Positions 1 to 64,000 of a DNA stretch of 64,000 nucleotides are shown in pieces. The stretch's first letter is position 1, and each line of letters starts with the position of its first letter. Origin of the DNA: Chryseobacterium rhizosphaerae (GTDB lineage Bacteria; Bacteroidota; Bacteroidia; Flavobacteriales; Weeksellaceae); the NCBI RefSeq assembly GCF_003385455.1, contig NZ_QNUF01000023.1, forward strand, positions 1 to 64,000. Direction: 5' to 3'. The position numbers and the translations under genes were made by a program. Below the pieces are notes generated by a model. It had not been told where the DNA came from, did no database searches, and saw only the letters and a program-made list of their open reading frames with translations.

Positions 1-157
1 GGAAATTTACTTTCTCATTTCCTTGTTGGGTAAAGGCCGCAAATTTGTTTTGAGGTTCTTTGGTGTTTTGAGTGACATCATCTTCAATCCGGCAGGAATA
101 TACCGAGAAGACCGTCACAGCCAGCAGAGCCAGCCGAAGAATTAGTTTTTTCGTCAT
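1..157 (-). CDS. N-terminal part of a putative lipoprotein (cut by window start)
   Basis: The reverse strand reads ATG at 157 and stays open to the window edge (about 52 codons). The product starts with a basic Lys-Lys n-region, a hydrophobic stretch and a lipobox-like VYSC, so it should be a lipid-anchored envelope protein. After the Cys comes a polar stretch rich in Gln, Asn and Lys with no motif I recognise. The rest lies outside the window and no function can be assigned. It diverges from the XRE regulator gene. Confidence 0.6.
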   Translation of the reverse strand, partial: MTKKLILRLALLAVTVFSVYSCRIEDDVTQNTKEPQNKFAAFTQQGNEKVNF

Positions 158-196
158 AAGTGTGTTTTTTAAGTGGTTAAATATATCATTTTTTTT

Positions 197-220
197 AATA
201 ATCACCGCGTGGTGATTATT
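197..220. promoter_or_regulatory. 10-bp inverted repeat between divergent genes, possible operator
   Basis: AATAATCACC, four bases (GCGT), then GGTGATTATT form a perfect dyad in the 137-bp gap between the lipoprotein gene and the XRE regulator. T runs flank it on the plus strand, so it could pass for a terminator, but no gene reads into it from the left on that strand. A binding site for the adjacent XRE regulator is more likely. A TAnnTTTG-type -7 box (TATTTTTG, 270-277) lies between it and the regulator's start codon. Confidence 0.45.
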
Positions 221-294
221 TTTTCACAAAACTAAACTTCCATTGTGATATTTATTACCAAAATATTGCTATTTTTGAGCAAAATAATGCTAAA

Positions 295-654
295 ATGAGT
301 ATCGGAAGTAAAGTAAGAAAATACAGGGAAATTAAAGGCTGGTCACAGGAAGACCTTGCTTTCCGTCTGGACGTAGCCCAAACTACGATCTCCAGTATAG
401 AGTCTGATAAAAGTATTCCTAATTCTATACTTTTGAACAAAATAGCCCAGGAGCTGGATGTGAATATTAATGATATTCTTGATGAAAGAAAAACAAATAT
501 CAATACTGTTGAAAAAAATGAGGGAGTTATAAATGTTGACACCAGTATAAATACTTTCAATATGCTTTCTGAGAAACTGATTGAACTGTATGAAGTCCGT
601 ATAAAAGATTTGGAACAGCAGGTTGCTTACTGGAAGTCTAAAGCTAAAGAATAG
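295..654 (+). CDS. XRE-family HTH transcriptional regulator
   Basis: A 119-residue protein with an N-terminal Cro/C1-type helix-turn-helix at about residues 5-60; the segments WSQEDLAFRLDV, TTISSIESDK and LLNKIAQEL are the usual HTH_3 pattern. The C-terminal third (about 85-119) is polar and charged and may form a short coiled coil for dimerisation. ATG at 295 follows a TATTTTTG -7-like box by 17 bases. It is likely a DNA-binding repressor, perhaps of itself and the divergent lipoprotein gene through the dyad at 197-220. It is convergent with glgC, with a shared terminator between them. Confidence 0.85.
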   Translation: MSIGSKVRKYREIKGWSQEDLAFRLDVAQTTISSIESDKSIPNSILLNKIAQELDVNINDILDERKTNINTVEKNEGVINVDTSINTFNMLSEKLIELYEVRIKDLEQQVAYWKSKAKE

Positions 655-670
655 TTTTATATAAAAAACA

Positions 671-703
671 AAAAAAGTATCTCGATATGAGGTACTTTTT
701 TTG
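671..703. terminator. Bidirectional terminator between XRE gene and glgC
   Basis: A-run, GTATCTC, short loop, GAGGTAC, T-run. The stem closes with one G-T pair and is flanked by A and T tracts, so it can end transcription from both convergent sides. Confidence 0.7.
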
Positions 704-722
704 TTTTTAAAGTCAGGAAATA

Positions 723-1991
723 TTATCCTATATGTGTTCCCGGAGGCAATACAGCTCCTTTTTTCACAACTACAATACCATCCTGTACAGAATGGGTCTC
801 ATAATCTCCATCCGGAAGATGTTTTCCTCCTATGATTTTTACATTGTCCCCGATATAGCAATTTTTATCCAGGATTGCCTTTTCAATATAGCAATATTTC
901 CCTATTCCCATATTGGGACGTCCTTTCCTGTCATTCAGAACTATTTCTGTGGTATTCTGATAGAAGTCTGCTCCCATCACATAAGAATTCACAATAGTAC
1001 TTCCTTTATTTATTCTCGTTCTGTTTCCAATGACAGAGTTTTCAATTTTGTCAGCCATAATGATACATCCATCTCCAAATACAGCTTTGCTTACATAAGA
1101 ACCGTTGATTTTTGATGGCGGAAGCATCCTCGCCCTGGTGTATATAGGGGAAGATGAGAAAAGGTTGAACTGTGGAAGATCCTGACAAAGGTCCAGATTG
1201 GCTTCGTAGAAAGACTCTATTGTTCCTATATCTGTCCAGTAACCTTCATATTGATAGCTGAGTGTTTTATATTTTCCTATTGAACTTGGAATGATATCTT
1301 TTCCGAAATCATCTCCGGCACCTTCATCAAACATTTTTTTGAGAATGGTCTTGGTAAAAATATAAATTCCCATAGAAGCCAGGAACTCTTTCCCATTATG
1401 CTTATTTTCGTCCGAAACTTCAGATTTCAGCCCGTCCAGCATATCATATTCCGGCTTTTCATAGAAGGAAGTAATATTTCCTTCGTCATCAGATTTTAAG
1501 ATCCCAAAACCGGTGGCATCTTTGGCATTCACAGGAATAGTAGCGATGGTAAGATCACCACCGTTTTCAATGTGAAAATCCAGCATTTCCCGGAAATCCA
1601 TCTGATAAAGCTGATCTCCTGAAAGGATTAAAATATAGTCATAATCATATTTTTCAAGATGCTTCATAGACTGACGTACGGCGTCTGCTGTTCCCTGATA
1701 CCAGCTTTCATTTTCTACATTCTGTTCGGCGGCCAGGATATCTACAAATCCTTTGCTGAAAATATCAAAATGGAAAGAATTTTTGATGTGTGAATTCAGT
1801 GAAGCTGAATTAAATTGAGTTAAGACCAGAATTTTATTCAATCCCGAATTCAGACAGTTCGAAATAGGAATATCTACAAGCCTGTATTTTCCAGCAATAG
1901 GAACTGCCGGTTTTGATCTTGTATACGTTAACGGGAATAATCTTGTCCCTCTGCCGCCTCCTAAAACAATGGAGATTACGTTTCGATTCAT
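723..1991 (-). CDS. glgC: Glucose-1-phosphate adenylyltransferase
   Basis: A 422-residue ADP-glucose pyrophosphorylase that makes ADP-glucose from glucose-1-phosphate and ATP, the committed step of bacterial glycogen synthesis. The nucleotidyltransferase signature GGGRGTRLFPLT is near residue 11, followed by KPAVPIAGKYRLVDIPISNC. Typical GlgC elements follow (WYQGTADAVRQ, LILSGDQLYQMD, YWTDIGTIESFYEANLDL). The C-terminal roughly 130 residues are a left-handed beta-helix. Length is normal. It is the last gene of the leftward glgB-glgA-lipoprotein-glgC run, 24 bases after the lipoprotein gene. Confidence 0.96.
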   Translation of the reverse strand: MNRNVISIVLGGGRGTRLFPLTYTRSKPAVPIAGKYRLVDIPISNCLNSGLNKILVLTQFNSASLNSHIKNSFHFDIFSKGFVDILAAEQNVENESWYQGTADAVRQSMKHLEKYDYDYILILSGDQLYQMDFREMLDFHIENGGDLTIATIPVNAKDATGFGILKSDDEGNITSFYEKPEYDMLDGLKSEVSDENKHNGKEFLASMGIYIFTKTILKKMFDEGAGDDFGKDIIPSSIGKYKTLSYQYEGYWTDIGTIESFYEANLDLCQDLPQFNLFSSSPIYTRARMLPPSKINGSYVSKAVFGDGCIIMADKIENSVIGNRTRINKGSTIVNSYVMGADFYQNTTEIVLNDRKGRPNMGIGKYCYIEKAILDKNCYIGDNVKIIGGKHLPDGDYETHSVQDGIVVVKKGAVLPPGTHIG

Positions 1992-2015
1992 AACTATTTT
2001 GCGTTTTTTATTGTA

Positions 2016-2573
2016 TTAAATTTTTATCGTCCTTTCTTTGGTGTCTACCCATACTGTACAACAATTAATTCTCTTGTTCTCCTCATCATACCCATATATA
2101 GTTGTTTCATATATTGCAGAACCTTTCAGCTGCTTTACGTCCTTATAAATTCCGTCAATTTCAATATTACACTTTTTAAGCTGTACTCTGAAGGTTTTAT
2201 TGGTAATTAAAATGTCCATAATGTCAGCTTGTTTCATTGCTGCATCTTCGAGGTCTTTTTCATATTTTTCCCTCCAGTCTTTACCATATTTCTTTTCTAT
2301 GGCTGCATATGTTTTCTTATTCTCAACATCAGCATTGTCTATCAGTTCTTCAGTAACTTCACAGCCGGCAGCTTCTATATATTTTATTTTCCATTTTTCT
2401 GAAATCATCTCCATAAGTGCCAGCCTTTCCGAATTCGGAAAGCCATAACTTACAATCGTATAATAAGAGCTGTCCTGAGCTGTAGTATTTTCTTTTAAAA
2501 AAGCATTAGTGTTTTTTACTTTACAGGAAACAAGAGCTATTATCAGAGACATAACAAGAAAAATTCTTATCAT
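2016..2573 (-). CDS. Uncharacterised lipoprotein within the glycogen operon
   Basis: A 185-residue protein with a hydrophobic N-terminus and lipobox LVSC, so probably a lipid-anchored envelope protein. The mature part is rich in Lys and Glu (for example KKYGKDWREKYEKDLEDA) and I recognise no catalytic motif. Its ATG begins one base after the glgA stop, so it is almost certainly co-transcribed and translationally coupled with glgA, and it is followed by glgC. A surface protein between cytoplasmic glycogen enzymes is unexpected. It may simply be carried in the operon; no glycogen role can be shown from sequence. Confidence 0.75.
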   Translation of the reverse strand: MIRIFLVMSLIIALVSCKVKNTNAFLKENTTAQDSSYYTIVSYGFPNSERLALMEMISEKWKIKYIEAAGCEVTEELIDNADVENKKTYAAIEKKYGKDWREKYEKDLEDAAMKQADIMDILITNKTFRVQLKKCNIEIDGIYKDVKQLKGSAIYETTIYGYDEENKRINCCTVWVDTKERTIKI

Positions 2574-2574
2574 A

Positions 2575-3981
2575 TCAGTTGTTATATAAAGCTATGTATT
2601 TCTCCGCAGATTTTTCCCATGAAAAGTCAAAATTCATATTGGCATGAATAAGTTCCTTCATAACGCCTTTTTGGTTATAGATTCCCATAGCCCTATTCAT
2701 CGCATGCACGATATCATCTACTCCGGGATAGGTAAAATTCAGTCCCGCTCCGCCGGTAGAAATATCTTCCACTGTATCTCTGAGTCCTCCGGTATACCTT
2801 ACGACAGGAACTGTTCCGTATCTCATAGAATACATTTGGTTCAGTCCGCAGGGCTCTACACGTGACGGCATAAGTAAAAAATCTGCTGATGCATAGATCT
2901 TATGGGAAAGATGTTCTTTATATCCCAGATCCAAAGCAAAATTGGTATAAGTATATTCGTACTCTTTCAGTTTATTTTCAATATAGGTGTTTCCGGATCC
3001 AAGAATCATAATATTTAAGGCTCCATAGCTCTGTTTAATGCTTTTCCAGACAACATCCGGCAGCAAATCTGCTCCTTTTTCCGTAGCAAATCTACCAATG
3101 AAGGCAAACAAAGGCAGCTCAGGCTTTAAGCCATATTCCTTACACAGTTTTTCTTTGCTTTTTTTCTTTTGGGCAACTGCATTTTTGATATTAAAATTAA
3201 AATCCAGCATAGGATCCGTTTCAGGATTCCAGACTTCGGTATCAATACCGTTAATAATACCATATGCTTTACCAAATTCCTGACGCACCAGGCTTTCCAG
3301 TCCATGGAAGCTGATAAACAGCTCTTCCAGATACCCTTCAGAAACTGTAGTAAAAGCCGTAGAACATTTAATCATACTGGCCAGAGGATTAATCAGTCCG
3401 TTCCAATCCATCAGCCCCCATTTATAAGCATCAAAAGAAGGTATATAATTGGCCATACTCCATCTCATCATACCCTGATATTCTCCGTTATGAATCGTTC
3501 CTATGGTCTTTACTCCCTGCAAGAACTGAAATTCCGGACAGTGCTCAATCATAAAAGGAACCAGTCCGGTGTGGTAATCATGGCAGTGCAGAACATCCGG
3601 ATGAATCTTCATTGCGCACATCCAATGCAATATCCCCTGCTGGAAGGCAAGAAACTGAAAACTCTCATCCTGATATCCATAAGGATTTTCTCTATCCAAT
3701 AGCCCTGGAATCTTCACCATATACAGCTCAAATCCCAACACATTGGTCTTCTCTTTCATAATCTGAACCTGAAGCATATTTTCCCCTTGATGAATAAATC
3801 CGTCAAAAACAATATCAAATTCATGATCGTAGACAAAAGATTTATTATACCACGGCATTACGACCTTAGCTTCTACTCCTTTTATTTTGTTCTGATATTT
3901 CGGCAGTGCCCCGACTACATCCGCCAGACCTCCTACTTTCGCTACAGGATAGCATTCTGTACTTAAATGATAAACAACCAT
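2575..3981 (-). CDS. glgA: Glycogen synthase (ADP-glucose, GT5)
   Basis: A 468-residue GT-B glycosyltransferase that transfers glucose from ADP-glucose to growing alpha-1,4-glucan. The N-terminal ADP-glucose binding motif KVGGLADVVGALPK is near residue 15. HCHDYHTGL and TIHNGEYQG lie in the N-terminal Rossmann domain, and the C-terminal part has IGRFATEKG, PSRVEPCGLNQMYSMRYGT and RYTGGLRDTV, typical of GT5. Length matches the family. It starts two bases after the glgB stop and its own stop is one base from the next start, so translation is tightly coupled. Confidence 0.96.
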   Translation of the reverse strand: MVVYHLSTECYPVAKVGGLADVVGALPKYQNKIKGVEAKVVMPWYNKSFVYDHEFDIVFDGFIHQGENMLQVQIMKEKTNVLGFELYMVKIPGLLDRENPYGYQDESFQFLAFQQGILHWMCAMKIHPDVLHCHDYHTGLVPFMIEHCPEFQFLQGVKTIGTIHNGEYQGMMRWSMANYIPSFDAYKWGLMDWNGLINPLASMIKCSTAFTTVSEGYLEELFISFHGLESLVRQEFGKAYGIINGIDTEVWNPETDPMLDFNFNIKNAVAQKKKSKEKLCKEYGLKPELPLFAFIGRFATEKGADLLPDVVWKSIKQSYGALNIMILGSGNTYIENKLKEYEYTYTNFALDLGYKEHLSHKIYASADFLLMPSRVEPCGLNQMYSMRYGTVPVVRYTGGLRDTVEDISTGGAGLNFTYPGVDDIVHAMNRAMGIYNQKGVMKELIHANMNFDFSWEKSAEKYIALYNN

Positions 3982-3983
3982 TT

Positions 3984-5930
3984 TTATCTTTTATGTTTAA
4001 TTCTATGTAATTTATACTTTTTATCTTTTTTCTGCCTAAGGATAATTCCGGCCAACGGAGGAAGTTTTACAGTTAATGATTCCGGGTGCCCCATCCATTC
4101 CTCATGTTTCTGATCCAGAATTTCAGCATCTACTCCGCTGCCGCTATATTTCTCATCGTCAGAGTTGAAAACAACTTCCCAATGCGTTGCTGTATGAATT
4201 CCTATTTTGTAATCCAGTACCTGTGGAGCAAGATTTAAAATAACCATACAAACATCATCTCTTCTCTTTCCTTTCCTCAGATATACATATACCGAATTTT
4301 CAAGATCATCAGCTTCCACCCATTCAAAACCGCTTTTATCAAACTGGTTTTCATACAAGGCAGATTCTGTGGTGTATAAATGATTCAGCTCTTTTACAAG
4401 CCTCTGTAATCCTTTATGAACTGGATATTCCAGTAAATGCCAATCCAGACTTTGGGTAAAATTCCATTCACTGGTCTGTCCGAATTCATCTCCCATAAAA
4501 AGAAGTTTTGCTCCCGGATGGGTAAACATATAGACATACAAGGTACGAAGATTCGCAAACTTCTGCCACTCATCTCCCTTCATTTTATATATCAGGCTTG
4601 CCTTACCATGCACTACTTCATCATGTGACAACGGCATCATATAATTTTCATTATACATATACATGGAAGCAAAGGTGAGCTTATGGTGATGGAATTTTCT
4701 GTTGATAAAATCTTCCTTGAAGTAATCCAGTGTATCATGCATCCACCCCATCATCCACTTCATTCCAAATCCTACACCACCATCATGAACAGGTTTAGTA
4801 AGCATAGGAAAATCTGAACTTTCCTCAGCTATGGTCATAATCTGGTCTCCAAATTCCTTATAAACAGCTGTATTGAACTCCTGAAGAAAGGCTTTTGCTT
4901 CAAGATTAACATTACCCCCATATATGTTTGGCTCCCATTCTCCTTCATTCCTAGAATAATCCAGATGAAGCATTGAGGTTACCGCATCTACACGCAATCC
5001 GTCAGCATGATAACGGTCCAGCCAGAACATAGCATTGGAAATAAGGAAAGATTTAACCTCATTTCTTCCGTAATTAAAAATATAGGACTTCCAGTCGGGA
5101 TGAAAACCTTTTCTCGGATCTTCATGCTCATACAGATATGATCCATCAAAACGGTGAAGTCCGTTAGCATCCCCTGGAAAATGTGAGGGTACCCAATCCA
5201 TGATAACCCCAATTCCATTTTGATGAAGCTCATCAATAAGATACATCAGGTCCTGTGGGGAACCAAAACGGGAAGTTGCAGCATAGAAACCGGTAATCTG
5301 ATATCCCCAGCTCGGATCGTACGGATACTCCATAACCGGCATAAATTCTACATGGGTAAAGCCCATTTCCAGGACGTAAGGAACAAGCTTTTTTGCAATA
5401 TCCCGGTAGTTTAAAAACCGGTCAGGATATTTTTCATCCCTCAACCATGATCCGAGGTGTATCTCGTAAACGGATAAGGGAGCTTTCAGGCTGTTGTTTT
5501 GCCAGCGGTTTTCCATCCATTCCTGATCATTCCATTCATACCAGGTAGTAGAGATTTGTGAAGCGGCCTGTTTATTCTGTTCCCAGCTTAATGCATAAGG
5601 GTCACTTTTTTCTAAAATTTCACCTCTTGCTGTTTCAACAGCATATTTATAAAGAGTTCCCCAGGATAATTCTTCAATAAAACCTTCCCAGATCCCTGAT
5701 CCATCCCATCGTGGATACAGAATATGATCTTTATGGTTCCAGTTATTAAAGTTTCCTATTACAGAAACCTTTTTAGCATTGGGAGCCCAGACCGAAAAAT
5801 AAATTCCTTTCACTCCATCTTTTTCCGCAGCGTGTGACCCAAACTTACTATACAGCTTATAATGCCTACCTTCTTTGAAAAGATACACATCATGATCAGT
5901 AAAAAGTGTATAGGTTCTAACAGAATTCAT
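3984..5930 (-). CDS. glgB: 1,4-alpha-glucan branching enzyme (GH13)
   Basis: A 648-residue enzyme that introduces alpha-1,6 branches into glycogen. The N-terminal CBM48 domain (about 20-115) includes FSVWAPNAKKVSVIGNFNNW. The GH13 barrel follows with YEIHLGSW, MEYPYDPSWGYQ, DWVPSHF, the nucleophile region GLRVDAVTSMLH, the acid region TIAEES and the MPLSHDEVVHGK segment. I chose ATG at 5930; a TTG codon just before it is also in frame. It is the first gene of the operon, diverging from the CBM48/esterase gene across about 200 bases. The C-terminal tail is unusually Lys/Arg rich. Confidence 0.96.
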   Translation of the reverse strand: MNSVRTYTLFTDHDVYLFKEGRHYKLYSKFGSHAAEKDGVKGIYFSVWAPNAKKVSVIGNFNNWNHKDHILYPRWDGSGIWEGFIEELSWGTLYKYAVETARGEILEKSDPYALSWEQNKQAASQISTTWYEWNDQEWMENRWQNNSLKAPLSVYEIHLGSWLRDEKYPDRFLNYRDIAKKLVPYVLEMGFTHVEFMPVMEYPYDPSWGYQITGFYAATSRFGSPQDLMYLIDELHQNGIGVIMDWVPSHFPGDANGLHRFDGSYLYEHEDPRKGFHPDWKSYIFNYGRNEVKSFLISNAMFWLDRYHADGLRVDAVTSMLHLDYSRNEGEWEPNIYGGNVNLEAKAFLQEFNTAVYKEFGDQIMTIAEESSDFPMLTKPVHDGGVGFGMKWMMGWMHDTLDYFKEDFINRKFHHHKLTFASMYMYNENYMMPLSHDEVVHGKASLIYKMKGDEWQKFANLRTLYVYMFTHPGAKLLFMGDEFGQTSEWNFTQSLDWHLLEYPVHKGLQRLVKELNHLYTTESALYENQFDKSGFEWVEADDLENSVYVYLRKGKRRDDVCMVILNLAPQVLDYKIGIHTATHWEVVFNSDDEKYSGSGVDAEILDQKHEEWMGHPESLTVKLPPLAGIILRQKKDKKYKLHRIKHKR

Positions 5931-6133
5931 CAAGGTCCGATTGTATTTAATATTTTCTTTGAAACTACGAAAAATACCGACAACAGCCGTTAATTATTAA
6001 TCAAATTATTGTCATGCCAGGGTTCCTCATTCGCACATCTATCAAATATATCATTTTTCTATTCATTTTTTTATGATTTTAAAACAATCTTTTTTATAAA
6101 TTTAGAAACTAAATAATTATCAATTAAACACAT

Positions 6134-7258
6134 ATGATCAGATTGGAACTTTACATAGAAGAAAAAGATGACAGACCTGTATTTGTTACCGGGAATTTCA
6201 ACAAATGGAATCCTAAGGACTACAACTACCAGCTTAAGCAGGTGGATCCTCATAATTACTTTATAGAACTTGATTCCTCTTCTCTTCCTGATGAAATTGA
6301 ATACAAATTCACAAAGGGAGGATGGGAAAATGTGGAACTTGATAAATATGGAAATATCTCACCCAACCGTAAGGTAAAAAAAACAGCAGGAAAAACATCC
6401 GACATTGTAGAAAAATGGAGATTTAACTGGGGCCCTTTTAAAGAAGAATTTTTTCCTATAGCAGAAGTAATTTCTGAAGAATTCTATATTCCTCAGCTTG
6501 ACCGTTACCGTAAGATCTGGGCTTTACTGCCTTTCGACTATCACACTACCAACAAAAACTATCCGGTCCTGTATCTTCAGGATGCACAGAATCTCTTCAA
6601 TGAAGGAAGTGGATTCGGAAATTGGGAAATTGACAAAAAGCTATCTATCCTTGCTGAATATGGGCGGGGTGACGTTATTATCATTGCTATAGAACATGGA
6701 AGTGAAGACAGGATTAAAGAATATATTTTTGACAATGATAATATTGCTAACGGCTCTGAAGGCAAAAAATATATCCGCTTTATTACGGATACTTTAAAAC
6801 CTTTTGTAGACGAAAATTACCGCACAAAAAAAGACCGGGATAACACCGGTATTGGTGGCAGTTCACTGGGAGCTCTTATCAGTATTTACAGTGGGTTTCT
6901 TTATCCGGAAGTCTATTCTAAATTGCTGATCTTCTCTCCATCTCTTTGGGTAGAGCCTAATAATAACTTTCCTATGATGAACTTCAGGGTTCCGTTTAAA
7001 ACAAAAATATATTTGTACGGCGGTGGTCAGGAAGGCTCCAAAATGGTAAAAAGAATACATATTTTTGAAGAATATTTAAAAAGGTGGGAAAAAAAGAATC
7101 TTTTTGATTTTGAATTCAGAACAAATATTAACCCTGAAGGTACCCACAATGAGTTTTACTGGTCACAGGAGTTCCCCAGAGCTATTGAGTGGCTGTTCTA
7201 TGACAATACTGAGAACCCTGTAGAGGTAAAACCTCAGCAACAAAGCATTAAAAATTAA
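6134..7258 (+). CDS. CBM48-like domain plus esterase-D type alpha/beta hydrolase
   Basis: A 374-residue protein. Residues 1-100 resemble a CBM48/AMPK-type glycogen-binding fold (VFVTGNFNKWNP near residue 17, then EIEYKFTKGGWENVE). Residues about 115-355 are a putative esterase domain (PF00756 type): KIWALLPFDY, PVLYLQDAQNLF, the nucleophile elbow GGSSLGALIS and a late His in EGTHNEFYW. No signal peptide is seen, so it is probably cytoplasmic. Divergent position to glgB together with a glucan-binding domain suggests a role in glycogen turnover or de-esterification, but the substrate is unknown. The next gene begins four bases after its stop. Confidence 0.8.
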   Translation: MIRLELYIEEKDDRPVFVTGNFNKWNPKDYNYQLKQVDPHNYFIELDSSSLPDEIEYKFTKGGWENVELDKYGNISPNRKVKKTAGKTSDIVEKWRFNWGPFKEEFFPIAEVISEEFYIPQLDRYRKIWALLPFDYHTTNKNYPVLYLQDAQNLFNEGSGFGNWEIDKKLSILAEYGRGDVIIIAIEHGSEDRIKEYIFDNDNIANGSEGKKYIRFITDTLKPFVDENYRTKKDRDNTGIGGSSLGALISIYSGFLYPEVYSKLLIFSPSLWVEPNNNFPMMNFRVPFKTKIYLYGGGQEGSKMVKRIHIFEEYLKRWEKKNLFDFEFRTNINPEGTHNEFYWSQEFPRAIEWLFYDNTENPVEVKPQQQSIKN

Positions 7259-7262
7259 GTTT

Positions 7263-8678
7263 ATGAAATTAATCCATAAAAAAAATAAGAATTACACCCA
7301 GGTTTTTCAACTGTTTACAGAAGAGGAATGGGCAAAATCCAATACCAATTTCAATAAAAATATAAGCAACTTTTTTACCGGAAAGAAACACGAAACTTTT
7401 GTCCATACAGATGAGAAAACCATTACTTATTTCATAGGATTGGGTAAAACCTCTCTTCAGGATTTTGAAGTACAGCAGGTAGGAAATACATTTTCTCAGG
7501 CACAAAAAGAAAGACTATTAGCTGTTCCTACCTTAGTAGTGGCAGATTTCATAAATAAGAAACAATGTGAAGAATTTGTAAAAGGATTGCTAATAGGCAC
7601 CTACAATTATCCTTTTGAAAAAACACATGCATTCTGGAACCCGGCATTCGAACTTCACTTTGAAAATATAAGCCAAAAAACATTAGATCACATTAGCCAA
7701 AAAGCAGAGGCATTAAGCAACGGGCAGACCGCCTGTCAGGAATGGCTGAATAAACCTGCCAATCTGAAAAAGCCTGATATTTTCAGTTCATATCTTAAAA
7801 ACCTAGCCAAAAAACAGGGGTTAAAATACACTGTTTTTAATAGAAAAAAGTGTGAGGAACTAGGCTTGGGAGCTTATCTGGCAGTCAATCAGGGAAGTGC
7901 TTATGATGCAGCTTTCACCATTTTAGAATATAAGTCTACCGTTAAAAATGCTAAAACCGTCGGTTTAGTAGGAAAATGTGTATTGTTTGATACAGGAGGG
8001 ATTTCCATCAAAGGTTCCGCCAATTTACACTATATGAAATCTGATATGGGTGGTGCTACGGCCGTTTTGGGTACACTGATCTATGCTGCAGAAATGAAAC
8101 TTCCCGTTAATATCATAGCCGTTCTTCCAATCACCGACAATGCTGTTTCTGAAAAGGCTTTACTTCCAAGTGATGTAGTGACTGCATACAACGGAAAAAC
8201 AATTGAAGTTATCGATACTGATGCAGAAGGAAGAATGATCCTTGCGGATGGACTTTCCTATCTGGCCAGGAATTATAAAACTGATTGTATGATTGATCTG
8301 GCAACGCTCACAGGAAGTTCCGTAAGGATGTTCGGGGATACCTGCGGTGCTTTATTTTCCAATAATGAAGACCTGAAAAATCTTTTAATAAAGACAGGAG
8401 ATCATACCAATCAAAGACTGTGGAATCTTCCGCTTTGGGACATCTGGAAAGACGACATTCAGTCTGATGTAGCAGACCTGAAAAACATCTCTCTGAAGCC
8501 GGTTGGGGACTGTATTATTGCCGCAAAATTCTTAGAGCAATTCACTGAAGGTCACCCTAATTGGGCTCATTTAGATATCGCTGGAGTAGCTTTCGGAAAC
8601 GTGAAGTATGCGAAGGAAAAAGCAGCTACCGGATTTGGGGTTCAATTGTTGGCTGATTTAATCGAAAATTATCATTAA
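7263..8678 (+). CDS. Leucyl aminopeptidase family (M17) metallopeptidase
   Basis: A 471-residue M17 peptidase. The di-zinc catalytic domain in the C-terminal half has VGKCVLFDTGGISIK, MKSDMGGATAV and the signature DTDAEGRMILADGLSYL. It should release N-terminal residues from peptides in the cytoplasm. The usual GKG at the first metal lysine reads GKC here; the Lys is kept. The gene starts four bases after the CBM48/esterase gene, so the two are co-transcribed. Its place just before a peptide-ligase type cluster (8820-15189) makes processing of that cluster's product possible, but general peptide turnover is the default reading. Confidence 0.88.
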   Translation: MKLIHKKNKNYTQVFQLFTEEEWAKSNTNFNKNISNFFTGKKHETFVHTDEKTITYFIGLGKTSLQDFEVQQVGNTFSQAQKERLLAVPTLVVADFINKKQCEEFVKGLLIGTYNYPFEKTHAFWNPAFELHFENISQKTLDHISQKAEALSNGQTACQEWLNKPANLKKPDIFSSYLKNLAKKQGLKYTVFNRKKCEELGLGAYLAVNQGSAYDAAFTILEYKSTVKNAKTVGLVGKCVLFDTGGISIKGSANLHYMKSDMGGATAVLGTLIYAAEMKLPVNIIAVLPITDNAVSEKALLPSDVVTAYNGKTIEVIDTDAEGRMILADGLSYLARNYKTDCMIDLATLTGSSVRMFGDTCGALFSNNEDLKNLLIKTGDHTNQRLWNLPLWDIWKDDIQSDVADLKNISLKPVGDCIIAAKFLEQFTEGHPNWAHLDIAGVAFGNVKYAKEKAATGFGVQLLADLIENYH

Positions 8679-8819
8679 AAATTAGTTTTTTAAAAAAAAA
8701 CTCTGTATACTTGAGTAGGGATTTCTCAAAAGTTCAGCATATTTCAATTTTTGATATTAATCAAACAACAAAGAATTGCTTTTATTTTTGATAATTCACT
8801 AAACTTAAAAAAACATTAT

Positions 8820-10025
8820 ATGGAGGAGAAAACTATTGTATGTATTTCGTGCTATTACAAGGGTTACGATTTCATGGACGAAATGAAAGCGCTCGGTAAT
8901 AAAATAATCTTAGTTACATCAGAAAATCTTAAAGAAAAAAACTGGCCCTGGCATGCTATTGAAGAAACCTTCTATATGCCGGAATTAAAACCTTCAGTAT
9001 GGAATCTTGAGCATTTAATACAGGGATTTTCACACCTGATGAAAACGCGAAAAGTAGATGCTGTAGTAGCTCTTGATGATTATGACGTGGAAAAGGCTGC
9101 CCTGATCAGGGAAACATTTCGCATTCCGGGAATGGGACAGACCACCCACCGTTATTTCAGGGATAAACTGGCCATGAGGCAGAAAGCGAAAGATTCAGGA
9201 ATCAGTGTTCCTGAGTTTACTGCGGTCTTCAATGATGATGAGGTGAATAGCTTTGTAGAAAGAGTTCCTGCTCCGTGGGTATTAAAACCACGATCAGAAG
9301 CTTCTGCATCGGGAATTAAAAAGATCACCTCACAGGAACAGCTTCATGAAGCTTTAAATCTTCTTGGAGAAGAGCGTCATCTTTTTCTACTGGAAAGCTT
9401 TAAACCCGGAGATGTTTATCATGTAGACAGCCTCACTTTCAATAAAGAAATTGTATTTACCTCAGCATCAAAATATCTGGCTCCTCCTATGCAGGTTTCT
9501 CATGAAGGAGGGGTATTCAGGTCTAAAACCTTAGGAAGGTATTCAGAAGAATTTAAAGCTCTTGAGGAGATCAATGCCAGAGTTCTCTCCAATTTCGGTC
9601 TGCTCAATGGGGCAACCCATACGGAGTTTATCAGAGGAAAAGAGGACAAAAAATGGTACTTTCTGGAAACCTCTTCCAGAGTGGGTGGAGCACACATTCC
9701 TGATTTGGTGGAAGCATCAAGTAATATCAATATCTGGAGAGAATGGGCCAAAATTGAGGATGCTCTTTTAAGGGATAAATCCTATACCATTTCTCCTCCT
9801 ACAGGATATTATTCGGGATTAATCATTGCTTTGATTAAAGATAAGGAACCCAACTACAGTAATTTTGAATGTGAAGAAGTCGTGAAGTTTCTCCCTATAG
9901 ATCATCACGTCGGAATTGTATACAAATCCAATGATGCTGCTATCATACAGGAAAGATTGGACAGTGCTGCCGATAAGATCCAGGCCGAAATGCTCAATAT
10001 TTTACCTCCAAAAGTAAGAAGCTGA
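8820..10025 (+). CDS. ATP-grasp ligase, first of the amide-ligase cluster
   Basis: About 401 residues with a carbamoyl-phosphate-synthetase-like ATP-grasp fold: an N-terminal pre-ATP-grasp domain (VVALDDYDVEKAALIRE), RDKLAMRQKAKDSGI, WVLKPRSEASASGI (ATP-binding Lys) and THTEFI...ETSSRVGG, where the Glu metal ligand is kept but the usual Asn is Ser. Such enzymes join a carboxylate to an amine through an acyl phosphate. I chose ATG at 8820: it follows a -7-like box TATTTTTG (8783-8790), whereas the upstream in-frame TTG (8751) lies before that box. Substrates are unknown. It heads a run of ligases and hydrolases in one direction. Confidence 0.85.
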   Translation: MEEKTIVCISCYYKGYDFMDEMKALGNKIILVTSENLKEKNWPWHAIEETFYMPELKPSVWNLEHLIQGFSHLMKTRKVDAVVALDDYDVEKAALIRETFRIPGMGQTTHRYFRDKLAMRQKAKDSGISVPEFTAVFNDDEVNSFVERVPAPWVLKPRSEASASGIKKITSQEQLHEALNLLGEERHLFLLESFKPGDVYHVDSLTFNKEIVFTSASKYLAPPMQVSHEGGVFRSKTLGRYSEEFKALEEINARVLSNFGLLNGATHTEFIRGKEDKKWYFLETSSRVGGAHIPDLVEASSNINIWREWAKIEDALLRDKSYTISPPTGYYSGLIIALIKDKEPNYSNFECEEVVKFLPIDHHVGIVYKSNDAAIIQERLDSAADKIQAEMLNILPPKVRS

Positions 10026-10060
10026 GCAATTAAAACATAATCATTAAAGAAAATTTATCA

Positions 10061-10774
10061 ATGCCTCATATAGAACATACGGAGTATTATTCAAATATAC
10101 TGGGAATAAGCCTTAAAGTGGAAGTAACCGGACATTACGGACATCCTATTATTATGTTTCCAACCTCTCAGGGCCAATATACCCAGAACCATGACTTTCA
10201 TCTCAATGGAAGTATCAACTGGTTTGTAGAACAGGGAAAAGTAAAATTGTATAATATCCAGACCATCGACAGCTGGAGCTTTTATGATGAAAATATTTCT
10301 CCACAGCAGAGAATAAGAAATTATGAACGCTATGTACAGTTCCTCATTAAAGAATTTGTTCCCTACATTCAGAAACTCCATAAAACCCATCGGGTAGCAG
10401 TAGCCGGAGCAAGTTTTGGAGGCTACCACGCAGCCAACTTTGCCTTTAGATTTCCTGATGTGGTATCTCATCTTTTCTGTCTTTCGGGAGCTTTCAGCAT
10501 AAGAAATTTTATGGATGGATATTCTGATGATTTAGTGTATTTCAACTGCCCTAGGGAGTTTATAAGAAATGATGAGGCCTGGAAGTATAAGCATATGCAT
10601 ATTGTCCTCAGCACTTCCGATCAGGATATCTGCAAAGACAAGAATATTGAAATGGCAGAAATCCTAAGGGTAAAAGGCATAGACTTCTGGTATGACGAAA
10701 GAAAATGGATAGGACACGACTGGCCATTATGGAGAATGGTCTTTCCTACATTTATAAGTGCTTATTTCTCTTAA
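10061..10774 (+). CDS. Putative esterase (alpha/beta hydrolase)
   Basis: A 237-residue alpha/beta hydrolase of the putative-esterase family. The nucleophile elbow is GASFGGYHA, with a plausible acid in STSDQD and a His in IGHDWPLWR. There is no signal peptide. It lies 35 bases after the first ATP-grasp gene and before the second. In this setting it may cleave, transfer or activate an acyl or ester intermediate, or release the product. The substrate cannot be read from sequence. Confidence 0.82.
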   Translation: MPHIEHTEYYSNILGISLKVEVTGHYGHPIIMFPTSQGQYTQNHDFHLNGSINWFVEQGKVKLYNIQTIDSWSFYDENISPQQRIRNYERYVQFLIKEFVPYIQKLHKTHRVAVAGASFGGYHAANFAFRFPDVVSHLFCLSGAFSIRNFMDGYSDDLVYFNCPREFIRNDEAWKYKHMHIVLSTSDQDICKDKNIEMAEILRVKGIDFWYDERKWIGHDWPLWRMVFPTFISAYFS

Positions 10775-10936
10775 ATAATGATTTATAAACCACAAAACCT
10801 TACCCTCCCTGAAGATCACAATTAAAGACGTGATACTCACCTCCTCCGGAGAAGGGTCAAATCAAAGATTAATGGGTGGGGCTTTAGGCATGATACAATA
10901 GAAAAAATATACACCAATTTTAAAAAAACAAAAATT

Positions 10937-11890
10937 ATGACAAAAAAAGTAGGAATTCTATTCGGCATGGAAGATACATTCCCTTGGGCATTCATAGACA
11001 AGGTAAATGAACTGGGTGGCGGAGAGATCGTAGCTGAGCCTGTAACCATTGATAAACTGGAGCAAGGTGCAGATTATGGGTATGCAGTGATTATCGACAG
11101 AATTTCACAAGATGTTCCTTTTTACAGAGCTTACCTGAAAAATGCCGCACTTAACGGGACGTACGTAATCAACAATCCGTTCTGGTGGAGTGCTGATGAA
11201 AAATTTTTCAACAATGCCCTGATGATCAAATTGGGAATCCCCCTTCCAAAGACTGTTTTACTGCCTTCCCATGAAAGACCTTCCAATACATCGGAAACCT
11301 CATTCAGAAACCTTAAGTTTCCTCATGACTGGGAATATATTTTTAACTATGTTGGTTTCCCTGCCTATATGAAACCTCACGATGGTGGCGGCTGGAAAAA
11401 TGTATACAGAGTTGAAAACCCTGATGATCTTTGGAATAAGCTCGGAGAAACAGAGCAGCTGGTGATGATGGTTCAGGAGGAAATCATTTTCGACGACTAT
11501 TACAGAGTATACTGTTTGGGAAGAAAATATGTTCATATCATGCCTTATGAACCCAGAAATGCACCCCATTTGAGATATGCTACCACTCATCAGACTGAGG
11601 GCGAAGAGCTGAAAAAATTACTAAAAACCATTCATGATTATACCATCAAGATGAATGAAGCACTAGGGTATGATTTCAACACAGTAGAGTTTGCAGTAAG
11701 AGACGGTATTCCTTATGCTATTGATTTCTGTAATCCGGCTCCGGATGCAGACAGAAATTCTGTAGGAGAAGAAAACTTTGCCTGGATTATAGAACATGCT
11801 GCAAAACTGGCCGTAGAAAAAGCTAAAGAATATGTTCCGGGAAAACCTAATATTACCTGGGGAACCTTTGTGAAGGATTCAATCAAATAA
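10937..11890 (+). CDS. ATP-grasp ligase, second of the cluster
   Basis: A 317-residue ATP-grasp protein, RimK/D-Ala-ligase-like in size. It has a pre-ATP-grasp domain (MTKKVGILFGMEDTFPW), PAYMKPHDGGGWKNV (ATP-binding Lys and Gly loop), MVQEEIIFDDYYRVYCLG and the metal-binding FNTVEFAVRDGIPYAIDFCNPAPD. It should form an amide bond from a carboxylate and an amine with ATP. It is 162 bases downstream of the esterase and 31 bases upstream of the YbdK-type ligase. Its sequence differs strongly from the 8820-10025 protein, so the two are not recent duplicates. Confidence 0.87.
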   Translation: MTKKVGILFGMEDTFPWAFIDKVNELGGGEIVAEPVTIDKLEQGADYGYAVIIDRISQDVPFYRAYLKNAALNGTYVINNPFWWSADEKFFNNALMIKLGIPLPKTVLLPSHERPSNTSETSFRNLKFPHDWEYIFNYVGFPAYMKPHDGGGWKNVYRVENPDDLWNKLGETEQLVMMVQEEIIFDDYYRVYCLGRKYVHIMPYEPRNAPHLRYATTHQTEGEELKKLLKTIHDYTIKMNEALGYDFNTVEFAVRDGIPYAIDFCNPAPDADRNSVGEENFAWIIEHAAKLAVEKAKEYVPGKPNITWGTFVKDSIK

Positions 11891-11921
11891 CGTTGAAAAA
11901 GAAATAAAAAAACACAATAAA

Positions 11922-13040
11922 ATGCATCAATTTACTATTGGAATCGAAGAAGAATATCAGATCATTGATGTTGAAAGCAGGGATCTTATTTCTCACGTTT
12001 CAAAAATCATTGAAGGGGGCAAAGCGGTTTTAAGTGAAAACTTAAAGCACGAAATGCACGAGTCTATGATTGAAATGGAAACGGGAATTTGTCAGAATAT
12101 CCAGGAAGCAAGGGCCGAACTGACAAATCTAAGAAGACATCTTATTAATACCGCTCATGAACAGGGATTGCGGGTATCCGGAGGAGGGACACATCCTTTC
12201 TCCCATTGGTCAGAAAATACAATCACTCAGGGCGAGAGGTACATCAAAATTGTTGATGACATGGGAGATGTTGCGCGTGAAAATCTTATTTTCGGTCTGC
12301 ATGTACATATTGGAATTCCCAACCGTGAAGAGGGAGTAAGAATACAGAATGTCATGCGGTACTTCCTTCCCCATGTGTATGCTCTTTCTACCAACTCTCC
12401 ATTTTGGATTGGACGAAATACAGGTTTTAAATCTTACAGACAGGAAATTTTTGTCAAATTTCCAAGAACGGGTATTCCCAGTTATTTTAATTCTTTGGCC
12501 GAGTTCGACAGCTATGTAGATCTTCTGATTAAAACCGGAACCATCGACAATGCCAAGAAAATATGGTGGGACTTAAGAGTTCACCCATTCTACCCGACCA
12601 TAGAATTCAGAATCTGTGACATGCCGTTAAGGATTGACGAAACAGTCTGCCTTGCTGCCATTATGCAGTGTCTGGTTGCTAAGATTTACAAACTCCATCA
12701 GCTGAATCTAAGTTTCCGAAGTTATAGAAGGCTGCTTTTGAATGAAAATAAATGGAGGGCTTCCAAGAGCGGTATTGAAGCACATCTGATCGATTTTGGA
12801 AAAGAAGAGTCTGTTCCGTATCCTCATCTTTTAAAAGAACTTTTAGAGTTTATTGATGATGTAGTAGATGATTTAGGATGCAGAAATGAAGTTGAATATG
12901 CCTGGACTATTCTGGAAAACGGAACCGGTGCAGACAGACAACTTCAAATATTCAAGGAAACAGGCGATCTGACGAAAGTGGTAGATTATATGATCTCAGA
13001 AACAGAATATGGCATCACACACGGTCAGCCTGCTTCATAA
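11922..13040 (+). CDS. Carboxylate-amine ligase, GCS2/YbdK family
   Basis: A 372-residue protein of the glutamate-cysteine ligase type 2 family (YbdK). It begins with TIGIEEEYQIID, the conserved Glu-rich start, then HEMHESMIEMETGI, GGGTHPFSHW, FGLHVHIGI and WWDLRVHPFYPTIEFRICDMP, all hallmark segments. The family makes gamma-glutamyl-type amides with ATP. E. coli YbdK has weak activity of this kind; most homologues have unknown substrates. Its position between an ATP-grasp ligase and a glutamine amidotransferase suggests several amide bonds are built in sequence on one product. Confidence 0.93.
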   Translation: MHQFTIGIEEEYQIIDVESRDLISHVSKIIEGGKAVLSENLKHEMHESMIEMETGICQNIQEARAELTNLRRHLINTAHEQGLRVSGGGTHPFSHWSENTITQGERYIKIVDDMGDVARENLIFGLHVHIGIPNREEGVRIQNVMRYFLPHVYALSTNSPFWIGRNTGFKSYRQEIFVKFPRTGIPSYFNSLAEFDSYVDLLIKTGTIDNAKKIWWDLRVHPFYPTIEFRICDMPLRIDETVCLAAIMQCLVAKIYKLHQLNLSFRSYRRLLLNENKWRASKSGIEAHLIDFGKEESVPYPHLLKELLEFIDDVVDDLGCRNEVEYAWTILENGTGADRQLQIFKETGDLTKVVDYMISETEYGITHGQPAS

Positions 13041-13073
13041 TATTTTTGGTAACTTTACAAAAAATATGATGTA

Positions 13074-13907
13074 ATGAAAGATATTCGAATTGCTCTGCTG
13101 GATATGAATAACAACCATGTCAATCAAGGCTTTAGAAATATAAAAGAAATTTCTGAAACGTTCCAACAGAATTCTGAAGAAAATGTAGTCATAAAGACAT
13201 TTGATGTAAGGTTTAAAGATGAAATGCCGGAAATTGGAGATTTTGACATCTTCATTTCTTCAGGCGGTCCCGGTAACCCACACAGAGAAGGTCTTGAATG
13301 GGAAAACAGATTTGCTCAATTTTTAGACGCTGTTTTTGAGCATAATCAGGATAATGAGGATAAAAAATACCTGTTCCTGATCTGTCATTCATTTCAGCTG
13401 GCAAGTATTCATTGGAACCTGGGCAATATCTGTAAAAGAAAATCCTATTCTTTCGGAGTCATGCCTGTTCATAAAACAAAAGAAGGTAAAGAGGAGTTTT
13501 TATTCAAAAATCTTCAGGATCCTTTTTATGCAGTAGACTCCAGGGCCTACCAGTTTATTGAACCGGATCATGAACGTTTTGAAAAATTGGGTATGAAAAT
13601 CGTTGCTATAGAAAAGTCACGTCCCCATATCAATTTAGAAAGAGCTATAATGGCTGTTCGCTTTTCAGATGAAATATTCGGAACCCAGTTTCACCCTGAA
13701 GCCAGCCCTGAAGCTTTGATAGAAAATCTGAAAGATGATAAAAACAGAGAAGCTATGATCGAAAACTTCGGAATGGAAAAATATCTTGAAACAATGGATA
13801 GAATAGATGATGAAGACAAAATCATCTTAACCAGAAACCAGATCCTTCCAAGGTTTCTTCAGTTTGCAAAAAAAAATATTTTGAATAAGACTGAATCTTT
13901 GGCTTAA
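13074..13907 (+). CDS. Class I glutamine amidotransferase-like protein
   Basis: A 277-residue protein with the class I GATase fold: DIFISSGGPGNP near residue 58, nucleophile-elbow Cys104 in LICHSFQLA, and His207/Glu209 in TQFHPEA, so the Cys-His-Glu triad is complete. The elbow is atypical (CHSFQ instead of C-x-G-x-Q). It could supply ammonia to a neighbouring ligase or act as a gamma-glutamyl hydrolase on a glutamyl amide, as related enzymes do. It lies 33 bases after the YbdK-type gene and is followed by a hairpin with a T tract. Confidence 0.85.
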   Translation: MKDIRIALLDMNNNHVNQGFRNIKEISETFQQNSEENVVIKTFDVRFKDEMPEIGDFDIFISSGGPGNPHREGLEWENRFAQFLDAVFEHNQDNEDKKYLFLICHSFQLASIHWNLGNICKRKSYSFGVMPVHKTKEGKEEFLFKNLQDPFYAVDSRAYQFIEPDHERFEKLGMKIVAIEKSRPHINLERAIMAVRFSDEIFGTQFHPEASPEALIENLKDDKNREAMIENFGMEKYLETMDRIDDEDKIILTRNQILPRFLQFAKKNILNKTESLA

Positions 13908-13958
13908 AAGAATAAACAACATGAATGTGACCTCACATGAGTCGTTAAACCATACATA

Positions 13959-13984
13959 AATCGGGCATACATGCTCGATTTTTT
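13959..13984 (+). terminator. Hairpin with T tract inside the amide-ligase run
   Basis: AATCGGGC, loop ATACAT, GCTCGATT, then TTTT. The stem has one G-T pair. It sits 52 bases after the amidotransferase stop and 20 bases before the next gene, so it may end or attenuate the transcript before that gene. Confidence 0.6.
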
Positions 13985-14004
13985 AACATCACAAAAGAAA
14001 AAAT

Positions 14005-15189
14005 ATGATCCCAAAATACAGAAAACAGTTTAATCAGGAATTTTCAGAAGAAAAATACCGGAAGCTCAAAGATATTTTAAAAGAAAAAGGCGGTGTAGAG
14101 CCGGGTTTCAGGATTTCGGAAAGCCCAATTATTCTTTCCAAAGAATTTGAAACCCAGCTTATTAATGCCAGTGAAAGCATCATCAGTCAGATCAATGCAC
14201 TTCCTGCAGAAACTCTGAGAAAAGCTATTCCTGAAAACTGCAGAGTTCCTAATGATACCGACAGACCTCATTTTTTCACTATAGATTTTGGAGTCTGCAG
14301 AAGTGAAAATGGAGAAATAGAACCTCAGCTTATTGAGCTCCAGGCATTTCCTTCACTCTATGCTTTTCAGAAAACTTTTGAAGATGCATTTTGTGAAGTC
14401 TACCCTTTTCTTTCGGAGATCAGAAACCCAATGCCTCACGAAACCTTTAAAAGTCTCCTGAAGGAACTGATCGTAGGTGATGAAAACCCGGAAAATGTAA
14501 TCCTATTGGAAATTTTTCCCGAAAAGCAAAAAACGGCCATAGATTTTGCTCTGACAGAGAAATTACTGGGAATAAAAACTGTTTGCCTTACAAAAGTAAA
14601 GAAAGTAGGCAAAAAGCTGTATTATGAAAATAATGGAAAGCTGACAGAAATTAAAAGGATCTACAATCGTGTTATTTTTGATGAACTGGACAGAATTCCT
14701 AATCTTAATACAGAATTTGATTTCCGTGAAGAAGTGGATGTAAAATGGATCACACATCCCAACTGGTTCTTTAAAATATCAAAGTACCTTCTTCCACTGC
14801 TACAACATCAGTTTGTTCCTAAAAGCTATTTTTTACATGAGTTTCCTCAACATGAAAATCTTGAAGATTTTGTATTGAAGCCTTTATTTTCATTTGCAGG
14901 AAGTGGGGTGAATCTGAATCCCACGAAAGAGATTACCGAGGCTATTGAGGATAAAGAAAACTATATTCTGCAGAGAAAAGTAAGCTATGAACCTATTTTT
15001 GAAGATATCAACGGTGAGTTTTCAAAAGCAGAGATCCGGTTACTGTATATTTGGAGAGAAAATGATGAACGCCCTATTCTTCTGGAAAATCTGGGGAGAA
15101 TGACCAAAGCAGCAATGGTGAATGTAGACTTCAATAAGAAAGATGCTATTTGGATTGGGAGTTCCAATGCTTTTTTTGCTGAAGGATAA
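14005..15189 (+). CDS. ATP-grasp-like protein, third possible ligase of the cluster
   Basis: A 394-residue protein I do not recognise by name. Several segments look ATP-grasp-like: QLIELQAFPSLYAFQ (like the acidic metal-binding strand), DFVLKPLFSFAGSGVNL (Lys plus Gly-rich loop), YILQRKVSYEP, then RLLYIWRENDERPILLENLGR. The order, with the acidic strand before the Lys/Gly loop, suggests a circularly permuted ATP-grasp fold, as in glutathionylspermidine-synthase-like proteins; this is inference. It is last in the cluster, separated from the amidotransferase by a terminator-like hairpin and followed by a 20-bp perfect hairpin. Confidence 0.65.
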   Translation: MIPKYRKQFNQEFSEEKYRKLKDILKEKGGVEPGFRISESPIILSKEFETQLINASESIISQINALPAETLRKAIPENCRVPNDTDRPHFFTIDFGVCRSENGEIEPQLIELQAFPSLYAFQKTFEDAFCEVYPFLSEIRNPMPHETFKSLLKELIVGDENPENVILLEIFPEKQKTAIDFALTEKLLGIKTVCLTKVKKVGKKLYYENNGKLTEIKRIYNRVIFDELDRIPNLNTEFDFREEVDVKWITHPNWFFKISKYLLPLLQHQFVPKSYFLHEFPQHENLEDFVLKPLFSFAGSGVNLNPTKEITEAIEDKENYILQRKVSYEPIFEDINGEFSKAEIRLLYIWRENDERPILLENLGRMTKAAMVNVDFNKKDAIWIGSSNAFFAEG

Positions 15190-15216
15190 GATTCATTTTA
15201 ATAATCATTTGAAATA

Positions 15217-15259
15217 AGATAAGCTTCGGCTGAACCTTTGGTTCAGCCGAAGCTTATCT
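15217..15259. repeat. 20-bp perfect inverted repeat (hairpin) after the ligase cluster
   Basis: The arms AGATAAGCTTCGGCTGAACC and its exact complement are separated by only TTT. No T tract follows on either strand, so it is not a classic intrinsic terminator. It may be a strong 3-prime end structure or the trace of a small repeat element. The rest of 15260-15511 holds the palindromes at 15394-15415, a weak -7-like TACTTTCG and no ORF. Confidence 0.75.
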
Positions 15260-15393
15260 ATCATATACCTATTCGCCATCACTCCTTTTTTAAGGATAAA
15301 ATTCTTTCAGATAATTATTTTCTACAAATTCTCCATTATTTCAAACGCACTTCAACAAAACCACAAATAACTGATTTTAAATACAATAAGATA

Positions 15394-15415
15394 TTGTAGT
15401 GCAATTGTAGTACAA
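15394..15415. promoter_or_regulatory. Tandem palindromes upstream of the beta-lactamase gene, possible operator
   Basis: TTGTAGTGCAA is followed directly by TTGTAGTACAA. The second is a perfect odd palindrome around G, the first has one mismatch, and the junction TGCAATTGTA is itself one base from a palindrome. It lies about 97 bases before the beta-lactamase start. Repeated TGTA/TACA half-sites are the kind of pattern bound by BlaI/CopY-type repressors, but spacing and orientation do not match those sites exactly and no such regulator is encoded nearby. Confidence 0.45.
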
Positions 15416-15511
15416 TCACATCAACGAATTTCTTTTACTTTCGCTTAAAATTTTCGGAAATTTCTCATTATAAACAATAGTAAAAAAAATCAATTATAAA
15501 ATCTTAAAATT

Positions 15512-16681
15512 ATGCAAAATTTAAAAAACATATCTGTTGCGGTATTATGTTTATCTTTTTTGTCAAACTGTAACAATCCTAAGAAAGAGGATGCGTCAGA
15601 TCTTAACAATTATTTGGATGCTCTGGTGAAACCTGTAATGGAGAAAAATGAAATTCCTGGGCTGAGTATTGCCATAACGATAGATGGAAAACATACATTT
15701 TTCAATTACGGACTGGCTTCGAAAGCAGACCAAATAGAAGTTACCAATAAAACGTTATTTGAGCTGGGTTCTGTAAGTAAAACCTTCACAGCTACCTTAG
15801 CCAGTTTATCACAAATAAACGGAAGGCTTAACTTATCTGATCCCGTAAGCAAATACATGCCTGAACTGAAAAATACAGCTTTTGACCAAATAAAACTTTA
15901 CAATTTGGGTACCCACACAGCTGGTGGATTTACATTACAGTTACCTGATGAGGTGACCAACAATGAACAGCTCATTAATTATTATAATGCATGGAAGCCA
16001 GATTATCCGGCAGGCACACAACGAATGTACACTAATCCAAGCATTGGTCTGCTAGGGGTAATTGCAGGAAAAACAATGAATCAGCCTTTCACAAAAGCAA
16101 TGACTGAAAATGTTTTTGCTAAAATGGGTTTAAATAATACCTTTTATGAAATACCGGCTGAAAATATGAATCAATATGCATTCGGGTATAGTAAAAATGA
16201 TGAACCGATCCGTGTAAATCCGGGAGTTTTGGCAAATGAAGCTTATGGAGTAAAATCGTGCACACAGGATATGATTACGTTTGTAGACGCCAATATGGGA
16301 ATTGGAAACATTGACAGTAAATTATCTGCTGCTATAATGAATACGCATACCGGCTATTTTAACACCTCAGAAATGACGCAGGATCTTATCTGGGAGCAAT
16401 ATAATTACCCGGTAACACTGGAACAGCTCCAAAAAGGAAATTCAGCGGACATGGCCTTTAAACCTAATCCTGTGAAGGAAATTCTTCCTCATCAAAAACC
16501 GAAACTTGATGTATTAATTAATAAAACTGGGGCTACCAATGGTTTTGGAGCCTATGTAATGTATGTTCCTTCGAAAAAAATTGGTGTCGTAATTCTTTCC
16601 AATAAAAACTATCCTAATTCTGAAAGGATTGATATTGCTTATAAACTCTTATCTTATTTAGAAAAGTCTGAAAAATTATAA
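15512..16681 (+). CDS. Class C (AmpC-type) serine beta-lactamase, predicted lipoprotein
   Basis: A 389-residue serine hydrolase with the three class C motifs: S87-V-S-K90 (SxxK) in FELGSVSKTFT, Y173-T-N175 in MYTNPSIGLLG, and K338-T-G340 in INKTGATNGFGAYV. PSKKIGVVILSNKNYPN near the C-terminus is also characteristic. Length and motif spacing match AmpC enzymes, which hydrolyse cephalosporins in the periplasm. The signal ends with a lipobox-like LSNC at Cys20, so the enzyme may be membrane-anchored rather than free. The substrate spectrum cannot be read from sequence. Possible operator palindromes lie upstream; no AmpR-like gene is adjacent. Confidence 0.88.
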   Translation: MQNLKNISVAVLCLSFLSNCNNPKKEDASDLNNYLDALVKPVMEKNEIPGLSIAITIDGKHTFFNYGLASKADQIEVTNKTLFELGSVSKTFTATLASLSQINGRLNLSDPVSKYMPELKNTAFDQIKLYNLGTHTAGGFTLQLPDEVTNNEQLINYYNAWKPDYPAGTQRMYTNPSIGLLGVIAGKTMNQPFTKAMTENVFAKMGLNNTFYEIPAENMNQYAFGYSKNDEPIRVNPGVLANEAYGVKSCTQDMITFVDANMGIGNIDSKLSAAIMNTHTGYFNTSEMTQDLIWEQYNYPVTLEQLQKGNSADMAFKPNPVKEILPHQKPKLDVLINKTGATNGFGAYVMYVPSKKIGVVILSNKNYPNSERIDIAYKLLSYLEKSEKL

Positions 16682-16704
16682 TCAATCACAATGAAATGTC
16701 TCAG

Positions 16705-16724
16705 AAATACCTGAGGTATTTTTA
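16705..16724. terminator. Terminator between beta-lactamase and TPR-HTH gene
   Basis: AAATACC, TGA loop, GGTATTT, then T residues. It lies just after the beta-lactamase stop and in front of the convergent gene's stop. Confidence 0.65.
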
Positions 16725-16730
16725 TTTTAA

Positions 16731-18161
16731 TTATAATTCTGAAACCCAGGTTCCTAAGTCCATATCAGCGGGTAATTCGAGTTTCTTTTTAAGCCTGTAT
16801 TTCTTGGTTTCCACAGCTCTTAGTGTTACATTTCCACATTGTCCGATTTCTTTATTGGTCAGATTAAGCCTTACATAAGCGATAAATTTTATATCATGAT
16901 GGGTAAGCTCAGGATATTGTGAAATCAGTTTTTCATAAAATTCCGGATATACTTCTTTAAACTTACTTATAAAAAAAGGATTGTTGGAGGTAGCCATTTT
17001 AGCCAAATCATTAATGGAAGTATCTACTTTCTTTTTCAGCTGGTCTGTTTCTAATATTTTCTCATTGATGAGTTTCTTCTGCTCTTCAAGCAGCTGATCT
17101 CTTCTTATATTTTTATTTTTATTCCGTTTCCGGACCATAAATACCGCAGTAAGAGACACCAAAGCAATACCTGTAATGACAACGATAATAAGATATAGAT
17201 TATTCTTCTCTTTTTCCTGTTCAATAGCAAGATTATTAACGACAGAGGCCACCGCTTTTCTTTCTCCGGAATTAATGCTGTCGTTGAGTTCAGTATATTT
17301 TGTCAGATATTCATTGGCTTTAAGAATATCATGTAAGGCCAGATATGTTTCATAAATCTTCTTATAAGTGTTTATAATATCTGCACCACGATTTATTTTC
17401 AGATAGATAGGTAAAGATTCCTGATAATATTCAAGTGCCTTCGGATAATCTTTTTTCAGCGTATACAGATTTCCTCGTCTTGTTGCAATAGCTCCGTAGG
17501 CGTGAAGTGAGCTGTTATTTTTTACGGCTAGTACAGATGCTTTATTCAGGTAATATTCTACGGAATCAAGATGTTGTTTTTTAGATAAAAACTGCTCTGC
17601 AATTCTTACATAAATCTTAGGTTCATTAGGAAAATCCTTTTTTCCTTTTTTCCGCATAGCGTTAATAGAATCAGGTAGTTTTAAATCCTCAAAATTGGAC
17701 CACTTCCAAATATACACAAAAAATAAAGAATTTCTGTTCTCTTTTGTATCAGGGGCATGCTTAAGATATTCTATCGATTTATTAAGCTGAATATTTGATT
17801 GGCTATAAAGCCCTAAAAAAGCATAGTTTCTTGCAATTTCATTACACAATCTGGCATTCAGTCCGTTATTATTAATGATATGAAGCTGCTTTTTAGCTTC
17901 ATCCAGATAATGTAGGCTTTTCTGGTGTTCATCAAAGGTAGAAAGGGCATTAGCAATATTAATGTTAGCTAAAGCCTCTCCCTCGGGGTTATCATGTTCT
18001 TTATAATACTGAAGTGCAGCTATATTGTATTGAAAAACTTTTTCATACTCTCCTTTATTCTTATAGATACTCGTGATACTATCCAGCTTTGCCGGAATAT
18101 AGTTTTGAGAATAAGACTGTACAGAAAAATAAAGAAAGAAAATAAAGAGTGCCTTTTTCAT
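16731..18161 (-). CDS. TPR repeat membrane protein with C-terminal LuxR-like HTH
   Basis: A 476-residue protein. It has an N-terminal signal peptide (KKALFIFFLYFSVQSYSQ), several TPR-like helical repeats (about 30-300), one transmembrane helix (LYLIIVVITGIALVSLTAVF, about 320-342), a Lys-rich coiled-coil linker and a C-terminal helix-turn-helix (LTNKEIGQCGNVTLRAVETKKYRLKKKL). This layout is common in Flavobacteriia and suggests a sensor whose TPR region faces the periplasm and whose HTH is cytoplasmic. Targets are unknown; it is convergent with the beta-lactamase gene and could regulate anything nearby or distant. Confidence 0.82.
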   Translation of the reverse strand: MKKALFIFFLYFSVQSYSQNYIPAKLDSITSIYKNKGEYEKVFQYNIAALQYYKEHDNPEGEALANINIANALSTFDEHQKSLHYLDEAKKQLHIINNNGLNARLCNEIARNYAFLGLYSQSNIQLNKSIEYLKHAPDTKENRNSLFFVYIWKWSNFEDLKLPDSINAMRKKGKKDFPNEPKIYVRIAEQFLSKKQHLDSVEYYLNKASVLAVKNNSSLHAYGAIATRRGNLYTLKKDYPKALEYYQESLPIYLKINRGADIINTYKKIYETYLALHDILKANEYLTKYTELNDSINSGERKAVASVVNNLAIEQEKEKNNLYLIIVVITGIALVSLTAVFMVRKRNKNKNIRRDQLLEEQKKLINEKILETDQLKKKVDTSINDLAKMATSNNPFFISKFKEVYPEFYEKLISQYPELTHHDIKFIAYVRLNLTNKEIGQCGNVTLRAVETKKYRLKKKLELPADMDLGTWVSEL

Positions 18162-18285
18162 AAAACCGATCGTACGGCAAGTTAATAATTTTTATTTCTT
18201 ATCTCTTTAAAAAAAGGTTAAAAGTATGTACTTCCTCTATTGAATCATTGAAAACCACCTTCTATAATGCAACGGGTACAATAAA

Positions 18286-18321
18286 AAATTGCAATACGTT
18301 TTTCATTCCGTATTGCAATTT
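18286..18321 (-). terminator. Terminator of the cyanophycin synthetase gene
   Basis: A 13-bp perfect stem (AAATTGCAATACG and its complement) with a 10-base loop. On the minus strand it is followed by a T tract. It lies 22 bases beyond the cphA stop. Confidence 0.8.
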
Positions 18322-18342
18322 AATAAATTTATAAAGATTGAT

Positions 18343-20973
18343 CTATCCGTTTTTATCGTCTTCCAGCAACTCTCTTGCCTGGTATTCCTGTACAAGATCA
18401 ATAGCGTTAGAAATCACATCGCTTAGGGCCGTAATAAACGTTCCTTCCTCAGCCATTCCCATGGCGTGCTTCAATGCTTCAATTTCCTTAGGAATAATCT
18501 CATAACTTACGTCTTTACCGGCTTCATTAATACCGTCAATAATAAGTCCGTTAATCTCTTCTTCCGTTCTTCCACGAAGGTGTTTTTCATTACGGATAAT
18601 AATATAATCGAACATTCTTCCGGCAATCTTTCCACATTCCCTAATATCACTGTCCCGTCTGTCTCCAACCCCGGAAATAATTCCTATTTTCTTGGTAGAT
18701 TCAACATTTTTCAGATAATCCTCAATGGCTTCATAGCCTGAAGGGTTATGGGCAAAGTCAATCAGGACTTTAAAGTTTTTGAATTTAAAAACATTCAATC
18801 GTCCCGGAGTAAGCTGCGCACTCGGAATAAATGTTCTTAAAGAATTTGAAATATCTTCAATTCCAAAACCGTGAAGATAACTCGCCAAACTGGCAGCCAA
18901 TACATTTTCAATCATGAATCTGGCTTTTCCTTCCATCGTAATAGGAAAGTCTTTCGCTTTTCCAATTCTGATCTTCCAGTCACCTTTTTTGATCGTTACA
19001 AAACCTTCTTCATATACACAGGTAATTCTTCCCTCCTTCGCAAACTTAACGATATGAGGATTGTTCTCATTCATACTGAAAATAGCCACATTACAGTCCA
19101 GATCATTGACAATCTTCATGGAATATTCGTTATCAGCATTAAGAACGCTCCAACCACTTTTTTTCACACTGTCCAGAACGACTCTTTTTACTTTGGTAAG
19201 ATCTCTTAAATTATGAACATCATTCATTCCTAAGTGGTCTTCCTCGATATTGGTTAACACTCCTATATCACATTGTGAAAAACCTAGCCCGGAACGCAGG
19301 ATACCACCTCTGGCAGTTTCAAGAACAGCAAATTCTACGGTAGGATCTTTCAAAATAAATTCTGCAGAAAGCGGCCCTGTAGTATCTCCTTTCGAAAGCA
19401 TGGTATTCTGAATATAAATACCGTCCGAAGTAGTGAAACCTACCCTATGGCCATTGCTTTTAACAATATGTGATATAAGTCTGGTTGTTGTTGTCTTTCC
19501 ATTGGTTCCCGTTACAGCAATAATCGGAATTGTAAAAGGTTTCCCCTGAGGATAAAGCATATCTACTACAGGAGCAGCTACATTTCTTGGCAATCCCTCA
19601 CTTGGCGCCAAATGCATTCTGAACCCGGGAGCTGCATTTACTTCTATAATTGCACCACCACTCTCCTTTAAAGGCTGGGTAAGATTCTCCGCCATAATAT
19701 CAATACCACAGACATCTAGGCCTATGATTTTAGAAATCCTTTCAGCCATTGTGATATTTTCCGGATGCACCATATCGGTAACGTCTATTGAAGTTCCTCC
19801 CGTTGAAAGATTTGCCGTTGATTTCAGATATACTACTTCTCCTCTTTGAGGTATGGTTTCAAGGGTATACTGAAGCTTTTCAAGCAATTCCAAAGTATCT
19901 TTATCTACTTCTATTTCAGTAAGGACGTTTTCATGGCCATATCCTCTTCTTGGATCTTTATTTTCTTTTTCAATAAGCTCATGAATATTCAGCTCACCAT
20001 CTCCCACCACATGAGCAGGAACTCTTCTTGCGGCCGCAACCATTTTATTATCAATAACCAGCACCCTGAAATCATAGCCTGTAATATATTTTTCAACAAT
20101 TACTTTTTTGGAGTATTTCTGAGCATGCTCCAGCCCTATTTTAGCAGATTCCCAATCGTTTACGTTAATTGATGATCCTTTTCCGTGATTTCCATCCAGC
20201 GGTTTCAAAACAATAGGATATCCAATTTTTTTGATCACTATATTTAAGTCCTCTTCATCCACCACAAGATCTCCGATAGGAACAGGAATAGCAGCATCAT
20301 GAAGCATTCTCTTGGTAAGCTCTTTATTACATGCGATATCTACAGCAATAGAACTTGTTTTCCCTGTAATAGTCGCCTGAAATCTCTGTTGATTTACTCC
20401 ATAGCCCAACTGAACCAAAGAATTGGTTCCCAGTCTGATCCACGGAATTTTTCGGGAAGCAGCTTCTTCAACAATACTCCCGGTCGAAGGACCTAGGCGA
20501 ACACGCTCTCTGATCTCTTTCAGTTTATGAATACAGGCATTCATATCATATTCTTTCCCTTCTATTAAGGCCAAAGCAATTTTTACCGCTTCTTCAGCCG
20601 CATAAATTCCTGCATTTTCCTCAATATAGTTGAAAACCACATTATATACTCCCGGAGTTTTGGTTTCACGGGTCCTTCCGAAGCCAACATCCATCCCGGC
20701 CAGCGTTTGGATCTCCAAAGCAATATGCTCTATGACATGCCCCATCCAGGTTCCCGTTTCCACCCTATGGAAAAAACCTCCTTCCACTCCTTCTGAGCAT
20801 CTGTGAGTCATCAACGATGGGATTAATTTTTCAATCCTTTCCCTGAATCCATCTATTTTATTGGTCGGATAATTCTCCATTTCTTCAAGGTCTAATCTCA
20901 TCTGTATCAGTTTCTTCCTTCTGATACTCCAGATATTAGGACCACGCAGTGCCTGAATCTTTTCGATTTTCAT
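18343..20973 (-). CDS. cphA: Cyanophycin synthetase
   Basis: An 876-residue enzyme that polymerises Asp and Arg into multi-L-arginyl-poly-L-aspartate with ATP, a cytoplasmic nitrogen store. The N-terminal domain starts with KIEKIQALRGPNIWS. The central ATP-grasp domain has YPIVLKPLDGNHGKGSSINV and IIEVNAAPGFRMH. The C-terminal Mur-ligase-like domain has the P-loop VTGTNGKTTTTRL, then GVLTNIEEDHLG and DFAHNPSGY. Length matches CphA. A -7-like box (TATCTTTG on the minus strand, 21018-21025) lies upstream of ATG 20973. It diverges from cyanophycinase, which supports the call strongly. Confidence 0.96.
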   Translation of the reverse strand: MKIEKIQALRGPNIWSIRRKKLIQMRLDLEEMENYPTNKIDGFRERIEKLIPSLMTHRCSEGVEGGFFHRVETGTWMGHVIEHIALEIQTLAGMDVGFGRTRETKTPGVYNVVFNYIEENAGIYAAEEAVKIALALIEGKEYDMNACIHKLKEIRERVRLGPSTGSIVEEAASRKIPWIRLGTNSLVQLGYGVNQQRFQATITGKTSSIAVDIACNKELTKRMLHDAAIPVPIGDLVVDEEDLNIVIKKIGYPIVLKPLDGNHGKGSSINVNDWESAKIGLEHAQKYSKKVIVEKYITGYDFRVLVIDNKMVAAARRVPAHVVGDGELNIHELIEKENKDPRRGYGHENVLTEIEVDKDTLELLEKLQYTLETIPQRGEVVYLKSTANLSTGGTSIDVTDMVHPENITMAERISKIIGLDVCGIDIMAENLTQPLKESGGAIIEVNAAPGFRMHLAPSEGLPRNVAAPVVDMLYPQGKPFTIPIIAVTGTNGKTTTTRLISHIVKSNGHRVGFTTSDGIYIQNTMLSKGDTTGPLSAEFILKDPTVEFAVLETARGGILRSGLGFSQCDIGVLTNIEEDHLGMNDVHNLRDLTKVKRVVLDSVKKSGWSVLNADNEYSMKIVNDLDCNVAIFSMNENNPHIVKFAKEGRITCVYEEGFVTIKKGDWKIRIGKAKDFPITMEGKARFMIENVLAASLASYLHGFGIEDISNSLRTFIPSAQLTPGRLNVFKFKNFKVLIDFAHNPSGYEAIEDYLKNVESTKKIGIISGVGDRRDSDIRECGKIAGRMFDYIIIRNEKHLRGRTEEEINGLIIDGINEAGKDVSYEIIPKEIEALKHAMGMAEEGTFITALSDVISNAIDLVQEYQARELLEDDKNG

Positions 20974-21124
20974 AGTCTATTGGCATTTTAACAGTTAACA
21001 ATAACTCCTTTTATAGCCAAAGATAATGTAAAACCCTAAACGAAACTATAGCAGATTTAAAGATTTATTAAAAAAAAATTAATTTTCATTAACATTTCTA
21101 AAACATTAAAAATCAACTAAAGAT

Positions 21125-21138
21125 GGCACGAATTTCGC
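21125..21138 (+). promoter_or_regulatory. Sigma-54-like promoter of cyanophycinase
   Basis: TGGCACG, four bases, TCGCC gives the GG-N10-GC spacing of a -24/-12 promoter; the -12 part differs by one base from TTGC. The expected start would be near 21150, leaving a leader of about 22 bases before ATG 21172. A competing TAATTTTG -7-like box (21160-21167) would instead give a leaderless transcript. Confidence 0.45.
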
Positions 21139-21171
21139 CAAATAATGTTAATTATTTTTTAATTTTGTACC

Positions 21172-22062
21172 ATGACGAAACCTGTTGGAAAATTAATAGT
21201 TATCGGAGGAGCTGTAAACAAAGGTAGTTTTGCAGAAACCGATTATGATCAGAACATCGAGAAGAACCTTAATTTTTTTGAGCGAGGAATTTTAAGAAAG
21301 ATTATTAATGAATCAAAACTGAAGGAAGATTCTGTTATTGAAGTGGTAACAACCGCTTCTCAAATCCCTCAGATCGTAGGAACAGAATATAAAAAAGCAT
21401 TCGAATTTCTAGGTGCCAAAAACGTCAATATTCTGGATATCCATAACCGAGAAGAAGCGAATTCTGATGCTATGGTGGCAAGAGCCAATGCTGCAGATGT
21501 AATGATGTTTACCGGTGGAGATCAATTGAGACTTACTTCTATTCTTGGAGGAACAAGATTTCACGATACTATTTTATTAAAATATCAGGAACAGGATTTT
21601 ATTTATTCCGGAACTTCTGCCGGGGCAGCCGCTGCTTCTGAAAATATGATCTATCAGGGAAGCAGTTCTGAAGCTCTGTTAAAGGGAGAGATTAAAACAA
21701 CACAAGGATTAGGTCTTATTGACAATGTCATTATTGATACCCATTTTGTACAGCGAGGCAGAATAGGCCGTCTTTTCCAGGCTGTGGTTAATAACCCTAG
21801 AACATTAGGAATTGGATTAGGTGAAGACACAGGACTTTTCATCCATAATGATGTAATGACTGCTGTAGGTTCCGGTCTTGTCATTTTAGTCGATGGCAGA
21901 TTCATCAAAGACACCAATCTTACGAATATCAACCTTGGAGAACCTATTTCTATTGATAATTTAACGGTACATGTAATGTCTATGAACGACCATTATGATC
22001 TTACCACAAAAGCACTGACTATTGAAAATTCTCAGTTTAACCCGATCCCACAGGATAAATAA
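21172..22062 (+). CDS. cphB: Cyanophycinase
   Basis: A 296-residue serine peptidase (S51 family) that cuts cyanophycin into beta-Asp-Arg dipeptides. It begins KLIVIGGAVNKG, has FTGGDQLRLTSILGG and the nucleophile elbow YSGTSAGAAA, and later VIIDTHFVQRGRIGRLFQAV and LGIGLGEDTGLFI. There is no signal peptide, so it acts on the intracellular polymer. It diverges from cphA and is followed by an unknown gene and an isoaspartyl peptidase, completing a polymer cycle. Confidence 0.95.
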   Translation: MTKPVGKLIVIGGAVNKGSFAETDYDQNIEKNLNFFERGILRKIINESKLKEDSVIEVVTTASQIPQIVGTEYKKAFEFLGAKNVNILDIHNREEANSDAMVARANAADVMMFTGGDQLRLTSILGGTRFHDTILLKYQEQDFIYSGTSAGAAAASENMIYQGSSSEALLKGEIKTTQGLGLIDNVIIDTHFVQRGRIGRLFQAVVNNPRTLGIGLGEDTGLFIHNDVMTAVGSGLVILVDGRFIKDTNLTNINLGEPISIDNLTVHVMSMNDHYDLTTKALTIENSQFNPIPQDK

Positions 22063-22115
22063 TCTAAAAAAATTATTCAAAAGTAATTCCTATTTTAGTT
22101 AAAAAATAAAACTAA

Positions 22116-22604
22116 ATGGTAGAAGAAAAAATTGAAAAATTTATAGATCTCCTTTTGGAGGGTTATGATGTTGCCAATAAGCAGGAAATCATTTCAAACT
22201 GTTTTTTTTCCTATACAAACCCGGCTCAGTATATAGCAGACAATGAAGCGGAATGGGTAATTGAAAGTGATGAAGATGGTGCTTTTGAGTTTTCAGTTAC
22301 TAACGAACTGTTTTCTTTTCTGATCCGTGGTGACAAAATAGATGAAGTACACGAGCTCATTGATGAAAGTCTTAACAATATAATCGGAGATTTTCCAATG
22401 GGAGTAAAATATGTATCAGATTATTTTGCATGGCTGCAGCCCAGGCTTGATCAGGAAAATCCTCCACTGGAAATTATTGAGCTGGCAGACAGCTATTCTG
22501 ATGAGCTGCAAGTCATGATTGTAGAAAAACATAATGTAGAAAATATTTCAAAGCTTTGTCAGGAATTAAAGGTTCATTTTAAAAGAACTACAATACCTTA
22601 TTAA
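22116..22604 (+). CDS. Uncharacterised acidic protein in the cyanophycin cluster
   Basis: A 162-residue soluble, acidic protein with no signal peptide and no motif I recognise. Predicted helices and aromatic residues (FFSYTNPAQYI, YVSDYFAWLQPRL) give it the look of a small folded domain. It sits 53 bases after cyanophycinase and 42 bases before the isoaspartyl peptidase, in the same direction, so it is probably co-expressed with cyanophycin breakdown. A regulator or granule-associated factor is possible, but this is only guilt by association. Confidence 0.7.
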   Translation: MVEEKIEKFIDLLLEGYDVANKQEIISNCFFSYTNPAQYIADNEAEWVIESDEDGAFEFSVTNELFSFLIRGDKIDEVHELIDESLNNIIGDFPMGVKYVSDYFAWLQPRLDQENPPLEIIELADSYSDELQVMIVEKHNVENISKLCQELKVHFKRTTIPY

Positions 22605-22646
22605 CCTTTTCCGGACAAATAATAATCTAAAAACTAAACTTTATTT

Positions 22647-23489
22647 ATGAAGCTCATTATCCACGGTGGTTTTTTCTCTGAAAGCGATCAAAGCCATGAA
22701 GTAAAGACCGCAAAACAGGAATCTTTAAAAGAAATAACTCAAAAAGCATTTGAATACCTTCAGACTCATTCGGCTTTTGATACAGTAGCATATGCAGTTT
22801 CTCTTCTGGAGGATGATCCTTTATACAATGCGGGAATTGGATCACAGATTCAGAGTGATGGTGTTATTCGTATGAGTGCAGCCATTATGAACGGAGATAC
22901 TCAGAGACTAAGTGGTGTAATCAACCTTCAGGATGTAAAAAATCCCATATTGGTTGCCAAAGATCTGATTGGAGAAGATGACCGTGTATTGGGAGGAAAA
23001 GGGGCAAAAATCTATGCTACTGAACATGGTTTTGAAGACTTTTCTACAGAAATCCCACAAAGAAGGAAAGAATATGAAGCCAAACTCAGTAATGGAGGAA
23101 AAGGAACGGTAGGCTGCGTAGCCATCGATAAGGACGGAAAATTAGCCGTTGCTACTTCCACTGGCGGAAAAGGTTTTGAGATTCCGGGAAGAATTTCAGA
23201 TTCTGCCACTGTGGCCGGAAATTATGCCAATTCATTCTGTGCAGTAAGCTGTACAGGAGTGGGAGAAGATATTGTAAGTAATGCTACTGCCACAAAAATT
23301 GTAACAAGGGTTACTGACGGTATGAGCCTTGAAACAGCCTTTCAAAAAACCTTTGACGAGCTTAAAACAATTGATGGGTTTGCGGGAGCCATTGCCATAG
23401 ATAAAAATGGCAATATCTATCATCAGGATTCCTATCCTACAATGGTTTTTGCAAGTTTCGATGGAGAACATTTTGAAACCTTCTCTTAA
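22647..23489 (+). CDS. Isoaspartyl peptidase / L-asparaginase (Ntn hydrolase)
   Basis: A 280-residue type 2 asparaginase-family precursor. It autocleaves before the Thr of GKGTVGCVAID, which becomes the nucleophile of the small subunit. The start (IIHGGFFSES) is a variant of the usual IHGGAG, and LEDDPLYNAGIGS is the conserved large-subunit segment. The family cleaves beta-aspartyl dipeptides, including the beta-Asp-Arg released by cyanophycinase. No signal peptide is seen, consistent with cytoplasmic cyanophycin use. Together with cphA and cphB it makes a full storage and recovery path. Confidence 0.92.
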   Translation: MKLIIHGGFFSESDQSHEVKTAKQESLKEITQKAFEYLQTHSAFDTVAYAVSLLEDDPLYNAGIGSQIQSDGVIRMSAAIMNGDTQRLSGVINLQDVKNPILVAKDLIGEDDRVLGGKGAKIYATEHGFEDFSTEIPQRRKEYEAKLSNGGKGTVGCVAIDKDGKLAVATSTGGKGFEIPGRISDSATVAGNYANSFCAVSCTGVGEDIVSNATATKIVTRVTDGMSLETAFQKTFDELKTIDGFAGAIAIDKNGNIYHQDSYPTMVFASFDGEHFETFS

Positions 23490-23524
23490 TTTTAACATTT
23501 TTTTATCATTGTATTTATTTTTTT

Positions 23525-23538
23525 GGCACGTATTTTAC
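23525..23538 (+). promoter_or_regulatory. Sigma-54-like element upstream of a small membrane protein
   Basis: TTGGCACG, four bases, TTACA matches the -24 element exactly and the -12 element except GC to AC. The spacing fits GG-N10-(G/A)C. The predicted start near 23550 would leave about 38 bases before ATG 23588. I see no TAnnTTFG-type alternative (TAnnTTTG) in this gap. Confidence 0.4.
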
Positions 23539-23587
23539 ATACTTATTAATAACAAATTTTAATATTAATACTTTAAAAATAGAAATC

Positions 23588-23824
23588 ATGGGAAACAAAA
23601 CAAAAGGCATATTAGCGTTATTAGGATTAGGAGCTTTAGCTTATTGGAAATATAAAAATTCAACTCCTGAAGATCAACAAGCTGTAAAAGATAAAATCAA
23701 TACAGCAAAAGATAATCTTAACAAATGGGGAAATGACCTTAAAAGTAAAGCCAATGATGTTGCTTCCCAGGTTCAGAATAAAGTTGATGAAGCCAAAACA
23801 AAAGCTGAAGATTCTTTAAGCTAA
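23588..23824 (+). CDS. Small YtxH-like membrane-anchored helical protein
   Basis: A 78-residue protein: a short hydrophobic helix (GILALLGLGALAYWKY) followed by an amphipathic, Lys/Asp/Ala-rich stretch with repeats like DNLNKWGNDLKSKANDVASQ, as in YtxH/apolipoprotein-like stress proteins. It probably associates with the inner membrane. Its gene has its own terminator and a sigma-54-like element, so it may be a stress- or starvation-induced single gene rather than part of the cyanophycin run. The molecular function of this family is not known. Confidence 0.8.
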   Translation: MGNKTKGILALLGLGALAYWKYKNSTPEDQQAVKDKINTAKDNLNKWGNDLKSKANDVASQVQNKVDEAKTKAEDSLS

Positions 23825-23860
23825 GAAAATAGAAAGTAGTTTTTTAACATTCATATATAG

Positions 23861-23894
23861 AAAAAGCCATCGTAATCATTACGGTGGCTTTTTT
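23861..23894. terminator. Terminator after the YtxH-like gene
   Basis: AAAAAGCCATCGTAA, loop, TTACGGTGGCTTTTTT. A long stem with one T-G pair followed by a T tract. Confidence 0.85.
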
Positions 23895-23970
23895 GATTTC
23901 ACAGTCTATATATTCATAATTTTTCAACTTTAAAACCTTACCGGATCTTTCAGTTTACCAATGAAACCGC

Positions 23971-24762
23971 TTATTTTTTATTTCCGGTAAATGCGTATAC
24001 CAACGGTATTTTGTTTCCAAATTGAGGAATTCTCCATTTTCCTTTTTCAAATTCTTCTACATGCCTGAAACATGGATATGGTGACCAGTCAAATTCCTGA
24101 AATATCTTCAGTTCTATATCTTTTTTAATCAAATTATCAAGAACTTCTGCCAGAGAATGATTCCACATGACATATTCCTGTACAATAGGTGCTGACTGAT
24201 CAGCATAAGTACCTTCATACGTTTCTACAATTGGTTTTTCATTGAAATAATTGTAGGCTACTTTTGTAAAGTCATCATCAAACATCCAAACCACAGGATG
24301 AAACTCTGCCATAATAAACTGACCGCCGGGCTTCAGAAAATGACTGATTACCCCAGCCCATTTTTCCAGATCAGGAAGCCATCCTATAGTACCATAACTT
24401 GTATAAACGATATCAAATTTCTGATCCAAAACCTCCGGTAAATGGTACACATCTGAGCAGATAAATTCCGTATCGGTTTCGCATCTCTTAGCTAAGTCTC
24501 TTCCGGCTTCAATTGCTTTATCTGATAAATCGATTCCTGTCACTTTTGCGCCCATTCTTGAAAGCGAAATAGAATCCTGTCCAAAATGACACTGCAAGTG
24601 CAAAATACTCTTTCCTTGTATATCTCCAAGAAGCTCCAGCTCTATTGAATTGAGTGAGCTTCTGCCATTTAAAAATTCATCTACAAAATAAAAATCCGAC
24701 TTCAAATGCGGTTCTACCTTGGCATTCCATGAGTTTTTATTGATTTCTAAGTAATTTTCCAT
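23971..24762 (-). CDS. Class I SAM-dependent methyltransferase
   Basis: A 263-residue Rossmann-fold methyltransferase. Motif I is ILHLQCHFGQDSISLSRMG, a variant of the E/DxGxGxG loop with Gln and Phe substitutions, followed by VTGIDLSDKAI, FDIVYTSYGTIGWLPD and LKPGGQFIMAEFHPV. No target domain is visible; it probably modifies a small molecule in the cytoplasm. It is downstream of, and co-directional with, the PH/SHOCT gene at 24797 with a 34-base gap, and may be co-transcribed with it. Confidence 0.85.
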   Translation of the reverse strand: MENYLEINKNSWNAKVEPHLKSDFYFVDEFLNGRSSLNSIELELLGDIQGKSILHLQCHFGQDSISLSRMGAKVTGIDLSDKAIEAGRDLAKRCETDTEFICSDVYHLPEVLDQKFDIVYTSYGTIGWLPDLEKWAGVISHFLKPGGQFIMAEFHPVVWMFDDDFTKVAYNYFNEKPIVETYEGTYADQSAPIVQEYVMWNHSLAEVLDNLIKKDIELKIFQEFDWSPYPCFRHVEEFEKGKWRIPQFGNKIPLVYAFTGNKK

Positions 24763-24796
24763 GATTGTTTTTCTTTACGTAGTGAGCCCGGGTCTA

Positions 24797-25330
24797 CTAT
24801 TTTTCAAGCAATTTTTTCTTTTGCTCATTAAATTCTTCTTCAGTCAATACACCGCCTTCTTTTAATTTTCCTAACTGTTCCAATTGATCTAAAATAGTCG
24901 GTTCAGTTTTGTTTTGGAGATATTCCTTAGGACGAGCCATGAACTCTCTTACTTTTTCACAAAACAGCTCAGCATGGTAATTGCCTACTCCATCAATCTC
25001 TACGATATCATCTGTAATCTGAATATCTATGGAAGCCAGTAAGAATGCTGTTTCATACTGTATGGAACTTATTTTGCTGTAAGAAAAGTCTTCTACTTTC
25101 AATCCGTACATGAATTCCTTATCCACAAAAATCAACCTTCTGTCTGTGGCTACTAAAATAATATGGTGATTGTTTAATTTGTTTCTGCCTTCAACGAGAT
25201 AGACAATTTTTTCGTCCGCCAAAAGGATATCCGGCAATTCATGAATTTCTTTTCGGGCAAATATCGTAGGGCTGATATCCAGCTTTTTAAGCTCATCTCT
25301 TATTTCGTCAAGTCTTGATTTTTCACTCAT
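24797..25330 (-). CDS. PH-like domain protein with C-terminal SHOCT motif
   Basis: A 177-residue soluble protein. Residues about 30-135 form a bacterial PH-like domain (DEKIVYLVEGRN, ILVATDRRLIFVDK). The last 35 residues are a SHOCT motif (LEQLGKLKEGGVLTEEEFNEQKKKLL). Related to the two genes at 26062 and 26922 but without their N-terminal zinc ribbon. SHOCT motifs are thought to mediate oligomerisation. The role is unknown. Confidence 0.8.
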   Translation of the reverse strand: MSEKSRLDEIRDELKKLDISPTIFARKEIHELPDILLADEKIVYLVEGRNKLNNHHIILVATDRRLIFVDKEFMYGLKVEDFSYSKISSIQYETAFLLASIDIQITDDIVEIDGVGNYHAELFCEKVREFMARPKEYLQNKTEPTILDQLEQLGKLKEGGVLTEEEFNEQKKKLLEK

Positions 25331-25395
25331 ATTACTTAGTTTATGGATCTAAATTACTATTTCTTAGTCATAAAAAATTTAATTCAGTAAAAATG

Positions 25396-26043
25396 TTAGT
25401 CTTCTGCGGGGATCACAACGGAAGTATGCAGGCAGTACATCTTCCAGCCTAAGGTTTCATACAAGAGTTTTCCTTCTTCTGTAGCCACTAAAAGATTATT
25501 TGAAAATCCTTTTGATAAAGCTATCTTTTCAAGTTCTTTCAGTAAAAAAGTAGCGAGTCCTTTCCTTTGGTGATTTTTTTCGGTAATAATCCTGTCATAA
25601 ACCGCAATATCATCTATAAGAGAGACACGGCCTATAGAAGCCTGCTCGCCATTTTCTGCTACAATGCTGACAACAAAAGTCGTATTGTACTCAGAAAACT
25701 CTAAGTAGTATCCTTCAGCAAGGCTAATTTCCGGGAAATTCATAGGGTGAAAACAGGTCATCATATATCCCTGTGGCTGTAGTTTCCATCTTTCAGGGAT
25801 TTTCTGTATAAATTCACCAGGAGAACTGGATACTTTCAGGTAAATCCATGGCTCATCAATTGAATGGGCAAGTTGGAAAAAATCATCATTAAGTTTAGGA
25901 AATACAAAACGTTCTTTTTGTTTTTCATCACCTACAATCACTTTGAATCCTGACTTATAGGGTACAGGAAAAGATACTTCTCTTGATAAACACCATCCTT
26001 TAAGCCAGTTTTCCACTATTTCTACTGATACTTTATCCTTCAT
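25396..26043 (-). CDS. GNAT-family N-acetyltransferase
   Basis: A 215-residue protein whose C-terminal half carries the GNAT acetyl-CoA site: DRIITEKNHQRKGLATFLLKELEKIA (RxxGxA-type loop), then GFSNNLLVATEEGKLLYETLGWKMY, the usual final strand. The N-terminal half may bind substrate. It lies between PH/SHOCT genes and is read in the same direction (18 bases downstream of the 26062 gene). The acceptor is unknown. Confidence 0.85.
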   Translation of the reverse strand: MKDKVSVEIVENWLKGWCLSREVSFPVPYKSGFKVIVGDEKQKERFVFPKLNDDFFQLAHSIDEPWIYLKVSSSPGEFIQKIPERWKLQPQGYMMTCFHPMNFPEISLAEGYYLEFSEYNTTFVVSIVAENGEQASIGRVSLIDDIAVYDRIITEKNHQRKGLATFLLKELEKIALSKGFSNNLLVATEEGKLLYETLGWKMYCLHTSVVIPAED

Positions 26044-26061
26044 GATCCAATGTTAAAAGTT

Positions 26062-26910
26062 TTATTTTAATTGCTCCAACAGTTTCTTTTTCTGTTCTGC
26101 AAATTCTGCATCGGTTAAGATTCCGTTTTCCCTCAGTTTTCCTAATTTCTCAAGTTTATTAAATACTTCTTCTGAGGAAACTGAAACCCCTTTACTTACA
26201 GTATCAATTTGTTTCGGAGACTGTTCCTTAGGATTATTATAAATAGCTTTTATCTTGTCGTAGAATTGCTCGGCATCATCCTTATCCATAAAACATTCAA
26301 ACTCTACTACTCTTTCATCAAGATGTAATTTAATAATGGGTGATCTTGGATCTGTTACAAAACTTATAGCTTTAATGGTTTCGTTAGGATAATCATTGAT
26401 TATTGCTGCTCCGAACATTGCTTTTGATACAGAAATCAATCTCATGGGGGTTGCTACCAATATGCCGGCTGCCAATGTATTGACAAACTGAGCATCTGTA
26501 ATCGCGATTATTTTTTCATCTTCAGCAATCAAATAAGGAAGTTCTTTTATTTCTCCTTTGGTGAATACAGAAAGATTAGCATTCAGTATTTCCAGCTCAT
26601 GCTTTATTTTCTGATATCTTCGTTTATACACCTCTTTTGAGATTTGACGGGACCCGGAATCTATAGCTGCAGGAATATTCTGTCCTGTCACTGCCAATGT
26701 CTGAACCGTTTCTGTTTTCGCAGTGTTCAGCATTTCATTAATATCATCAATGCTAAACGTATTAAGCTTGTAAAGCAATTCATCATTGATATTGCTTGCG
26801 TTGTTTAAACATTTATTGCATAAAACATTGCCATCTGAGAGTTTATTAGCTCCCAAAAGCGTATCCATGGATGTTAATTCTGTATTACACAATGCACAAT
26901 TATTGCTCAT
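26062..26910 (-). CDS. Zinc-ribbon, PH-like and SHOCT domain protein
   Basis: A 282-residue protein with three modules: an N-terminal four-Cys ribbon (CALC near residue 5 and CNKC near residue 32, DUF4428-like), a PH-like domain (about 120-235; LIAEDEKIIAITDAQF, ILVATPMRLISVSK) and a C-terminal SHOCT motif (LEKLGKLRENGILTDAEFAEQKKKLL). It is a paralogue of the next gene (26922-27785) with the same order. Only 11 bases separate them, which points to tandem duplication within an operon. Function unknown. Confidence 0.82.
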   Translation of the reverse strand: MSNNCALCNTELTSMDTLLGANKLSDGNVLCNKCLNNASNINDELLYKLNTFSIDDINEMLNTAKTETVQTLAVTGQNIPAAIDSGSRQISKEVYKRRYQKIKHELEILNANLSVFTKGEIKELPYLIAEDEKIIAITDAQFVNTLAAGILVATPMRLISVSKAMFGAAIINDYPNETIKAISFVTDPRSPIIKLHLDERVVEFECFMDKDDAEQFYDKIKAIYNNPKEQSPKQIDTVSKGVSVSSEEVFNKLEKLGKLRENGILTDAEFAEQKKKLLEQLK

Positions 26911-26921
26911 TTCTTCTTCTT

Positions 26922-27785
26922 TTATAATTTATCAAGCAGTTTTTTCTTTTGCTCTGCAAATTCTTCTTCTGTTAAAATTCCATTTTCTTTAAGCCTTCCT
27001 AATTTTTCCAATTGCTCGAAAATAGCTTCAGAAGATTCCTTACCTGTATTGAATACATTTTCCTCAGCCAAATTTGGGATACTTTGATGGAATGCCTGTA
27101 TGCGTTCGGATTGCTGACTTTGAGACCTTTCAGGATATTGAATATTTCCGTTCGCCACATTACAAAATCCCCTTCCGTCAGTTTTGTTGTGTAATTTAAA
27201 TTCTGCGGAGGCCCCTTTAATATTGATTTTCAGAATAGAATACAGAAGGCTTTCATTATGTTCAATAGAAATAATCTCATGTAGAGGAAATTCATTCCTA
27301 ACCACTCCACCCAAAATCTTTTTATCAATAAAAACAACTCTTCTTGGCGTTGCAAAAACGATTCCTTCACGCTTATTTTGAAGGTATATACACTCTGCAA
27401 TCGCTAAAAGTTTTTCATCCTGATCCAACACAGTATCCAATGCATTCACTTCTTCATTAGCCAAAACACTTAGCCTGGCATTAAGAGCCACTATCTGATC
27501 TTTAATCTGATCCAACCTGGTAGGGGCATCGTATTCATAAGTATTCTCTCCCAAATATTGAGATGTTCCGGGATGTTGGCTTTCCTCAATTTTATGTTTA
27601 AGAAACATTCCTGTAATTTCTGCAAAATAAAACTGATCTAAAGTATTGATAAGATTAGGGTTGATACTGACCGCTTTATTAAAGCATCCTGTACACAAAT
27701 AACCTCCGTCTGCGAGTTTGTTTTTTCCTACAAGCATATCTGTAGACGTCAGTGGTGTTCCGCATGATGCGCAAATCATACTCAT
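26922..27785 (-). CDS. Zinc-ribbon, PH-like and SHOCT domain protein (paralogue)
   Basis: About 287 residues, same layout as its neighbour: CASC and CTGC ribbon at the N-terminus, PH-like domain (ALDTVLDQDEKLLAIAEC, IVFATPRRVVFIDK) and SHOCT tail (LEKLGRLKENGILTEEEFAEQKKKLL). I chose the inner ATG at 27785 because the paralogue starts at the equivalent point and because the outer ATG (27812) directly follows a 9-bp hairpin (27814-27842) that would hide its ribosome site. The outer start would add nine residues. First gene of the PH/SHOCT run. Confidence 0.8.
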   Translation of the reverse strand: MSMICASCGTPLTSTDMLVGKNKLADGGYLCTGCFNKAVSINPNLINTLDQFYFAEITGMFLKHKIEESQHPGTSQYLGENTYEYDAPTRLDQIKDQIVALNARLSVLANEEVNALDTVLDQDEKLLAIAECIYLQNKREGIVFATPRRVVFIDKKILGGVVRNEFPLHEIISIEHNESLLYSILKINIKGASAEFKLHNKTDGRGFCNVANGNIQYPERSQSQQSERIQAFHQSIPNLAEENVFNTGKESSEAIFEQLEKLGRLKENGILTEEEFAEQKKKLLDKL

Positions 27786-27918
27786 TTGGTTTTTAGGTTT
27801 AAAAGTTTTCATTAAAACAGAGAACGATATCCACTCTGTTTTTGTTATATCGACCCAAATTACAAATTCTCATTTAATTTTTTAGTCTAAAAATATTTAA
27901 AATTCTTTCTATGATAAA

Positions 27919-27951
27919 AAAACAGCTCAAGGTTTGACCTTGAGCTGTTTT
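27919..27951. terminator. Terminator after hisS
   Basis: A 15-bp perfect stem (AAAACAGCTCAAGGT and complement) with a TTG loop, flanked by A and T residues. It ends hisS on the minus strand. Confidence 0.85.
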
Positions 27952-27973
27952 ATATAGTATTAGATATTTCTTT

Positions 27974-29341
27974 TTATCCTAAAAACTCTTCCAGAGAAAC
28001 CGTTTTCTGTTCCCCTGCTTCAAGGTTTTTGAAAGTAACAGTATTATTTTTAATCTCTTCTTCTCCCAGGAAAACAAGATTTTTAATCCCTTTCTTTTCA
28101 GCATAAGTAAACTGCTTGTTTATTTTTGCACTTTCAGGATACAGCTCAGCTGAAATTCCTTTTGCTCTTAGCTGTATAATTAGTTTTAGAGCTTCTGTTA
28201 CTTCTTCACCACCAAAATTGGCAAATAAATATTCTATTTTAGAAGAAGCTTCTTCAGGGAAAAGGTTCAGTTCTTCCATTACCAGATAGATTCTATCCAA
28301 CCCAAATGAAATCCCTATTCCCGGAATATTTTTAACTCCGAAAACTTCTGTAAGATTGTCATATCTACCTCCTCCACCGATAGATCCCATAGCCACTTCA
28401 TCCGCTTTCACTTCGAAGATAGCTCCGGTGTAATAGTCTAATCCTCTTGCCAATGTAATATTAAACACAAGGTTCTGCATATTAACACCAAGGTTCAGAG
28501 ACTGGGTAAGAACATATTCCAACTCTTCCACTCCTTTCAACCCTATTTCATTGCCTGCAAATTTCTCCTTAAGCTGAAGAAGGTTTTCCAGAGCATCATC
28601 AGACTGACTAAACAAGAAGTCCAGTTTATCAATAGAATCCTGAGAAATTTCTCTTTCCAGTAATTCTTTAACCACTCCGTCTTTACCGATTTTATCTAGT
28701 TTATCCAATGCTACAGTGAAGTCAATCAGCTTGTCGGTAATCCCGGCATATTCAACTAATCCCGAAAGAATCTTTCTATTGTTCATGTGAATGGTTACAG
28801 GAACTCCAAGATCAGCAAAGGATTTTAAATACAGCTGAACCAGTTCCACCTCCTGCAATAAACTTTCACTTCCTACCACATCTGCATCACACTGGTAAAA
28901 TTCTCTGAATCTTCCTTTCTGAGGCCTATCTGCTCTCCAAACCGGCTGGATCTGGGAACGCTTGAATGGAAACGTCAGCTTCCCATGATTCATGGCTACA
29001 AATCTTGCAAAAGGTACGGTAAGGTCATAGCGAAGGGCTTTATCAGTAAGATATTCCGAATTAAAAGGTTTCTCCAATGCTTTTTGAAAATCATGAAGCA
29101 TTTGATCTTTTTTATCTTCTTTTGCTTCATTGATACTTGAATTTAAAATTTTAAAAATCAAGCGGTCTCCTTCTTCTCCGTACTTTCCTGTTAAAGTAGA
29201 AAGATTTTCAAAACTTGGTGTTTCCAATGGCTGAAACCCGAATAATTCAAAATTATTCTGTAAAATACTGATGATATATTTTCTTCTGGAAACTTCCTGT
29301 GCTGTAAAATCTCTTGTTCCTTTTGCTAAACTTGGCTTCAT
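27974..29341 (-). CDS. hisS: Histidyl-tRNA synthetase
   Basis: A class II aminoacyl-tRNA synthetase of about 455 residues. It starts [12 protein letters not shown], with motif 2 RAFRPQ-like segments ([20 protein letters not shown]), the histidine-binding [15 protein letters not shown], motif 3 GGRYDNL and [11 protein letters not shown]. The C-terminal anticodon-binding domain follows. I chose ATG at 29341: the in-frame ATG at 29401 lies at the T tract of the upstream gene's terminator. Housekeeping gene. Confidence 0.96.
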
Positions 29342-29401
29342 TTCTAGTATGTCATTTTGATAGATGCAAAAATAAGGAATTACTAGGACTTTACCCAGCA
29401 T

Positions 29402-29436
29402 AAAAAAGCCGAAGAAGTAACCTTCCCCGGCTTTTG
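29402..29436 (-). terminator. Terminator between HRDC gene and hisS
   Basis: On the minus strand CAAAAGCCGG, GGAAGG, loop, CTTC, CGGCTTTTTT forms a stem with small internal bulges and a T tract. It follows the HRDC-protein stop. Confidence 0.6.
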
Positions 29437-29464
29437 TTGTTATTTGATCATTTATTCTAAAAAA

Positions 29465-29920
29465 TCAGACACTTTCAAGGATTTCCAGAATTTCTTCGCC
29501 ATAATTTTCAATTTTATGTTTCCCGAATCCTTTAATCTCCAGCAGTTCCTCTTTTTTAGCGGGTTTATACTTGGCTACAGAAATTAATTCTTTGTTACTT
29601 GCTATAAAGTAAGTAGGCAGATTCTGTTCTCTGGCTTTCTCAGATCTCCAAAGTTTCAGAGCATTGAGAATTTGTTCTTCATCGGTATTCAAAAAATCGT
29701 TTTCTGCAGAGTATTTCACTACTTTTGGTTCTTTCACTGTATTTTTCGTCAATTTCAAAGCTTCAAAATACAATATAACAGACCAATAACATTCATCATT
29801 TACAAAAGCCGTTTCCACTTTTATAATTTCATTCACTTCCAGAAAATCATCAAGCATTTTCTGATCTTTGTAGAGAAATTCTTCAGGCAATCTAATTTTA
29901 AAAACTTTTACTTTCATCAT
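29465..29920 (-). CDS. HRDC domain protein
   Basis: A 151-residue protein whose last roughly 75 residues form an HRDC domain (LKLWRSEKAREQNLPTYFIA, ELLEIKGFGKHKIENYGEEIL), the nucleic-acid binding helical domain of RecQ helicases and RNase D. Here it stands alone without a helicase. The N-terminal half has no recognised motif. It lies 14 bases downstream of ssb in the same direction, so a DNA-related role is plausible. Confidence 0.85.
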   Translation of the reverse strand: MMKVKVFKIRLPEEFLYKDQKMLDDFLEVNEIIKVETAFVNDECYWSVILYFEALKLTKNTVKEPKVVKYSAENDFLNTDEEQILNALKLWRSEKAREQNLPTYFIASNKELISVAKYKPAKKEELLEIKGFGKHKIENYGEEILEILESV

Positions 29921-29934
29921 TTGTGTTTTTAGAA

Positions 29935-30267
29935 TTATTTACCGCCTAACAAAAGGATCTCATCTACACGAATTTCTGTAATGTACCTCTTTACGCCGTC
30001 TTTGTCGTCATATGATCTGTACATAAGCTTTCCTTCAATAGCTATTTCTTTTCCTTTGGGAACATATTTTTCCATAATTTCTGCTACTTTCCCAAATGCA
30101 ATCAGATTGTGCCATTGTGTTTCTTCTACCTTTTCACCTTTAGCATTGGTGTAATGATCGCTGGTAGCTAAAGATACGCTGGCTTTTACGTTTCCATTGT
30201 CAAAGTTTACCATTTCAACTTCTTTACCTGTGTAACCAATTAGTGTTACTTTGTTTCTTAGTGACAT
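29935..30267 (-). CDS. ssb: Single-stranded DNA-binding protein (short form)
   Basis: A 110-residue OB-fold SSB: NKVTLIGYTGKEVEMVNFDNG, ETQWHNLIAFGKVAEI, YVPKGKEIAIEGKLMYRSY. It ends after the OB fold in LLLGGK, without the Gly/Gln linker and acidic tip (DDxIPF type) that recruits partner proteins in full-length SSBs. It may be an accessory SSB, with the main one elsewhere. It is co-directional with the HRDC gene. Confidence 0.9.
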   Translation of the reverse strand: MSLRNKVTLIGYTGKEVEMVNFDNGNVKASVSLATSDHYTNAKGEKVEETQWHNLIAFGKVAEIMEKYVPKGKEIAIEGKLMYRSYDDKDGVKRYITEIRVDEILLLGGK

Positions 30268-30411
30268 AACTTTATATTTTTAAAGATTAATAATTAGATA
30301 AGAGACGTTCACTGCTTTCTCAAATCTCTGTTGCAAAGATTGTAATGTCACCACAAGCCAGTCGGTTATAAACTATTTAAATTCGCTTATAGTCGTTTGT
30401 TGTCGAATAAA

Positions 30412-31437
30412 CTATACTTTTTCACATTCAATAATACTTTTTGCTTCTGTCCCGATTGAAATAAGCTGATTACATTGCAATCCTGCTTTTTCAATGAGTT
30501 CTTTAAATTCACTCAATGTTCTTTCCCTACCGGTAATACAAGCCATCATTACAATATCAAGAAGTTTGGCTGGATGTGGTTTATTTTGAGAATCATCGGG
30601 AATGACAGCATCTATAATTAAGAGTCTTGCTCCTTTAGGCATAGCTTCGCAACAGTTTTTTAAAATCTGTATGCATTCATCATCATTCCAGTCATGGATA
30701 ATCCACTTCATTGTATATAGGTCAGCACCTGCCGGAACTTTATCAAAGAAATTTCCAGTAGCTACAGAACACCTTTCTTTCATATTTTCGGGCATGAGTC
30801 TAATTGTATCTGCGATTACATGCTCTTCATCAAAAATAATCCCGGAACTCCCTGAAGTGGCATTTAAGATTGCATACATCATTATCCCGTTTCCCCCTCC
30901 TACATCTACAACCGTTTTGTATGGGCTAAAATCATAGGTCTTGATAATTCCTGAGAGCTCCATATTGGAAAGCCCGGTCATTCCTCTTCCAAAATTGGCT
31001 CCTAATTCCGGATATTCTTTATAATACTCCCAGAGATTCATACCATGAACATGTTCAAAAGGAACCTTTCCGGTTTGGGCACAATAAGTGAGTTTCATAA
31101 AACCGGGAAAATGCTCGCTCAAATTGGCCAATACAAAATCTTTTACAGTCCCCGGAACTCCAGTTAACAGAGTGGCGCCAAAATCATTCAGTCTAAAGGT
31201 TTTATTTTCCAACTCTTCAAAAATTCCAACACTACTCAGGGCTCTCATAATCCGATACAGTTGTTTTTCCTGTGAACCTGTTTTTTTCGCCAACGAAGAG
31301 ATTGTTTGAGGACCAGCTTCCAGATGGTCTGCAATATTCAGTTCTGCGGCTGTCTTTATGCAGCCGGTAATCCACATCCCTCCTAACATTTCAAACATCT
31401 TCTCAGTAAATTCTGGTTTAATAAGTTGTTTTTTCAT
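30412..31437 (-). CDS. O-methyltransferase family protein (class with N-terminal dimerisation domain)
   Basis: A 341-residue SAM-dependent methyltransferase. An N-terminal winged-helix dimerisation domain (about 15-95) is followed by the catalytic fold: VVDVGGGNGIMMYAIL (motif I), GIIFDEEHV, YTMKWIIHDWNDDECIQIL (with the His-Asp pair seen in this family) and PKGARLLIIDAVIP. This layout is typical of O-methyltransferases acting on phenolic natural products and related enzymes. The methyl acceptor is unknown. It is a single gene, diverging from the ureohydrolase-family gene. Confidence 0.88.
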   Translation of the reverse strand: MKKQLIKPEFTEKMFEMLGGMWITGCIKTAAELNIADHLEAGPQTISSLAKKTGSQEKQLYRIMRALSSVGIFEELENKTFRLNDFGATLLTGVPGTVKDFVLANLSEHFPGFMKLTYCAQTGKVPFEHVHGMNLWEYYKEYPELGANFGRGMTGLSNMELSGIIKTYDFSPYKTVVDVGGGNGIMMYAILNATSGSSGIIFDEEHVIADTIRLMPENMKERCSVATGNFFDKVPAGADLYTMKWIIHDWNDDECIQILKNCCEAMPKGARLLIIDAVIPDDSQNKPHPAKLLDIVMMACITGRERTLSEFKELIEKAGLQCNQLISIGTEAKSIIECEKV

Positions 31438-31638
31438 GGTAATTTTATTTTGATTTAATTTGACATATTACTTTATGATTGCATATAATTCAATAATACG
31501 TGAATTTAGTCATTTCCATTAAAATCTAATATAAAGTACTGGCAGTTCAAGGTTAAAATCAGAAAAAGATTAAATCAGTTTCCTTCAAGAAAACGATTAC
31601 CTTTCTCACTACTATCCATTTACAAACGGATAATTCCG

Positions 31639-31646
31639 TACCTTTG
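31639..31646 (+). promoter_or_regulatory. -7 promoter box of the ureohydrolase-family gene
   Basis: TACCTTTG matches TAnnTTTG and lies 12 bases before ATG 31659. No clear TTTG lies at the -33 distance. It overlaps an in-frame TTG codon (31644), which is therefore unlikely to be the start. Confidence 0.5.
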
Positions 31647-31658
31647 TCAAAATTCATT

Positions 31659-32564
31659 ATGAAAAGGGATATCAATATTTTTGAGTTTCCTCTCAACTTA
31701 GGACTTACAAAAAAGGAGCATGAAACTGAGCCCGGAGTCAGAAAACTTCCGGATTGGCTCAGAAAATTTGATTTTCATAAAAGAATTGGTCCTCAACATA
31801 TTTTCAGACTGGAAGCTCCGGAATATGCCATGGATTTCGATAAAGAATCAGGGGTTAAAAATGCAGATGCTATTATTGAATATGCTAAAAAGCAGGCTGA
31901 CCTTATGCTGAAGAATTATGATAAAAGCACGTTCAATATCATTCTTGGTGGAGATTGCAGTATTCTGATTGGAAATGCTGTTGCATTGAAAAAACTGGGA
32001 AACTTCGGGCTTTTTTATCTTGATGGTCATACCGATTTTATCCCTCCGCAATTATCAGAAACCGGAGGTGTTGCAGGAATGGACCTTGCTATAGTTTCCG
32101 GAATTGGGCATGAAAAGCTAACCAATATTGATGGGCTTAAGCCTTATTTCCTTCAAGAAAATATCTTTTGTAGCGGCAATGCAGAGACAGATGATGAGGA
32201 ATATGTCAGCCAGGTCATCAGTTCCAACATTCATTATTATGATCTTGACCATCTCCGGAAAAACGGATTCAGAAAAACGGCTGAGTTTTTTTTGAAAATG
32301 ACAGCTGAAAAAAAGCTGGATGGTTTCTTTATCCATTTTGACGTGGATGTTTTGAAAGATGAGATCATGCCGGCAGTAGACAGCAGAATGGAAGATGGCA
32401 TAAGCTATGATGATCTGCAAGAAATGTTGATTCCATTGATTCATCATCCTGAATGTTTTGGAATAGAGATCACCATTTTAGATCCCGATTATGATAAAAA
32501 TGGATTTTATACCCAGGCTTTTGTAGAAAATTTAATTCAAATTATAAACAATAAAGAAGACTAA
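31659..32564 (+). CDS. Arginase/agmatinase (ureohydrolase) family protein
   Basis: About 301 residues with the ureohydrolase fold: NIILGGDCSILIG (residues 97-100 read G-G-D-C), FYLDGHTDFIPP (122-126) and FIHFDVDVLKDEIMPA. These align with the metal motifs GGDHS, DAHxD and DxDxxDP. The first metal His is Cys and the last Asp-Pro is altered, so the metal site and substrate may differ from arginase; GGDC occurs in a subfamily of unknown substrate. The HPP gene follows with no gap. Confidence 0.82.
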   Translation: MKRDINIFEFPLNLGLTKKEHETEPGVRKLPDWLRKFDFHKRIGPQHIFRLEAPEYAMDFDKESGVKNADAIIEYAKKQADLMLKNYDKSTFNIILGGDCSILIGNAVALKKLGNFGLFYLDGHTDFIPPQLSETGGVAGMDLAIVSGIGHEKLTNIDGLKPYFLQENIFCSGNAETDDEEYVSQVISSNIHYYDLDHLRKNGFRKTAEFFLKMTAEKKLDGFFIHFDVDVLKDEIMPAVDSRMEDGISYDDLQEMLIPLIHHPECFGIEITILDPDYDKNGFYTQAFVENLIQIINNKED

Positions 32565-33158
32565 ATGAAGAAGACCATAAAAAGAACGTTTAGAGTCTCA
32601 AAGTATGTCATATATAAAGAAACGCTGGTTGATTACAAAGAGCATTTCTGGTCATTTTTGGGTGCTTTTTTTGGGATTGGACTTATTGCATTCATCCAGT
32701 CTCATTCTTTGGCAGAGACTGAGAATATATTCCTGATCGGTTCCTTTGGGGCCTCCAGTGTTCTTATTTATGGAGCTATTCAGAGTCCTTTGGCTCAACC
32801 CAGAAATCTGATAGGCGGACATGTTTTATCAGCTCTTGTGGGAGTTACAGTGTATAAAATTGTTCCGGATATCATCTGGCTCTCTGCCCCGCTGGCCGTA
32901 GCTTTTTCCATTGTCATCATGCAGTATACCAAAACACTGCACCCACCTGGCGGCGCGACGGCCCTTATTGCTGTAAGCTCTACCGGAAAAATACCTGAAT
33001 TAGGGTACTGGTACGTTATCTCTCCTGTTTTATCGGGGTGTATTATCCTGCTGATTGTGGCATTATTCTTCAATAATATAACACGAAACAGAAGCTATCC
33101 TTCCCACGGCAGGTTTATAAGATTGTTAAAGAAAAGACATACAAAACACACAAAATAA
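32565..33158 (+). CDS. HPP-family integral membrane protein
   Basis: A 197-residue protein with four hydrophobic segments and the family signature HPPGGATALIA (about residues 126-136). HPP proteins are inner-membrane proteins; some plastid and cyanobacterial members have been linked to nitrite transport. Its start codon directly follows the stop of the ureohydrolase-family gene, so the two are translationally coupled. The C-terminus is basic and cytoplasmic. Confidence 0.88.
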   Translation: MKKTIKRTFRVSKYVIYKETLVDYKEHFWSFLGAFFGIGLIAFIQSHSLAETENIFLIGSFGASSVLIYGAIQSPLAQPRNLIGGHVLSALVGVTVYKIVPDIIWLSAPLAVAFSIVIMQYTKTLHPPGGATALIAVSSTGKIPELGYWYVISPVLSGCIILLIVALFFNNITRNRSYPSHGRFIRLLKKRHTKHTK

Positions 33159-33163
33159 ATAGC

Positions 33164-33508
33164 ATGAACTGCCTGGAATGTGGCGAAAAGATCATCGGAA
33201 GGTCTGACAAAAAGTTCTGTAATGATGCCTGCCGGAACGCCTACAATAATAAACAGAATAAAGATTCTACTAATCTGATGCGAAATGTGAACAACAAGCT
33301 TCGTAAGAATTATCGTATCCTGGTAGAAATAAATACCGATGGTAAAACAAAAGCTCCAAAATCCAAACTCGATGGCTTAGGTTTTGATTTCGATTATTTT
33401 ACCAACATAAAAGTCTATAAAAACGGGTCTGAATACAAGTTTATTTATGATTACGGATACAAGCTTTTGGAAGATGATTTTATACTGATCGTAAAAAACC
33501 AGATATAA
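33164..33508 (+). CDS. Small zinc-ribbon protein
   Basis: A 114-residue protein with an N-terminal four-Cys ribbon: CLEC near residue 3, FCNDAC near 18 (C-x2-C...C-x3-C), then a basic, Asn/Lys-rich region and a C-terminal predicted beta-rich segment. It may bind nucleic acid. It lies five bases after the HPP gene and so belongs to the same transcript. Function not known. Confidence 0.72.
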   Translation: MNCLECGEKIIGRSDKKFCNDACRNAYNNKQNKDSTNLMRNVNNKLRKNYRILVEINTDGKTKAPKSKLDGLGFDFDYFTNIKVYKNGSEYKFIYDYGYKLLEDDFILIVKNQI

Positions 33509-33532
33509 TCCTTCCTTCACCACCAAAACGAT

Positions 33533-34447
33533 ATGAATATGAAAGAAATTGTTCTGATTACAGGCGCTAGCGGTATGATTGCCCGGGAACTGGCAAAAAA
33601 ATTAGAAAATGAATATAGTGTAAGGTTCCTTACCCGAAAAAAGAAACATGATCATGAATATGAATGGGATGTCAGAAATAAGACAATAGATGAGTCTTCG
33701 TTGGAAAATGTTTCCCATATCATTCATTTGGCGGGTGCCAATATTTCAGAAAAACGCTGGACAGATGAAAGAAAAAAAGAATTGATTTCCAGTAGAGTGG
33801 ATTCTGCGGCATTATTACAGAATACTTTAAAAAAGAAAGAGATTAAACTTAAATCCTTTATTTCAGCTTCAGGTATTAATTTCTATGGAACTCAAACCAC
33901 TGAAAAAATTTATACCGAAGAGGATAAGCCGGGAAATGATTTTTTAAGTGAAGTGGTTGTTTTATGGGAAAGAGCAGCCGACCATTTCAAGGAACATAAC
34001 CTTGCAGAAAGAGTGGTGAAAATCCGCACCGCTGTTGTACTTTCTGAAAAAGACGGAGCATTAAAAAAAATGGTTCCTCCCATTCAATACGGTATAGGAT
34101 CTCCTTTAGGAAGCGGAAGGCAGTACATGCCATGGATTCATATTGAAGATATCTGTTCAATGTATGAATTTGCTTTAAGACAACCCTCTCTTCACGGCGC
34201 TTATAATGCCGTTTCCCCTCAGCATATCACCAATAGTGAGCTGACCAAAGAGATTGCTGAAGTACTCAAGAAGCCCTTATTGATGCCTAACGTTCCGGCT
34301 TTTGTTTTAAAATTTTTATTTGGAGAACTCGCTACAGCTATACTGGAAGGATCAAGGGCCTCATCACAAAAAATCCAGAATACAGGTTTTCAATTTAAGT
34401 TTCCGGATCTGAAAGAAGCCCTGGCAGACTTATTAAAAATAAAATAA
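33533..34447 (+). CDS. TIGR01777-type NAD(P)-binding epimerase/SDR protein
   Basis: A 304-residue extended SDR of the SulA/YfcH family: ITGASGMIARELAKKL at the N-terminus (GxxGxxG), IIHLAGANISEKRW, SFISASGINFYG and PWIHIEDICSMYEFAL, then a DUF1731-like C-terminus. The active-site Tyr of the YxxxK motif is not clear in this family. Function is unproven. A second in-frame ATG two codons later is possible. Confidence 0.88.
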   Translation: MNMKEIVLITGASGMIARELAKKLENEYSVRFLTRKKKHDHEYEWDVRNKTIDESSLENVSHIIHLAGANISEKRWTDERKKELISSRVDSAALLQNTLKKKEIKLKSFISASGINFYGTQTTEKIYTEEDKPGNDFLSEVVVLWERAADHFKEHNLAERVVKIRTAVVLSEKDGALKKMVPPIQYGIGSPLGSGRQYMPWIHIEDICSMYEFALRQPSLHGAYNAVSPQHITNSELTKEIAEVLKKPLLMPNVPAFVLKFLFGELATAILEGSRASSQKIQNTGFQFKFPDLKEALADLLKIK

Positions 34448-34474
34448 CGGAATAAAAATTTTTACTCGTTCTAC

Positions 34475-35065
34475 ATGGAAGACCTTTTAATTCTAAAAAA
34501 TATATCCCGGCATATTTCACTCAATGATCAGGAAATTTCCTATTTTATGTCCTTATTAAAAGAGAAAAAGGTTCAGAAAAAAGAACTGATTTTAAAACAG
34601 CAACAGGTCTGCAAAGAAATCAGTTTTGTTCAGTCAGGTATTCTTAGAGCATTCTACCTGGATGCTGCAGGAAAAGAATCTACCATTATGTTTGCTGTTT
34701 CTGATTGGTGGATTACCGATATGTTCTGTTTCATCAACCAACAACCTGCCATGCTGAACATTGAAGCCCTGGAAGACAGTGTCATTTTGCAATTACAAAA
34801 AGACAGTCTCGATGAGTTGTACCTTAAAATCCCAAAGTTTGAAAGATTCTTCAGAATTATGATGCAAAATGCCTATATAAGAGAGCAGCTGCGTGTTATT
34901 GAAAACCTTTCCCTTTCAGCAGAGGAACGATATGACAGTTTTCTCCAAAAATATCCCCTGGCAGCCCAGCGGGTTACTCAAAAACAAATTGCCTCATATT
35001 TGGGTGTTACTCCAGAATTTTTAAGTACCATGAAAATAAATAAACAGAAAAATAACCCCTCTTAA
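34475..35065 (+). CDS. Crp/Fnr-family transcriptional regulator
   Basis: A 196-residue protein with an N-terminal cyclic-nucleotide-binding beta-roll (about 20-115; KKELILKQQQVCKEISFVQSGILR) and a C-terminal winged HTH (RVTQKQIASYLGVTPEFLSTMK). The phosphate-binding cassette of Crp (GE...R) is not evident, so it may bind another ligand or none. This type is common in Bacteroidota. Targets are unknown; it is read in the same direction as its neighbours. Confidence 0.88.
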   Translation: MEDLLILKNISRHISLNDQEISYFMSLLKEKKVQKKELILKQQQVCKEISFVQSGILRAFYLDAAGKESTIMFAVSDWWITDMFCFINQQPAMLNIEALEDSVILQLQKDSLDELYLKIPKFERFFRIMMQNAYIREQLRVIENLSLSAEERYDSFLQKYPLAAQRVTQKQIASYLGVTPEFLSTMKINKQKNNPS

Positions 35066-35104
35066 TCTACATTATTTTTTTTACCTTGTAAGTTCCGTTA
35101 TTTT

Positions 35105-35476
35105 ATGCAAAAAAATATGCTTATACTTATTGCAGGTCCCTACCGTAGCGGGACAAATGATGATCCGGAATTGATTCAGCAGAACCTTCATAACCTTGAA
35201 GCTGCAGCACTCCCTATTTTCAGAAAAGGACATATCCCCATCATTGGAGAATGGATCGCATTACCATTAATCAATCTTGCGGGCTCTACTCAGATGGGCG
35301 ATGAAGCATGGCAGGAAATACAATATCCGGCGGCTCACCGTATTTTAGAAAAATGTGATGCGGTACTCCGGATACATGGAATTTCTAAAGGAGCTGATGA
35401 AGATGTGAGAATTGCCAAAGAAAAAGGCCTTAAAATTTATTATAACATAGAAGATATACCCGATGCAAAATCCTAA
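35105..35476 (+). CDS. DUF4406-like / nucleoside deoxyribosyltransferase-fold protein
   Basis: A 123-residue protein: ILIAGPYRSG at the start and SKGADEDVRIAKEKGLKIYY near the end, the pattern of DUF4406 proteins related to nucleoside 2-deoxyribosyltransferases. The reaction is not known. Its end overlaps the Nudix gene start by 14 bases, so the two are translationally coupled and may act on related nucleotide substrates. Confidence 0.8.
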   Translation: MQKNMLILIAGPYRSGTNDDPELIQQNLHNLEAAALPIFRKGHIPIIGEWIALPLINLAGSTQMGDEAWQEIQYPAAHRILEKCDAVLRIHGISKGADEDVRIAKEKGLKIYYNIEDIPDAKS

Positions 35477-36044
35477 TATTACTATTCTAAAAACGGAAAT
35501 CCTATCAGATAACTGGTACACTTTAAATAAAGTGACTTATACCATTTTAAAAAAAGATGGAACTATAGAAACCCAGAGCAGAGAAGCTTACGACCGAGGA
35601 AATGGAGCCGTCATTCTGCTTTACGATACATCTTCCCATACTGTTATTCTGACAAGACAATTTCGTTTACCTACCTATATCAACGGAAATTCAACAGGAA
35701 TGCTTATTGAAGCCTGTGCCGGTCTGTTGGATAATGACAATCCCGAAGACTGTATCAAAAGGGAGACGGAAGAGGAAACAGGATATAAAATTTCTAAAGT
35801 TGAAAAGGTATTTCAAGCTTATATGTCTCCCGGTTCTGTAACAGAAATTCTTTATTTCTTCATTGCTGAATATTCTAATGAAATGAAAATTGCTGATGGC
35901 GGAGGTCTTGAAGAAGAGGGAGAAAACATTGAAGTATTGGAATTACCATTTGAAAAAGCTCTCCAAATGGTAGACTCAGGAGAAATCAATGATGCTAAAA
36001 CGATTATGCTGCTCCAGCATTTACGGATTAAAAGTATTTTATAA
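35463..36044 (+). CDS. Nudix hydrolase, NudK-like (GDP-mannose pyrophosphatase type)
   Basis: A 193-residue Nudix enzyme. The Nudix box reads AGLLDNDNPEDCIKRETEEETGY: the catalytic RE..EE is intact while the first Glu of the consensus is Asn. Other NudK-like segments follow (AYMSPGSVTEILYFFIAEY, GEINDAKTIMLLQHL). E. coli NudK cleaves GDP-mannose and other nucleotide sugars; substrates here are inferred. Overlaps the preceding gene by 14 bases. Confidence 0.88.
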   Translation: MQNPNITILKTEILSDNWYTLNKVTYTILKKDGTIETQSREAYDRGNGAVILLYDTSSHTVILTRQFRLPTYINGNSTGMLIEACAGLLDNDNPEDCIKRETEEETGYKISKVEKVFQAYMSPGSVTEILYFFIAEYSNEMKIADGGGLEEEGENIEVLELPFEKALQMVDSGEINDAKTIMLLQHLRIKSIL

Positions 36045-36099
36045 CAAAAATTACCTATACCATTTGTAATCTATAACTAATCAATTTTTAAAACAAACC

Positions 36100-36477
36100 A
36101 TGGACAACTTTAGTATTATTGAGCATGTAACCCTTGCTATTAACCCCCAATTTAAGGACTGGGTTCTTTTCAAAAATGGTACCTATATCATCTTTGATGA
36201 CATTGCCAATGTAGGTAATGTAAAGGATGAAGCGATAAAGCTGATGAAAGAATACGGACCTGTATTTGGAGGCACACCCGCAGGAGATTTCAATACCATT
36301 TATCTTACTGAAACCGAGGGTTGGCTTGTTGCAGGACACGGCTATGGAATGTATACCTACGTACACCCTTCAGAACTTGAGAATGATACACCCAACGATC
36401 TGGAGATCGGGCTGTTTGGGAGATCAAAAAGAAATCTGGATGGGATGGATCCTGAAATCATCCATGTGAATAAATAG
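36100..36477 (+). CDS. Uncharacterised soluble protein
   Basis: A 125-residue protein with a mixed alpha/beta look, no signal peptide and no motif I recognise. Segments such as GWLVAGHGYGMYTYVHPSE are distinctive. It lies 55 bases after the Nudix gene in the same direction and is followed by a 100-base gap. An opposite-strand ORF covers part of it but looks like a shadow. Confidence 0.65.
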   Translation: MDNFSIIEHVTLAINPQFKDWVLFKNGTYIIFDDIANVGNVKDEAIKLMKEYGPVFGGTPAGDFNTIYLTETEGWLVAGHGYGMYTYVHPSELENDTPNDLEIGLFGRSKRNLDGMDPEIIHVNK

Positions 36478-36581
36478 CATATAAGTTTGTTATGGTTCAG
36501 GTAAATGGCTATACTTTGAGATTTTAACAGATACTTGTTCTGACCATTTTCTATAATAATCTGCACAATGATCAACTATTG

Positions 36582-37277
36582 ATGACAAAGACGTTACGAA
36601 TAAACATTCTTAAAATTCTGGCTCTATTTTCAGTACTTCTTTTCAGTATTCTCATGCTGAAAGTAATTTCTCAGTACACCAGTTTTGAAAAAAATGTGGG
36701 TTTCCTTATGGTTAAACAGCAGGTAGTTGGAAACCCATATTGGCTCACTTTTTTTTATATTCATATCTTTTCCATTACACTTTGTCTTTTGGCTGGCTTA
36801 ACGCAGTTTTCCAACCGCTTCCTGGCTGAGAACAGAAAACTCCACAAAATCATCGGTAAGATATATGTTTACAGTATCCTTATCATCAATGTTCCTGCCT
36901 GTTTTGTCCTGGGTCTGTTCTCTAACGGAGGTTTAATCGGGATTACAGGATTTTTGCTGCAGGATATTCTTTGGGCTTATTTTACCATAGCAGCGGTTAT
37001 CTCCATCAAAAAAGGAAAGATAATCAGCCACCAAAACTATATGATTTTAAGTTATGCCGTTACTACCACGGCTCTTACTTTCAGAATCATCAAAAACCTT
37101 TTTTATAATGAAGAATATCATAATTATGAGCTTTTTTATGGTATCAATGTATGGCTGGCTCTATTTATCAATTTATTTATCGCCTACTTAGTTTTCAGAA
37201 AAAAAAAGTCTTTATCGGCCAAGGTTAAGATTTATAAGGAAAATAATGAAGGTAATGAACAGGATCACAAGAAATGA
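36582..37277 (+). CDS. DUF2306-like membrane protein
   Basis: About 231 residues with six or seven hydrophobic segments (for example ILALFSVLLFSILMLKVI, IHIFSITLCLLAGLTQF) and the motif RKLHKIIGKIYVYSIL with paired His, typical of DUF2306 membrane proteins. The His residues suggest metal or heme binding, which is unproven. I chose ATG 36582; a TTG codon is directly before it. Its 3-prime end overlaps a small convergent gene by 66 bases. Confidence 0.8.
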   Translation: MTKTLRINILKILALFSVLLFSILMLKVISQYTSFEKNVGFLMVKQQVVGNPYWLTFFYIHIFSITLCLLAGLTQFSNRFLAENRKLHKIIGKIYVYSILIINVPACFVLGLFSNGGLIGITGFLLQDILWAYFTIAAVISIKKGKIISHQNYMILSYAVTTTALTFRIIKNLFYNEEYHNYELFYGINVWLALFINLFIAYLVFRKKKSLSAKVKIYKENNEGNEQDHKK

Positions 37278-37421
37278 ACTGACAAATACCAAAATATTTA
37301 AAGAAGAAGCATATTTACTTTTTTGAGTCCATCTTTTAAAAAGGCGCATCACCAGATAAGAAATTCCTGCAAATAATATAAGGGTAAGGATAAGAAAAAA
37401 ATAGGGCAATGTCCAGCTCAT
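37212..37421 (-). CDS. Small two-helix membrane protein (possible)
   Basis: About 69 residues if started at the inner ATG (37421), with two clear hydrophobic helices (PYFFLILTLILFAGISYLV and ILVFVSSFLVILFITFIIFL) separated by a basic loop. That membrane pattern is unlikely in a random shadow ORF, and most of it lies in otherwise empty sequence. It overlaps the end of the DUF2306-like gene tail to tail. No function can be given. Confidence 0.5.
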   Translation of the reverse strand: MSWTLPYFFLILTLILFAGISYLVMRLFKRWTQKSKYASSLNILVFVSSFLVILFITFIIFLINLNLGR

Positions 37422-37514
37422 GTAATTATTTAATTGATGTAAAACTATTATTTTAAAATTAAAAAACAAGATCTATCTGTAAATAATATCATAGATGTTA
37501 AAAAAAAGGAAATT

Positions 37515-37910
37515 ATGGAAATAAAAAACATAGATCATCTCGTATTAACCGTTGCAGACATTGATAAAACGGTTGAGTTCTACACCCAGATTATGGGATT
37601 TGAAGTGGTAACCTTTGGGGACAACAGAAAAGCCCTGGCCTTTGGGAATCAAAAGATTAATCTGCATCAAAAAGGAAAAGAATTTGAGCCTAAGGCGGAG
37701 CATCCTACCTGTGGATCTGCAGATCTTTGCTTCATTGCCAGAACAGATATTTTTGAAGTTCTTGAAGAACTTAAACAAAAAGGGATACCCATTATTGAAG
37801 GTATTGTAGACAGAACCGGGGCTATGGGAAAAATCCAATCTGCTTATTTCCGTGATCCGGATCATAACCTCATCGAGGTGAGTACTTATAACGATCCGGA
37901 TTTCAAATAA
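37515..37910 (+). CDS. VOC (glyoxalase/bleomycin-resistance) family protein
   Basis: A 131-residue metal-binding VOC protein: IKNIDHLVLTVADIDKTVEFY with the first metal His, RKALAFGNQKINLHQKG, DLCFIA and YFRDPDHNLIEVSTY with the last His/Glu. It has two beta-alpha-beta-beta-beta units in one chain, as in small dioxygenases and lyases. The substrate is unknown. Single gene, upstream of the polyketide leader region. Confidence 0.9.
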   Translation: MEIKNIDHLVLTVADIDKTVEFYTQIMGFEVVTFGDNRKALAFGNQKINLHQKGKEFEPKAEHPTCGSADLCFIARTDIFEVLEELKQKGIPIIEGIVDRTGAMGKIQSAYFRDPDHNLIEVSTYNDPDFK

Positions 37911-38127
37911 CCACAAACATATTATTATAGTAAAATATGAAGCAGAATGTACTCAATTCATCCTGTTTCAACATTATACATTCTGTATTTATAAAGAAAA
38001 ATATACTTAAAAACGGTGGTATTTTTAAAAAAAATAAACACAAATAAGGTCATAACTTAAATAAAAGTCAATGCAATAAAACATTCATTTATTTAATTAA
38101 TATTTCACTATAAAGTTACTTATTTTC

Positions 38128-38158
38128 TTTGTCAGTTGTTTTTAGTATAGTATATTTG
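38128..38158 (+). promoter_or_regulatory. Consensus Bacteroidota promoter before the polyketide cluster
   Basis: TTTG at 38128-38131, exactly 19 bases, then TATATTTG at 38151-38158. This is a perfect fit to the TTTG-N19-TAnnTTTG consensus of the primary sigma factor in this phylum. Transcription should start near 38165, about 360 bases before the acyl carrier protein gene. The spacer contains TAGTATAG, related to the palindromes at 38446-38490. Confidence 0.75.
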
Positions 38159-38178
38159 TCAAACAAAACCAACAAATA

Positions 38179-38268
38179 ATGAAATACGAAAAAAACATTT
38201 CCCCCTATCTGATTCCCAAACAGATGGATTCTATCCACTCCTACACGGACATTAACATTTTAAAATAG
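38179..38268 (+). CDS. Short leader ORF (29 codons) upstream of the polyketide cluster
   Basis: An ATG 21 bases after the -7 box, in an A-rich ribosome-binding context, opens 29 codons: MKYEKNISPYL, then IPKQMDSIHSY and TDINILK, stop TAG. It is hydrophilic and not a signal peptide. It may be a regulatory leader peptide, a small signalling peptide or the remnant of a lost gene. It resembles nothing I know. Between it and the first cluster gene (38269-38523) I see only A/T-rich sequence and the palindromes at 38446-38490. Confidence 0.4.
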   Translation: MKYEKNISPYLIPKQMDSIHSYTDINILK

Positions 38269-38445
38269 TTTTAGTCTGTAATTATCCTTTTATTCTTATC
38301 AGAAAATACATATATGACAGGTGTGAGGATAGTATGTTTTCATCAAACAATACATCAGCCTCTCCCCTCTTTTATCATCATATTATAAATATTTGGATGA
38401 CCATAAAAAGGTAAATACGGCCAAACTTATAATTGTACCCTCAGC

Positions 38446-38490
38446 ATTAGTATAACCCTTATACTAATCAGTTGCTTTTATACTATAGTA
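38446..38490. promoter_or_regulatory. Two palindromes upstream of the acyl carrier protein gene
   Basis: ATTAGTATAA, CCC, TTATACTAAT (38446-38468) is a perfect 10-bp dyad, and TACTATAGTA (38481-38490) is a perfect palindrome sharing the TAGTATA/TATACTA core. The same core is in the promoter spacer about 300 bases upstream. They look like operator sites for one regulator, or small RNA hairpins in the leader. The last palindrome is 33 bases before the ACP start codon. Confidence 0.5.
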
Positions 38491-38523
38491 AAGCGCTCAT
38501 TATAATAAATTAAAATATAAATT

Positions 38524-38772
38524 ATGGAAAAACAAGAAAAATTATTCGAAAAAGTGTACGAGATTTTAGGTGATATTACGGAGTGTAATCCAAAGGAGAT
38601 TCAGCCGGATACCAACCTGTTACACGATATGGGAATGACCTCTCTCATGGGGCTGGAAGTTTTGGTAGAACTGGAAAGAAATTTTCAGGTCAGCCTTGAT
38701 GAAGAGCTTTTAGCTAATATGACGACCCCAAAAGATATTGTTAAAGTTTTGGAAGAAGAACTAGCAAGCTAA
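38524..38772 (+). CDS. Acyl carrier protein of the polyketide cluster
   Basis: An 82-residue ACP. Ser40 in HDMGMTSLMGLEVLVELE is the phosphopantetheine attachment site (usual motif DSL, here TSL). It carries the growing chain between ketosynthase, ketoreductase and dehydratase. It is first in the cluster. The divergent motif suggests a dedicated ACP rather than the fatty-acid one. A phosphopantetheinyl transferase is not in the window and must be supplied elsewhere. Confidence 0.92.
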   Translation: MEKQEKLFEKVYEILGDITECNPKEIQPDTNLLHDMGMTSLMGLEVLVELERNFQVSLDEELLANMTTPKDIVKVLEEELAS

Positions 38773-38870
38773 AATCTTGACTATTCATTCATATTTTGTT
38801 CAAAAAATGAACAGGTAGGGAATGAGACAAATTATCAAAATCAACTTATTGTAACAAACCAACACAAAAC

Positions 38871-40358
38871 ATGATTGACAATATTAATGTCGATGATTTG
38901 GTGATTGGAGCCGGTCTCTGTGGGTTAATGTATGGCTTAACAGCTGCCACAGAGGGACGCTCTGTCGTCATTAGCGAAGCACATCATAAAGTAGGCGGAT
39001 ATGCTACCAATTTTTACAGAAACAAGAGAAAATTCATTTTTGACTGTAGTCAGCATAAAGTAAGCGGACTCAGAGAACATGTAGGAAACCTCTGGAATAC
39101 TCTGAAAAGGTTGGAACTCCATTCTTTACTGGAAGAGTTTCATCTGCATGAAGAAATCGGAACCGTCGTTTATAGAGGCAACTTTATCAGAATTCCCTCG
39201 GAACCGAACGAAATTAAAGAGACTCTGAGAATGTACTTTCCGGATGAAACCACCGGAATAGAACAGCTATTTAAGGATATAGAAACCCATGGATATCAGC
39301 ATTATATGTTTTTCAGAAGACTGATGAATGAGTATACCATCAACAAAGATATCTTAAGAGAAAGCAGAGGCCTCTCCAAAATTACAGCACGGGAATATTT
39401 TGAAACAATATTTAAAGGAAATGATATCATTGAAGTACTCAGCCCTATCGCCATCTATTCGGGGTCTATTTCCAATGAAGTGAATGCTTTTTATTTTCTT
39501 CATTGCCTGTATGCTATGTTTTATGGAGGCCAGGCTTATGTAAAAGGAACAGGACAACACCTCTCGAATGTATTACTCAAAGAATTTATCAATCGCGGGG
39601 GGATCCTGTTAAAAAAGAATCCGGTCTATGAGATGGAAGACCATGATGAACATATGCTCGTCAAAACCCGAAAAAATATGATCAGGGCCAAGAATGTAAT
39701 TGCAACCTGTCCTCCGGAAGATGTACTGAAAATGCTGAAGAAACAGGAATATACAGACCGTTTCCAAAGCGTTATTAATAATTTTGAGGTCGGATGGGGA
39801 CACTTTTGCGTATACATTGTAATCTCAGTTCCTCCGGAAGAAATCGGCATATTTTCTCCCGAATATCTTTTGGTTTCAGACTCAGGAGACAACTTTACGA
39901 AGGAAGACTTTGAAAACGACAGATATTATGATCTTTTTACCCTGAGTATAAGCAATTATCATAGATTTGATCCTGCCGGCGGCTATGTCATCCAGCTTGT
40001 CATGCTGGATCATGGAGACAGATGGTTTCATCTTTCTGAGGAAGAATATACTGCCCGAAAACAAAAAATTCAGGATAAGTTTATAAAAAGAGCCCTTAAG
40101 ACATTTCCAAAACTTGAAGGAAAACTGATCTATACAGAATCATCAACACCAAAAACAAATTACAAATTTACTCTTGCCACCAAAGGTTCTGCTTTTGCCT
40201 ATAAGATGCTCCCCAGAACCAACTTAAGCCTGCTTAGTGACTTTCCCAATGACAAAATTAAATTAGTCAGTACCTGGGCTGGAGGTCCGGGTTATGAGAC
40301 TGCAATGTGTTTTGGCTTTACGCAAGGTAAATTATTGAGTAAAAACACAAAAATATGA
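38871..40358 (+). CDS. FAD-dependent oxidoreductase, CrtI/CrtISO-like
   Basis: A 495-residue flavoprotein. The dinucleotide-binding motif VIGAGLCGLMYGLTAATEG is at about residue 11-30, with SEAHHKVGGYATNF next, and the C-terminal FAD segment STWAGGPGYETAMCFGFTQGKLL. This layout is that of phytoene desaturase/carotene isomerase-type enzymes, which add or isomerise double bonds in long conjugated chains. No carotenoid genes are near. Here it may desaturate or isomerise the polyketide chain. Its stop overlaps the next start by four bases (ATGA), so it is coupled to the diiron oxygenase. Confidence 0.85.
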   Translation: MIDNINVDDLVIGAGLCGLMYGLTAATEGRSVVISEAHHKVGGYATNFYRNKRKFIFDCSQHKVSGLREHVGNLWNTLKRLELHSLLEEFHLHEEIGTVVYRGNFIRIPSEPNEIKETLRMYFPDETTGIEQLFKDIETHGYQHYMFFRRLMNEYTINKDILRESRGLSKITAREYFETIFKGNDIIEVLSPIAIYSGSISNEVNAFYFLHCLYAMFYGGQAYVKGTGQHLSNVLLKEFINRGGILLKKNPVYEMEDHDEHMLVKTRKNMIRAKNVIATCPPEDVLKMLKKQEYTDRFQSVINNFEVGWGHFCVYIVISVPPEEIGIFSPEYLLVSDSGDNFTKEDFENDRYYDLFTLSISNYHRFDPAGGYVIQLVMLDHGDRWFHLSEEEYTARKQKIQDKFIKRALKTFPKLEGKLIYTESSTPKTNYKFTLATKGSAFAYKMLPRTNLSLLSDFPNDKIKLVSTWAGGPGYETAMCFGFTQGKLLSKNTKI

Positions 40359-41371
40359 ATCCGTTAAAGAAAAAAACACTCAGCCCAAGATTTTCAGATC
40401 TGCTGGAGAAGCTTAATAAAGCATCTGAAAAAAAGCAAATGAGCCTGCTTCTGGATCACCCCTGGGATGAACCCATAGATAATGTATGGCTCAAGAAGAG
40501 AGAAAATATTTCCATCTATGGAACTCCGTATTATGATCTTGCATCAGAGGAAGAAAGAAGGCTTCTGTCTGTATATGAAACCGGAGCCTGGTGGTATACG
40601 TTTATTGTATTTGAAAACCTGGTCTCGGAATATTATATGAAAATTGTAAATCATGGTTCTCTGAAAAGATTTCCGGAGGTGGTAAAATATATACATCATT
40701 TCTGCAAAGAAGAAATCGTACATGCCATGGTATTCCGAAAAGCAATGAATTATTTTAATATTGCCCCCTTCCCTGTTCCTTTAAACTTACGGGAAATATA
40801 CAGCCATAATGCCTCCATGTCTGAATTTCCGCTTAAAGCCATCTACCTTACTATTTTAATAGAATGGCTGGCAGAAAACAATGCCATGGAAGACTGTAAC
40901 AGCAAAGAAATTTCCAAACTTTCCCGGGCAGTAGCGGTAGAACACCATAAAGAGGAAGCGAGACATATAGAATGGGGAAAAAATATGATCCGGGAATTTA
41001 TAGATGTTGTTCCTGATTTTTTAAATGAAGCCAGGGAGATTACAGCTCCCATGCTAAGAAGTATGCTCGACATGTCCATATCCAGTATAATGGTATATGC
41101 CAGAGTTGGTTTTAAAGATAAAGCCTTTAAAAACTATAAAGAGCTTATCCCAACTGTTCTGAATACTGAAAACAGAAAAAAAATCAATTCAAAGATTATG
41201 GCCCCTATGATGAGGTATTTCGTAGAAATAGGAATCTGTACCCATGAGAATATAGAAGTATGGAAAGCAAATGGTTTTGAAAAAGATGTTGAAGATGCTG
41301 TCGAGTATTTTAAAAAGAAATCCACTAATGAAGGTGATATAGACAATGTCATGGATAAAGATTATGATTAA
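40355..41371 (+). CDS. AurF-like diiron oxygenase
   Basis: A 338-residue helical protein with the ligand pattern of the p-aminobenzoate N-oxygenase (AurF) family: E120-x2-H123 in KEEIVHAMVFRKAM, and H197-x3-E201-x2-H204 in VEHHKEEARHIEWG, with further Glu candidates at 87 and about 170-174. Family members oxidise arylamines to nitro groups, and some oxidise other amines or aliphatic carbons. No arylamine gene is nearby, so the substrate here is open. It overlaps the FAD oxidoreductase gene by four bases, which suggests the two act together. Confidence 0.85.
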   Translation: MNPLKKKTLSPRFSDLLEKLNKASEKKQMSLLLDHPWDEPIDNVWLKKRENISIYGTPYYDLASEEERRLLSVYETGAWWYTFIVFENLVSEYYMKIVNHGSLKRFPEVVKYIHHFCKEEIVHAMVFRKAMNYFNIAPFPVPLNLREIYSHNASMSEFPLKAIYLTILIEWLAENNAMEDCNSKEISKLSRAVAVEHHKEEARHIEWGKNMIREFIDVVPDFLNEAREITAPMLRSMLDMSISSIMVYARVGFKDKAFKNYKELIPTVLNTENRKKINSKIMAPMMRYFVEIGICTHENIEVWKANGFEKDVEDAVEYFKKKSTNEGDIDNVMDKDYD

Positions 41372-41428
41372 ATATCAGTCTTTCACAAAACTATTCTAAC
41401 ACTTATTAATTAATATTAAATTTTTGGT

Positions 41429-42184
41429 ATGCATATTAACTTAGATGGCAGACATTTCCTGGTGACCGGTGGTGGACGGGGAATTGGAAAAGCTATTGTT
41501 CAGCAATTACTTTTTTCAGGAGCATCCGTTTCATTTACCTATAATCAAGGCCGGGAAATTGCAGAAAAATACTTACAGGAACTTTCTGTTGAGTTTCCTG
41601 ATAAGATCGCATTATACCATGCTGATATCCAAGATGAGGAACAGTCAAAATTATTAATAGAAACTATTGAAAAATCCTCATTAGGACCTTTATATGGGCT
41701 CATCAATAATGCAGGAATTACTGCAGATGCCCCATTTTTCAGCATGACCCATGCTATGTGGAGAGACGTGATCAATACCAACTTAAATGGAACTTATTTT
41801 CTTTCCAAAGCGGTTATAAAATCATTTATCCGAAAGAAAAATTCAAAAATAATCAATATTTCATCTGTTTCCGGTGTGCGTGGTGCTGTAGGACAGGCCA
41901 ATTATGGTGCATCCAAAGCAGCCATTATCTCACTCACCAAAACACTCGCCTTAGAATTTGCCAAGTTTAATATGCAGGTGAATGCAGTGGCTCCCGGATT
42001 TATAGATACTGAAATGGTTGCCCAAATGAATGAACAGGATAAGAAAAAAATAGACCAGATGATCCCCATGAAAAGAATGGGAATGCCACAGGAAGTTGCC
42101 GACATGGTCACTTTTCTCTGTTCTGAAAAAAGCAATTATGTGACCGGTCAGACATTCGTTATTGATGGTGGATTAACCTTATAA
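41429..42184 (+). CDS. 3-oxoacyl-ACP reductase, FabG-like SDR
   Basis: A 251-residue classical [11 protein letters not shown] (residues 13-20, cofactor loop), NNAG near 93, ISSVSG (catalytic Ser about 146), Y159-x3-K163 in NYGASKAAI, and the C-terminal [11 protein letters not shown] typical of FabG. It should reduce beta-keto groups on the ACP-bound chain with NADPH. It is a ketoreductase of the cluster, 17 bases before the ketosynthase gene. Confidence 0.92.
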
Positions 42185-42201
42185 ATAAACACAAAACCAA
42201 T

Positions 42202-43446
42202 ATGAAAAGAGTTGTTATTACAGGAATGGGAGTCGTAAGCCCGCTAGCTTGTGAGAAAGATGATTTCTGGAAAAAAATACTCAATGGAGATACCGGAGTC
42301 AGTGATCTTACCAAACTGGATTCCTCAAATTATAAAGGGGTAACAAGAGCTGCAGAAGTGCATCTTGAAAAAGAATATCACAATATAAACGTCATTGAGC
42401 ATTTCCGCCCATATGGAAAAGCTGTTACTTATGCTGCCGCTGCTGTAGATATGGGATTAAAAGATGCAGGGCTGGAAAATAAGTTTACTCAAAAAAACAA
42501 CTATGGAATTATCCTGGGAACAACGAATGGCAATCAGGATATTGTAGAACGTATCGTTGACGAATGGGATCTTGGTATGGAGCATGAAGAGCTCAATCCT
42601 GAGGCCAATGAAACCCTGAATAGATTCAGACCTGTAGAGTTAAGTGCTGGTATTGCAAAATATTATCATCTGGGAGGTCCCAATATGGTTATCCCTACCG
42701 CCTGTGCAGCCGGGAATTACGCTATAGGAACAGCCTATTCTATGATTCAGGAAGGTAGATCTCCCCTTATTATTGCAGGAGGTGCAGATCCTTTTACAAG
42801 GTCATGTTATACTGTATTTTACCGGTTAGGTGCAATGTCAAAAAATGATTGCAAACCTTTCGATCAGGATAGAACAGGAATGATTGTAGGAGAAGGCGCT
42901 GCTGTTTTAATTCTTGAAGAATTGGAACATGCGTTGGCCAGAGGAGCAAGGATTTATGGAGAAATAAAGGGATATGGACTGGCTTGTGATGCATATGATC
43001 CCACAGCCCCGGATCCGGAAGGCTCAGGAGCTACATTATCCATGTCTAATGCTCTTGTTTCAGGTAATATTGACAGAAAAAACATCACCTATGTAAGTGC
43101 TCACGGAACCGGAACAAAAGCAAATGATGCTCATGAGATAAAAGCAATGAGTAATGTCTTTGGAGAAGGAATAAACACTTTATATGTGAATGGAATAAAA
43201 TCAATGCTGGGACATTGTATGGGGGCAGCAAGTGCTCTTGAGGCTGTAAGCTCAGTTTTATCATTATATCATCAGCAAATTCCGAAAAACAGAAACACAG
43301 AAAGAATTGACGAATCTTTTAATATCAACTTCCAGATACAGCCATCCAAGGAAATAGAACATCATGTAGAACACGTTCTAAGTAATTCTTTTGCCTTTGG
43401 CGGTAACATCTGTAGTGTAATATTCAGCAAATATGATACAAATTAA
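42202..43446 (+). CDS. Beta-ketoacyl-ACP synthase (KS-alpha, FabF-like)
   Basis: A 414-residue condensing enzyme with a full Cys-His-His set: C168 in IPTACAAGNYAIG, H301 in SAHGTGTKANDAHE and H338 in SMLGHCMGAASA. It begins KRVVITGMGVVSPLA, as FabF/type II KS enzymes do. It should catalyse decarboxylative chain extension. Its end overlaps the start of the next gene by 14 bases; tight coupling of KS with a second KS-like protein is the hallmark of type II polyketide KS/CLF heterodimers. Confidence 0.94.
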   Translation: MKRVVITGMGVVSPLACEKDDFWKKILNGDTGVSDLTKLDSSNYKGVTRAAEVHLEKEYHNINVIEHFRPYGKAVTYAAAAVDMGLKDAGLENKFTQKNNYGIILGTTNGNQDIVERIVDEWDLGMEHEELNPEANETLNRFRPVELSAGIAKYYHLGGPNMVIPTACAAGNYAIGTAYSMIQEGRSPLIIAGGADPFTRSCYTVFYRLGAMSKNDCKPFDQDRTGMIVGEGAAVLILEELEHALARGARIYGEIKGYGLACDAYDPTAPDPEGSGATLSMSNALVSGNIDRKNITYVSAHGTGTKANDAHEIKAMSNVFGEGINTLYVNGIKSMLGHCMGAASALEAVSSVLSLYHQQIPKNRNTERIDESFNINFQIQPSKEIEHHVEHVLSNSFAFGGNICSVIFSKYDTN

Positions 43447-44473
43447 TTCAAAAACCGATATTGTAATTTCTGCTATTGGCTTTAACAGTCCGTATGGAAC
43501 AGAAATAGATGAATACCTGAACAATTGGGGAAATCTGCCCCTACCTTCTTCTATCATTGAAGATCATGATCCTCAGAAATTTTTAAAACCCAAAGGGCAG
43601 CGTTTTCTGAATAAAGCCACATTAATTTACTGTAATGCCGCATTCCAGTCTATTCATAACCGGGATTTAGGTAAGTATATACAAAACAATCCGGAGAGGA
43701 TTGGGCTCTATGATGGAACGGAACTATCTAACCTTGAGGACTGTTTTATTTTCGATTTAACAGCTAAAAATCAGGGACCGGACAGAGTAAGCCCTATGAA
43801 AGCACCCAGCACAATCGCTAATGCAGCAGCCAGCCAGATGGCTATACAAACCGGAATAAAAGGACCTAACTTCAGTGTATGCGCAGGAATGGCGGGAAGT
43901 CTCCAGGCATTGGATATTGCTTATCTTCATTTGAAACAGGGAATGATAGATTACGGAGTAACGGCTTCTACGGAGGTACGGAATTCCTATCAGAAAGCAA
44001 TACAAAAAACCCAGAGAAATAAATCTCCGGAACTGGGAATCTCCATGATTCTGGAACGTCAGGAATCTTTAGAAAAGGACAACAGGAAGCCTTTAGCCCG
44101 AATTACAATGCTGCATTCTGAAACCTATACCCATGATGCAATTCCTTTTGAAACCTATTTGTATGAAATGTTATTCCCGGTCATAAGACTGTACAATACA
44201 GATACGATCATTGTCTCCGGCGGAACTTCCACAATACATACCAATATATTCGAAAACTTATTTAAAGAAAAGAATTTTCCTGTGACAGTATTGTATCCTG
44301 AAGATAAATTCGGTGATCTGGATAATGCCGGAGGAATGCTAGGTATTGCTTATGCCATTTCAGTATTTAACGGCCAAAACTCTCACAGAACAGACAAAAA
44401 AAACATCCTTGTCCTGTCAGCAGATCCGTCCGGAACAGTAATCTACACCATTATAGAAAAAAACAGTATATAG
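43433..44473 (+). CDS. Inactive ketosynthase-like protein (chain-length-factor type)
   Basis: A 346-residue KS-fold protein without the catalytic residues. Aligning GPNFSV...AYLHLKQG with the partner's GPNMVI...AYSMIQEG places Met (about residue 153) at the active Cys, although a Cys (150) lies three residues away. The region equivalent to the first His reads SGGTSTIHTN and the second reads FGDLDNAGGMLG, with Asp for His. This fits a chain-length factor partner of the overlapping KS. It is shorter and more divergent than typical CLFs, which usually have Gln at the Cys position. Confidence 0.82.
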   Translation: MIQINSKTDIVISAIGFNSPYGTEIDEYLNNWGNLPLPSSIIEDHDPQKFLKPKGQRFLNKATLIYCNAAFQSIHNRDLGKYIQNNPERIGLYDGTELSNLEDCFIFDLTAKNQGPDRVSPMKAPSTIANAAASQMAIQTGIKGPNFSVCAGMAGSLQALDIAYLHLKQGMIDYGVTASTEVRNSYQKAIQKTQRNKSPELGISMILERQESLEKDNRKPLARITMLHSETYTHDAIPFETYLYEMLFPVIRLYNTDTIIVSGGTSTIHTNIFENLFKEKNFPVTVLYPEDKFGDLDNAGGMLGIAYAISVFNGQNSHRTDKKNILVLSADPSGTVIYTIIEKNSI

Positions 44474-44474
44474 T

Positions 44475-44957
44475 ATGAAAGCCATTTTAGAATCCTATCA
44501 AATCTCCCAAATAGTAAAATACCGATACCCTTTTTTACTCATAGACAAAGTCACCGAATATGTAAAAGGGGAAAGACTAAAAGCCGTCAAAGCTGTATCT
44601 ATGGGAGAACCTTATTTTTCAGGACATTTTCCTGATTTTCCCATCATGCCCGGCGTCCTCATTACCGAAGCTCTTGCTCAGACCTCTTCATTAATGACGG
44701 TCCTGGATAGTCTGGATTGGCAAGCTGGCAGTGAAATTCCAACTTCAGAAGCAACTTCAATGGGAGTATTGGGAAGCGTTCAAATCAGCTTTTTACAATC
44801 TGTACTTCCAGGAAACTTACTGGAACTGGAGGTCAGCATAGATTGGAAAAAGGGATCCGCCAGCTCTGTGAACGTCAAAGCATCGGTAGAAGGCTCTATC
44901 TGTGCAAAAGGCAAAATCACAGTGATGTCTGTTGATAAAAGTAAAATCTCTTCTTAA
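44475..44957 (+). CDS. FabZ-like 3-hydroxyacyl-ACP dehydratase
   Basis: A 160-residue hotdog-fold protein with the FabZ active site: H51 in YFSGHFPDFPIMPGVLI and E65 in TEALAQT, matching the catalytic His and Glu of E. coli FabZ (54 and 68) in spacing. It should remove water from the beta-hydroxyacyl-ACP. With no enoyl reductase in the cluster the double bonds would stay, giving a polyene. It starts one base after the preceding stop codon. Confidence 0.92.
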   Translation: MKAILESYQISQIVKYRYPFLLIDKVTEYVKGERLKAVKAVSMGEPYFSGHFPDFPIMPGVLITEALAQTSSLMTVLDSLDWQAGSEIPTSEATSMGVLGSVQISFLQSVLPGNLLELEVSIDWKKGSASSVNVKASVEGSICAKGKITVMSVDKSKISS

Positions 44958-44959
44958 GC

Positions 44960-45688
44960 ATGAATACGCCTATTTTATTCTGTATTCCTTATGCAGGTGG
45001 ATCATCAATGTCATTTTCAAATATTAGAAGCCTGATCAGCATGGAGGGGTTGGAGATTAAATGCCTGGAACTTCCGGGAAGAGGTCTTAGACACAAAGAA
45101 CCACTCCTCTCCTCTCTGGATGAGGCAGTGGAGGACCTTTATGCACATATAAAAGACAGTCTGGTATTTCCGCAAAGACCTATTTTAATCTGGGGGCACA
45201 GTATGGGTGCTATTTTAGCCCTATTGGTTTCTTCCAAATTAAATAAATATCAGTTCAATACGGTTGGATTATTGGTTTCAGGAATGAAAGCACCTACCCA
45301 CCAGTCATCACCTCATACCCTGTCCGAAAAGGCTAAAAACAAATTATTATCTGATCTTTTACCTATCAAGTATGAGCAGAACAAAGAGGCTCCTCTTTTT
45401 CAAAAAATTTATAAGAAAAGAATGGAGATTATGGAAAAAGATGTAGAAATATTGGAAAAATATCAGACTGATAATTGGTCAAAAATATCTGTATCCAATA
45501 CTATAGCCGTTATCATGGGCGAAAGTGACGAACTATACCCTACCTTATCCTATTATGAAAACTGGAAACTTCATACTTCAGGCAATACAGAATGGTTTCC
45601 GATAAAGGGCAATCATTTTTTCCCGATGCAACATCCGGAAGAAACCGCCAGATTACTTACTCAAATACTAACACAAATATTGAACTAA
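44960..45688 (+). CDS. Type II thioesterase (GrsT-like)
   Basis: A 242-residue alpha/beta hydrolase: FCIPYAGGSSMSF, ELPGRGLRHKEPL, nucleophile S81 in WGHSMGAILA, acid region MGESDELYP and a His in IKGNHFFPMQHPE. This is the standard type II (editing) thioesterase pattern. It may release the finished chain from the ACP or clear stalled intermediates. Start is two bases after the dehydratase stop. Confidence 0.92.
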   Translation: MNTPILFCIPYAGGSSMSFSNIRSLISMEGLEIKCLELPGRGLRHKEPLLSSLDEAVEDLYAHIKDSLVFPQRPILIWGHSMGAILALLVSSKLNKYQFNTVGLLVSGMKAPTHQSSPHTLSEKAKNKLLSDLLPIKYEQNKEAPLFQKIYKKRMEIMEKDVEILEKYQTDNWSKISVSNTIAVIMGESDELYPTLSYYENWKLHTSGNTEWFPIKGNHFFPMQHPEETARLLTQILTQILN

Positions 45689-45717
45689 AACAATCCATTA
45701 ACTTAAAAAAACAAAAA

Positions 45718-46938
45718 ATGAAAGTGAAAAAATTATTATTCTTACCGGCAATCGCCTTGCTTAGTCTAATGTATGCATGCTCCAATGATAGTATGACACT
45801 GGAACCTATTGCTGAACCCAATGCACAAATATCAGCTTTATCCATGTCCAGAAATGTCTCATCGCTATCTGCTTATTTTGGTGATAATATAGATTTCAAC
45901 AATTTACCCAATTATGCCAACCAAAATATTCCCATGTATATATTCAGGAACAACATTCCGTTCATTAATCGTATCACCAATGAAGGAGCTACATTAGGAA
46001 GGGTTTTATTTTATGATAAGAAGCTCTCCAGCAACAATACCGTATCATGTTCCAGCTGCCATAAACAGGAATTGGCATTTGGAGATAATAATGTTGCCAG
46101 TCAGGGGGTAAATGGAACAACGGGCAGACATTCTATGAGGCTGATCAATGTGAGATTTGCAGAAGAAGCCAGATTATTCTGGGATAAACGGGCAGCCTCC
46201 CTGGATACCCAGACAACCATTCCGATAAAAGACCATGTAGAAATGGGCTATAGTGGTAAGAACGGAGCCCCATCATTTGATAATCTTATTACAAAACTTC
46301 AGGGCCTGGAGTATTATAAAGACCTTTTCACAAGAGCCTATGGCAGCCCGGAGATTACCGAAGAAAAAATGCAGAAAGCATTAGCCCAATTTGTCAGCAG
46401 TATCATCTCTTTTGACTCAAAGTATGACGAAGGAAGAACTATGAGTGGATCTGATTTTCTTGATTTCCCTAACTTTACCGCCGAAGAAAACCTTGGAAAA
46501 AAACTATTCCTGGAATTTCCTGTTGCTGTACGGGGAACCCGTGCAGGAGGAGGTTTTGGCTGTGCAAGCTGCCACCTGGCTTCGGAATTTGGGATGAGTG
46601 CCCTGAGTGGTAATAATGGCGTAATTGATAAAATAGGGAGTACTGACATAGATCTTACTGTGACCAATTCTCCTTCAATGCGGGATCTGGTTAATTCCAA
46701 TGGACAACCTCATGCTCCTATGATGCATTCTGCTGTATTTTCTACGTTAGAGCAGGTAATAGATCACTATAACAATATTCCACAAGACCCCAGAAACAAC
46801 AAACTGGATAATAACCTCCGTTTAAGAGGTTTAAATGCTACACCGGAGGAAAAAAAGGCGGTTATTGCCTTTATGAAAACTCTTACCGGAAAAAATGTTT
46901 ATAAGGATAAAAAATGGTCAAACCCATTTATCAATTAA
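45718..46938 (+). CDS. Di-heme cytochrome c peroxidase/MauG-like lipoprotein
   Basis: About 406 residues. A signal peptide ends in the lipobox LMYAC (Cys21), so it is anchored in the periplasm. Two heme-binding CxxCH motifs (C111-C114-H115 in VSCSSCHKQELAFG; C282-C285-H286 in FGCASCHLASEFG) define the bacterial di-heme peroxidase/MauG family. ATG 45718 is chosen because it starts the signal peptide; the longer frame runs inside the thioesterase gene. It begins 29 bases after the thioesterase stop, so it is probably co-transcribed. It could act on the exported product or simply detoxify peroxide. Confidence 0.9.
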   Translation: MKVKKLLFLPAIALLSLMYACSNDSMTLEPIAEPNAQISALSMSRNVSSLSAYFGDNIDFNNLPNYANQNIPMYIFRNNIPFINRITNEGATLGRVLFYDKKLSSNNTVSCSSCHKQELAFGDNNVASQGVNGTTGRHSMRLINVRFAEEARLFWDKRAASLDTQTTIPIKDHVEMGYSGKNGAPSFDNLITKLQGLEYYKDLFTRAYGSPEITEEKMQKALAQFVSSIISFDSKYDEGRTMSGSDFLDFPNFTAEENLGKKLFLEFPVAVRGTRAGGGFGCASCHLASEFGMSALSGNNGVIDKIGSTDIDLTVTNSPSMRDLVNSNGQPHAPMMHSAVFSTLEQVIDHYNNIPQDPRNNKLDNNLRLRGLNATPEEKKAVIAFMKTLTGKNVYKDKKWSNPFIN

Positions 46939-46951
46939 TAGAATTTGATAT

Positions 46952-46979
46952 AAAAGCCGGCTTTTGCCGGCTTTTTTTT
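46952..46979. terminator. Terminator at the end of the polyketide cluster
   Basis: AAAAGCCGGC, TTTT loop, GCCGGCTTTT and a T tract: a strong, GC-rich 10-bp stem. It marks the cluster's 3-prime boundary. The stretch to 47109 holds no ORF. Confidence 0.92.
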
Positions 46980-47109
46980 AAACATCTCCGGAATCTCTCA
47001 TAATTCCATTCTTCCGGATAATGCGGATCGTATTGTTTGATTTCCGAATCTATATGATATCCATAAATACAGTGTACCCAATATCATGGAGTATCATAGT
47101 GATAGACAG

Positions 47110-49413
47110 TTAAAGCCCAAATTTAGAAAACAGTCCCGGTTTTTTCCATGATGCTCTGTATTCATCAGCAATAGAATCATAGTCTGGAAAAGAACACACA
47201 TGATCCAATATCGCATGTGCTTCCTTAAGATTACCAGACTTGTACAGAACAGCTGCCTTTGCCAGCTCTACTCCTTCCATTAATTTGTCATATCCCCACT
47301 CTTCATTATTATAGATCGTAAAAAACCTTTCAGCAAGTGATAAAGTCTGATCTTTATGATCCAGTTTACTGTAAATTCTGACTCCATAGCTGAGCCAAAG
47401 TACATAATCTTCAGTGTCCATGATTTCCGCATTGAAAGTATCATGATTACCAAATGCGGACGCAGCTTCCGGGTATGCTCCATGAAAATAATTGCTCTTT
47501 ACCATCATATAAATTGTTTTCGCCCTGTCGAAACTGTCCAGCATAAAATCTTTTTTGCTTTCCAGATACTTATGAGCTGTGATGGCTACTTTTCTGTAAT
47601 CTTCGCGTTCATTATAGAGCTGCATCAGAATATATTGTGGATGAGGTTCCCGGGGAAAACGTTCGGCAACTTTTTCATAATAAGATTGTCTGGTTATATA
47701 ATCTTCGTTATCCAGACGCTGATCCATTATTTCCTCCAAAATATTCTTACCTGCTTCCAGATCCCTGTAATCATAATCACTGATCTCCGGATGTTCCATA
47801 CTGTACTGATAGAAGTAAGTAAGGGTTTCTTCAGCATTCCTGTAAACATTATCACATCCCAGCAGGCAATGAACTTCAATCTGGCGTGCTTTATAGTATA
47901 AATTTTTATAAAAATAACGATCGTCCTCTTCATCATAGAGATTAAAATATCTGTTCAGCGCTGCCTCAGCCTCTTCATCGTCTTCACCCTCTAACAATGC
48001 ATCCAGCAATACAAAATGAAGTTCCCTGAACTCGGAATATGTAAGCCCTTCAGAGGCTTTGGCGGCAGAAGTATAATGATCACCCTGCAAAGAATATTTA
48101 ATGGCTAAATTATTACAGCACATCGCCCTGGTATGCAGGTCACTGTAATAATCGCTATCAAACTGGCCCTGTTTATAATATCTTCGGAATGCTTTGTAAG
48201 CCTGCTCATACACTATCCGGCTAACTTCAGTCCACAGTAACGTATCATTTTCATCTTGTATATTTTCTATAAACTCATTCAGATAAACTCCTTCATTATA
48301 GATGTCTCCGGGCAAATCCGAAAATACAGGAATTTCAGCCGGTATCACTTTATAAAGGTGATATTCTGATTCTGCTTTCCGTCTCCATGCCGTTGCGTTT
48401 GATGATAAGGCTACGGCTTTTTGTAGCAGGGGAATTGCCTCAGCGTAACTCTCTTCTTCATAGAGATAAGTCCCGGCAAAGTAGTAACCTGAAAAAAGTT
48501 CCGAATGTATAGTAATCACTTCAAGAGCATGCTCATAATAAAAGTGTTCAGAGATATTCATCAGGTCAGCATAATTTCTTTCAATGATCAGCTGGTAGTA
48601 GAAAACATCAGGATAATCATATCCGTTTTGAATCAATTCTGCAAAACGCTGATGCCACTCTACCAGCTTTTCCTGTATATACAAAGCACTGTTAGTCCCT
48701 TTGATGGCTTTCAGCATCATCTTCACTGAAAGATCCGGAGCATTATTTTCATAGGCAATATCTGCAAGGTTAATAAAATCATTGTCATCTCTGCTTACAA
48801 ACGTAGATTGTCCCTCTTCAATAAGAGTTATTAATTTTTCTCCGGGGATCATTTTTTCGCGATCCAGCAGATATATCTTTTTGATCCAGAACAAGGAGGT
48901 ATTTTTATCCCTCAGCTCCCGGTTGTCTGCAAATGCTCTTTGAAAATAATATATTCCGCCTTCAAGGCTGTTTAAAAGGGCCTCATTTTCGCCCAAAGAT
49001 TCATATATTTTTACCAAAAAATCATAGCCATAGGCTTCGTATTCAATATGATCCAGTAAACGTTCTGCATATGTTATAAATTCTACCTTGTTTTCTTCTG
49101 TGATATGTTTTTTCATCCTGCCTATCTGCATCAATGTATATTCGTTGCTTAAAGGATAATCCAGAATATTATAAAGGGCTTTAAGGTTGTTCGGATTTAG
49201 TTTTAAAATTCTGCGCAGATACGGAATTACTTTGTCACAGATAGCATTGTAGACTTCTTCATGTCCTTCATCATACACCCTGTCATGATGTGCCACTGCC
49301 ATTAAAAATAAAACGTCTTCATGGTCAGGATGGGATAATAAGTAGTTTTCACCCTGTGCAATACACTGTTCCAGTTCTCCACGATAAAACAGCTGTTCAA
49401 AATTGTTGTACAT
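47110..49413 (-). CDS. Large TPR-repeat protein
   Basis: A 767-residue soluble protein, rich in Tyr, Glu and Asp, built from degenerate TPR-like helical pairs along its length (for example YEEESYAEAIPLLQKAVALS, AKYSLQGDHY-type units and YNEREDYRKVAITAHKYL). There is no signal peptide or membrane helix. Such proteins are scaffolds for other proteins; the partner cannot be named. It is a single gene, convergent with the polyketide cluster across its terminator. Confidence 0.75.
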   Translation of the reverse strand: MYNNFEQLFYRGELEQCIAQGENYLLSHPDHEDVLFLMAVAHHDRVYDEGHEEVYNAICDKVIPYLRRILKLNPNNLKALYNILDYPLSNEYTLMQIGRMKKHITEENKVEFITYAERLLDHIEYEAYGYDFLVKIYESLGENEALLNSLEGGIYYFQRAFADNRELRDKNTSLFWIKKIYLLDREKMIPGEKLITLIEEGQSTFVSRDDNDFINLADIAYENNAPDLSVKMMLKAIKGTNSALYIQEKLVEWHQRFAELIQNGYDYPDVFYYQLIIERNYADLMNISEHFYYEHALEVITIHSELFSGYYFAGTYLYEEESYAEAIPLLQKAVALSSNATAWRRKAESEYHLYKVIPAEIPVFSDLPGDIYNEGVYLNEFIENIQDENDTLLWTEVSRIVYEQAYKAFRRYYKQGQFDSDYYSDLHTRAMCCNNLAIKYSLQGDHYTSAAKASEGLTYSEFRELHFVLLDALLEGEDDEEAEAALNRYFNLYDEEDDRYFYKNLYYKARQIEVHCLLGCDNVYRNAEETLTYFYQYSMEHPEISDYDYRDLEAGKNILEEIMDQRLDNEDYITRQSYYEKVAERFPREPHPQYILMQLYNEREDYRKVAITAHKYLESKKDFMLDSFDRAKTIYMMVKSNYFHGAYPEAASAFGNHDTFNAEIMDTEDYVLWLSYGVRIYSKLDHKDQTLSLAERFFTIYNNEEWGYDKLMEGVELAKAAVLYKSGNLKEAHAILDHVCSFPDYDSIADEYRASWKKPGLFSKFGL

Positions 49414-49722
49414 TATTAATATTTTGTTCTAAAATTCTATTGTTTTTTCCTATCAGCTTTAGAAGCCTAAGGATTTTTTGATGTGGTATGCAAAATATAA
49501 AAAACAAAATTAAAAACAGAGGAAAATACCCATAAAATCAGGAATAATATGATATTAAACTTATAGACCTTTACGCGTAAAAACTCAATATGTCTGATAC
49601 AGAAAAGTTTATCATCATGAGCCAGAATAGTAAATTATTATACAAAAAATTAAAATCTTATTAAATCAGAAAAATTACTGCATAAAATTGCCCTAATTCT
49701 TTAATTTTCAAATTTAAAGCCT

Positions 49723-49730
49723 TAATTTTG
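49723..49730 (+). promoter_or_regulatory. -7 promoter box of a secreted-protein gene
   Basis: TAATTTTG matches TAnnTTTG, with TTTA at the -33 distance (49700-49703, one mismatch). An in-frame TTG (49728) is part of this box, so the real start must be downstream. The remainder of the 49414-49766 gap is A/T-rich and holds nothing else I can identify. Confidence 0.5.
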
Positions 49731-49772
49731 AAGCGAAATTCAGAAAATTCAGATTCTTCAACAACTATGTAC

Positions 49773-50537
49773 ATGAAAAAAATGATGATCGGGCTTTGTT
49801 CAGCCCTATCGGTTATTGTTTTGGGACAAAAAAAGCCCTCAAAAGTAAGTAATCTTACCGCTTACAGTTATCAGACATTCAATTGTGACAACAAAGGATA
49901 TTTTGATGCTGCCAAATATGAAAAAGAAGAAATAGACGGCGTTAATAAACTGCTATATAAATTCAATGGGGTTCATTTTGATACGAATCCTATTTTTAAG
50001 CTTTCCAGCCTTGAAGAGGTTCGCAAAAATAAAGAGGCTCACTTAGAAAACCTCGAAAAACAATATCAGGAAAAAAAAGAAGAACTTTATAGTCTTAAAG
50101 TGATCGATTTACCGGTTTGGAAAAACCTGTATGAGAATGCTATTCAGACTTTTGAAAATGAGTATGAATTAAACAAGGAAGAGATTATGGCTTTTTCTGA
50201 TCCTTCGACCCTCAAAAACAGTAAATTTTATAATACCTGTAAAGAGCCTATAGATGCTATATCTTCTCCGGATCGGGAAAAAATGTTTGAGGCCTGGAAA
50301 AACTTTACGGAATTAAAAAGCAAAAACAACGCAGACCCTAAAGGCGTGATGGCCAGATTTGATCTAAAAATGAATGATCCTCAAAAAGAAGATTACGCCT
50401 TGATTGATCTGATCGGCCTTAGTTTTCACAACTGTGCCAACAGTAGTTTCAGACAAAAGCGTGAAGATGAAGGAACCGTTTACAAAGATTTTGATAAGAT
50501 TTTCATGAAGCTGAAAAAAAACTGTGAAGAATTGTAA
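49773..50537 (+). CDS. Exported protein of unknown function
   Basis: About 254 residues with a signal peptide (KKMMIGLCSALSVIVLGQ). The mature protein is helical and charged, with a coiled-coil-like stretch (EAHLENLEKQYQEKKEEL) and Cys residues at intervals (FNCDN, NTCKEP, HNCANS, KNCEEL) that could form disulfides in the periplasm. Start at 49773; ATG 49767 would add two residues. I do not recognise the family. Confidence 0.7.
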   Translation: MKKMMIGLCSALSVIVLGQKKPSKVSNLTAYSYQTFNCDNKGYFDAAKYEKEEIDGVNKLLYKFNGVHFDTNPIFKLSSLEEVRKNKEAHLENLEKQYQEKKEELYSLKVIDLPVWKNLYENAIQTFENEYELNKEEIMAFSDPSTLKNSKFYNTCKEPIDAISSPDREKMFEAWKNFTELKSKNNADPKGVMARFDLKMNDPQKEDYALIDLIGLSFHNCANSSFRQKREDEGTVYKDFDKIFMKLKKNCEEL

Positions 50538-50580
50538 GATCTGTTTTTATTGAAAAATTGAAGAATTTAAAAATATCATG

Positions 50581-50608
50581 CAGCACCTGATTGGGTGCTG
50601 TTTTTTTT
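50581..50608 (+). terminator. Terminator after the exported protein gene
   Basis: CAGCACC, TGATTG loop, GGTGCTG and an eight-base T tract. Confidence 0.85.
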
Positions 50609-50764
50609 GTTTAGGAACGATGTAGATATTGTCATAGCATTTCCACTCTTCTCCAATCTGCAGAATATTGAGGTTGAAAATCAGGTCTTTAAACTTCTGA
50701 TTATTTTATCTCTACTTAGTTCTATCTTTTTGTATCTTCAATTCTTAATTAAAAAACATAAAAA

Positions 50765-51517
50765 ATGAAAAACAAACAAAAAGCAATCGAACTCTTAAAT
50801 GGTATTGAAACACGGGTACCTCTTGATCATATCAATGAAGAGAAGTACATACAACACAATCTGAATATTGGCGAAGGACATGCAGGCTTAGAAGCCCTGT
50901 TTTCGCAGCTTCCAAAAGGCTCTACCAAGGTAAATATCATAAGGGCTTTTGAGGATGGTGACTATGCCTTCTGTCATGTAGATTACAACTTTTTCGGCCC
51001 CAAAATAGGATTTGATATTTTCCGTTTCGAAGAAGGAAAAGCAGTGGAACATTGGGATAACCTTCAGGAGACATCCGGCCCAAATCCAAGCGGTCATACC
51101 ATGACAGACGGTACAACAACGATTACAGACCCAGACAAAACGGAGGCTAACAAAGTATTGGCACGAAGCTTTGTAGAGGATATTCTGGTCAACGGAAAAA
51201 TGGACAAGTTAACCCATTATATTGATGGTGAAAACTATACCCAACACAATCCACAAATAGGTGATGGTCTGTCTGGCCTGGGGAAAGCTTTGGAATATAT
51301 GGCTTCTCAGGGTATTACGATGCAATATGACACCATCCATTTAGTATTGGGAGAAGGTAATTTCGTACTCACTGCAAGCGAAGGTAAATTTGGCGGAAAG
51401 CACACCTCTTTTTATGATTTATTCCGCATTGAAAACGGAAAAATTGTCGAACATTGGGATACCATAGAAGAAATTCCGGCAAAGGAAAACTGGAAAAATA
51501 ACAATGGAAAATTTTAA
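50765..51517 (+). CDS. Tandem SnoaL-like (NTF2-fold) protein
   Basis: A 250-residue protein with two SnoaL-like domains in a row. The pairs YIQHNLNIGEGHAGLEALF / YTQHNPQIGDGLSGLGKAL, and DIFRFEEGKAVEHWDNLQE / DLFRIENGKIVEHWDTIEE, align closely, showing an internal duplication. SnoaL-like folds cover polyketide cyclases and many small enzymes or binding proteins. No signal peptide. The function is unknown; distance and a terminator separate it from the polyketide cluster. Confidence 0.85.
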   Translation: MKNKQKAIELLNGIETRVPLDHINEEKYIQHNLNIGEGHAGLEALFSQLPKGSTKVNIIRAFEDGDYAFCHVDYNFFGPKIGFDIFRFEEGKAVEHWDNLQETSGPNPSGHTMTDGTTTITDPDKTEANKVLARSFVEDILVNGKMDKLTHYIDGENYTQHNPQIGDGLSGLGKALEYMASQGITMQYDTIHLVLGEGNFVLTASEGKFGGKHTSFYDLFRIENGKIVEHWDTIEEIPAKENWKNNNGKF

Positions 51518-51579
51518 CCGAAAAACTTTTACAGTCAGGCTCCTCATAAGTTTAAACAATCTTACTATTTATAAAAATC

Positions 51580-51611
51580 AAAAAGCGTATCAAAAAAATG
51601 ATACGCTTTTT
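51580..51611. terminator. Bidirectional terminator between SnoaL-like and RND genes
   Basis: A 13-bp perfect stem (AAAAAGCGTATCA and complement) with an A6 loop, flanked by A and T runs; it serves both convergent genes. Confidence 0.9.
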
Positions 51612-51634
51612 GGGTTAATTAAAGGTTGTTATTT

Positions 51635-54600
51635 TTAGTCTACGTGTTTCGGAGTAAATCCGTCTTCACTTAGTTCTTTATGTACATAATCAGCTTTCAT
51701 TTCAGCTTCGTAGTCTACTTTTTCATGTTTACCCATTCTTCTTAGAATTGAATCAAATAATGAATAAACTACCGGCACAATGATCAGCGTCAGGAATAGA
51801 GATGATGTCAAACCACCAATAATAACCCATGCCAATCCGTTGTTCATCTCCGCTCCTGCTCCTTTTGCAATCGCAATCGGGATCATACCGAAAATCATCG
51901 CAATTGTTGTCATCAGGATCGGACGAAGACGTGCGTGGTTCGCCTGAATCAAAGCATCATGAGTACTGGCTCCTGCTTCTTTTCTCATATTCGCAAAGTC
52001 GACAATCATAATCGCATTCTTCGCTACCAAACCAATCAACATGATCATCCCCAGCATCGTAAAGATGTTTAATGAATTTGCGGTGATAGCAAGGATAACC
52101 ATTACCCCGATCAATGCCAGAGGAATAGAGAATAATACTACAAACGGATATACGAATGAATCATACAATGAAACCATTACCAGGTAAACCAATACGATAG
52201 CGGCCATCAATGCAATTCCTAAGGTACCGAAACCTTCGGTCTGGTTTTCCATATCACCACTCCAGATGTAGCTTACTCCCGCCGGTTTTGTTTTTTCGTT
52301 ATCCATAAACTGAGCAGCCCATTCGTTAGCAACATCTCCTACAGGACGACCTACCACTTTAGATTTTACCTTTACAGAAGGTGCTTTATCTCTACGTTCC
52401 AATAAACTCGGTCCTGAACCCATTTTCACTTCTGCAAACTGACTTAGTCTGATCTGCTCACCCTGAGGGTTTGTAAACATCAGGTTTCTTACATCATCAA
52501 TGGATTGTCTGTTGGCATCACCAAAACGGATATTGATGTCATATTCATATTCTCCGGCTCTGAATTTTCCGTCTGTATTTCCACTGAATGCAGTCTGCAT
52601 CGTTTGTCCTACACTGGAAAGGTTTAAGCCTAAAGATGCCATTTTATCTCTGTCGATATTCACCTGAACTTCCGGATTTCCAGAGTCAGTCGATAATTCT
52701 GCATCTACGGAACCAGGAACTTTTTTAAGCAACTCTAGAATTCTGTTAGCTTCTTTATTGGCTGTTTCGTTATCCTGAGCCGTTACCACCATTTCAATCG
52801 GTGCATTATCTGCTCCCATTAATCCAATTGGTGCCGTTTTAAATTCAACTCCTGTGAATTTTTCTTCCAATGCTCTCTTGATTCTTGCAGATTTTATATC
52901 TGTGCTTTCATTACGCTCAGATTTATCGACCAGAATCACCTGGATCTCTGACTGATATAAAGTAGCCTGCGCACCACCAAATCCTGATGACTGCTGACCA
53001 ACCGTGGTGATCATGTCTACAACATCTTTATCATTTCTAAGATATCTTTCAACCTCCAATGTCAGCTGATTGGTTTTTTCTACAGAAGCATCTTTAGGTA
53101 ATTCCATCTGAACAAGGAACTGTCCTCTGTCCATTTTAGGGAAGAATTCACCACCGATAAATCCGAAAGCGACCAGCATGAATGAAGAAATCAGGATAAT
53201 GAAGGTTACGACTACTGTCATAATTCTTCTTAATGTTGTTTTTAAAGCCCACTCCAGAATTCCTGTGATCCAGTGAGTGAATTTTTCCAATTGCTTTTCA
53301 AACCAAAGGATAAATTTCTCAAAAGGATTTTTACCTGTCAAATGTACCAGTTTACCATATCTTGAAGATAACCAAGGAATGATGGTAAATGAAGCTAATA
53401 AGGAGAATAATGTCGCAATAACCACCGTGACGCAGAACTGCGCCAGGATATCAGATACCAATCCTGAACTCATCGCGATCGGTAAGAATACCACCACGAT
53501 TACCAGGGTGATAGCTGTTACGGTAAATCCAATCTCCGAAGCTCCGTCATAGGCTGCACGAATTCTGCTTTTCCCCATCTCCATGTGACGGTAAACGTTC
53601 TCCAAAACTACAATGGCATCATCCACAAGGATACCAACAACCAGTGAAAGTCCTAATAAACTCATCAGGTTTAAGGTATAGCCCATCAGATACATCCCAA
53701 TTACTGTTGCAATCAATGACATCGGAATAGAAACCATTACGATAAATGCATTTCTGATGTTATGAAGGAACAATAACATTACTACTGCTACCAGGATAAT
53801 CGCTAAGAATAAATCGAAAATTACATGGTCCGCAGCTTCAAGTGTAAAGTCTGTTGTATCATCTACAATGTTTATTTTAATTGCCTGAGTTTTATAATTC
53901 TTCTGAACATCGGCAATTGTTTTCTTCACTAATTCTGAAACTGAAACCGCATTGGCATCAGATTGCTTTTTAACCTGAAGTAAAATCGTAGAATTCTGAT
54001 TGTATCTTGCAACTTTCTCCACATCTTTCTGTGTATCGAAAACTGTTGCAATATCAGATAAACGAACCTGAGCCCCATTTTTATTGGAAACGACAAGGTT
54101 ATTCATCTCATCTACACTTTTATATTTTCCGGAAAGTCTGATCGTAGATCTTGAAGTTCTCGTCTTCAAAGCTCCCGTCGGGAAATCCAGGTTTGAGGAA
54201 AGAATCGCCTGCTGTACGTCTGCGATGGCAATCCCATATCCCTGCATTTTCTTTTCATCTAAGTTTACCTGAATCTCTCTCTCCTGCCCTCCTACAAGAT
54301 CAACCTGAGCCACACCGTTTACACGGGAGAAAATAGGTTCTATTTTTTTATCTAAAAGGTCATAAAGATCTTTATTATTCAGTTTATCACTGGAAATACT
54401 CAATGTCATGATCGGGAGATCATCCAATGAGAATTTCTGCAAAGAAGGTGGATCTGCATCGTCCGGAAGATCTGCTAAAATAGCATTAACCTTTCTCTGT
54501 GCATCATTCAAAGCATAGTTTACATCGGCACCGGTATTCAGCTGAACCATAATAACCGATAAACTTTCATAAGATGAAGATTCTACTTTTTTTACATTTT

Positions 54601-54823
54601 CCAGGGAACCCACGGCATCTTCAATTTTCCGGGTTACCGAAGTTTCCACCTCAGCAGGCGAAGCTCCGGGATATACCGTAGAAATGGTTACCATATTGGT
54701 TTCAAACTTTGGAATCAACTCGTACCCCATCATGGAGTAACTTAATAAACCACCCAACGTAAGTATCGTAAACAATACGATAACAAGGGATGGCCTTTTA
54801 ATGGATATTTCTGCTAACTTCAT
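51635..54823 (-). CDS. RND efflux transporter, inner-membrane pump (HAE1, AcrB-like)
   Basis: A 1062-residue RND pump with twelve predicted membrane helices and two large periplasmic loops. It shows the family's conserved pieces: SIKRPSLVIVLFTILTLGG at the start, VYPGASPAEVETSVT, the helix-4 segment GLSLVVGILVDDAIVVLENV with proton-relay Asp residues, GGEFFPKMDRGQFLV and FTMLGMIMLIGLVAKNAIMIVDF. It exports drugs or other toxic compounds using proton flow. It is the last gene of a TetR-OMF-MFP-RND operon, six bases after the adaptor. Confidence 0.95.
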   Translation of the reverse strand: MKLAEISIKRPSLVIVLFTILTLGGLLSYSMMGYELIPKFETNMVTISTVYPGASPAEVETSVTRKIEDAVGSLENVKKVESSSYESLSVIMVQLNTGADVNYALNDAQRKVNAILADLPDDADPPSLQKFSLDDLPIMTLSISSDKLNNKDLYDLLDKKIEPIFSRVNGVAQVDLVGGQEREIQVNLDEKKMQGYGIAIADVQQAILSSNLDFPTGALKTRTSRSTIRLSGKYKSVDEMNNLVVSNKNGAQVRLSDIATVFDTQKDVEKVARYNQNSTILLQVKKQSDANAVSVSELVKKTIADVQKNYKTQAIKINIVDDTTDFTLEAADHVIFDLFLAIILVAVVMLLFLHNIRNAFIVMVSIPMSLIATVIGMYLMGYTLNLMSLLGLSLVVGILVDDAIVVLENVYRHMEMGKSRIRAAYDGASEIGFTVTAITLVIVVVFLPIAMSSGLVSDILAQFCVTVVIATLFSLLASFTIIPWLSSRYGKLVHLTGKNPFEKFILWFEKQLEKFTHWITGILEWALKTTLRRIMTVVVTFIILISSFMLVAFGFIGGEFFPKMDRGQFLVQMELPKDASVEKTNQLTLEVERYLRNDKDVVDMITTVGQQSSGFGGAQATLYQSEIQVILVDKSERNESTDIKSARIKRALEEKFTGVEFKTAPIGLMGADNAPIEMVVTAQDNETANKEANRILELLKKVPGSVDAELSTDSGNPEVQVNIDRDKMASLGLNLSSVGQTMQTAFSGNTDGKFRAGEYEYDINIRFGDANRQSIDDVRNLMFTNPQGEQIRLSQFAEVKMGSGPSLLERRDKAPSVKVKSKVVGRPVGDVANEWAAQFMDNEKTKPAGVSYIWSGDMENQTEGFGTLGIALMAAIVLVYLVMVSLYDSFVYPFVVLFSIPLALIGVMVILAITANSLNIFTMLGMIMLIGLVAKNAIMIVDFANMRKEAGASTHDALIQANHARLRPILMTTIAMIFGMIPIAIAKGAGAEMNNGLAWVIIGGLTSSLFLTLIIVPVVYSLFDSILRRMGKHEKVDYEAEMKADYVHKELSEDGFTPKHVD

Positions 54824-54829
54824 CTTCTG

Positions 54830-55891
54830 TTACTTTACGATATTGATTTTCGCACCATTATCAAGGTTGATCTGTCCACTGGTCACTACCTGTTCACCAC
54901 CGTTCAGTCCGCTTAAGATCTGAACTTTATCACCGTACACTTTTCCTGTTTGTACTTTGATCAGTTTAGCAATACCATTGTTTACGATAAATAATTGCCC
55001 TGAACTTACTCCGTTTACGAAAGCTTCTGCAGGAACGGTAAGCATATTCTGAGTTTCAGCACCGTGATTGGTTTTAAATAAAGCGGTTGCATACATCCCT
55101 GCTTTTAAGTTTCCTCTGTTCTGAACTTCAATTTCAACAGGGAAATTTAAAGATGCATCACTTTTAGGAGCAATGAAGGTAATTCTACCGCTGAAAGAAT
55201 CTTCAGGTAAAACATTGACATTAATAGGAACTTCCTGTCCCAGTGCAATTCTTCCTACCTGACTTTCATCTACCAATACAGAAAGTTTAAGACTGTTGAT
55301 ATTAACGATTTCAAACATAGAAGTCCCTACAGAAACCACTGTTCCAGGCTCAACCATCTTTTTATTGATCGTTCCGCTGATTCCTGCACGAATGCTGGTA
55401 TCATTTACTCTTACTCCCTGAGCTTTAACGGCAGCCTGCATGTTTTTCAGCTGTAGTCTTGAGTTATCCAGCTGCTGTTTTGTAACACCACCGGTTTTAT
55501 ATGCGTTTTCGTAACGTTGGTTGTCAATAATTGCATTTTGCAAATTATTCTGAGCTTGTGTTACATCAACTTCAATGGCATCTCTTTTAATAGTTGCCAA
55601 CGTCTGACCTGCAGAAACTCTGGAACCTTCCTTTACCAAAACACTAACGATACGCCCTGCAATTTCTGAAGACTGATTCATTTCCTGTTTAGGAATAAAT
55701 GTTCCGTTGGCTGAGTAATCGGTATTGATATTTTCTCTAGAAACCGTTACAACATTCACGTTGATCTTATCAACCTGCTTAGCAACTTCTTTAACCTCTT
55801 TTGTCTGTTTCTCTTTGTTACCTGCAATCTTATAGGCTGCCAAACCTACAAGTACAGCTGCTACGATGATATATATTAAAGTTTTTTTCAT
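54830..55891 (-). CDS. RND periplasmic adaptor (membrane fusion protein)
   Basis: A 353-residue adaptor: an N-terminal membrane helix (LIYIIVAAVLVGLAAYKIAG), the lipoyl-like half-motifs GRIVSVLVKEGSRVSAGQTLATIK and RAGISGTINKKMVEPGTVVSVG, a helical hairpin between them and C-terminal beta-barrel. It links the pump to the outer-membrane channel. It starts five bases after the channel gene. Confidence 0.94.
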   Translation of the reverse strand: MKKTLIYIIVAAVLVGLAAYKIAGNKEKQTKEVKEVAKQVDKINVNVVTVSRENINTDYSANGTFIPKQEMNQSSEIAGRIVSVLVKEGSRVSAGQTLATIKRDAIEVDVTQAQNNLQNAIIDNQRYENAYKTGGVTKQQLDNSRLQLKNMQAAVKAQGVRVNDTSIRAGISGTINKKMVEPGTVVSVGTSMFEIVNINSLKLSVLVDESQVGRIALGQEVPINVNVLPEDSFSGRITFIAPKSDASLNFPVEIEVQNRGNLKAGMYATALFKTNHGAETQNMLTVPAEAFVNGVSSGQLFIVNNGIAKLIKVQTGKVYGDKVQILSGLNGGEQVVTSGQINLDNGAKINIVK

Positions 55892-55896
55892 TTTAG

Positions 55897-57249
55897 TTAT
55901 GGGTTTTGTAGTGTGTTTAATTCTCCTTTAGCTTTAATTAATTTGATCTCAGCTTGCTTATAGTCTAATAATGCGTTTGAATAATTCTGTTTTGCCTGAG
56001 TCAAAGCATTCTCAGAATCTAAAACTTCTGTAAGTGTTGCCAAACCATTCTGATAATTAGACTGAGTATTTTTCTGTACTCTTTCCGCAAGGCCTACATT
56101 GTCTTTCATACTTTGGATATTAATGATAGAGTTTTCCATATTGGAAATCGCATTTTTATAATCCAAGTTCAAAGTCAACTGTGTATTTTGAATATCCAAA
56201 TCCAAATCCTGAATATCAATTTCAGCTTGCTGAATCTTAGCTTTTGTAGACCCTCCTGTAAAGATCGGAACATTAATATTTAGCCCTATTGCTGAATAAT
56301 CACTCCAAAGTACCCCATTACTCAAACCATTGGTAAGAGGAAATTTCTTTCCTGTTGCCGCCCATGCATAATTGGCCTGCAGGCTTACAGTAGGGTAAAG
56401 ATAGGCTTCCGTTGCTTTTTTGTTGAACACAAGAAGCTCCCTGTTTTTATTCTTCACTTGCATCTCCAAGCGGTTATTCAGATCCACGTTGCTGACGATT
56501 AGCTCAGGTTTCGGTTCAATAGTCTTTTCTTCAAGCTCTATACTGGAATCAATGGGAACTCCCATGTAAAACTTCAGAGCATTTTTTGAAAGCTCAACTG
56601 AATTGATAAGTTGCTGTCTGTTTGATCCAATATTAGTCAGCTGTACGTTTGTACGATCTAAATCAATGGCTTTTGCCAATCCGTTATCAACTAGACTCTT
56701 GATAACATTTCTTGTTTTTTCTGTATTGGTGTAGCTTACCTCCACAGTCTTAAGGTTTTCTTCCTGTACAAACACCTGATAATAAGCAGTGGCTACATTT
56801 TCAATAATCTGTTCATTGGTCAACTGAGCATTCAGGATATAAAACTCTCTTGTTGATTTTGCAGCCTTAAGGCCAGTAAAGACTCTCTGATCAAATATAG
56901 CCTGCTGAACATTTACCCCTGCATTGGTGCTCCAAGGCTGTCCCAACTGAGCGGTTATTCTTTGTCCACCAAACTCCAGTAATGACTGCTGAATAATTGG
57001 ATTATAAGTTAAGCCTGCCGTACCGGTTACCTGAGGTAAAGCTCCTGCTCTGGCTTCATCTATTTTATATTCAGCTTTTTTGATCTGTAAGGCCGCTTTT
57101 TTGGCTTCTGCCTTATTTTGAAGAGCCTGCTTAATGGCTTCCTGTAAAGAAACCTGCTGTTGTGCAGACACCGATGAAAAGCCGAAAATCATAAATGCTG
57201 CAGCTATCCCAATTTTTAGCTTTTGCGCAGTTATACGTTTTCTTTTCAT
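55897..57249 (-). CDS. TolC-like outer membrane efflux protein
   Basis: A 450-residue OMF protein with a signal peptide (AAFMIFGFSSVSAQQ) and the two repeated helical halves of TolC (VSLQEAIKQALQNKAEAKKA, later YQNGLATLTEVLDSENALTQAKQNYSNALLDY). It forms the outer-membrane exit duct. It follows the TetR gene by 81 bases; a separate promoter in that gap is not obvious. Confidence 0.93.
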   Translation of the reverse strand: MKRKRITAQKLKIGIAAAFMIFGFSSVSAQQQVSLQEAIKQALQNKAEAKKAALQIKKAEYKIDEARAGALPQVTGTAGLTYNPIIQQSLLEFGGQRITAQLGQPWSTNAGVNVQQAIFDQRVFTGLKAAKSTREFYILNAQLTNEQIIENVATAYYQVFVQEENLKTVEVSYTNTEKTRNVIKSLVDNGLAKAIDLDRTNVQLTNIGSNRQQLINSVELSKNALKFYMGVPIDSSIELEEKTIEPKPELIVSNVDLNNRLEMQVKNKNRELLVFNKKATEAYLYPTVSLQANYAWAATGKKFPLTNGLSNGVLWSDYSAIGLNINVPIFTGGSTKAKIQQAEIDIQDLDLDIQNTQLTLNLDYKNAISNMENSIINIQSMKDNVGLAERVQKNTQSNYQNGLATLTEVLDSENALTQAKQNYSNALLDYKQAEIKLIKAKGELNTLQNP

Positions 57250-57330
57250 AATTTTATACTTCGTTTATTTTTTTATGTAGTTTAATGTTGTTATTTTATT
57301 TCTATATGACGAACGCCGTTCTGAAATACT

Positions 57331-57924
57331 TTAATTTTTAAATAACATATTGATAATAATCTCTTTCCGTTCTGAAATAATCTTATCGTATTCATCATCA
57401 CTAATCATCAGATTCTCCATAAACAGAGGTCTTATAGCACTTGGAAAAACCAATAACGAAACCATATTCAGAATAAACTGAACGGGTGACATTTTCTCAA
57501 TATTTCCCAATTCCATTTCTTTTTCAATATCGCGGTACATCTGGTCCAGGATATCTTCTTCAATTTCTCTTTGATGACAGCTTCCTTTATTGATCTGTGA
57601 AACAATATAAGTTTCCAGATAAGGATACTGAAGGCTTGTAGCAAGGCTGCTTTCTATAAACTCACTCATTTTCTCCTTAAAAGGAAGATTTGAGGTCTGG
57701 ATAATCTTAGATTTCTCCTGTTCCACTTTTTGTGCTTCATCGAAAATAATCTGAATCAGGTTATCTCTTGAGCGGAAATAGTAGTTTATCAGTGTTCTGT
57801 TCACTCCGGCTGCATCAGCAATTTCCTGCGTTGTAGCATCAAATTTTCCTTTCACAAAGAATAAATTCTTCGCCGTCTCCTTGATCAATTCCTGTGTTTG
57901 GTCTTTTTTTGCTTGATTTGACAT
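57331..57924 (-). CDS. TetR-family transcriptional regulator of the efflux operon
   Basis: About 197 residues. The N-terminal HTH (KGKFDATTQEIADAAGVNRTLINYYFRSRDNL) is a clear TetR signature; the C-terminal helices form a ligand pocket. ATG 57924 is chosen: the in-frame ATG at 57957 lies inside the promoter (-7 box 57945-57952). As first gene of the efflux operon it probably represses its own transcription until a pump substrate binds. Confidence 0.92.
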   Translation of the reverse strand: MSNQAKKDQTQELIKETAKNLFFVKGKFDATTQEIADAAGVNRTLINYYFRSRDNLIQIIFDEAQKVEQEKSKIIQTSNLPFKEKMSEFIESSLATSLQYPYLETYIVSQINKGSCHQREIEEDILDQMYRDIEKEMELGNIEKMSPVQFILNMVSLLVFPSAIRPLFMENLMISDDEYDKIISERKEIIINMLFKN

Positions 57925-57929
57925 TTTTG

Positions 57930-58004
57930 TTAAACAAATTTGTGCAAAATTAAACAAATTTTGTTTTTGACAAAATTGTTAAACAAAAATATTAAACAAA
58001 ATTG
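57930..58004 (-). promoter_or_regulatory. Efflux operon promoter with four TTAAACAAA repeats
   Basis: On the minus strand TTTG (57971-57974), 18 bases, TAATTTTG (57945-57952) forms a promoter. Four copies of TTAAACAAA plus T/A-rich ends begin at 57930, 57950, 57979 and 57992, and AACAAATTTTGT / ACAAAATTGTT form an imperfect inverted repeat across the promoter. This is the expected place for a TetR operator. Confidence 0.6.
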
Positions 58005-58057
58005 TTATGATTTACATCATATTTTTCATATAATTCAACACCATGTGTTATTTAATA

Positions 58058-58087
58058 TTTGATGAGAGGGGCATTTTTATATCTTTG
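58058..58087 (+). promoter_or_regulatory. Promoter of the T9SS substrate gene
   Basis: TTTG (58058-58061), 18 bases, TATCTTTG (58080-58087), 23 bases before ATG 58111; a near-perfect fit to the Bacteroidota consensus. Confidence 0.7.
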
Positions 58088-58110
58088 CCGCAAAAAAAAT
58101 TAATACCCTG

Positions 58111-61100
58111 ATGCGAAAAATTTTATTGATGTTCATGGTTCTCCACTGTGTGTTTTATTATTCTCAAAACAAACCTAAGAACGATTACTATTTCTACGAA
58201 AATAAAGGACAAATTGTTGACCAAGAAGGAAAGGCAAATCCCAGCGTAAAATACTTATATCATTCTTCCGGATTAAATGTACAGCTACGAACTAATGGCT
58301 TCTCATATGACATCTACGAAATAAAAAAGACATTGAATCTAAATTCCTCAAAATTTATTAAGAATGCGGTTTCTGATTCAAAGCCCTACTATGAAGATGA
58401 GTTTAATTATCAGCAGCTTTTCCATAGAATTGATATTCAGTTAGTCAATTCCAATAAAAACACATCAGTTATAGCAGAAGGAAAATCTCTGGATTATGAC
58501 AATTACTATAACCTTTCTGAAAAGCCTGAGGGGGTTACCAATATTCACCGTTATCAAAAACTTATATACAAAGAAATATATCCTCATATTGATCTGGTAT
58601 TCTTCAAACCAAAGGATACCCTAAAACCCATTGAATATAATTTTATCATTAACCCAGGTGGAAAGATCTCGGATATTAAAATGAAAATTAATGGTGCCTC
58701 TGCATCCATCAAAGACAATAAACTTTTAATGAATGTCCGTTTTGGAGAGATTCATGAAAATATACCCAACAGCTGGATTGAAGGAGAAAACAGACAAAGT
58801 TTAAATGTTTATTTTAAAGATTTGGGCGATCAGACTTTTGGGTTTAGCTCTCCAATAGAAATTTCAAACAAAACAGTAATAATTGACCCTGTTCCCATAA
58901 GAGTTTGGGGAAGTTATGCAGGGGGCTATGGCGAAGAAGGCGGAAGGATTAAAACAGACATCGATAATAAAGGCTATCTTTTGGGAGGTACAACCAGCAA
59001 TACCAATATGGCTACTTCAGGTGCATATCAGCAAAATATCAATGCTTACAGTGATGGTTTTTTAATGAAATTAACTAAAGACGGACAAAGGCTTTGGGGA
59101 ACATATTATGGCTTTTCAGGAAATGATGCACTTATGGATGTAACTTTTGATGAAAATAATAATATTTATGCTGGAGGTTTTATAGAGCGCTTACAATCAA
59201 ACAGGGACGTTGTTCTGGTAAAATTTGACACCAATGGTAATTTACTTTTCCAGAAAGATTTTATCGGAAGCTATTATGATAATATCGGGGGTGTCTCATA
59301 TAACCAAAATCGTGTTTATATTGGAGGAGAAACTATGAGCGCAAATTTTCCGGTCCTTAATGCCACACAAAATAGTAAAGCAAGTCCTCCAGGGTACTTT
59401 GATGCTTTTTTAGCTTCGGTTGATTCTTCCACCGGGAACACAGAATTGTCAACTTTCTTTGGGGCTTCCGATCATTCAACATCTATTTTTAAAATATTTT
59501 CTTCTGTTGATGATTTAGAAGTCATAGGGGCTACCCAAGCTCAGAACATACTAATGATTAATCCATTTCAGTCTACAAATTCGGGAATAACTGATGGCTT
59601 ATACTTAAAGTTTTCAAAAACAGGAAATCTATTAAGATCAAGCTATTACGGCCTTAGCGGACAAGATATTATACGTGAGGCAAGAATAATCAACAACACA
59701 TTGATATTGGCTGGTGAATTTTTCGACAACAATATTCCGAGTAAAAACGCAGGAGTATGGAAAGTAAACTTAAGTACCAATGCAATAGAGAAAACTTATT
59801 TCCCTTTTCACTATACTATGGGACTTTCAGCATATATTGACATTCTGGGAAATATTTTTTACAGTGGATTATCAGATGTAGGACAAACAGACATTGCTAC
59901 ACCAAATGCTTACATGACTTCAACCGGCCCTTATATTAAAACATTTATGATTAAGTATAATCCCAGTAATATAAAAGAATGGGGTACTTTTTATGGAGGG
60001 AATGGAGGAACACAATTAGGTGAAATCACAAAGGATAATGAAGGTTTCATTTATTTCACCGGTATGTCTAGCAACAATACAACAGGTATAGCAACACCAG
60101 GAACATTCCAACAACAGGGGTCACATCCTTCAAATGATATGTTTATTGCCAAGTTTCAGGACTGTACCTCAGCTGCAGTGATCACTTCCAATTCTCCGGT
60201 TTGTATTAATTCAACACTCCAACTGAATGCTACCGGAGGAACAACATACAGCTGGACAGGGCCCAATGGTTTTACTTCTTCTTTACAAAACCCAACCATC
60301 AACAATGCAACAGCAGCTAATTCCGGCACCTACATATGTCAGGTTTCCGGATCCGGAGGCTGTGACGGAAGTTTCTCCGTAAACGTTGTGGTAGGTGATC
60401 ATGCCGCTCCGGTTCCGAATGCTGTCAATCTAACAGATATTACAGGCGATTGCCATACAACGGTTACTAACTTTCCAACTGCTACGGATAACTGTGCAGG
60501 GGTAATTACTGCAACCACCACAGACCCTCTGTCATATTCAACTCCAGGGAACTATATCATTCATTGGACGTATAATGATGGAAACGGAAATACAGCCACT
60601 CAAAACCAAAATGTAACTATAACATCACCTGCCCTTCCCACTGCAGCAAACTTAATACAAACCTTCTGTGCCACAAACAATCCAAAAATTTCAGATATCC
60701 AGATCACAGGTCAGAATATAAAATGGTATGATGCTGCAGGAAATCTGTTAGCGGCTACAACGCCTCTTCTCAATGGCCAGACTTACCATGCTTCTCAAAC
60801 TATCAACGGTTGTGAAAGCAATACAATTGCTGTTCAGGTGACGGTCAATACCACTCCTAAGCCGACAGCCAATATTGACCAGGATTTCTGTGCTTCCGCT
60901 AATCCCACGATAGCTAACCTTGCCGTAACCGGAACATCTCTGGTGTTTTACAATGCCTCAGGAACGGTATTACCCGCTACCACTCCTCTTGTACATGGAC
61001 AAACCTATTATGTAACGCAGACATCAAACAGCTGTGAATCTGAGAAACTGGCTGTTTCTGTAACCCTTTCTATCAATAATATTCCAGCCAAAGATTATAC

Positions 61101-62013
61101 TCCGCTACTGTGTAATACGACAACTGGAAACACAATGACAGTAGATCTACATTCTTTTGAAAGTAATATCATTACGAATCCGGGCGCTTATATATTTACT
61201 TACACAGATATGAGTGGAAATGTCATTACTAATCCTTCAGCTTATGTTGTAAACAATGGATCAACCTTAGTTCATGTAAAAGTTGCCACAACTGACGGAT
61301 GCTTTACAATAGTCAGGCTGAATATTACGGTCAATCCAAAACCTTTCATCAACCTTCCTGATCAGTTGGATTTCTGTGAAGGAAAATCTGTGACTTTAGA
61401 TGCAGGACCCGGATTGCAGTATCTATGGAACACCGGTGCAACAACCCAGACCATTACCGTATCAACTCCGGGAACCTATTCTGTAAAAGTAACAAACAGT
61501 TTCGGCTGTGAAAATACAGATTCTGTGCAGATCAGCTATTCCGTATTAGCTCAGATTGTATCAGTAAACATTGTTAATAATACAGCAACGGTCATTCTTT
61601 CCCAAGCCGGAAATTATGAATACTCCTTAAACAATAGTACCTGGCAGGACTCCCATATTTTCACCAATTTAAATATCGGGGAATACACCGTCTATGTAAG
61701 AACAAAAGCAGGATGTATTATTGGCCAGAAAAACTTCTCTATATTCAACATTCCTAATGCCATCACTCCCAATGGTGACGGAACAAATGATACATGGAAA
61801 ATAGCCGGATTAGAGAATTATCCGGGAACAGAAGTCAATTTATATGACAGAAAAGGATTGATGATCTTTAAGGAAACCATCAGTAAAAAACCTTTTCAAT
61901 GGGATGGAAAATATAACTCCCAACCTATATCCACAGGAACCTACTGGTACACCATAAAAGTGTCTGATGGAAGAACCTACAGTGGATGGCTGCTGGTTAA
62001 AAACAGGGAATAA
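58111..62013 (+). CDS. Large secreted protein with T9SS type B (gliding-motility) C-terminal domain
   Basis: A 1300-residue protein. Signal peptide (ILLMFMVLHCVFYYSQ), then a DUF7948-like N-terminal region (FYENKGQIVDQEGK), a beta-propeller region with SBBP-like repeats (about 270-690; GYLLGGTTSNTN, GTYYGFSGNDALMDV, NNIYAGGF), Ig-like and HYR-like modules (about 700-1210) and the C-terminal CHU_C sorting domain (IPNAITPNGDGTNDTWKIAGL ... TGTYWYTIKVSDGR). It should cross the outer membrane by the type IX system and stay at the surface or be released. Probably an adhesin; ligand unknown. Confidence 0.9.
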   Translation: MRKILLMFMVLHCVFYYSQNKPKNDYYFYENKGQIVDQEGKANPSVKYLYHSSGLNVQLRTNGFSYDIYEIKKTLNLNSSKFIKNAVSDSKPYYEDEFNYQQLFHRIDIQLVNSNKNTSVIAEGKSLDYDNYYNLSEKPEGVTNIHRYQKLIYKEIYPHIDLVFFKPKDTLKPIEYNFIINPGGKISDIKMKINGASASIKDNKLLMNVRFGEIHENIPNSWIEGENRQSLNVYFKDLGDQTFGFSSPIEISNKTVIIDPVPIRVWGSYAGGYGEEGGRIKTDIDNKGYLLGGTTSNTNMATSGAYQQNINAYSDGFLMKLTKDGQRLWGTYYGFSGNDALMDVTFDENNNIYAGGFIERLQSNRDVVLVKFDTNGNLLFQKDFIGSYYDNIGGVSYNQNRVYIGGETMSANFPVLNATQNSKASPPGYFDAFLASVDSSTGNTELSTFFGASDHSTSIFKIFSSVDDLEVIGATQAQNILMINPFQSTNSGITDGLYLKFSKTGNLLRSSYYGLSGQDIIREARIINNTLILAGEFFDNNIPSKNAGVWKVNLSTNAIEKTYFPFHYTMGLSAYIDILGNIFYSGLSDVGQTDIATPNAYMTSTGPYIKTFMIKYNPSNIKEWGTFYGGNGGTQLGEITKDNEGFIYFTGMSSNNTTGIATPGTFQQQGSHPSNDMFIAKFQDCTSAAVITSNSPVCINSTLQLNATGGTTYSWTGPNGFTSSLQNPTINNATAANSGTYICQVSGSGGCDGSFSVNVVVGDHAAPVPNAVNLTDITGDCHTTVTNFPTATDNCAGVITATTTDPLSYSTPGNYIIHWTYNDGNGNTATQNQNVTITSPALPTAANLIQTFCATNNPKISDIQITGQNIKWYDAAGNLLAATTPLLNGQTYHASQTINGCESNTIAVQVTVNTTPKPTANIDQDFCASANPTIANLAVTGTSLVFYNASGTVLPATTPLVHGQTYYVTQTSNSCESEKLAVSVTLSINNIPAKDYTPLLCNTTTGNTMTVDLHSFESNIITNPGAYIFTYTDMSGNVITNPSAYVVNNGSTLVHVKVATTDGCFTIVRLNITVNPKPFINLPDQLDFCEGKSVTLDAGPGLQYLWNTGATTQTITVSTPGTYSVKVTNSFGCENTDSVQISYSVLAQIVSVNIVNNTATVILSQAGNYEYSLNNSTWQDSHIFTNLNIGEYTVYVRTKAGCIIGQKNFSIFNIPNAITPNGDGTNDTWKIAGLENYPGTEVNLYDRKGLMIFKETISKKPFQWDGKYNSQPISTGTYWYTIKVSDGRTYSGWLLVKNRE

Positions 62014-62015
62014 CA

Positions 62016-62042
62016 AAAAAGAGCAGAAAATTCTGCTCTTTT
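62016..62042. terminator. Bidirectional terminator between T9SS substrate and CvfB-like gene
   Basis: AAAAAGAGCAGAA, AA loop, TTCTGCTCTTTT: a 12-bp stem with A/T flanks between convergent genes. Confidence 0.88.
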
Positions 62043-62047
62043 ATTTT

Positions 62048-62872
62048 TTATAGTAATTTGATCTTATCATCCAGGATATCAATAATCTTATCCTTATAAA
62101 GTCCTCCAATTGCTTTCTTAAAGTTCTTTTTACTCATCTGAAGCTCATCTTTGATCTCTTCAGGAGAAGATTTGTCCGAAACATGTAAAAGTCCGTAGTT
62201 CTCCTCCAATCTGTTCAGAATCTTTTGTTTGAATTCATCAACATTTTCAAAACCTTCGGGCTGCAGAGAAACATCAATTTTTCCATCTTCACGAATCGCT
62301 TTAATATAACCTGTTTCTTCAGACAAAGGATAAAGCTTTTTAAAAACATCGGAAACATAGATCAACCCGATATATTTTTTGTTGATCACCACATTCCAGC
62401 CAATCTCACTTTCATTCATCATAAGCAGGTCTACACTATCCCCTTTCTTGAATGGCAAATCCTGATACTGAGGGTTTCTCTTGAATTTTGTAGTTCCTGT
62501 AATCAAGTCCATATCTTCATCTACGTAGATATAAACCAGGTATCTTTTACCTTCTATAATTTTGGTTTTCTGCTGTTTGTAAGGAATAAACAAATCTTTG
62601 ATGATTCCCCAGTCCATAAATGCTCCGCTAGGAAGACTCTGCACACAACTCATTACAGCAAACTCTCCCACTTCAGCCAATGGAATCTCAGTAGTTGCTT
62701 TCAATTTATCATCATCCTGATAAACAAAAACCTCTACCTCATCACCTATTTCTTTGTCTTCATTCGTGAAAATTTTTGGCAAAAAAGCCTTTTCACCGGA
62801 TTCATCTGCTAAGATCCATCCTGAGTTATTTTTTTCTGAAATTTTTAAAGTTTGAGTTTTTCCGAGTTGCAT
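62048..62872 (-). CDS. CvfB-like S1 RNA-binding protein
   Basis: A 274-residue cytoplasmic protein of the CvfB/YitL family: several S1-like OB domains (GKTQTLKISEKNNSGWILADE, GEFAVMSCVQSLPSGAFMDWGI, GYIKAIREDGKIDVSLQPEG) and a C-terminal winged helix (SPEEIKDELQMSKKNFKKAIGGLYKDKII). CvfB affects virulence gene expression in staphylococci by binding RNA; the role here is inferred. A -7 box (TACCTTTG on the minus strand, 62892-62899) lies 20 bases upstream of its ATG. Confidence 0.92.
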   Translation of the reverse strand: MQLGKTQTLKISEKNNSGWILADESGEKAFLPKIFTNEDKEIGDEVEVFVYQDDDKLKATTEIPLAEVGEFAVMSCVQSLPSGAFMDWGIIKDLFIPYKQQKTKIIEGKRYLVYIYVDEDMDLITGTTKFKRNPQYQDLPFKKGDSVDLLMMNESEIGWNVVINKKYIGLIYVSDVFKKLYPLSEETGYIKAIREDGKIDVSLQPEGFENVDEFKQKILNRLEENYGLLHVSDKSSPEEIKDELQMSKKNFKKAIGGLYKDKIIDILDDKIKLL

Positions 62873-63001
62873 TGATGATAAAATTAGCTGACAAAGGTAC
62901 GGAAATTTGAAGATTTTACCCTACTTAATACTTTTAAGAATTATTTTATCTGTCGGATAGCTTTTAAAACCTGTACATTTGAATAAAAAATACCAGAAGA
63001 C

Positions 63002-63448
63002 ATGAAAAAGTATTTCGCTGTGGCATTTCTTATTTCGGTGATCACGATCAATGCTCAATTACTCGAAAAAACAGCTATTACGGTTGCCTATCGCTATACC
63101 GGAAGAAATGTTTTACAGACCGGCTTGGAATTCAGAATAGGTAATACTCATGGGAAATCTATTATTTTGGGCCCCTCCCTTCTGTATAGCCATATCAATC
63201 ATGCAGATAAATTTATTCCGGAAGCCCATATTTATCTTTCCGATCAGGGAAAATTATTCGGACTATCTTCTAACCCCTATTCCATAGAACCCAGAATCGG
63301 TATTACACTGTTCAATATTATCTTTCTCAATACCGGATATGCATTTCCTATCCACAAAGAAAAATACTTTAAAGGGGTTACATTTGGGATACAGTTTAAT
63401 ATTGCGCCCAAACACGCTCAATTTTATGACCCAATAAAAATAATGTAA
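63002..63448 (+). CDS. Small exported protein, possibly an outer-membrane barrel
   Basis: A 148-residue protein with a signal peptide (KKYFAVAFLISVITINAQ) and a mature part of alternating beta-like strands (TAITVAYRYTGRNVLQTGLEFRIG, VTFGIQFNIAP), suggesting a small barrel or periplasmic protein. A -7 box (TACATTTG, 62975-62982) precedes ATG 63002. No family recognised. Confidence 0.7.
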   Translation: MKKYFAVAFLISVITINAQLLEKTAITVAYRYTGRNVLQTGLEFRIGNTHGKSIILGPSLLYSHINHADKFIPEAHIYLSDQGKLFGLSSNPYSIEPRIGITLFNIIFLNTGYAFPIHKEKYFKGVTFGIQFNIAPKHAQFYDPIKIM

Positions 63449-63530
63449 TCTAAAATAGGGTGAGGCTAAACCCAAATACGTTTATTATTAAAATAGAAAC
63501 AAGCATATTTCTGATTAAACAATCAACAAT

Positions 63531-63560
63531 AAAAAAGAGATGAAAATCACCTCTTTTTTT
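63531..63560. terminator. Terminator between convergent genes
   Basis: AAAAAAGAG, ATGAAAATCAC, CTCTTTTTTT, with partial pairing in the middle. It lies just beyond the stop of the gene at 63565-64000 and also serves the gene to the left. Confidence 0.75.
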
Positions 63561-63564
63561 ATTG

Positions 63565-64000
63565 TTATAAATTCGTAACATACTCCATGAGTTCCCGTTT
63601 ACTACTTTCAAAATCAAACGCATCGGATACCAGAAAGTATTTGTTTTTATCGGCACAATTCCGATACATAGATTTAGCCAAAGACAATTTATTTTTATCA
63701 AAACTGATCGACTTCACCAAATCTCTGATCTGTGCAGCGGTAAACATAGAATTTCGCATTTGCTGATTAATCATAGCTATTTTGCCATCATCAAATTTCT
63801 CATTTCTCTGCAACATTTCAAAAAACTGGCGGAAGGTTGTATTGTCCATTACATTACCAGCGTTATTCCAGTTTCCGGATTGATTTCCGTAAGGATTATT
63901 CCAGACATCATTCCAGTCATTAAAACCGTATTGCCCCTGAACAGGATAAGAATCCAGCAGATATAACCCTTCATTGGTAAAGAAATCCAGTACCATTCTG
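63565..64000 (-). CDS. C-terminal part of a DUF4476-like protein (cut by window end)
   Basis: The frame runs in from the window edge; an ATG at 63996 is in frame but the gene probably starts outside. The visible roughly 145 residues end in a DUF4476-like helical domain (FRQFFEMLQRNEKFDDGKIAMINQ, MFTAAQIRDLVKSISFDKNKL, AKSMYRNCADKNKYFLV) preceded by an Asn/Gly/Trp-rich low-complexity stretch (about residues 25-50). Such proteins are usually exported. Function unknown. Confidence 0.75.
   Translation of the reverse strand, partial: RMVLDFFTNEGLYLLDSYPVQGQYGFNDWNDVWNNPYGNQSGNWNNAGNVMDNTTFRQFFEMLQRNEKFDDGKIAMINQQMRNSMFTAAQIRDLVKSISFDKNKLSLAKSMYRNCADKNKYFLVSDAFDFESSKRELMEYVTNL

Follow-up and report, generated by a model that had tools for sequence, protein, structure and literature searches.

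A nine-gene reducing type II polyketide cluster of Chryseobacterium rhizosphaerae and its kinship to probable quinolone clusters

Alkylquinolones are quorum signals and antimicrobials in Pseudomonas and Burkholderia. The clusters for PQS and other 2-alkyl-4-quinolones (pqsABCDE, hmqABCDEFG) resemble a group of loci termed type B below, which contain PqsA–E-like genes, but pqs-like genes are absent from the locus analyzed here, which is of type A. The ishigamide system, a highly reducing type II polyketide synthase (PKS), has a ketosynthase (KS) and a chain-length factor (CLF) of the same polyene-building type. Its KS differs in falling outside the clade of type-B KSs and the KS of the window, i.e., the whole 64-kb stretch of DNA that was analyzed, and we know of no AurF or CrtI-like enzyme in that system. 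Aryl polyene and flexirubin clusters also combine KS, CLF, ketoreductase (KR), dehydratase (DH) and acyl carrier protein (ACP) without an ER. In the available part of its description, the Kuenenia cluster kuste3603–3608 contains genes for an ACP, FabZ, FabF, a non-canonical FabF, a phytoene desaturase-like protein and a radical SAM enzyme (PMC4790861). By gene description, all but the radical SAM enzyme have counterparts in the window locus, which instead has a diiron AurF-like enzyme, a KR and a thioesterase (TE). The accessible part of an account of four published alkylquinolone architectures mentions no dedicated KS/CLF, CrtI-like or AurF-like gene (PMC12012761).

Gene content and insertion of the cluster

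Nine genes on the plus strand span positions 38524–46938 (Table 1). ORFs, domain matches and motifs confirmed the identities, the common direction and the order that the initial annotation had given, including its inactive KS partner. With a complete Cys-His-His KS beside this partner and an ACP, the locus is a type II PKS locus. Many neighboring genes had been described as overlapping by 4–14 bases or separated by 1–30 bases, and this holds, with overlaps of 4 bases between the FAD and AurF genes and of 14 bases between KS and CLF. The gaps between ACP and FAD (98 bases) and between AurF and KR (57 bases) exceed the range, which had never been claimed for all genes. For the di-heme gene, the longest ORF begins at 45592, within the TE gene, and the ATG given in Table 1 fits a lipoprotein-like N-terminus. 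The encoded protein resembles MbnH/MauG di-heme enzymes in its two CxxCH motifs and its CCP_MauG domain, but reached only 164 bits with the MbnH model TIGR04039 (cut-off 362.85). All nine genes are under purifying selection, with dN/dS values of 0.015–0.117 versus locus L023 and of 0.033–0.089 versus L024, the latter including several dS values above 1 and thus near saturation.

Table 1. Positions of the cluster genes and neighboring features in the window
Feature	Position	Strand	Evidence
Possible Bacteroidota-type promoter TTTG-N19-TATATTTG	38128..38158	+	weak pattern match
Acyl carrier protein (ACP)	38524..38772	+	PF00550 2.6e-14; Ser in MTSL motif
CrtI/CrtD-like FAD oxidoreductase	38871..40358	+	PF01593/PF13450
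AurF-family diiron enzyme	40355..41371	+	PF11583 78.0 bits, cut-off 29.6
57-base AurF–KR gap	41372..41428	+	PqsD-/PqsE-like genes at the same place in type B
Ketoreductase (KR), FabG-like SDR	41429..42184	+	NNAG, YxxxK (YGASK)
Ketosynthase (KS)	42202..43446	+	Cys168/His301/His338 intact
Chain-length-factor-like KS partner (CLF)	43433..44473	+	PF00109 6e-8; Met for Cys, both His lost
FabZ-like dehydratase (DH)	44475..44957	+	PF07977; NF000582 FabZ 122.1 bits, cut-off 113; GHFPDFPIMPG
Type II thioesterase (TE)	44960..45688	+	PF00975 2.4e-23; GHSMG
MbnH/MauG-like di-heme lipoprotein	45718..46938	+	PF03150 7.6e-46; two CxxCH; Cys lipobox-like N-terminus

The pattern TTTG-N19-TATATTTG, which we take to be a consensus of Bacteroidota-type promoters, is weak, as it occurs 7 times in the window versus 3.4 times expected by shuffling. 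A 28-aa ORF upstream of the cluster (38182–38268) was considered as a RiPP-like precursor and rejected, because the frame is shortened or absent in the compared type-A loci; a tblastn match (61%) was found in L023 only. An Rfam scan of the window gave no match.

Six of the 12 full-TPR sites without a type-A cluster were read, and in all six relatives the same flanks carry a gene for a repeat protein of about 820 aa instead. The nine genes are one inserted unit. The di-heme gene lies within this unit and recurs in 7 of the 8 Chryseobacterium type-B clusters, so that its assignment to the cluster was upheld.

The AurF-like protein was found in 12 of 173 Chryseobacterium genomes, in two types of cluster. 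Type A consists of the nine genes and is represented by 6 loci, including that of the window. Type B comprises 8 Chryseobacterium loci and one each from Flavobacterium hercynium, a gammaproteobacterial MAG and Photobacterium sp. GJ3. A sample of 395 genomes of the phylum yielded a match in the host's own genome only, and the loci beyond Chryseobacterium came from other searches.

Separation from aryl polyene and flexirubin systems

The initial annotation had stated that this is not an ordinary aryl polyene or flexirubin locus, and the results agreed with it. In a tree of KSs from 10 of the 17 loci, with 2 E. coli aryl polyene KSs and 3 from the flexirubin locus of the host as references, the window KS grouped with type-B KSs only (support 98/98), to the exclusion of the references, whose branches were long and mutually unresolved. 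The tree, which had been proposed as a check, also left the ishigamide KS outside this clade. Elsewhere in the host genome lies a flexirubin locus whose FlxA and FlxB exceed the NCBIfam cut-offs, and the KR of the window scored 227 versus a FlxB cut-off of 340. Furthermore, no ammonia lyase, aryl-CoA ligase, DarA/DarB/DAR genes or acyltransferase were recognized in the locus by ORF and profile scans.

The best sequence match in the PDB for both KS and CLF was 9s5h, which may be an anammox ladderane KS; a literature search with this code returned no relevant paper. The second-best match of the KS was the ishigamide KS/CLF (6KXD, 9e-72). The structure model of the KS was too poor for use (pLDDT 41.8), and 9s5h was not among the 50 matches listed in a fold search with it.

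Type-B relatives and their quinolone genes

Two blocks, ACP-FAD-AurF and KR-KS-CLF-DH, are common to the 6 type-A and 11 type-B loci. In type B, they are interleaved with PqsA/B/C/D/E-like genes; tblastn with the type-B proteins of C. pennae detected PqsA, C, D and E in all 11 loci and PqsB in 10. The exception was Photobacterium, which has an ORF of 282 aa in the PqsB position. The best PDB matches of the C. pennae proteins were P. aeruginosa PqsC (1.6e-63), PqsB (2.7e-11) and PqsE (1.4e-30), and benzoate-CoA-ligase-like and anthranilate-synthase-like partners are encoded beside them. PhnAB/TrpEG-like genes are present in the Chryseobacterium type-B loci. A FAD monooxygenase gene was found in these loci, where it also fills the position between AurF and KR in all eight, and in F. 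hercynium, the MAG and Photobacterium. The PqsD-like proteins also scored above a general FabH cut-off, and they are candidates for the PqsD role on the basis of gene context. Type B therefore probably encodes a quinolone pathway that has a polyene synthase of its own; no report of such a cluster was found in the open literature searched.

The same tblastn queries had no match in any of the 6 type-A loci, nor at 1e-8 anywhere in the window. In the 4 genomes with type A only, PqsC-like proteins were limited to paralogues of at most 33% identity and no full-length PqsE match was found; neither a PqsC-like protein nor PqsE was found in the host genome. The picture of a stand-alone polyene locus drawn in the initial annotation was therefore incomplete, because the nearest kin are clusters that join PQS-type quinolone genes to the same chain machinery.

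The interleaved gene order common to gammaproteobacterial and Bacteroidota loci suggests that the ancestor was of type B. Trees of the 17 loci were based on FAD, AurF, KR, KS, CLF and DH, with ACP, TE and MbnH omitted. They supported the type-A clade (83/100) and nested it inside the Bacteroidota type-B loci (80/93). This nesting was not upheld, since the alternative of keeping Bacteroidota type B together was not rejected (AU p 0.19) and the KS tree gave another order of lineages.

Identities were tabulated for all genes except MbnH. Compared with the outlying type-B lineage (F. hercynium and type B of C. phosphatilyticum), type A and the other type-B loci were nearly equally distant in AurF (79.9 vs 80.8%), FAD (65.6 vs 67.1%) and KS (78.7 vs 80.3%). 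For ACP and DH, identities between A and B (68.2 and 69.4%) were somewhat below those among B lineages (74.2 and 75.3%). The TE identities were 45.0% between A and B and 46.2% between B lineages, and TE divergence was therefore rejected as a mark of altered release in type A.

Predicted roles of the oxidizing enzymes

In the absence of PqsC and PqsE, type A has conserved FAD and AurF about as well as the B lineages have among themselves, which makes the chain on the ACP, and not an aryl amine, the most likely substrate of both enzymes; gene loss is the sole basis of this assignment. The explanation that we moderately favor as a whole is that the family consists of horizontally spread reducing type II PKS clusters, that type B is its fuller form, and that the window locus is the quinolone-less form, which makes and oxidizes a polyene chain. 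We give about an even chance to the combined view that quinolone clusters from Gammaproteobacteria to Bacteroidota carry their own reducing type II PKS for an oxidized polyene side chain, and that an AurF-family/CrtI-like pair oxidizing the ACP-bound polyene was exposed by loss of the quinolone half in the lineage of the window.

According to the favored explanation, KS/CLF, ACP, KR and DH would build a polyenoyl-ACP from malonyl units, expected to be conjugated because KR and DH are present without an ER. As there is no dedicated acyltransferase, malonyl loading would be taken from fatty acid synthesis. The FAD enzyme would modify the ACP-bound chain by dehydrogenation or isomerization, and the AurF-like enzyme would oxidize it with O2. 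In type B, the PqsBC-like KS III pair may join the chain to 2-aminobenzoylacetate to form a 2-polyenyl-4-quinolone; in type A, the TE may free it as an oxidized polyene acid or a similar lipid. The weakest step concerns the exported di-heme lipoprotein, whose substrate outside the inner membrane might be the product or peroxide.

A CrtI/CrtD-like FAD enzyme is present, but the "CrtI-type oxidation" of the initial annotation is unproven, as the protein scored below the cut-offs of all carotenoid models that it matched (CrtD, its best NCBIfam match, 89.8 of 549.7 bits; CrtISO 57.6 of 586.9; CrtI family 35.2 of 238.1). Its identity to the type-B copies from Gammaproteobacteria is 40%. The single sequence had no relevant match in the PDB, and a profile gave only weak matches to flavoenzymes (best 7e-8).

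The AurF-like enzyme belongs to the AurF family: PF11583 matched 11 of 11 scanned sequences, and seven diiron ligands including the extra His (E87, E120, H123, E170, H197, E201 and H204) were invariant in 11 sequences with identities down to 41%, spaced as in AurF according to the AurF numbering that we take to apply. Structure and PDB-profile alignments comprised the window and 10 further loci. With a modest model (pLDDT 67.8), the VIA matches listed were led by the arylamine oxygenases CmlI (Z 15.2) and AurF (14.5), followed by an aldehyde-deformylating oxygenase (13.6), near the tool's warning level for helical bundles. Over the structural alignment, identity to AurF and CmlI is 12–13%, and the window locus differs from theirs in having no recognized arylamine pathway. 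Foldseek ranked an aldehyde-deformylating oxygenase first (E 4e-3), with nothing under E 0.001. The best profile match in the PDB was an aldehyde decarbonylase (weak, E 0.017), and the single sequence had no relevant match.

These results bear on two alternatives. The family profile, the retained ligands, the rank of CmlI and AurF, and the existence of an aryl amine pathway in type B are all compatible with an enzyme that has kept an arylamine N-oxygenase role. In type B, this role would be to form the precursor of a quinolone N-oxide; in type A, the substrate would be an amine supplied by primary metabolism and later joined to the polyene. We regard this as unlikely, because the type-A insert has no recognized ligase, aminotransferase or amine source, although its AurF is 83% identical to that of type B, because the FAD monooxygenase of type B could perform the N-oxidation, and because the AurF gene follows those of the ACP and the FAD enzyme in all 17 loci. 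Still less probable is a lipid-modifying pathway, in which aldehyde- or acid-processing diiron chemistry would pass the chain to membrane lipids or a hydrocarbon, a pathway comparable to the anammox candidate cluster for ladderanes. The aldehyde decarbonylase and deformylating oxygenase matches point in this direction, as do the five of six gene kinds shared with Kuenenia in the described part of its cluster. Against it, no radical SAM enzyme, acyltransferase or acyl-ACP reductase was recognized in the locus, the cluster has a TE, and the PqsBC link of type B points toward a small molecule.

A variant aryl polyene or flexirubin pathway that borrows tyrosine ammonia-lyase and ligase from the host's flexirubin locus is very improbable. 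The KS, CLF, KR, DH and ACP of the same kinds and the presence of FlxA/FlxB elsewhere in the host would fit such a pathway, but the separate KS clade, the lack of recognized aryl-CoA ligase, DarA/DarB and acyltransferase genes, and the quinolone genes of the kin clusters argue against it.

The combination of AurF, a CrtI-like enzyme and a reducing type II PKS had appeared undescribed, and it had no match in the open papers searched. If the favored explanation is true, there is a branch of alkylquinolones in Bacteroidota and Photobacterium with a custom polyene tail, of which no report was found. Chryseobacterium species with A, B or both would amount to a natural separation of head from tail. 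It becomes testable whether diiron enzymes of the AurF type can act on lipids bound to a carrier, and the kinship to type B helps to pin down the substrates of the iron and flavin enzymes.

Two minor observations were made. In one type-A genome (G114), an NRPS adenylation domain is encoded about 5 kb downstream, and a partner pathway may exist there alongside the cluster. The quinoline G1499-2 was reportedly isolated from Cytophaga johnsonii in 1978, an old lead that may fit the idea of Bacteroidota quinolones.

Gene content, insertion site, and distribution of the cluster

The nine genes that the initial annotation had claimed were all found in the window (contig C23 of a 5.27 Mb genome of the genus Chryseobacterium), in the same direction and with intact motifs. 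The KS retains Cys168, His301, and His338. In the CLF, the inactive KS partner, a Met is aligned at the position of the KS Cys and both His are missing. Gln at this position is the usual state in CLFs, and it is present in the CLF of a gammaproteobacterial MAG; the CLF of Photobacterium has Arg. Purifying selection acts on each of the nine genes, with dN/dS values of 0.015–0.117 versus two type-A relatives, whereby dS is partly saturated versus the second.

The cluster is one inserted unit. The genes that flank it, for a DUF2306 membrane protein and a TPR protein, were also found close together without the cluster elsewhere in the genus. Of 60 genomes sampled, twelve have a full TPR gene but lack a type-A cluster, and six of these cluster-less sites (L055–L060) were compared. 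In all six, the site between the flanks is filled by a gene for a protein of about 820 aa, next to the TPR gene; the one copy scanned is a Sel1/WG-repeat protein. The gene has been retained behind the cluster in the type-A genomes G100 and G084 and lost in the window and in locus L023. Homology to the window resumes directly behind the di-heme gene, at 46980–46998 for five sites and at 47109 for the sixth, and therefore, the insert starts upstream of the ACP gene and ends with the di-heme gene. This supports the earlier inclusion of the di-heme gene in the cluster.

A likely RND efflux operon with ORFs of 1062, 353, and 450 aa is located 4.7 kb behind the cluster. In genome G061 (L053), an ORF whose N-terminus is near-identical is also found behind the cluster.

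Of 173 Chryseobacterium genomes, 12 encode the AurF-like protein (14 loci); when 320 genomes of the family were searched, no match turned up beyond the genus. Among 395 genomes sampled across the phylum, only the window's own genome contained it. A scan of GTDB contigs yielded 10 loci, i.e., eight from Chryseobacterium, one from Flavobacterium hercynium, and one from the gammaproteobacterial MAG (42%), and the single match in a plasmid collection was Photobacterium sp. GJ3 (plasmid pGJ3-1). Two types of loci were distinguished. Type A, the nine genes in the window's order and without Pqs-like genes, comprises six loci (the window, C. sp. Bi04, G100, G061, C. phosphatilyticum, and C. sp. PMSZPI). 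Type B, the same machinery with PqsA-E-like genes, comprises eleven (L028–L035, L043, L045, and L046), namely eight Chryseobacterium loci, F. hercynium, the MAG, and Photobacterium. Both types occur together in genomes G084 and G100.

Pqs-like genes of the type-B clusters

The type-B gene order is PqsA-like ligase, PqsB-like, PqsC-like, ACP, FAD enzyme, AurF, PqsD-like, PqsE-like, KR, KS, CLF, and DH. With the C. pennae proteins as tblastn queries, PqsA, C, D, and E were matched in all eleven type-B loci and PqsB in ten; in Photobacterium, a 282-aa ORF undetected by tblastn occupies the PqsB place. The same queries gave no match for PqsA-E in any of the six type-A loci. The remaining gene content varies. 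In the eight Chryseobacterium loci, a FAD monooxygenase gene separates PqsE from KR, and TrpE/TrpG-like genes follow the TE gene. TrpE/G genes are absent from the stretch examined in F. hercynium, Photobacterium, and the MAG, and another FAD monooxygenase gene is located behind the cluster in the former two and upstream in the MAG. In the gammaproteobacterial pair, AurF and PqsD are separated by an SCP2-like gene, whose Photobacterium copy was assigned by Pfam. A TE gene was found in all nine Bacteroidota loci and was undetected in the gammaproteobacterial pair. Five of the eight Chryseobacterium loci contain the complete di-heme gene, and in two others it runs into the end of the locus; C. 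phosphatilyticum type B, F. hercynium, and the gammaproteobacterial pair showed no such gene. The sole Chryseobacterium type-B cluster without it adjoins an ORF that we take to be KatG-like, perhaps a different peroxide-handling enzyme. Another recurrent companion of type-B clusters, in both phyla, is a gene for a DUF3995 membrane protein (see the table of positions).

The Pqs identities are based on the sequences of the C. pennae proteins. The top PDB match of the PqsC-like protein was P. aeruginosa PqsC (1.6e-63; next, other KS III, 3.6e-31), that of the PqsB-like protein was PqsB (2.7e-11; next 1.1e-6), and that of the metallo-beta-lactamase-fold protein was PqsE, the 2-aminobenzoylacetyl-CoA thioesterase (1.4e-30; next 3.3e-9). 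The PqsD-like protein also passes the general FabH cut-off (304 versus 292 bits), and thus, its role rests on context. The PqsA-like ligase is benzoate-CoA-ligase-like, with 356 bits, slightly short of the cut-off (375). The two genes that end the C. pennae cluster are anthranilate-synthase-like. By analogy with the P. aeruginosa quinolone pathway as outlined in the examined portion of PMC12012761, the type-B Pqs set would make a 2-substituted 4-quinolone, with the acyl chain supplied by the cluster's own KS/CLF system. That portion gives four alkylquinolone architectures from four genera, and none of them includes a KS/CLF, CrtI-like, or AurF-like gene. No report of Pqs-like genes combined with a reducing type II PKS, CrtI-like, and AurF-like genes was found among the papers listed in searches of the open literature, and the combination is absent from the examined passages of an alkylquinolone review from 2020, a paper on genome mining in Bacteroidetes, a type II PKS review, and a paper on marine alkylquinolones. 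The window locus is probably less remarkable than these type-B clusters.

Relationship of the two types and proposed roles of the FAD and AurF-like enzymes

In the KS tree, type-A and type-B KSs group into a single clade (98/98), which excludes the host FabFs, the host flexirubin-locus KSs, the E. coli aryl polyene KSs, the ishigamide KS, and PDB 9s5h_B; several of these references sit on long branches, without a clear order among them. The host flexirubin locus, of the ordinary type, is separate, on contig C17 (L061 and L062; NCBIfam FlxA 899 bits, cut-off 700; FlxB 418 bits, cut-off 340). Both results bear out the initial annotation in that the locus differs from ordinary aryl polyene and flexirubin loci, but its kinship with quinolone clusters had been missed. 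Contig C10 of the same genome (L006 and L007) has KS matches within open frames of 1426 and 2360 aa, i.e., type I PKS-like genes.

When the tree was rooted on the gammaproteobacterial pair, the type-A loci grouped together (83/100) among those of type B. The AU test (p 0.19) did not reject a tree in which Bacteroidota type B is one group. Type B is likely to be ancestral because its interleaved order is common to the Photobacterium, MAG, and Bacteroidota loci, and type A would have arisen when the quinolone blocks were lost.

In the window locus, the chain half alone is retained, without the quinolone half. In four type-A-only genomes, PqsC-like proteins were absent beyond paralogues of at most 33% identity, and a full-length PqsE match was absent. 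FAD and AurF-like enzymes that served the quinolone head should drift or vanish in type A. Their distances to an outlying B lineage are about equal for both types, and the identities between type A and the main B group are 83.0% (AurF) and 77.6% (FAD), which suggests that the substrate of both enzymes is the ACP-bound chain. The constant position of their genes after the ACP gene is also in line with this role.

Protein identity (%) to the outlying B lineage (C. phosphatilyticum B and F. hercynium)
Protein	Type A	Other type B	Remark
AurF	79.9	80.8	
FAD	65.6	67.1	
KR	81.2	82.5	
KS	78.7	80.3	
CLF	63.6	66.9	
ACP	69.4	74.2	type A slightly further
DH	70.5	75.3	type A slightly further

With a modest predicted model of the AurF-like protein, VIA ranked CmlI (Z 15.2), AurF (14.5), and aldehyde-deformylating oxygenase (13.6). 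Foldseek gave aldehyde-deformylating oxygenase as its top hit, and none of its matches fell below E 0.001; in a profile search, aldehyde decarbonylase came first at only E 0.017. Each carotenoid family matched by the FAD enzyme has a cut-off far above its score, and therefore, this enzyme could catalyse desaturation, saturation, or isomerisation. The oxidation step and the product of the type-A pathway, as well as the role of the di-heme protein, are points that we infer.

In genome G114, the type-A cluster is followed, about 5 kb downstream, by a stretch resembling an NRPS adenylation domain, which is only 23% like PqsA; given this domain, a partner pathway beside that cluster is possible.

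Positions of flanking and accompanying features
Sequence	Position	Strand	Feature	Basis of name
Window	36579		DUF2306 membrane protein	
Window	47110		TPR protein	
Window	51635-57249	−	likely RND efflux operon	sequence of first ORF
L046	15036-15461		DUF3995 membrane protein	PF13160
L048	2623-3132		DUF3995 membrane protein	PF13160
L049	11316-11732		DUF3995 membrane protein	sequence likeness only
L049	8949-11228		759-aa ORF, presumably KatG-like	N-terminus
L054 (G114)	6918-8375		NRPS adenylation-domain-like stretch	motifs
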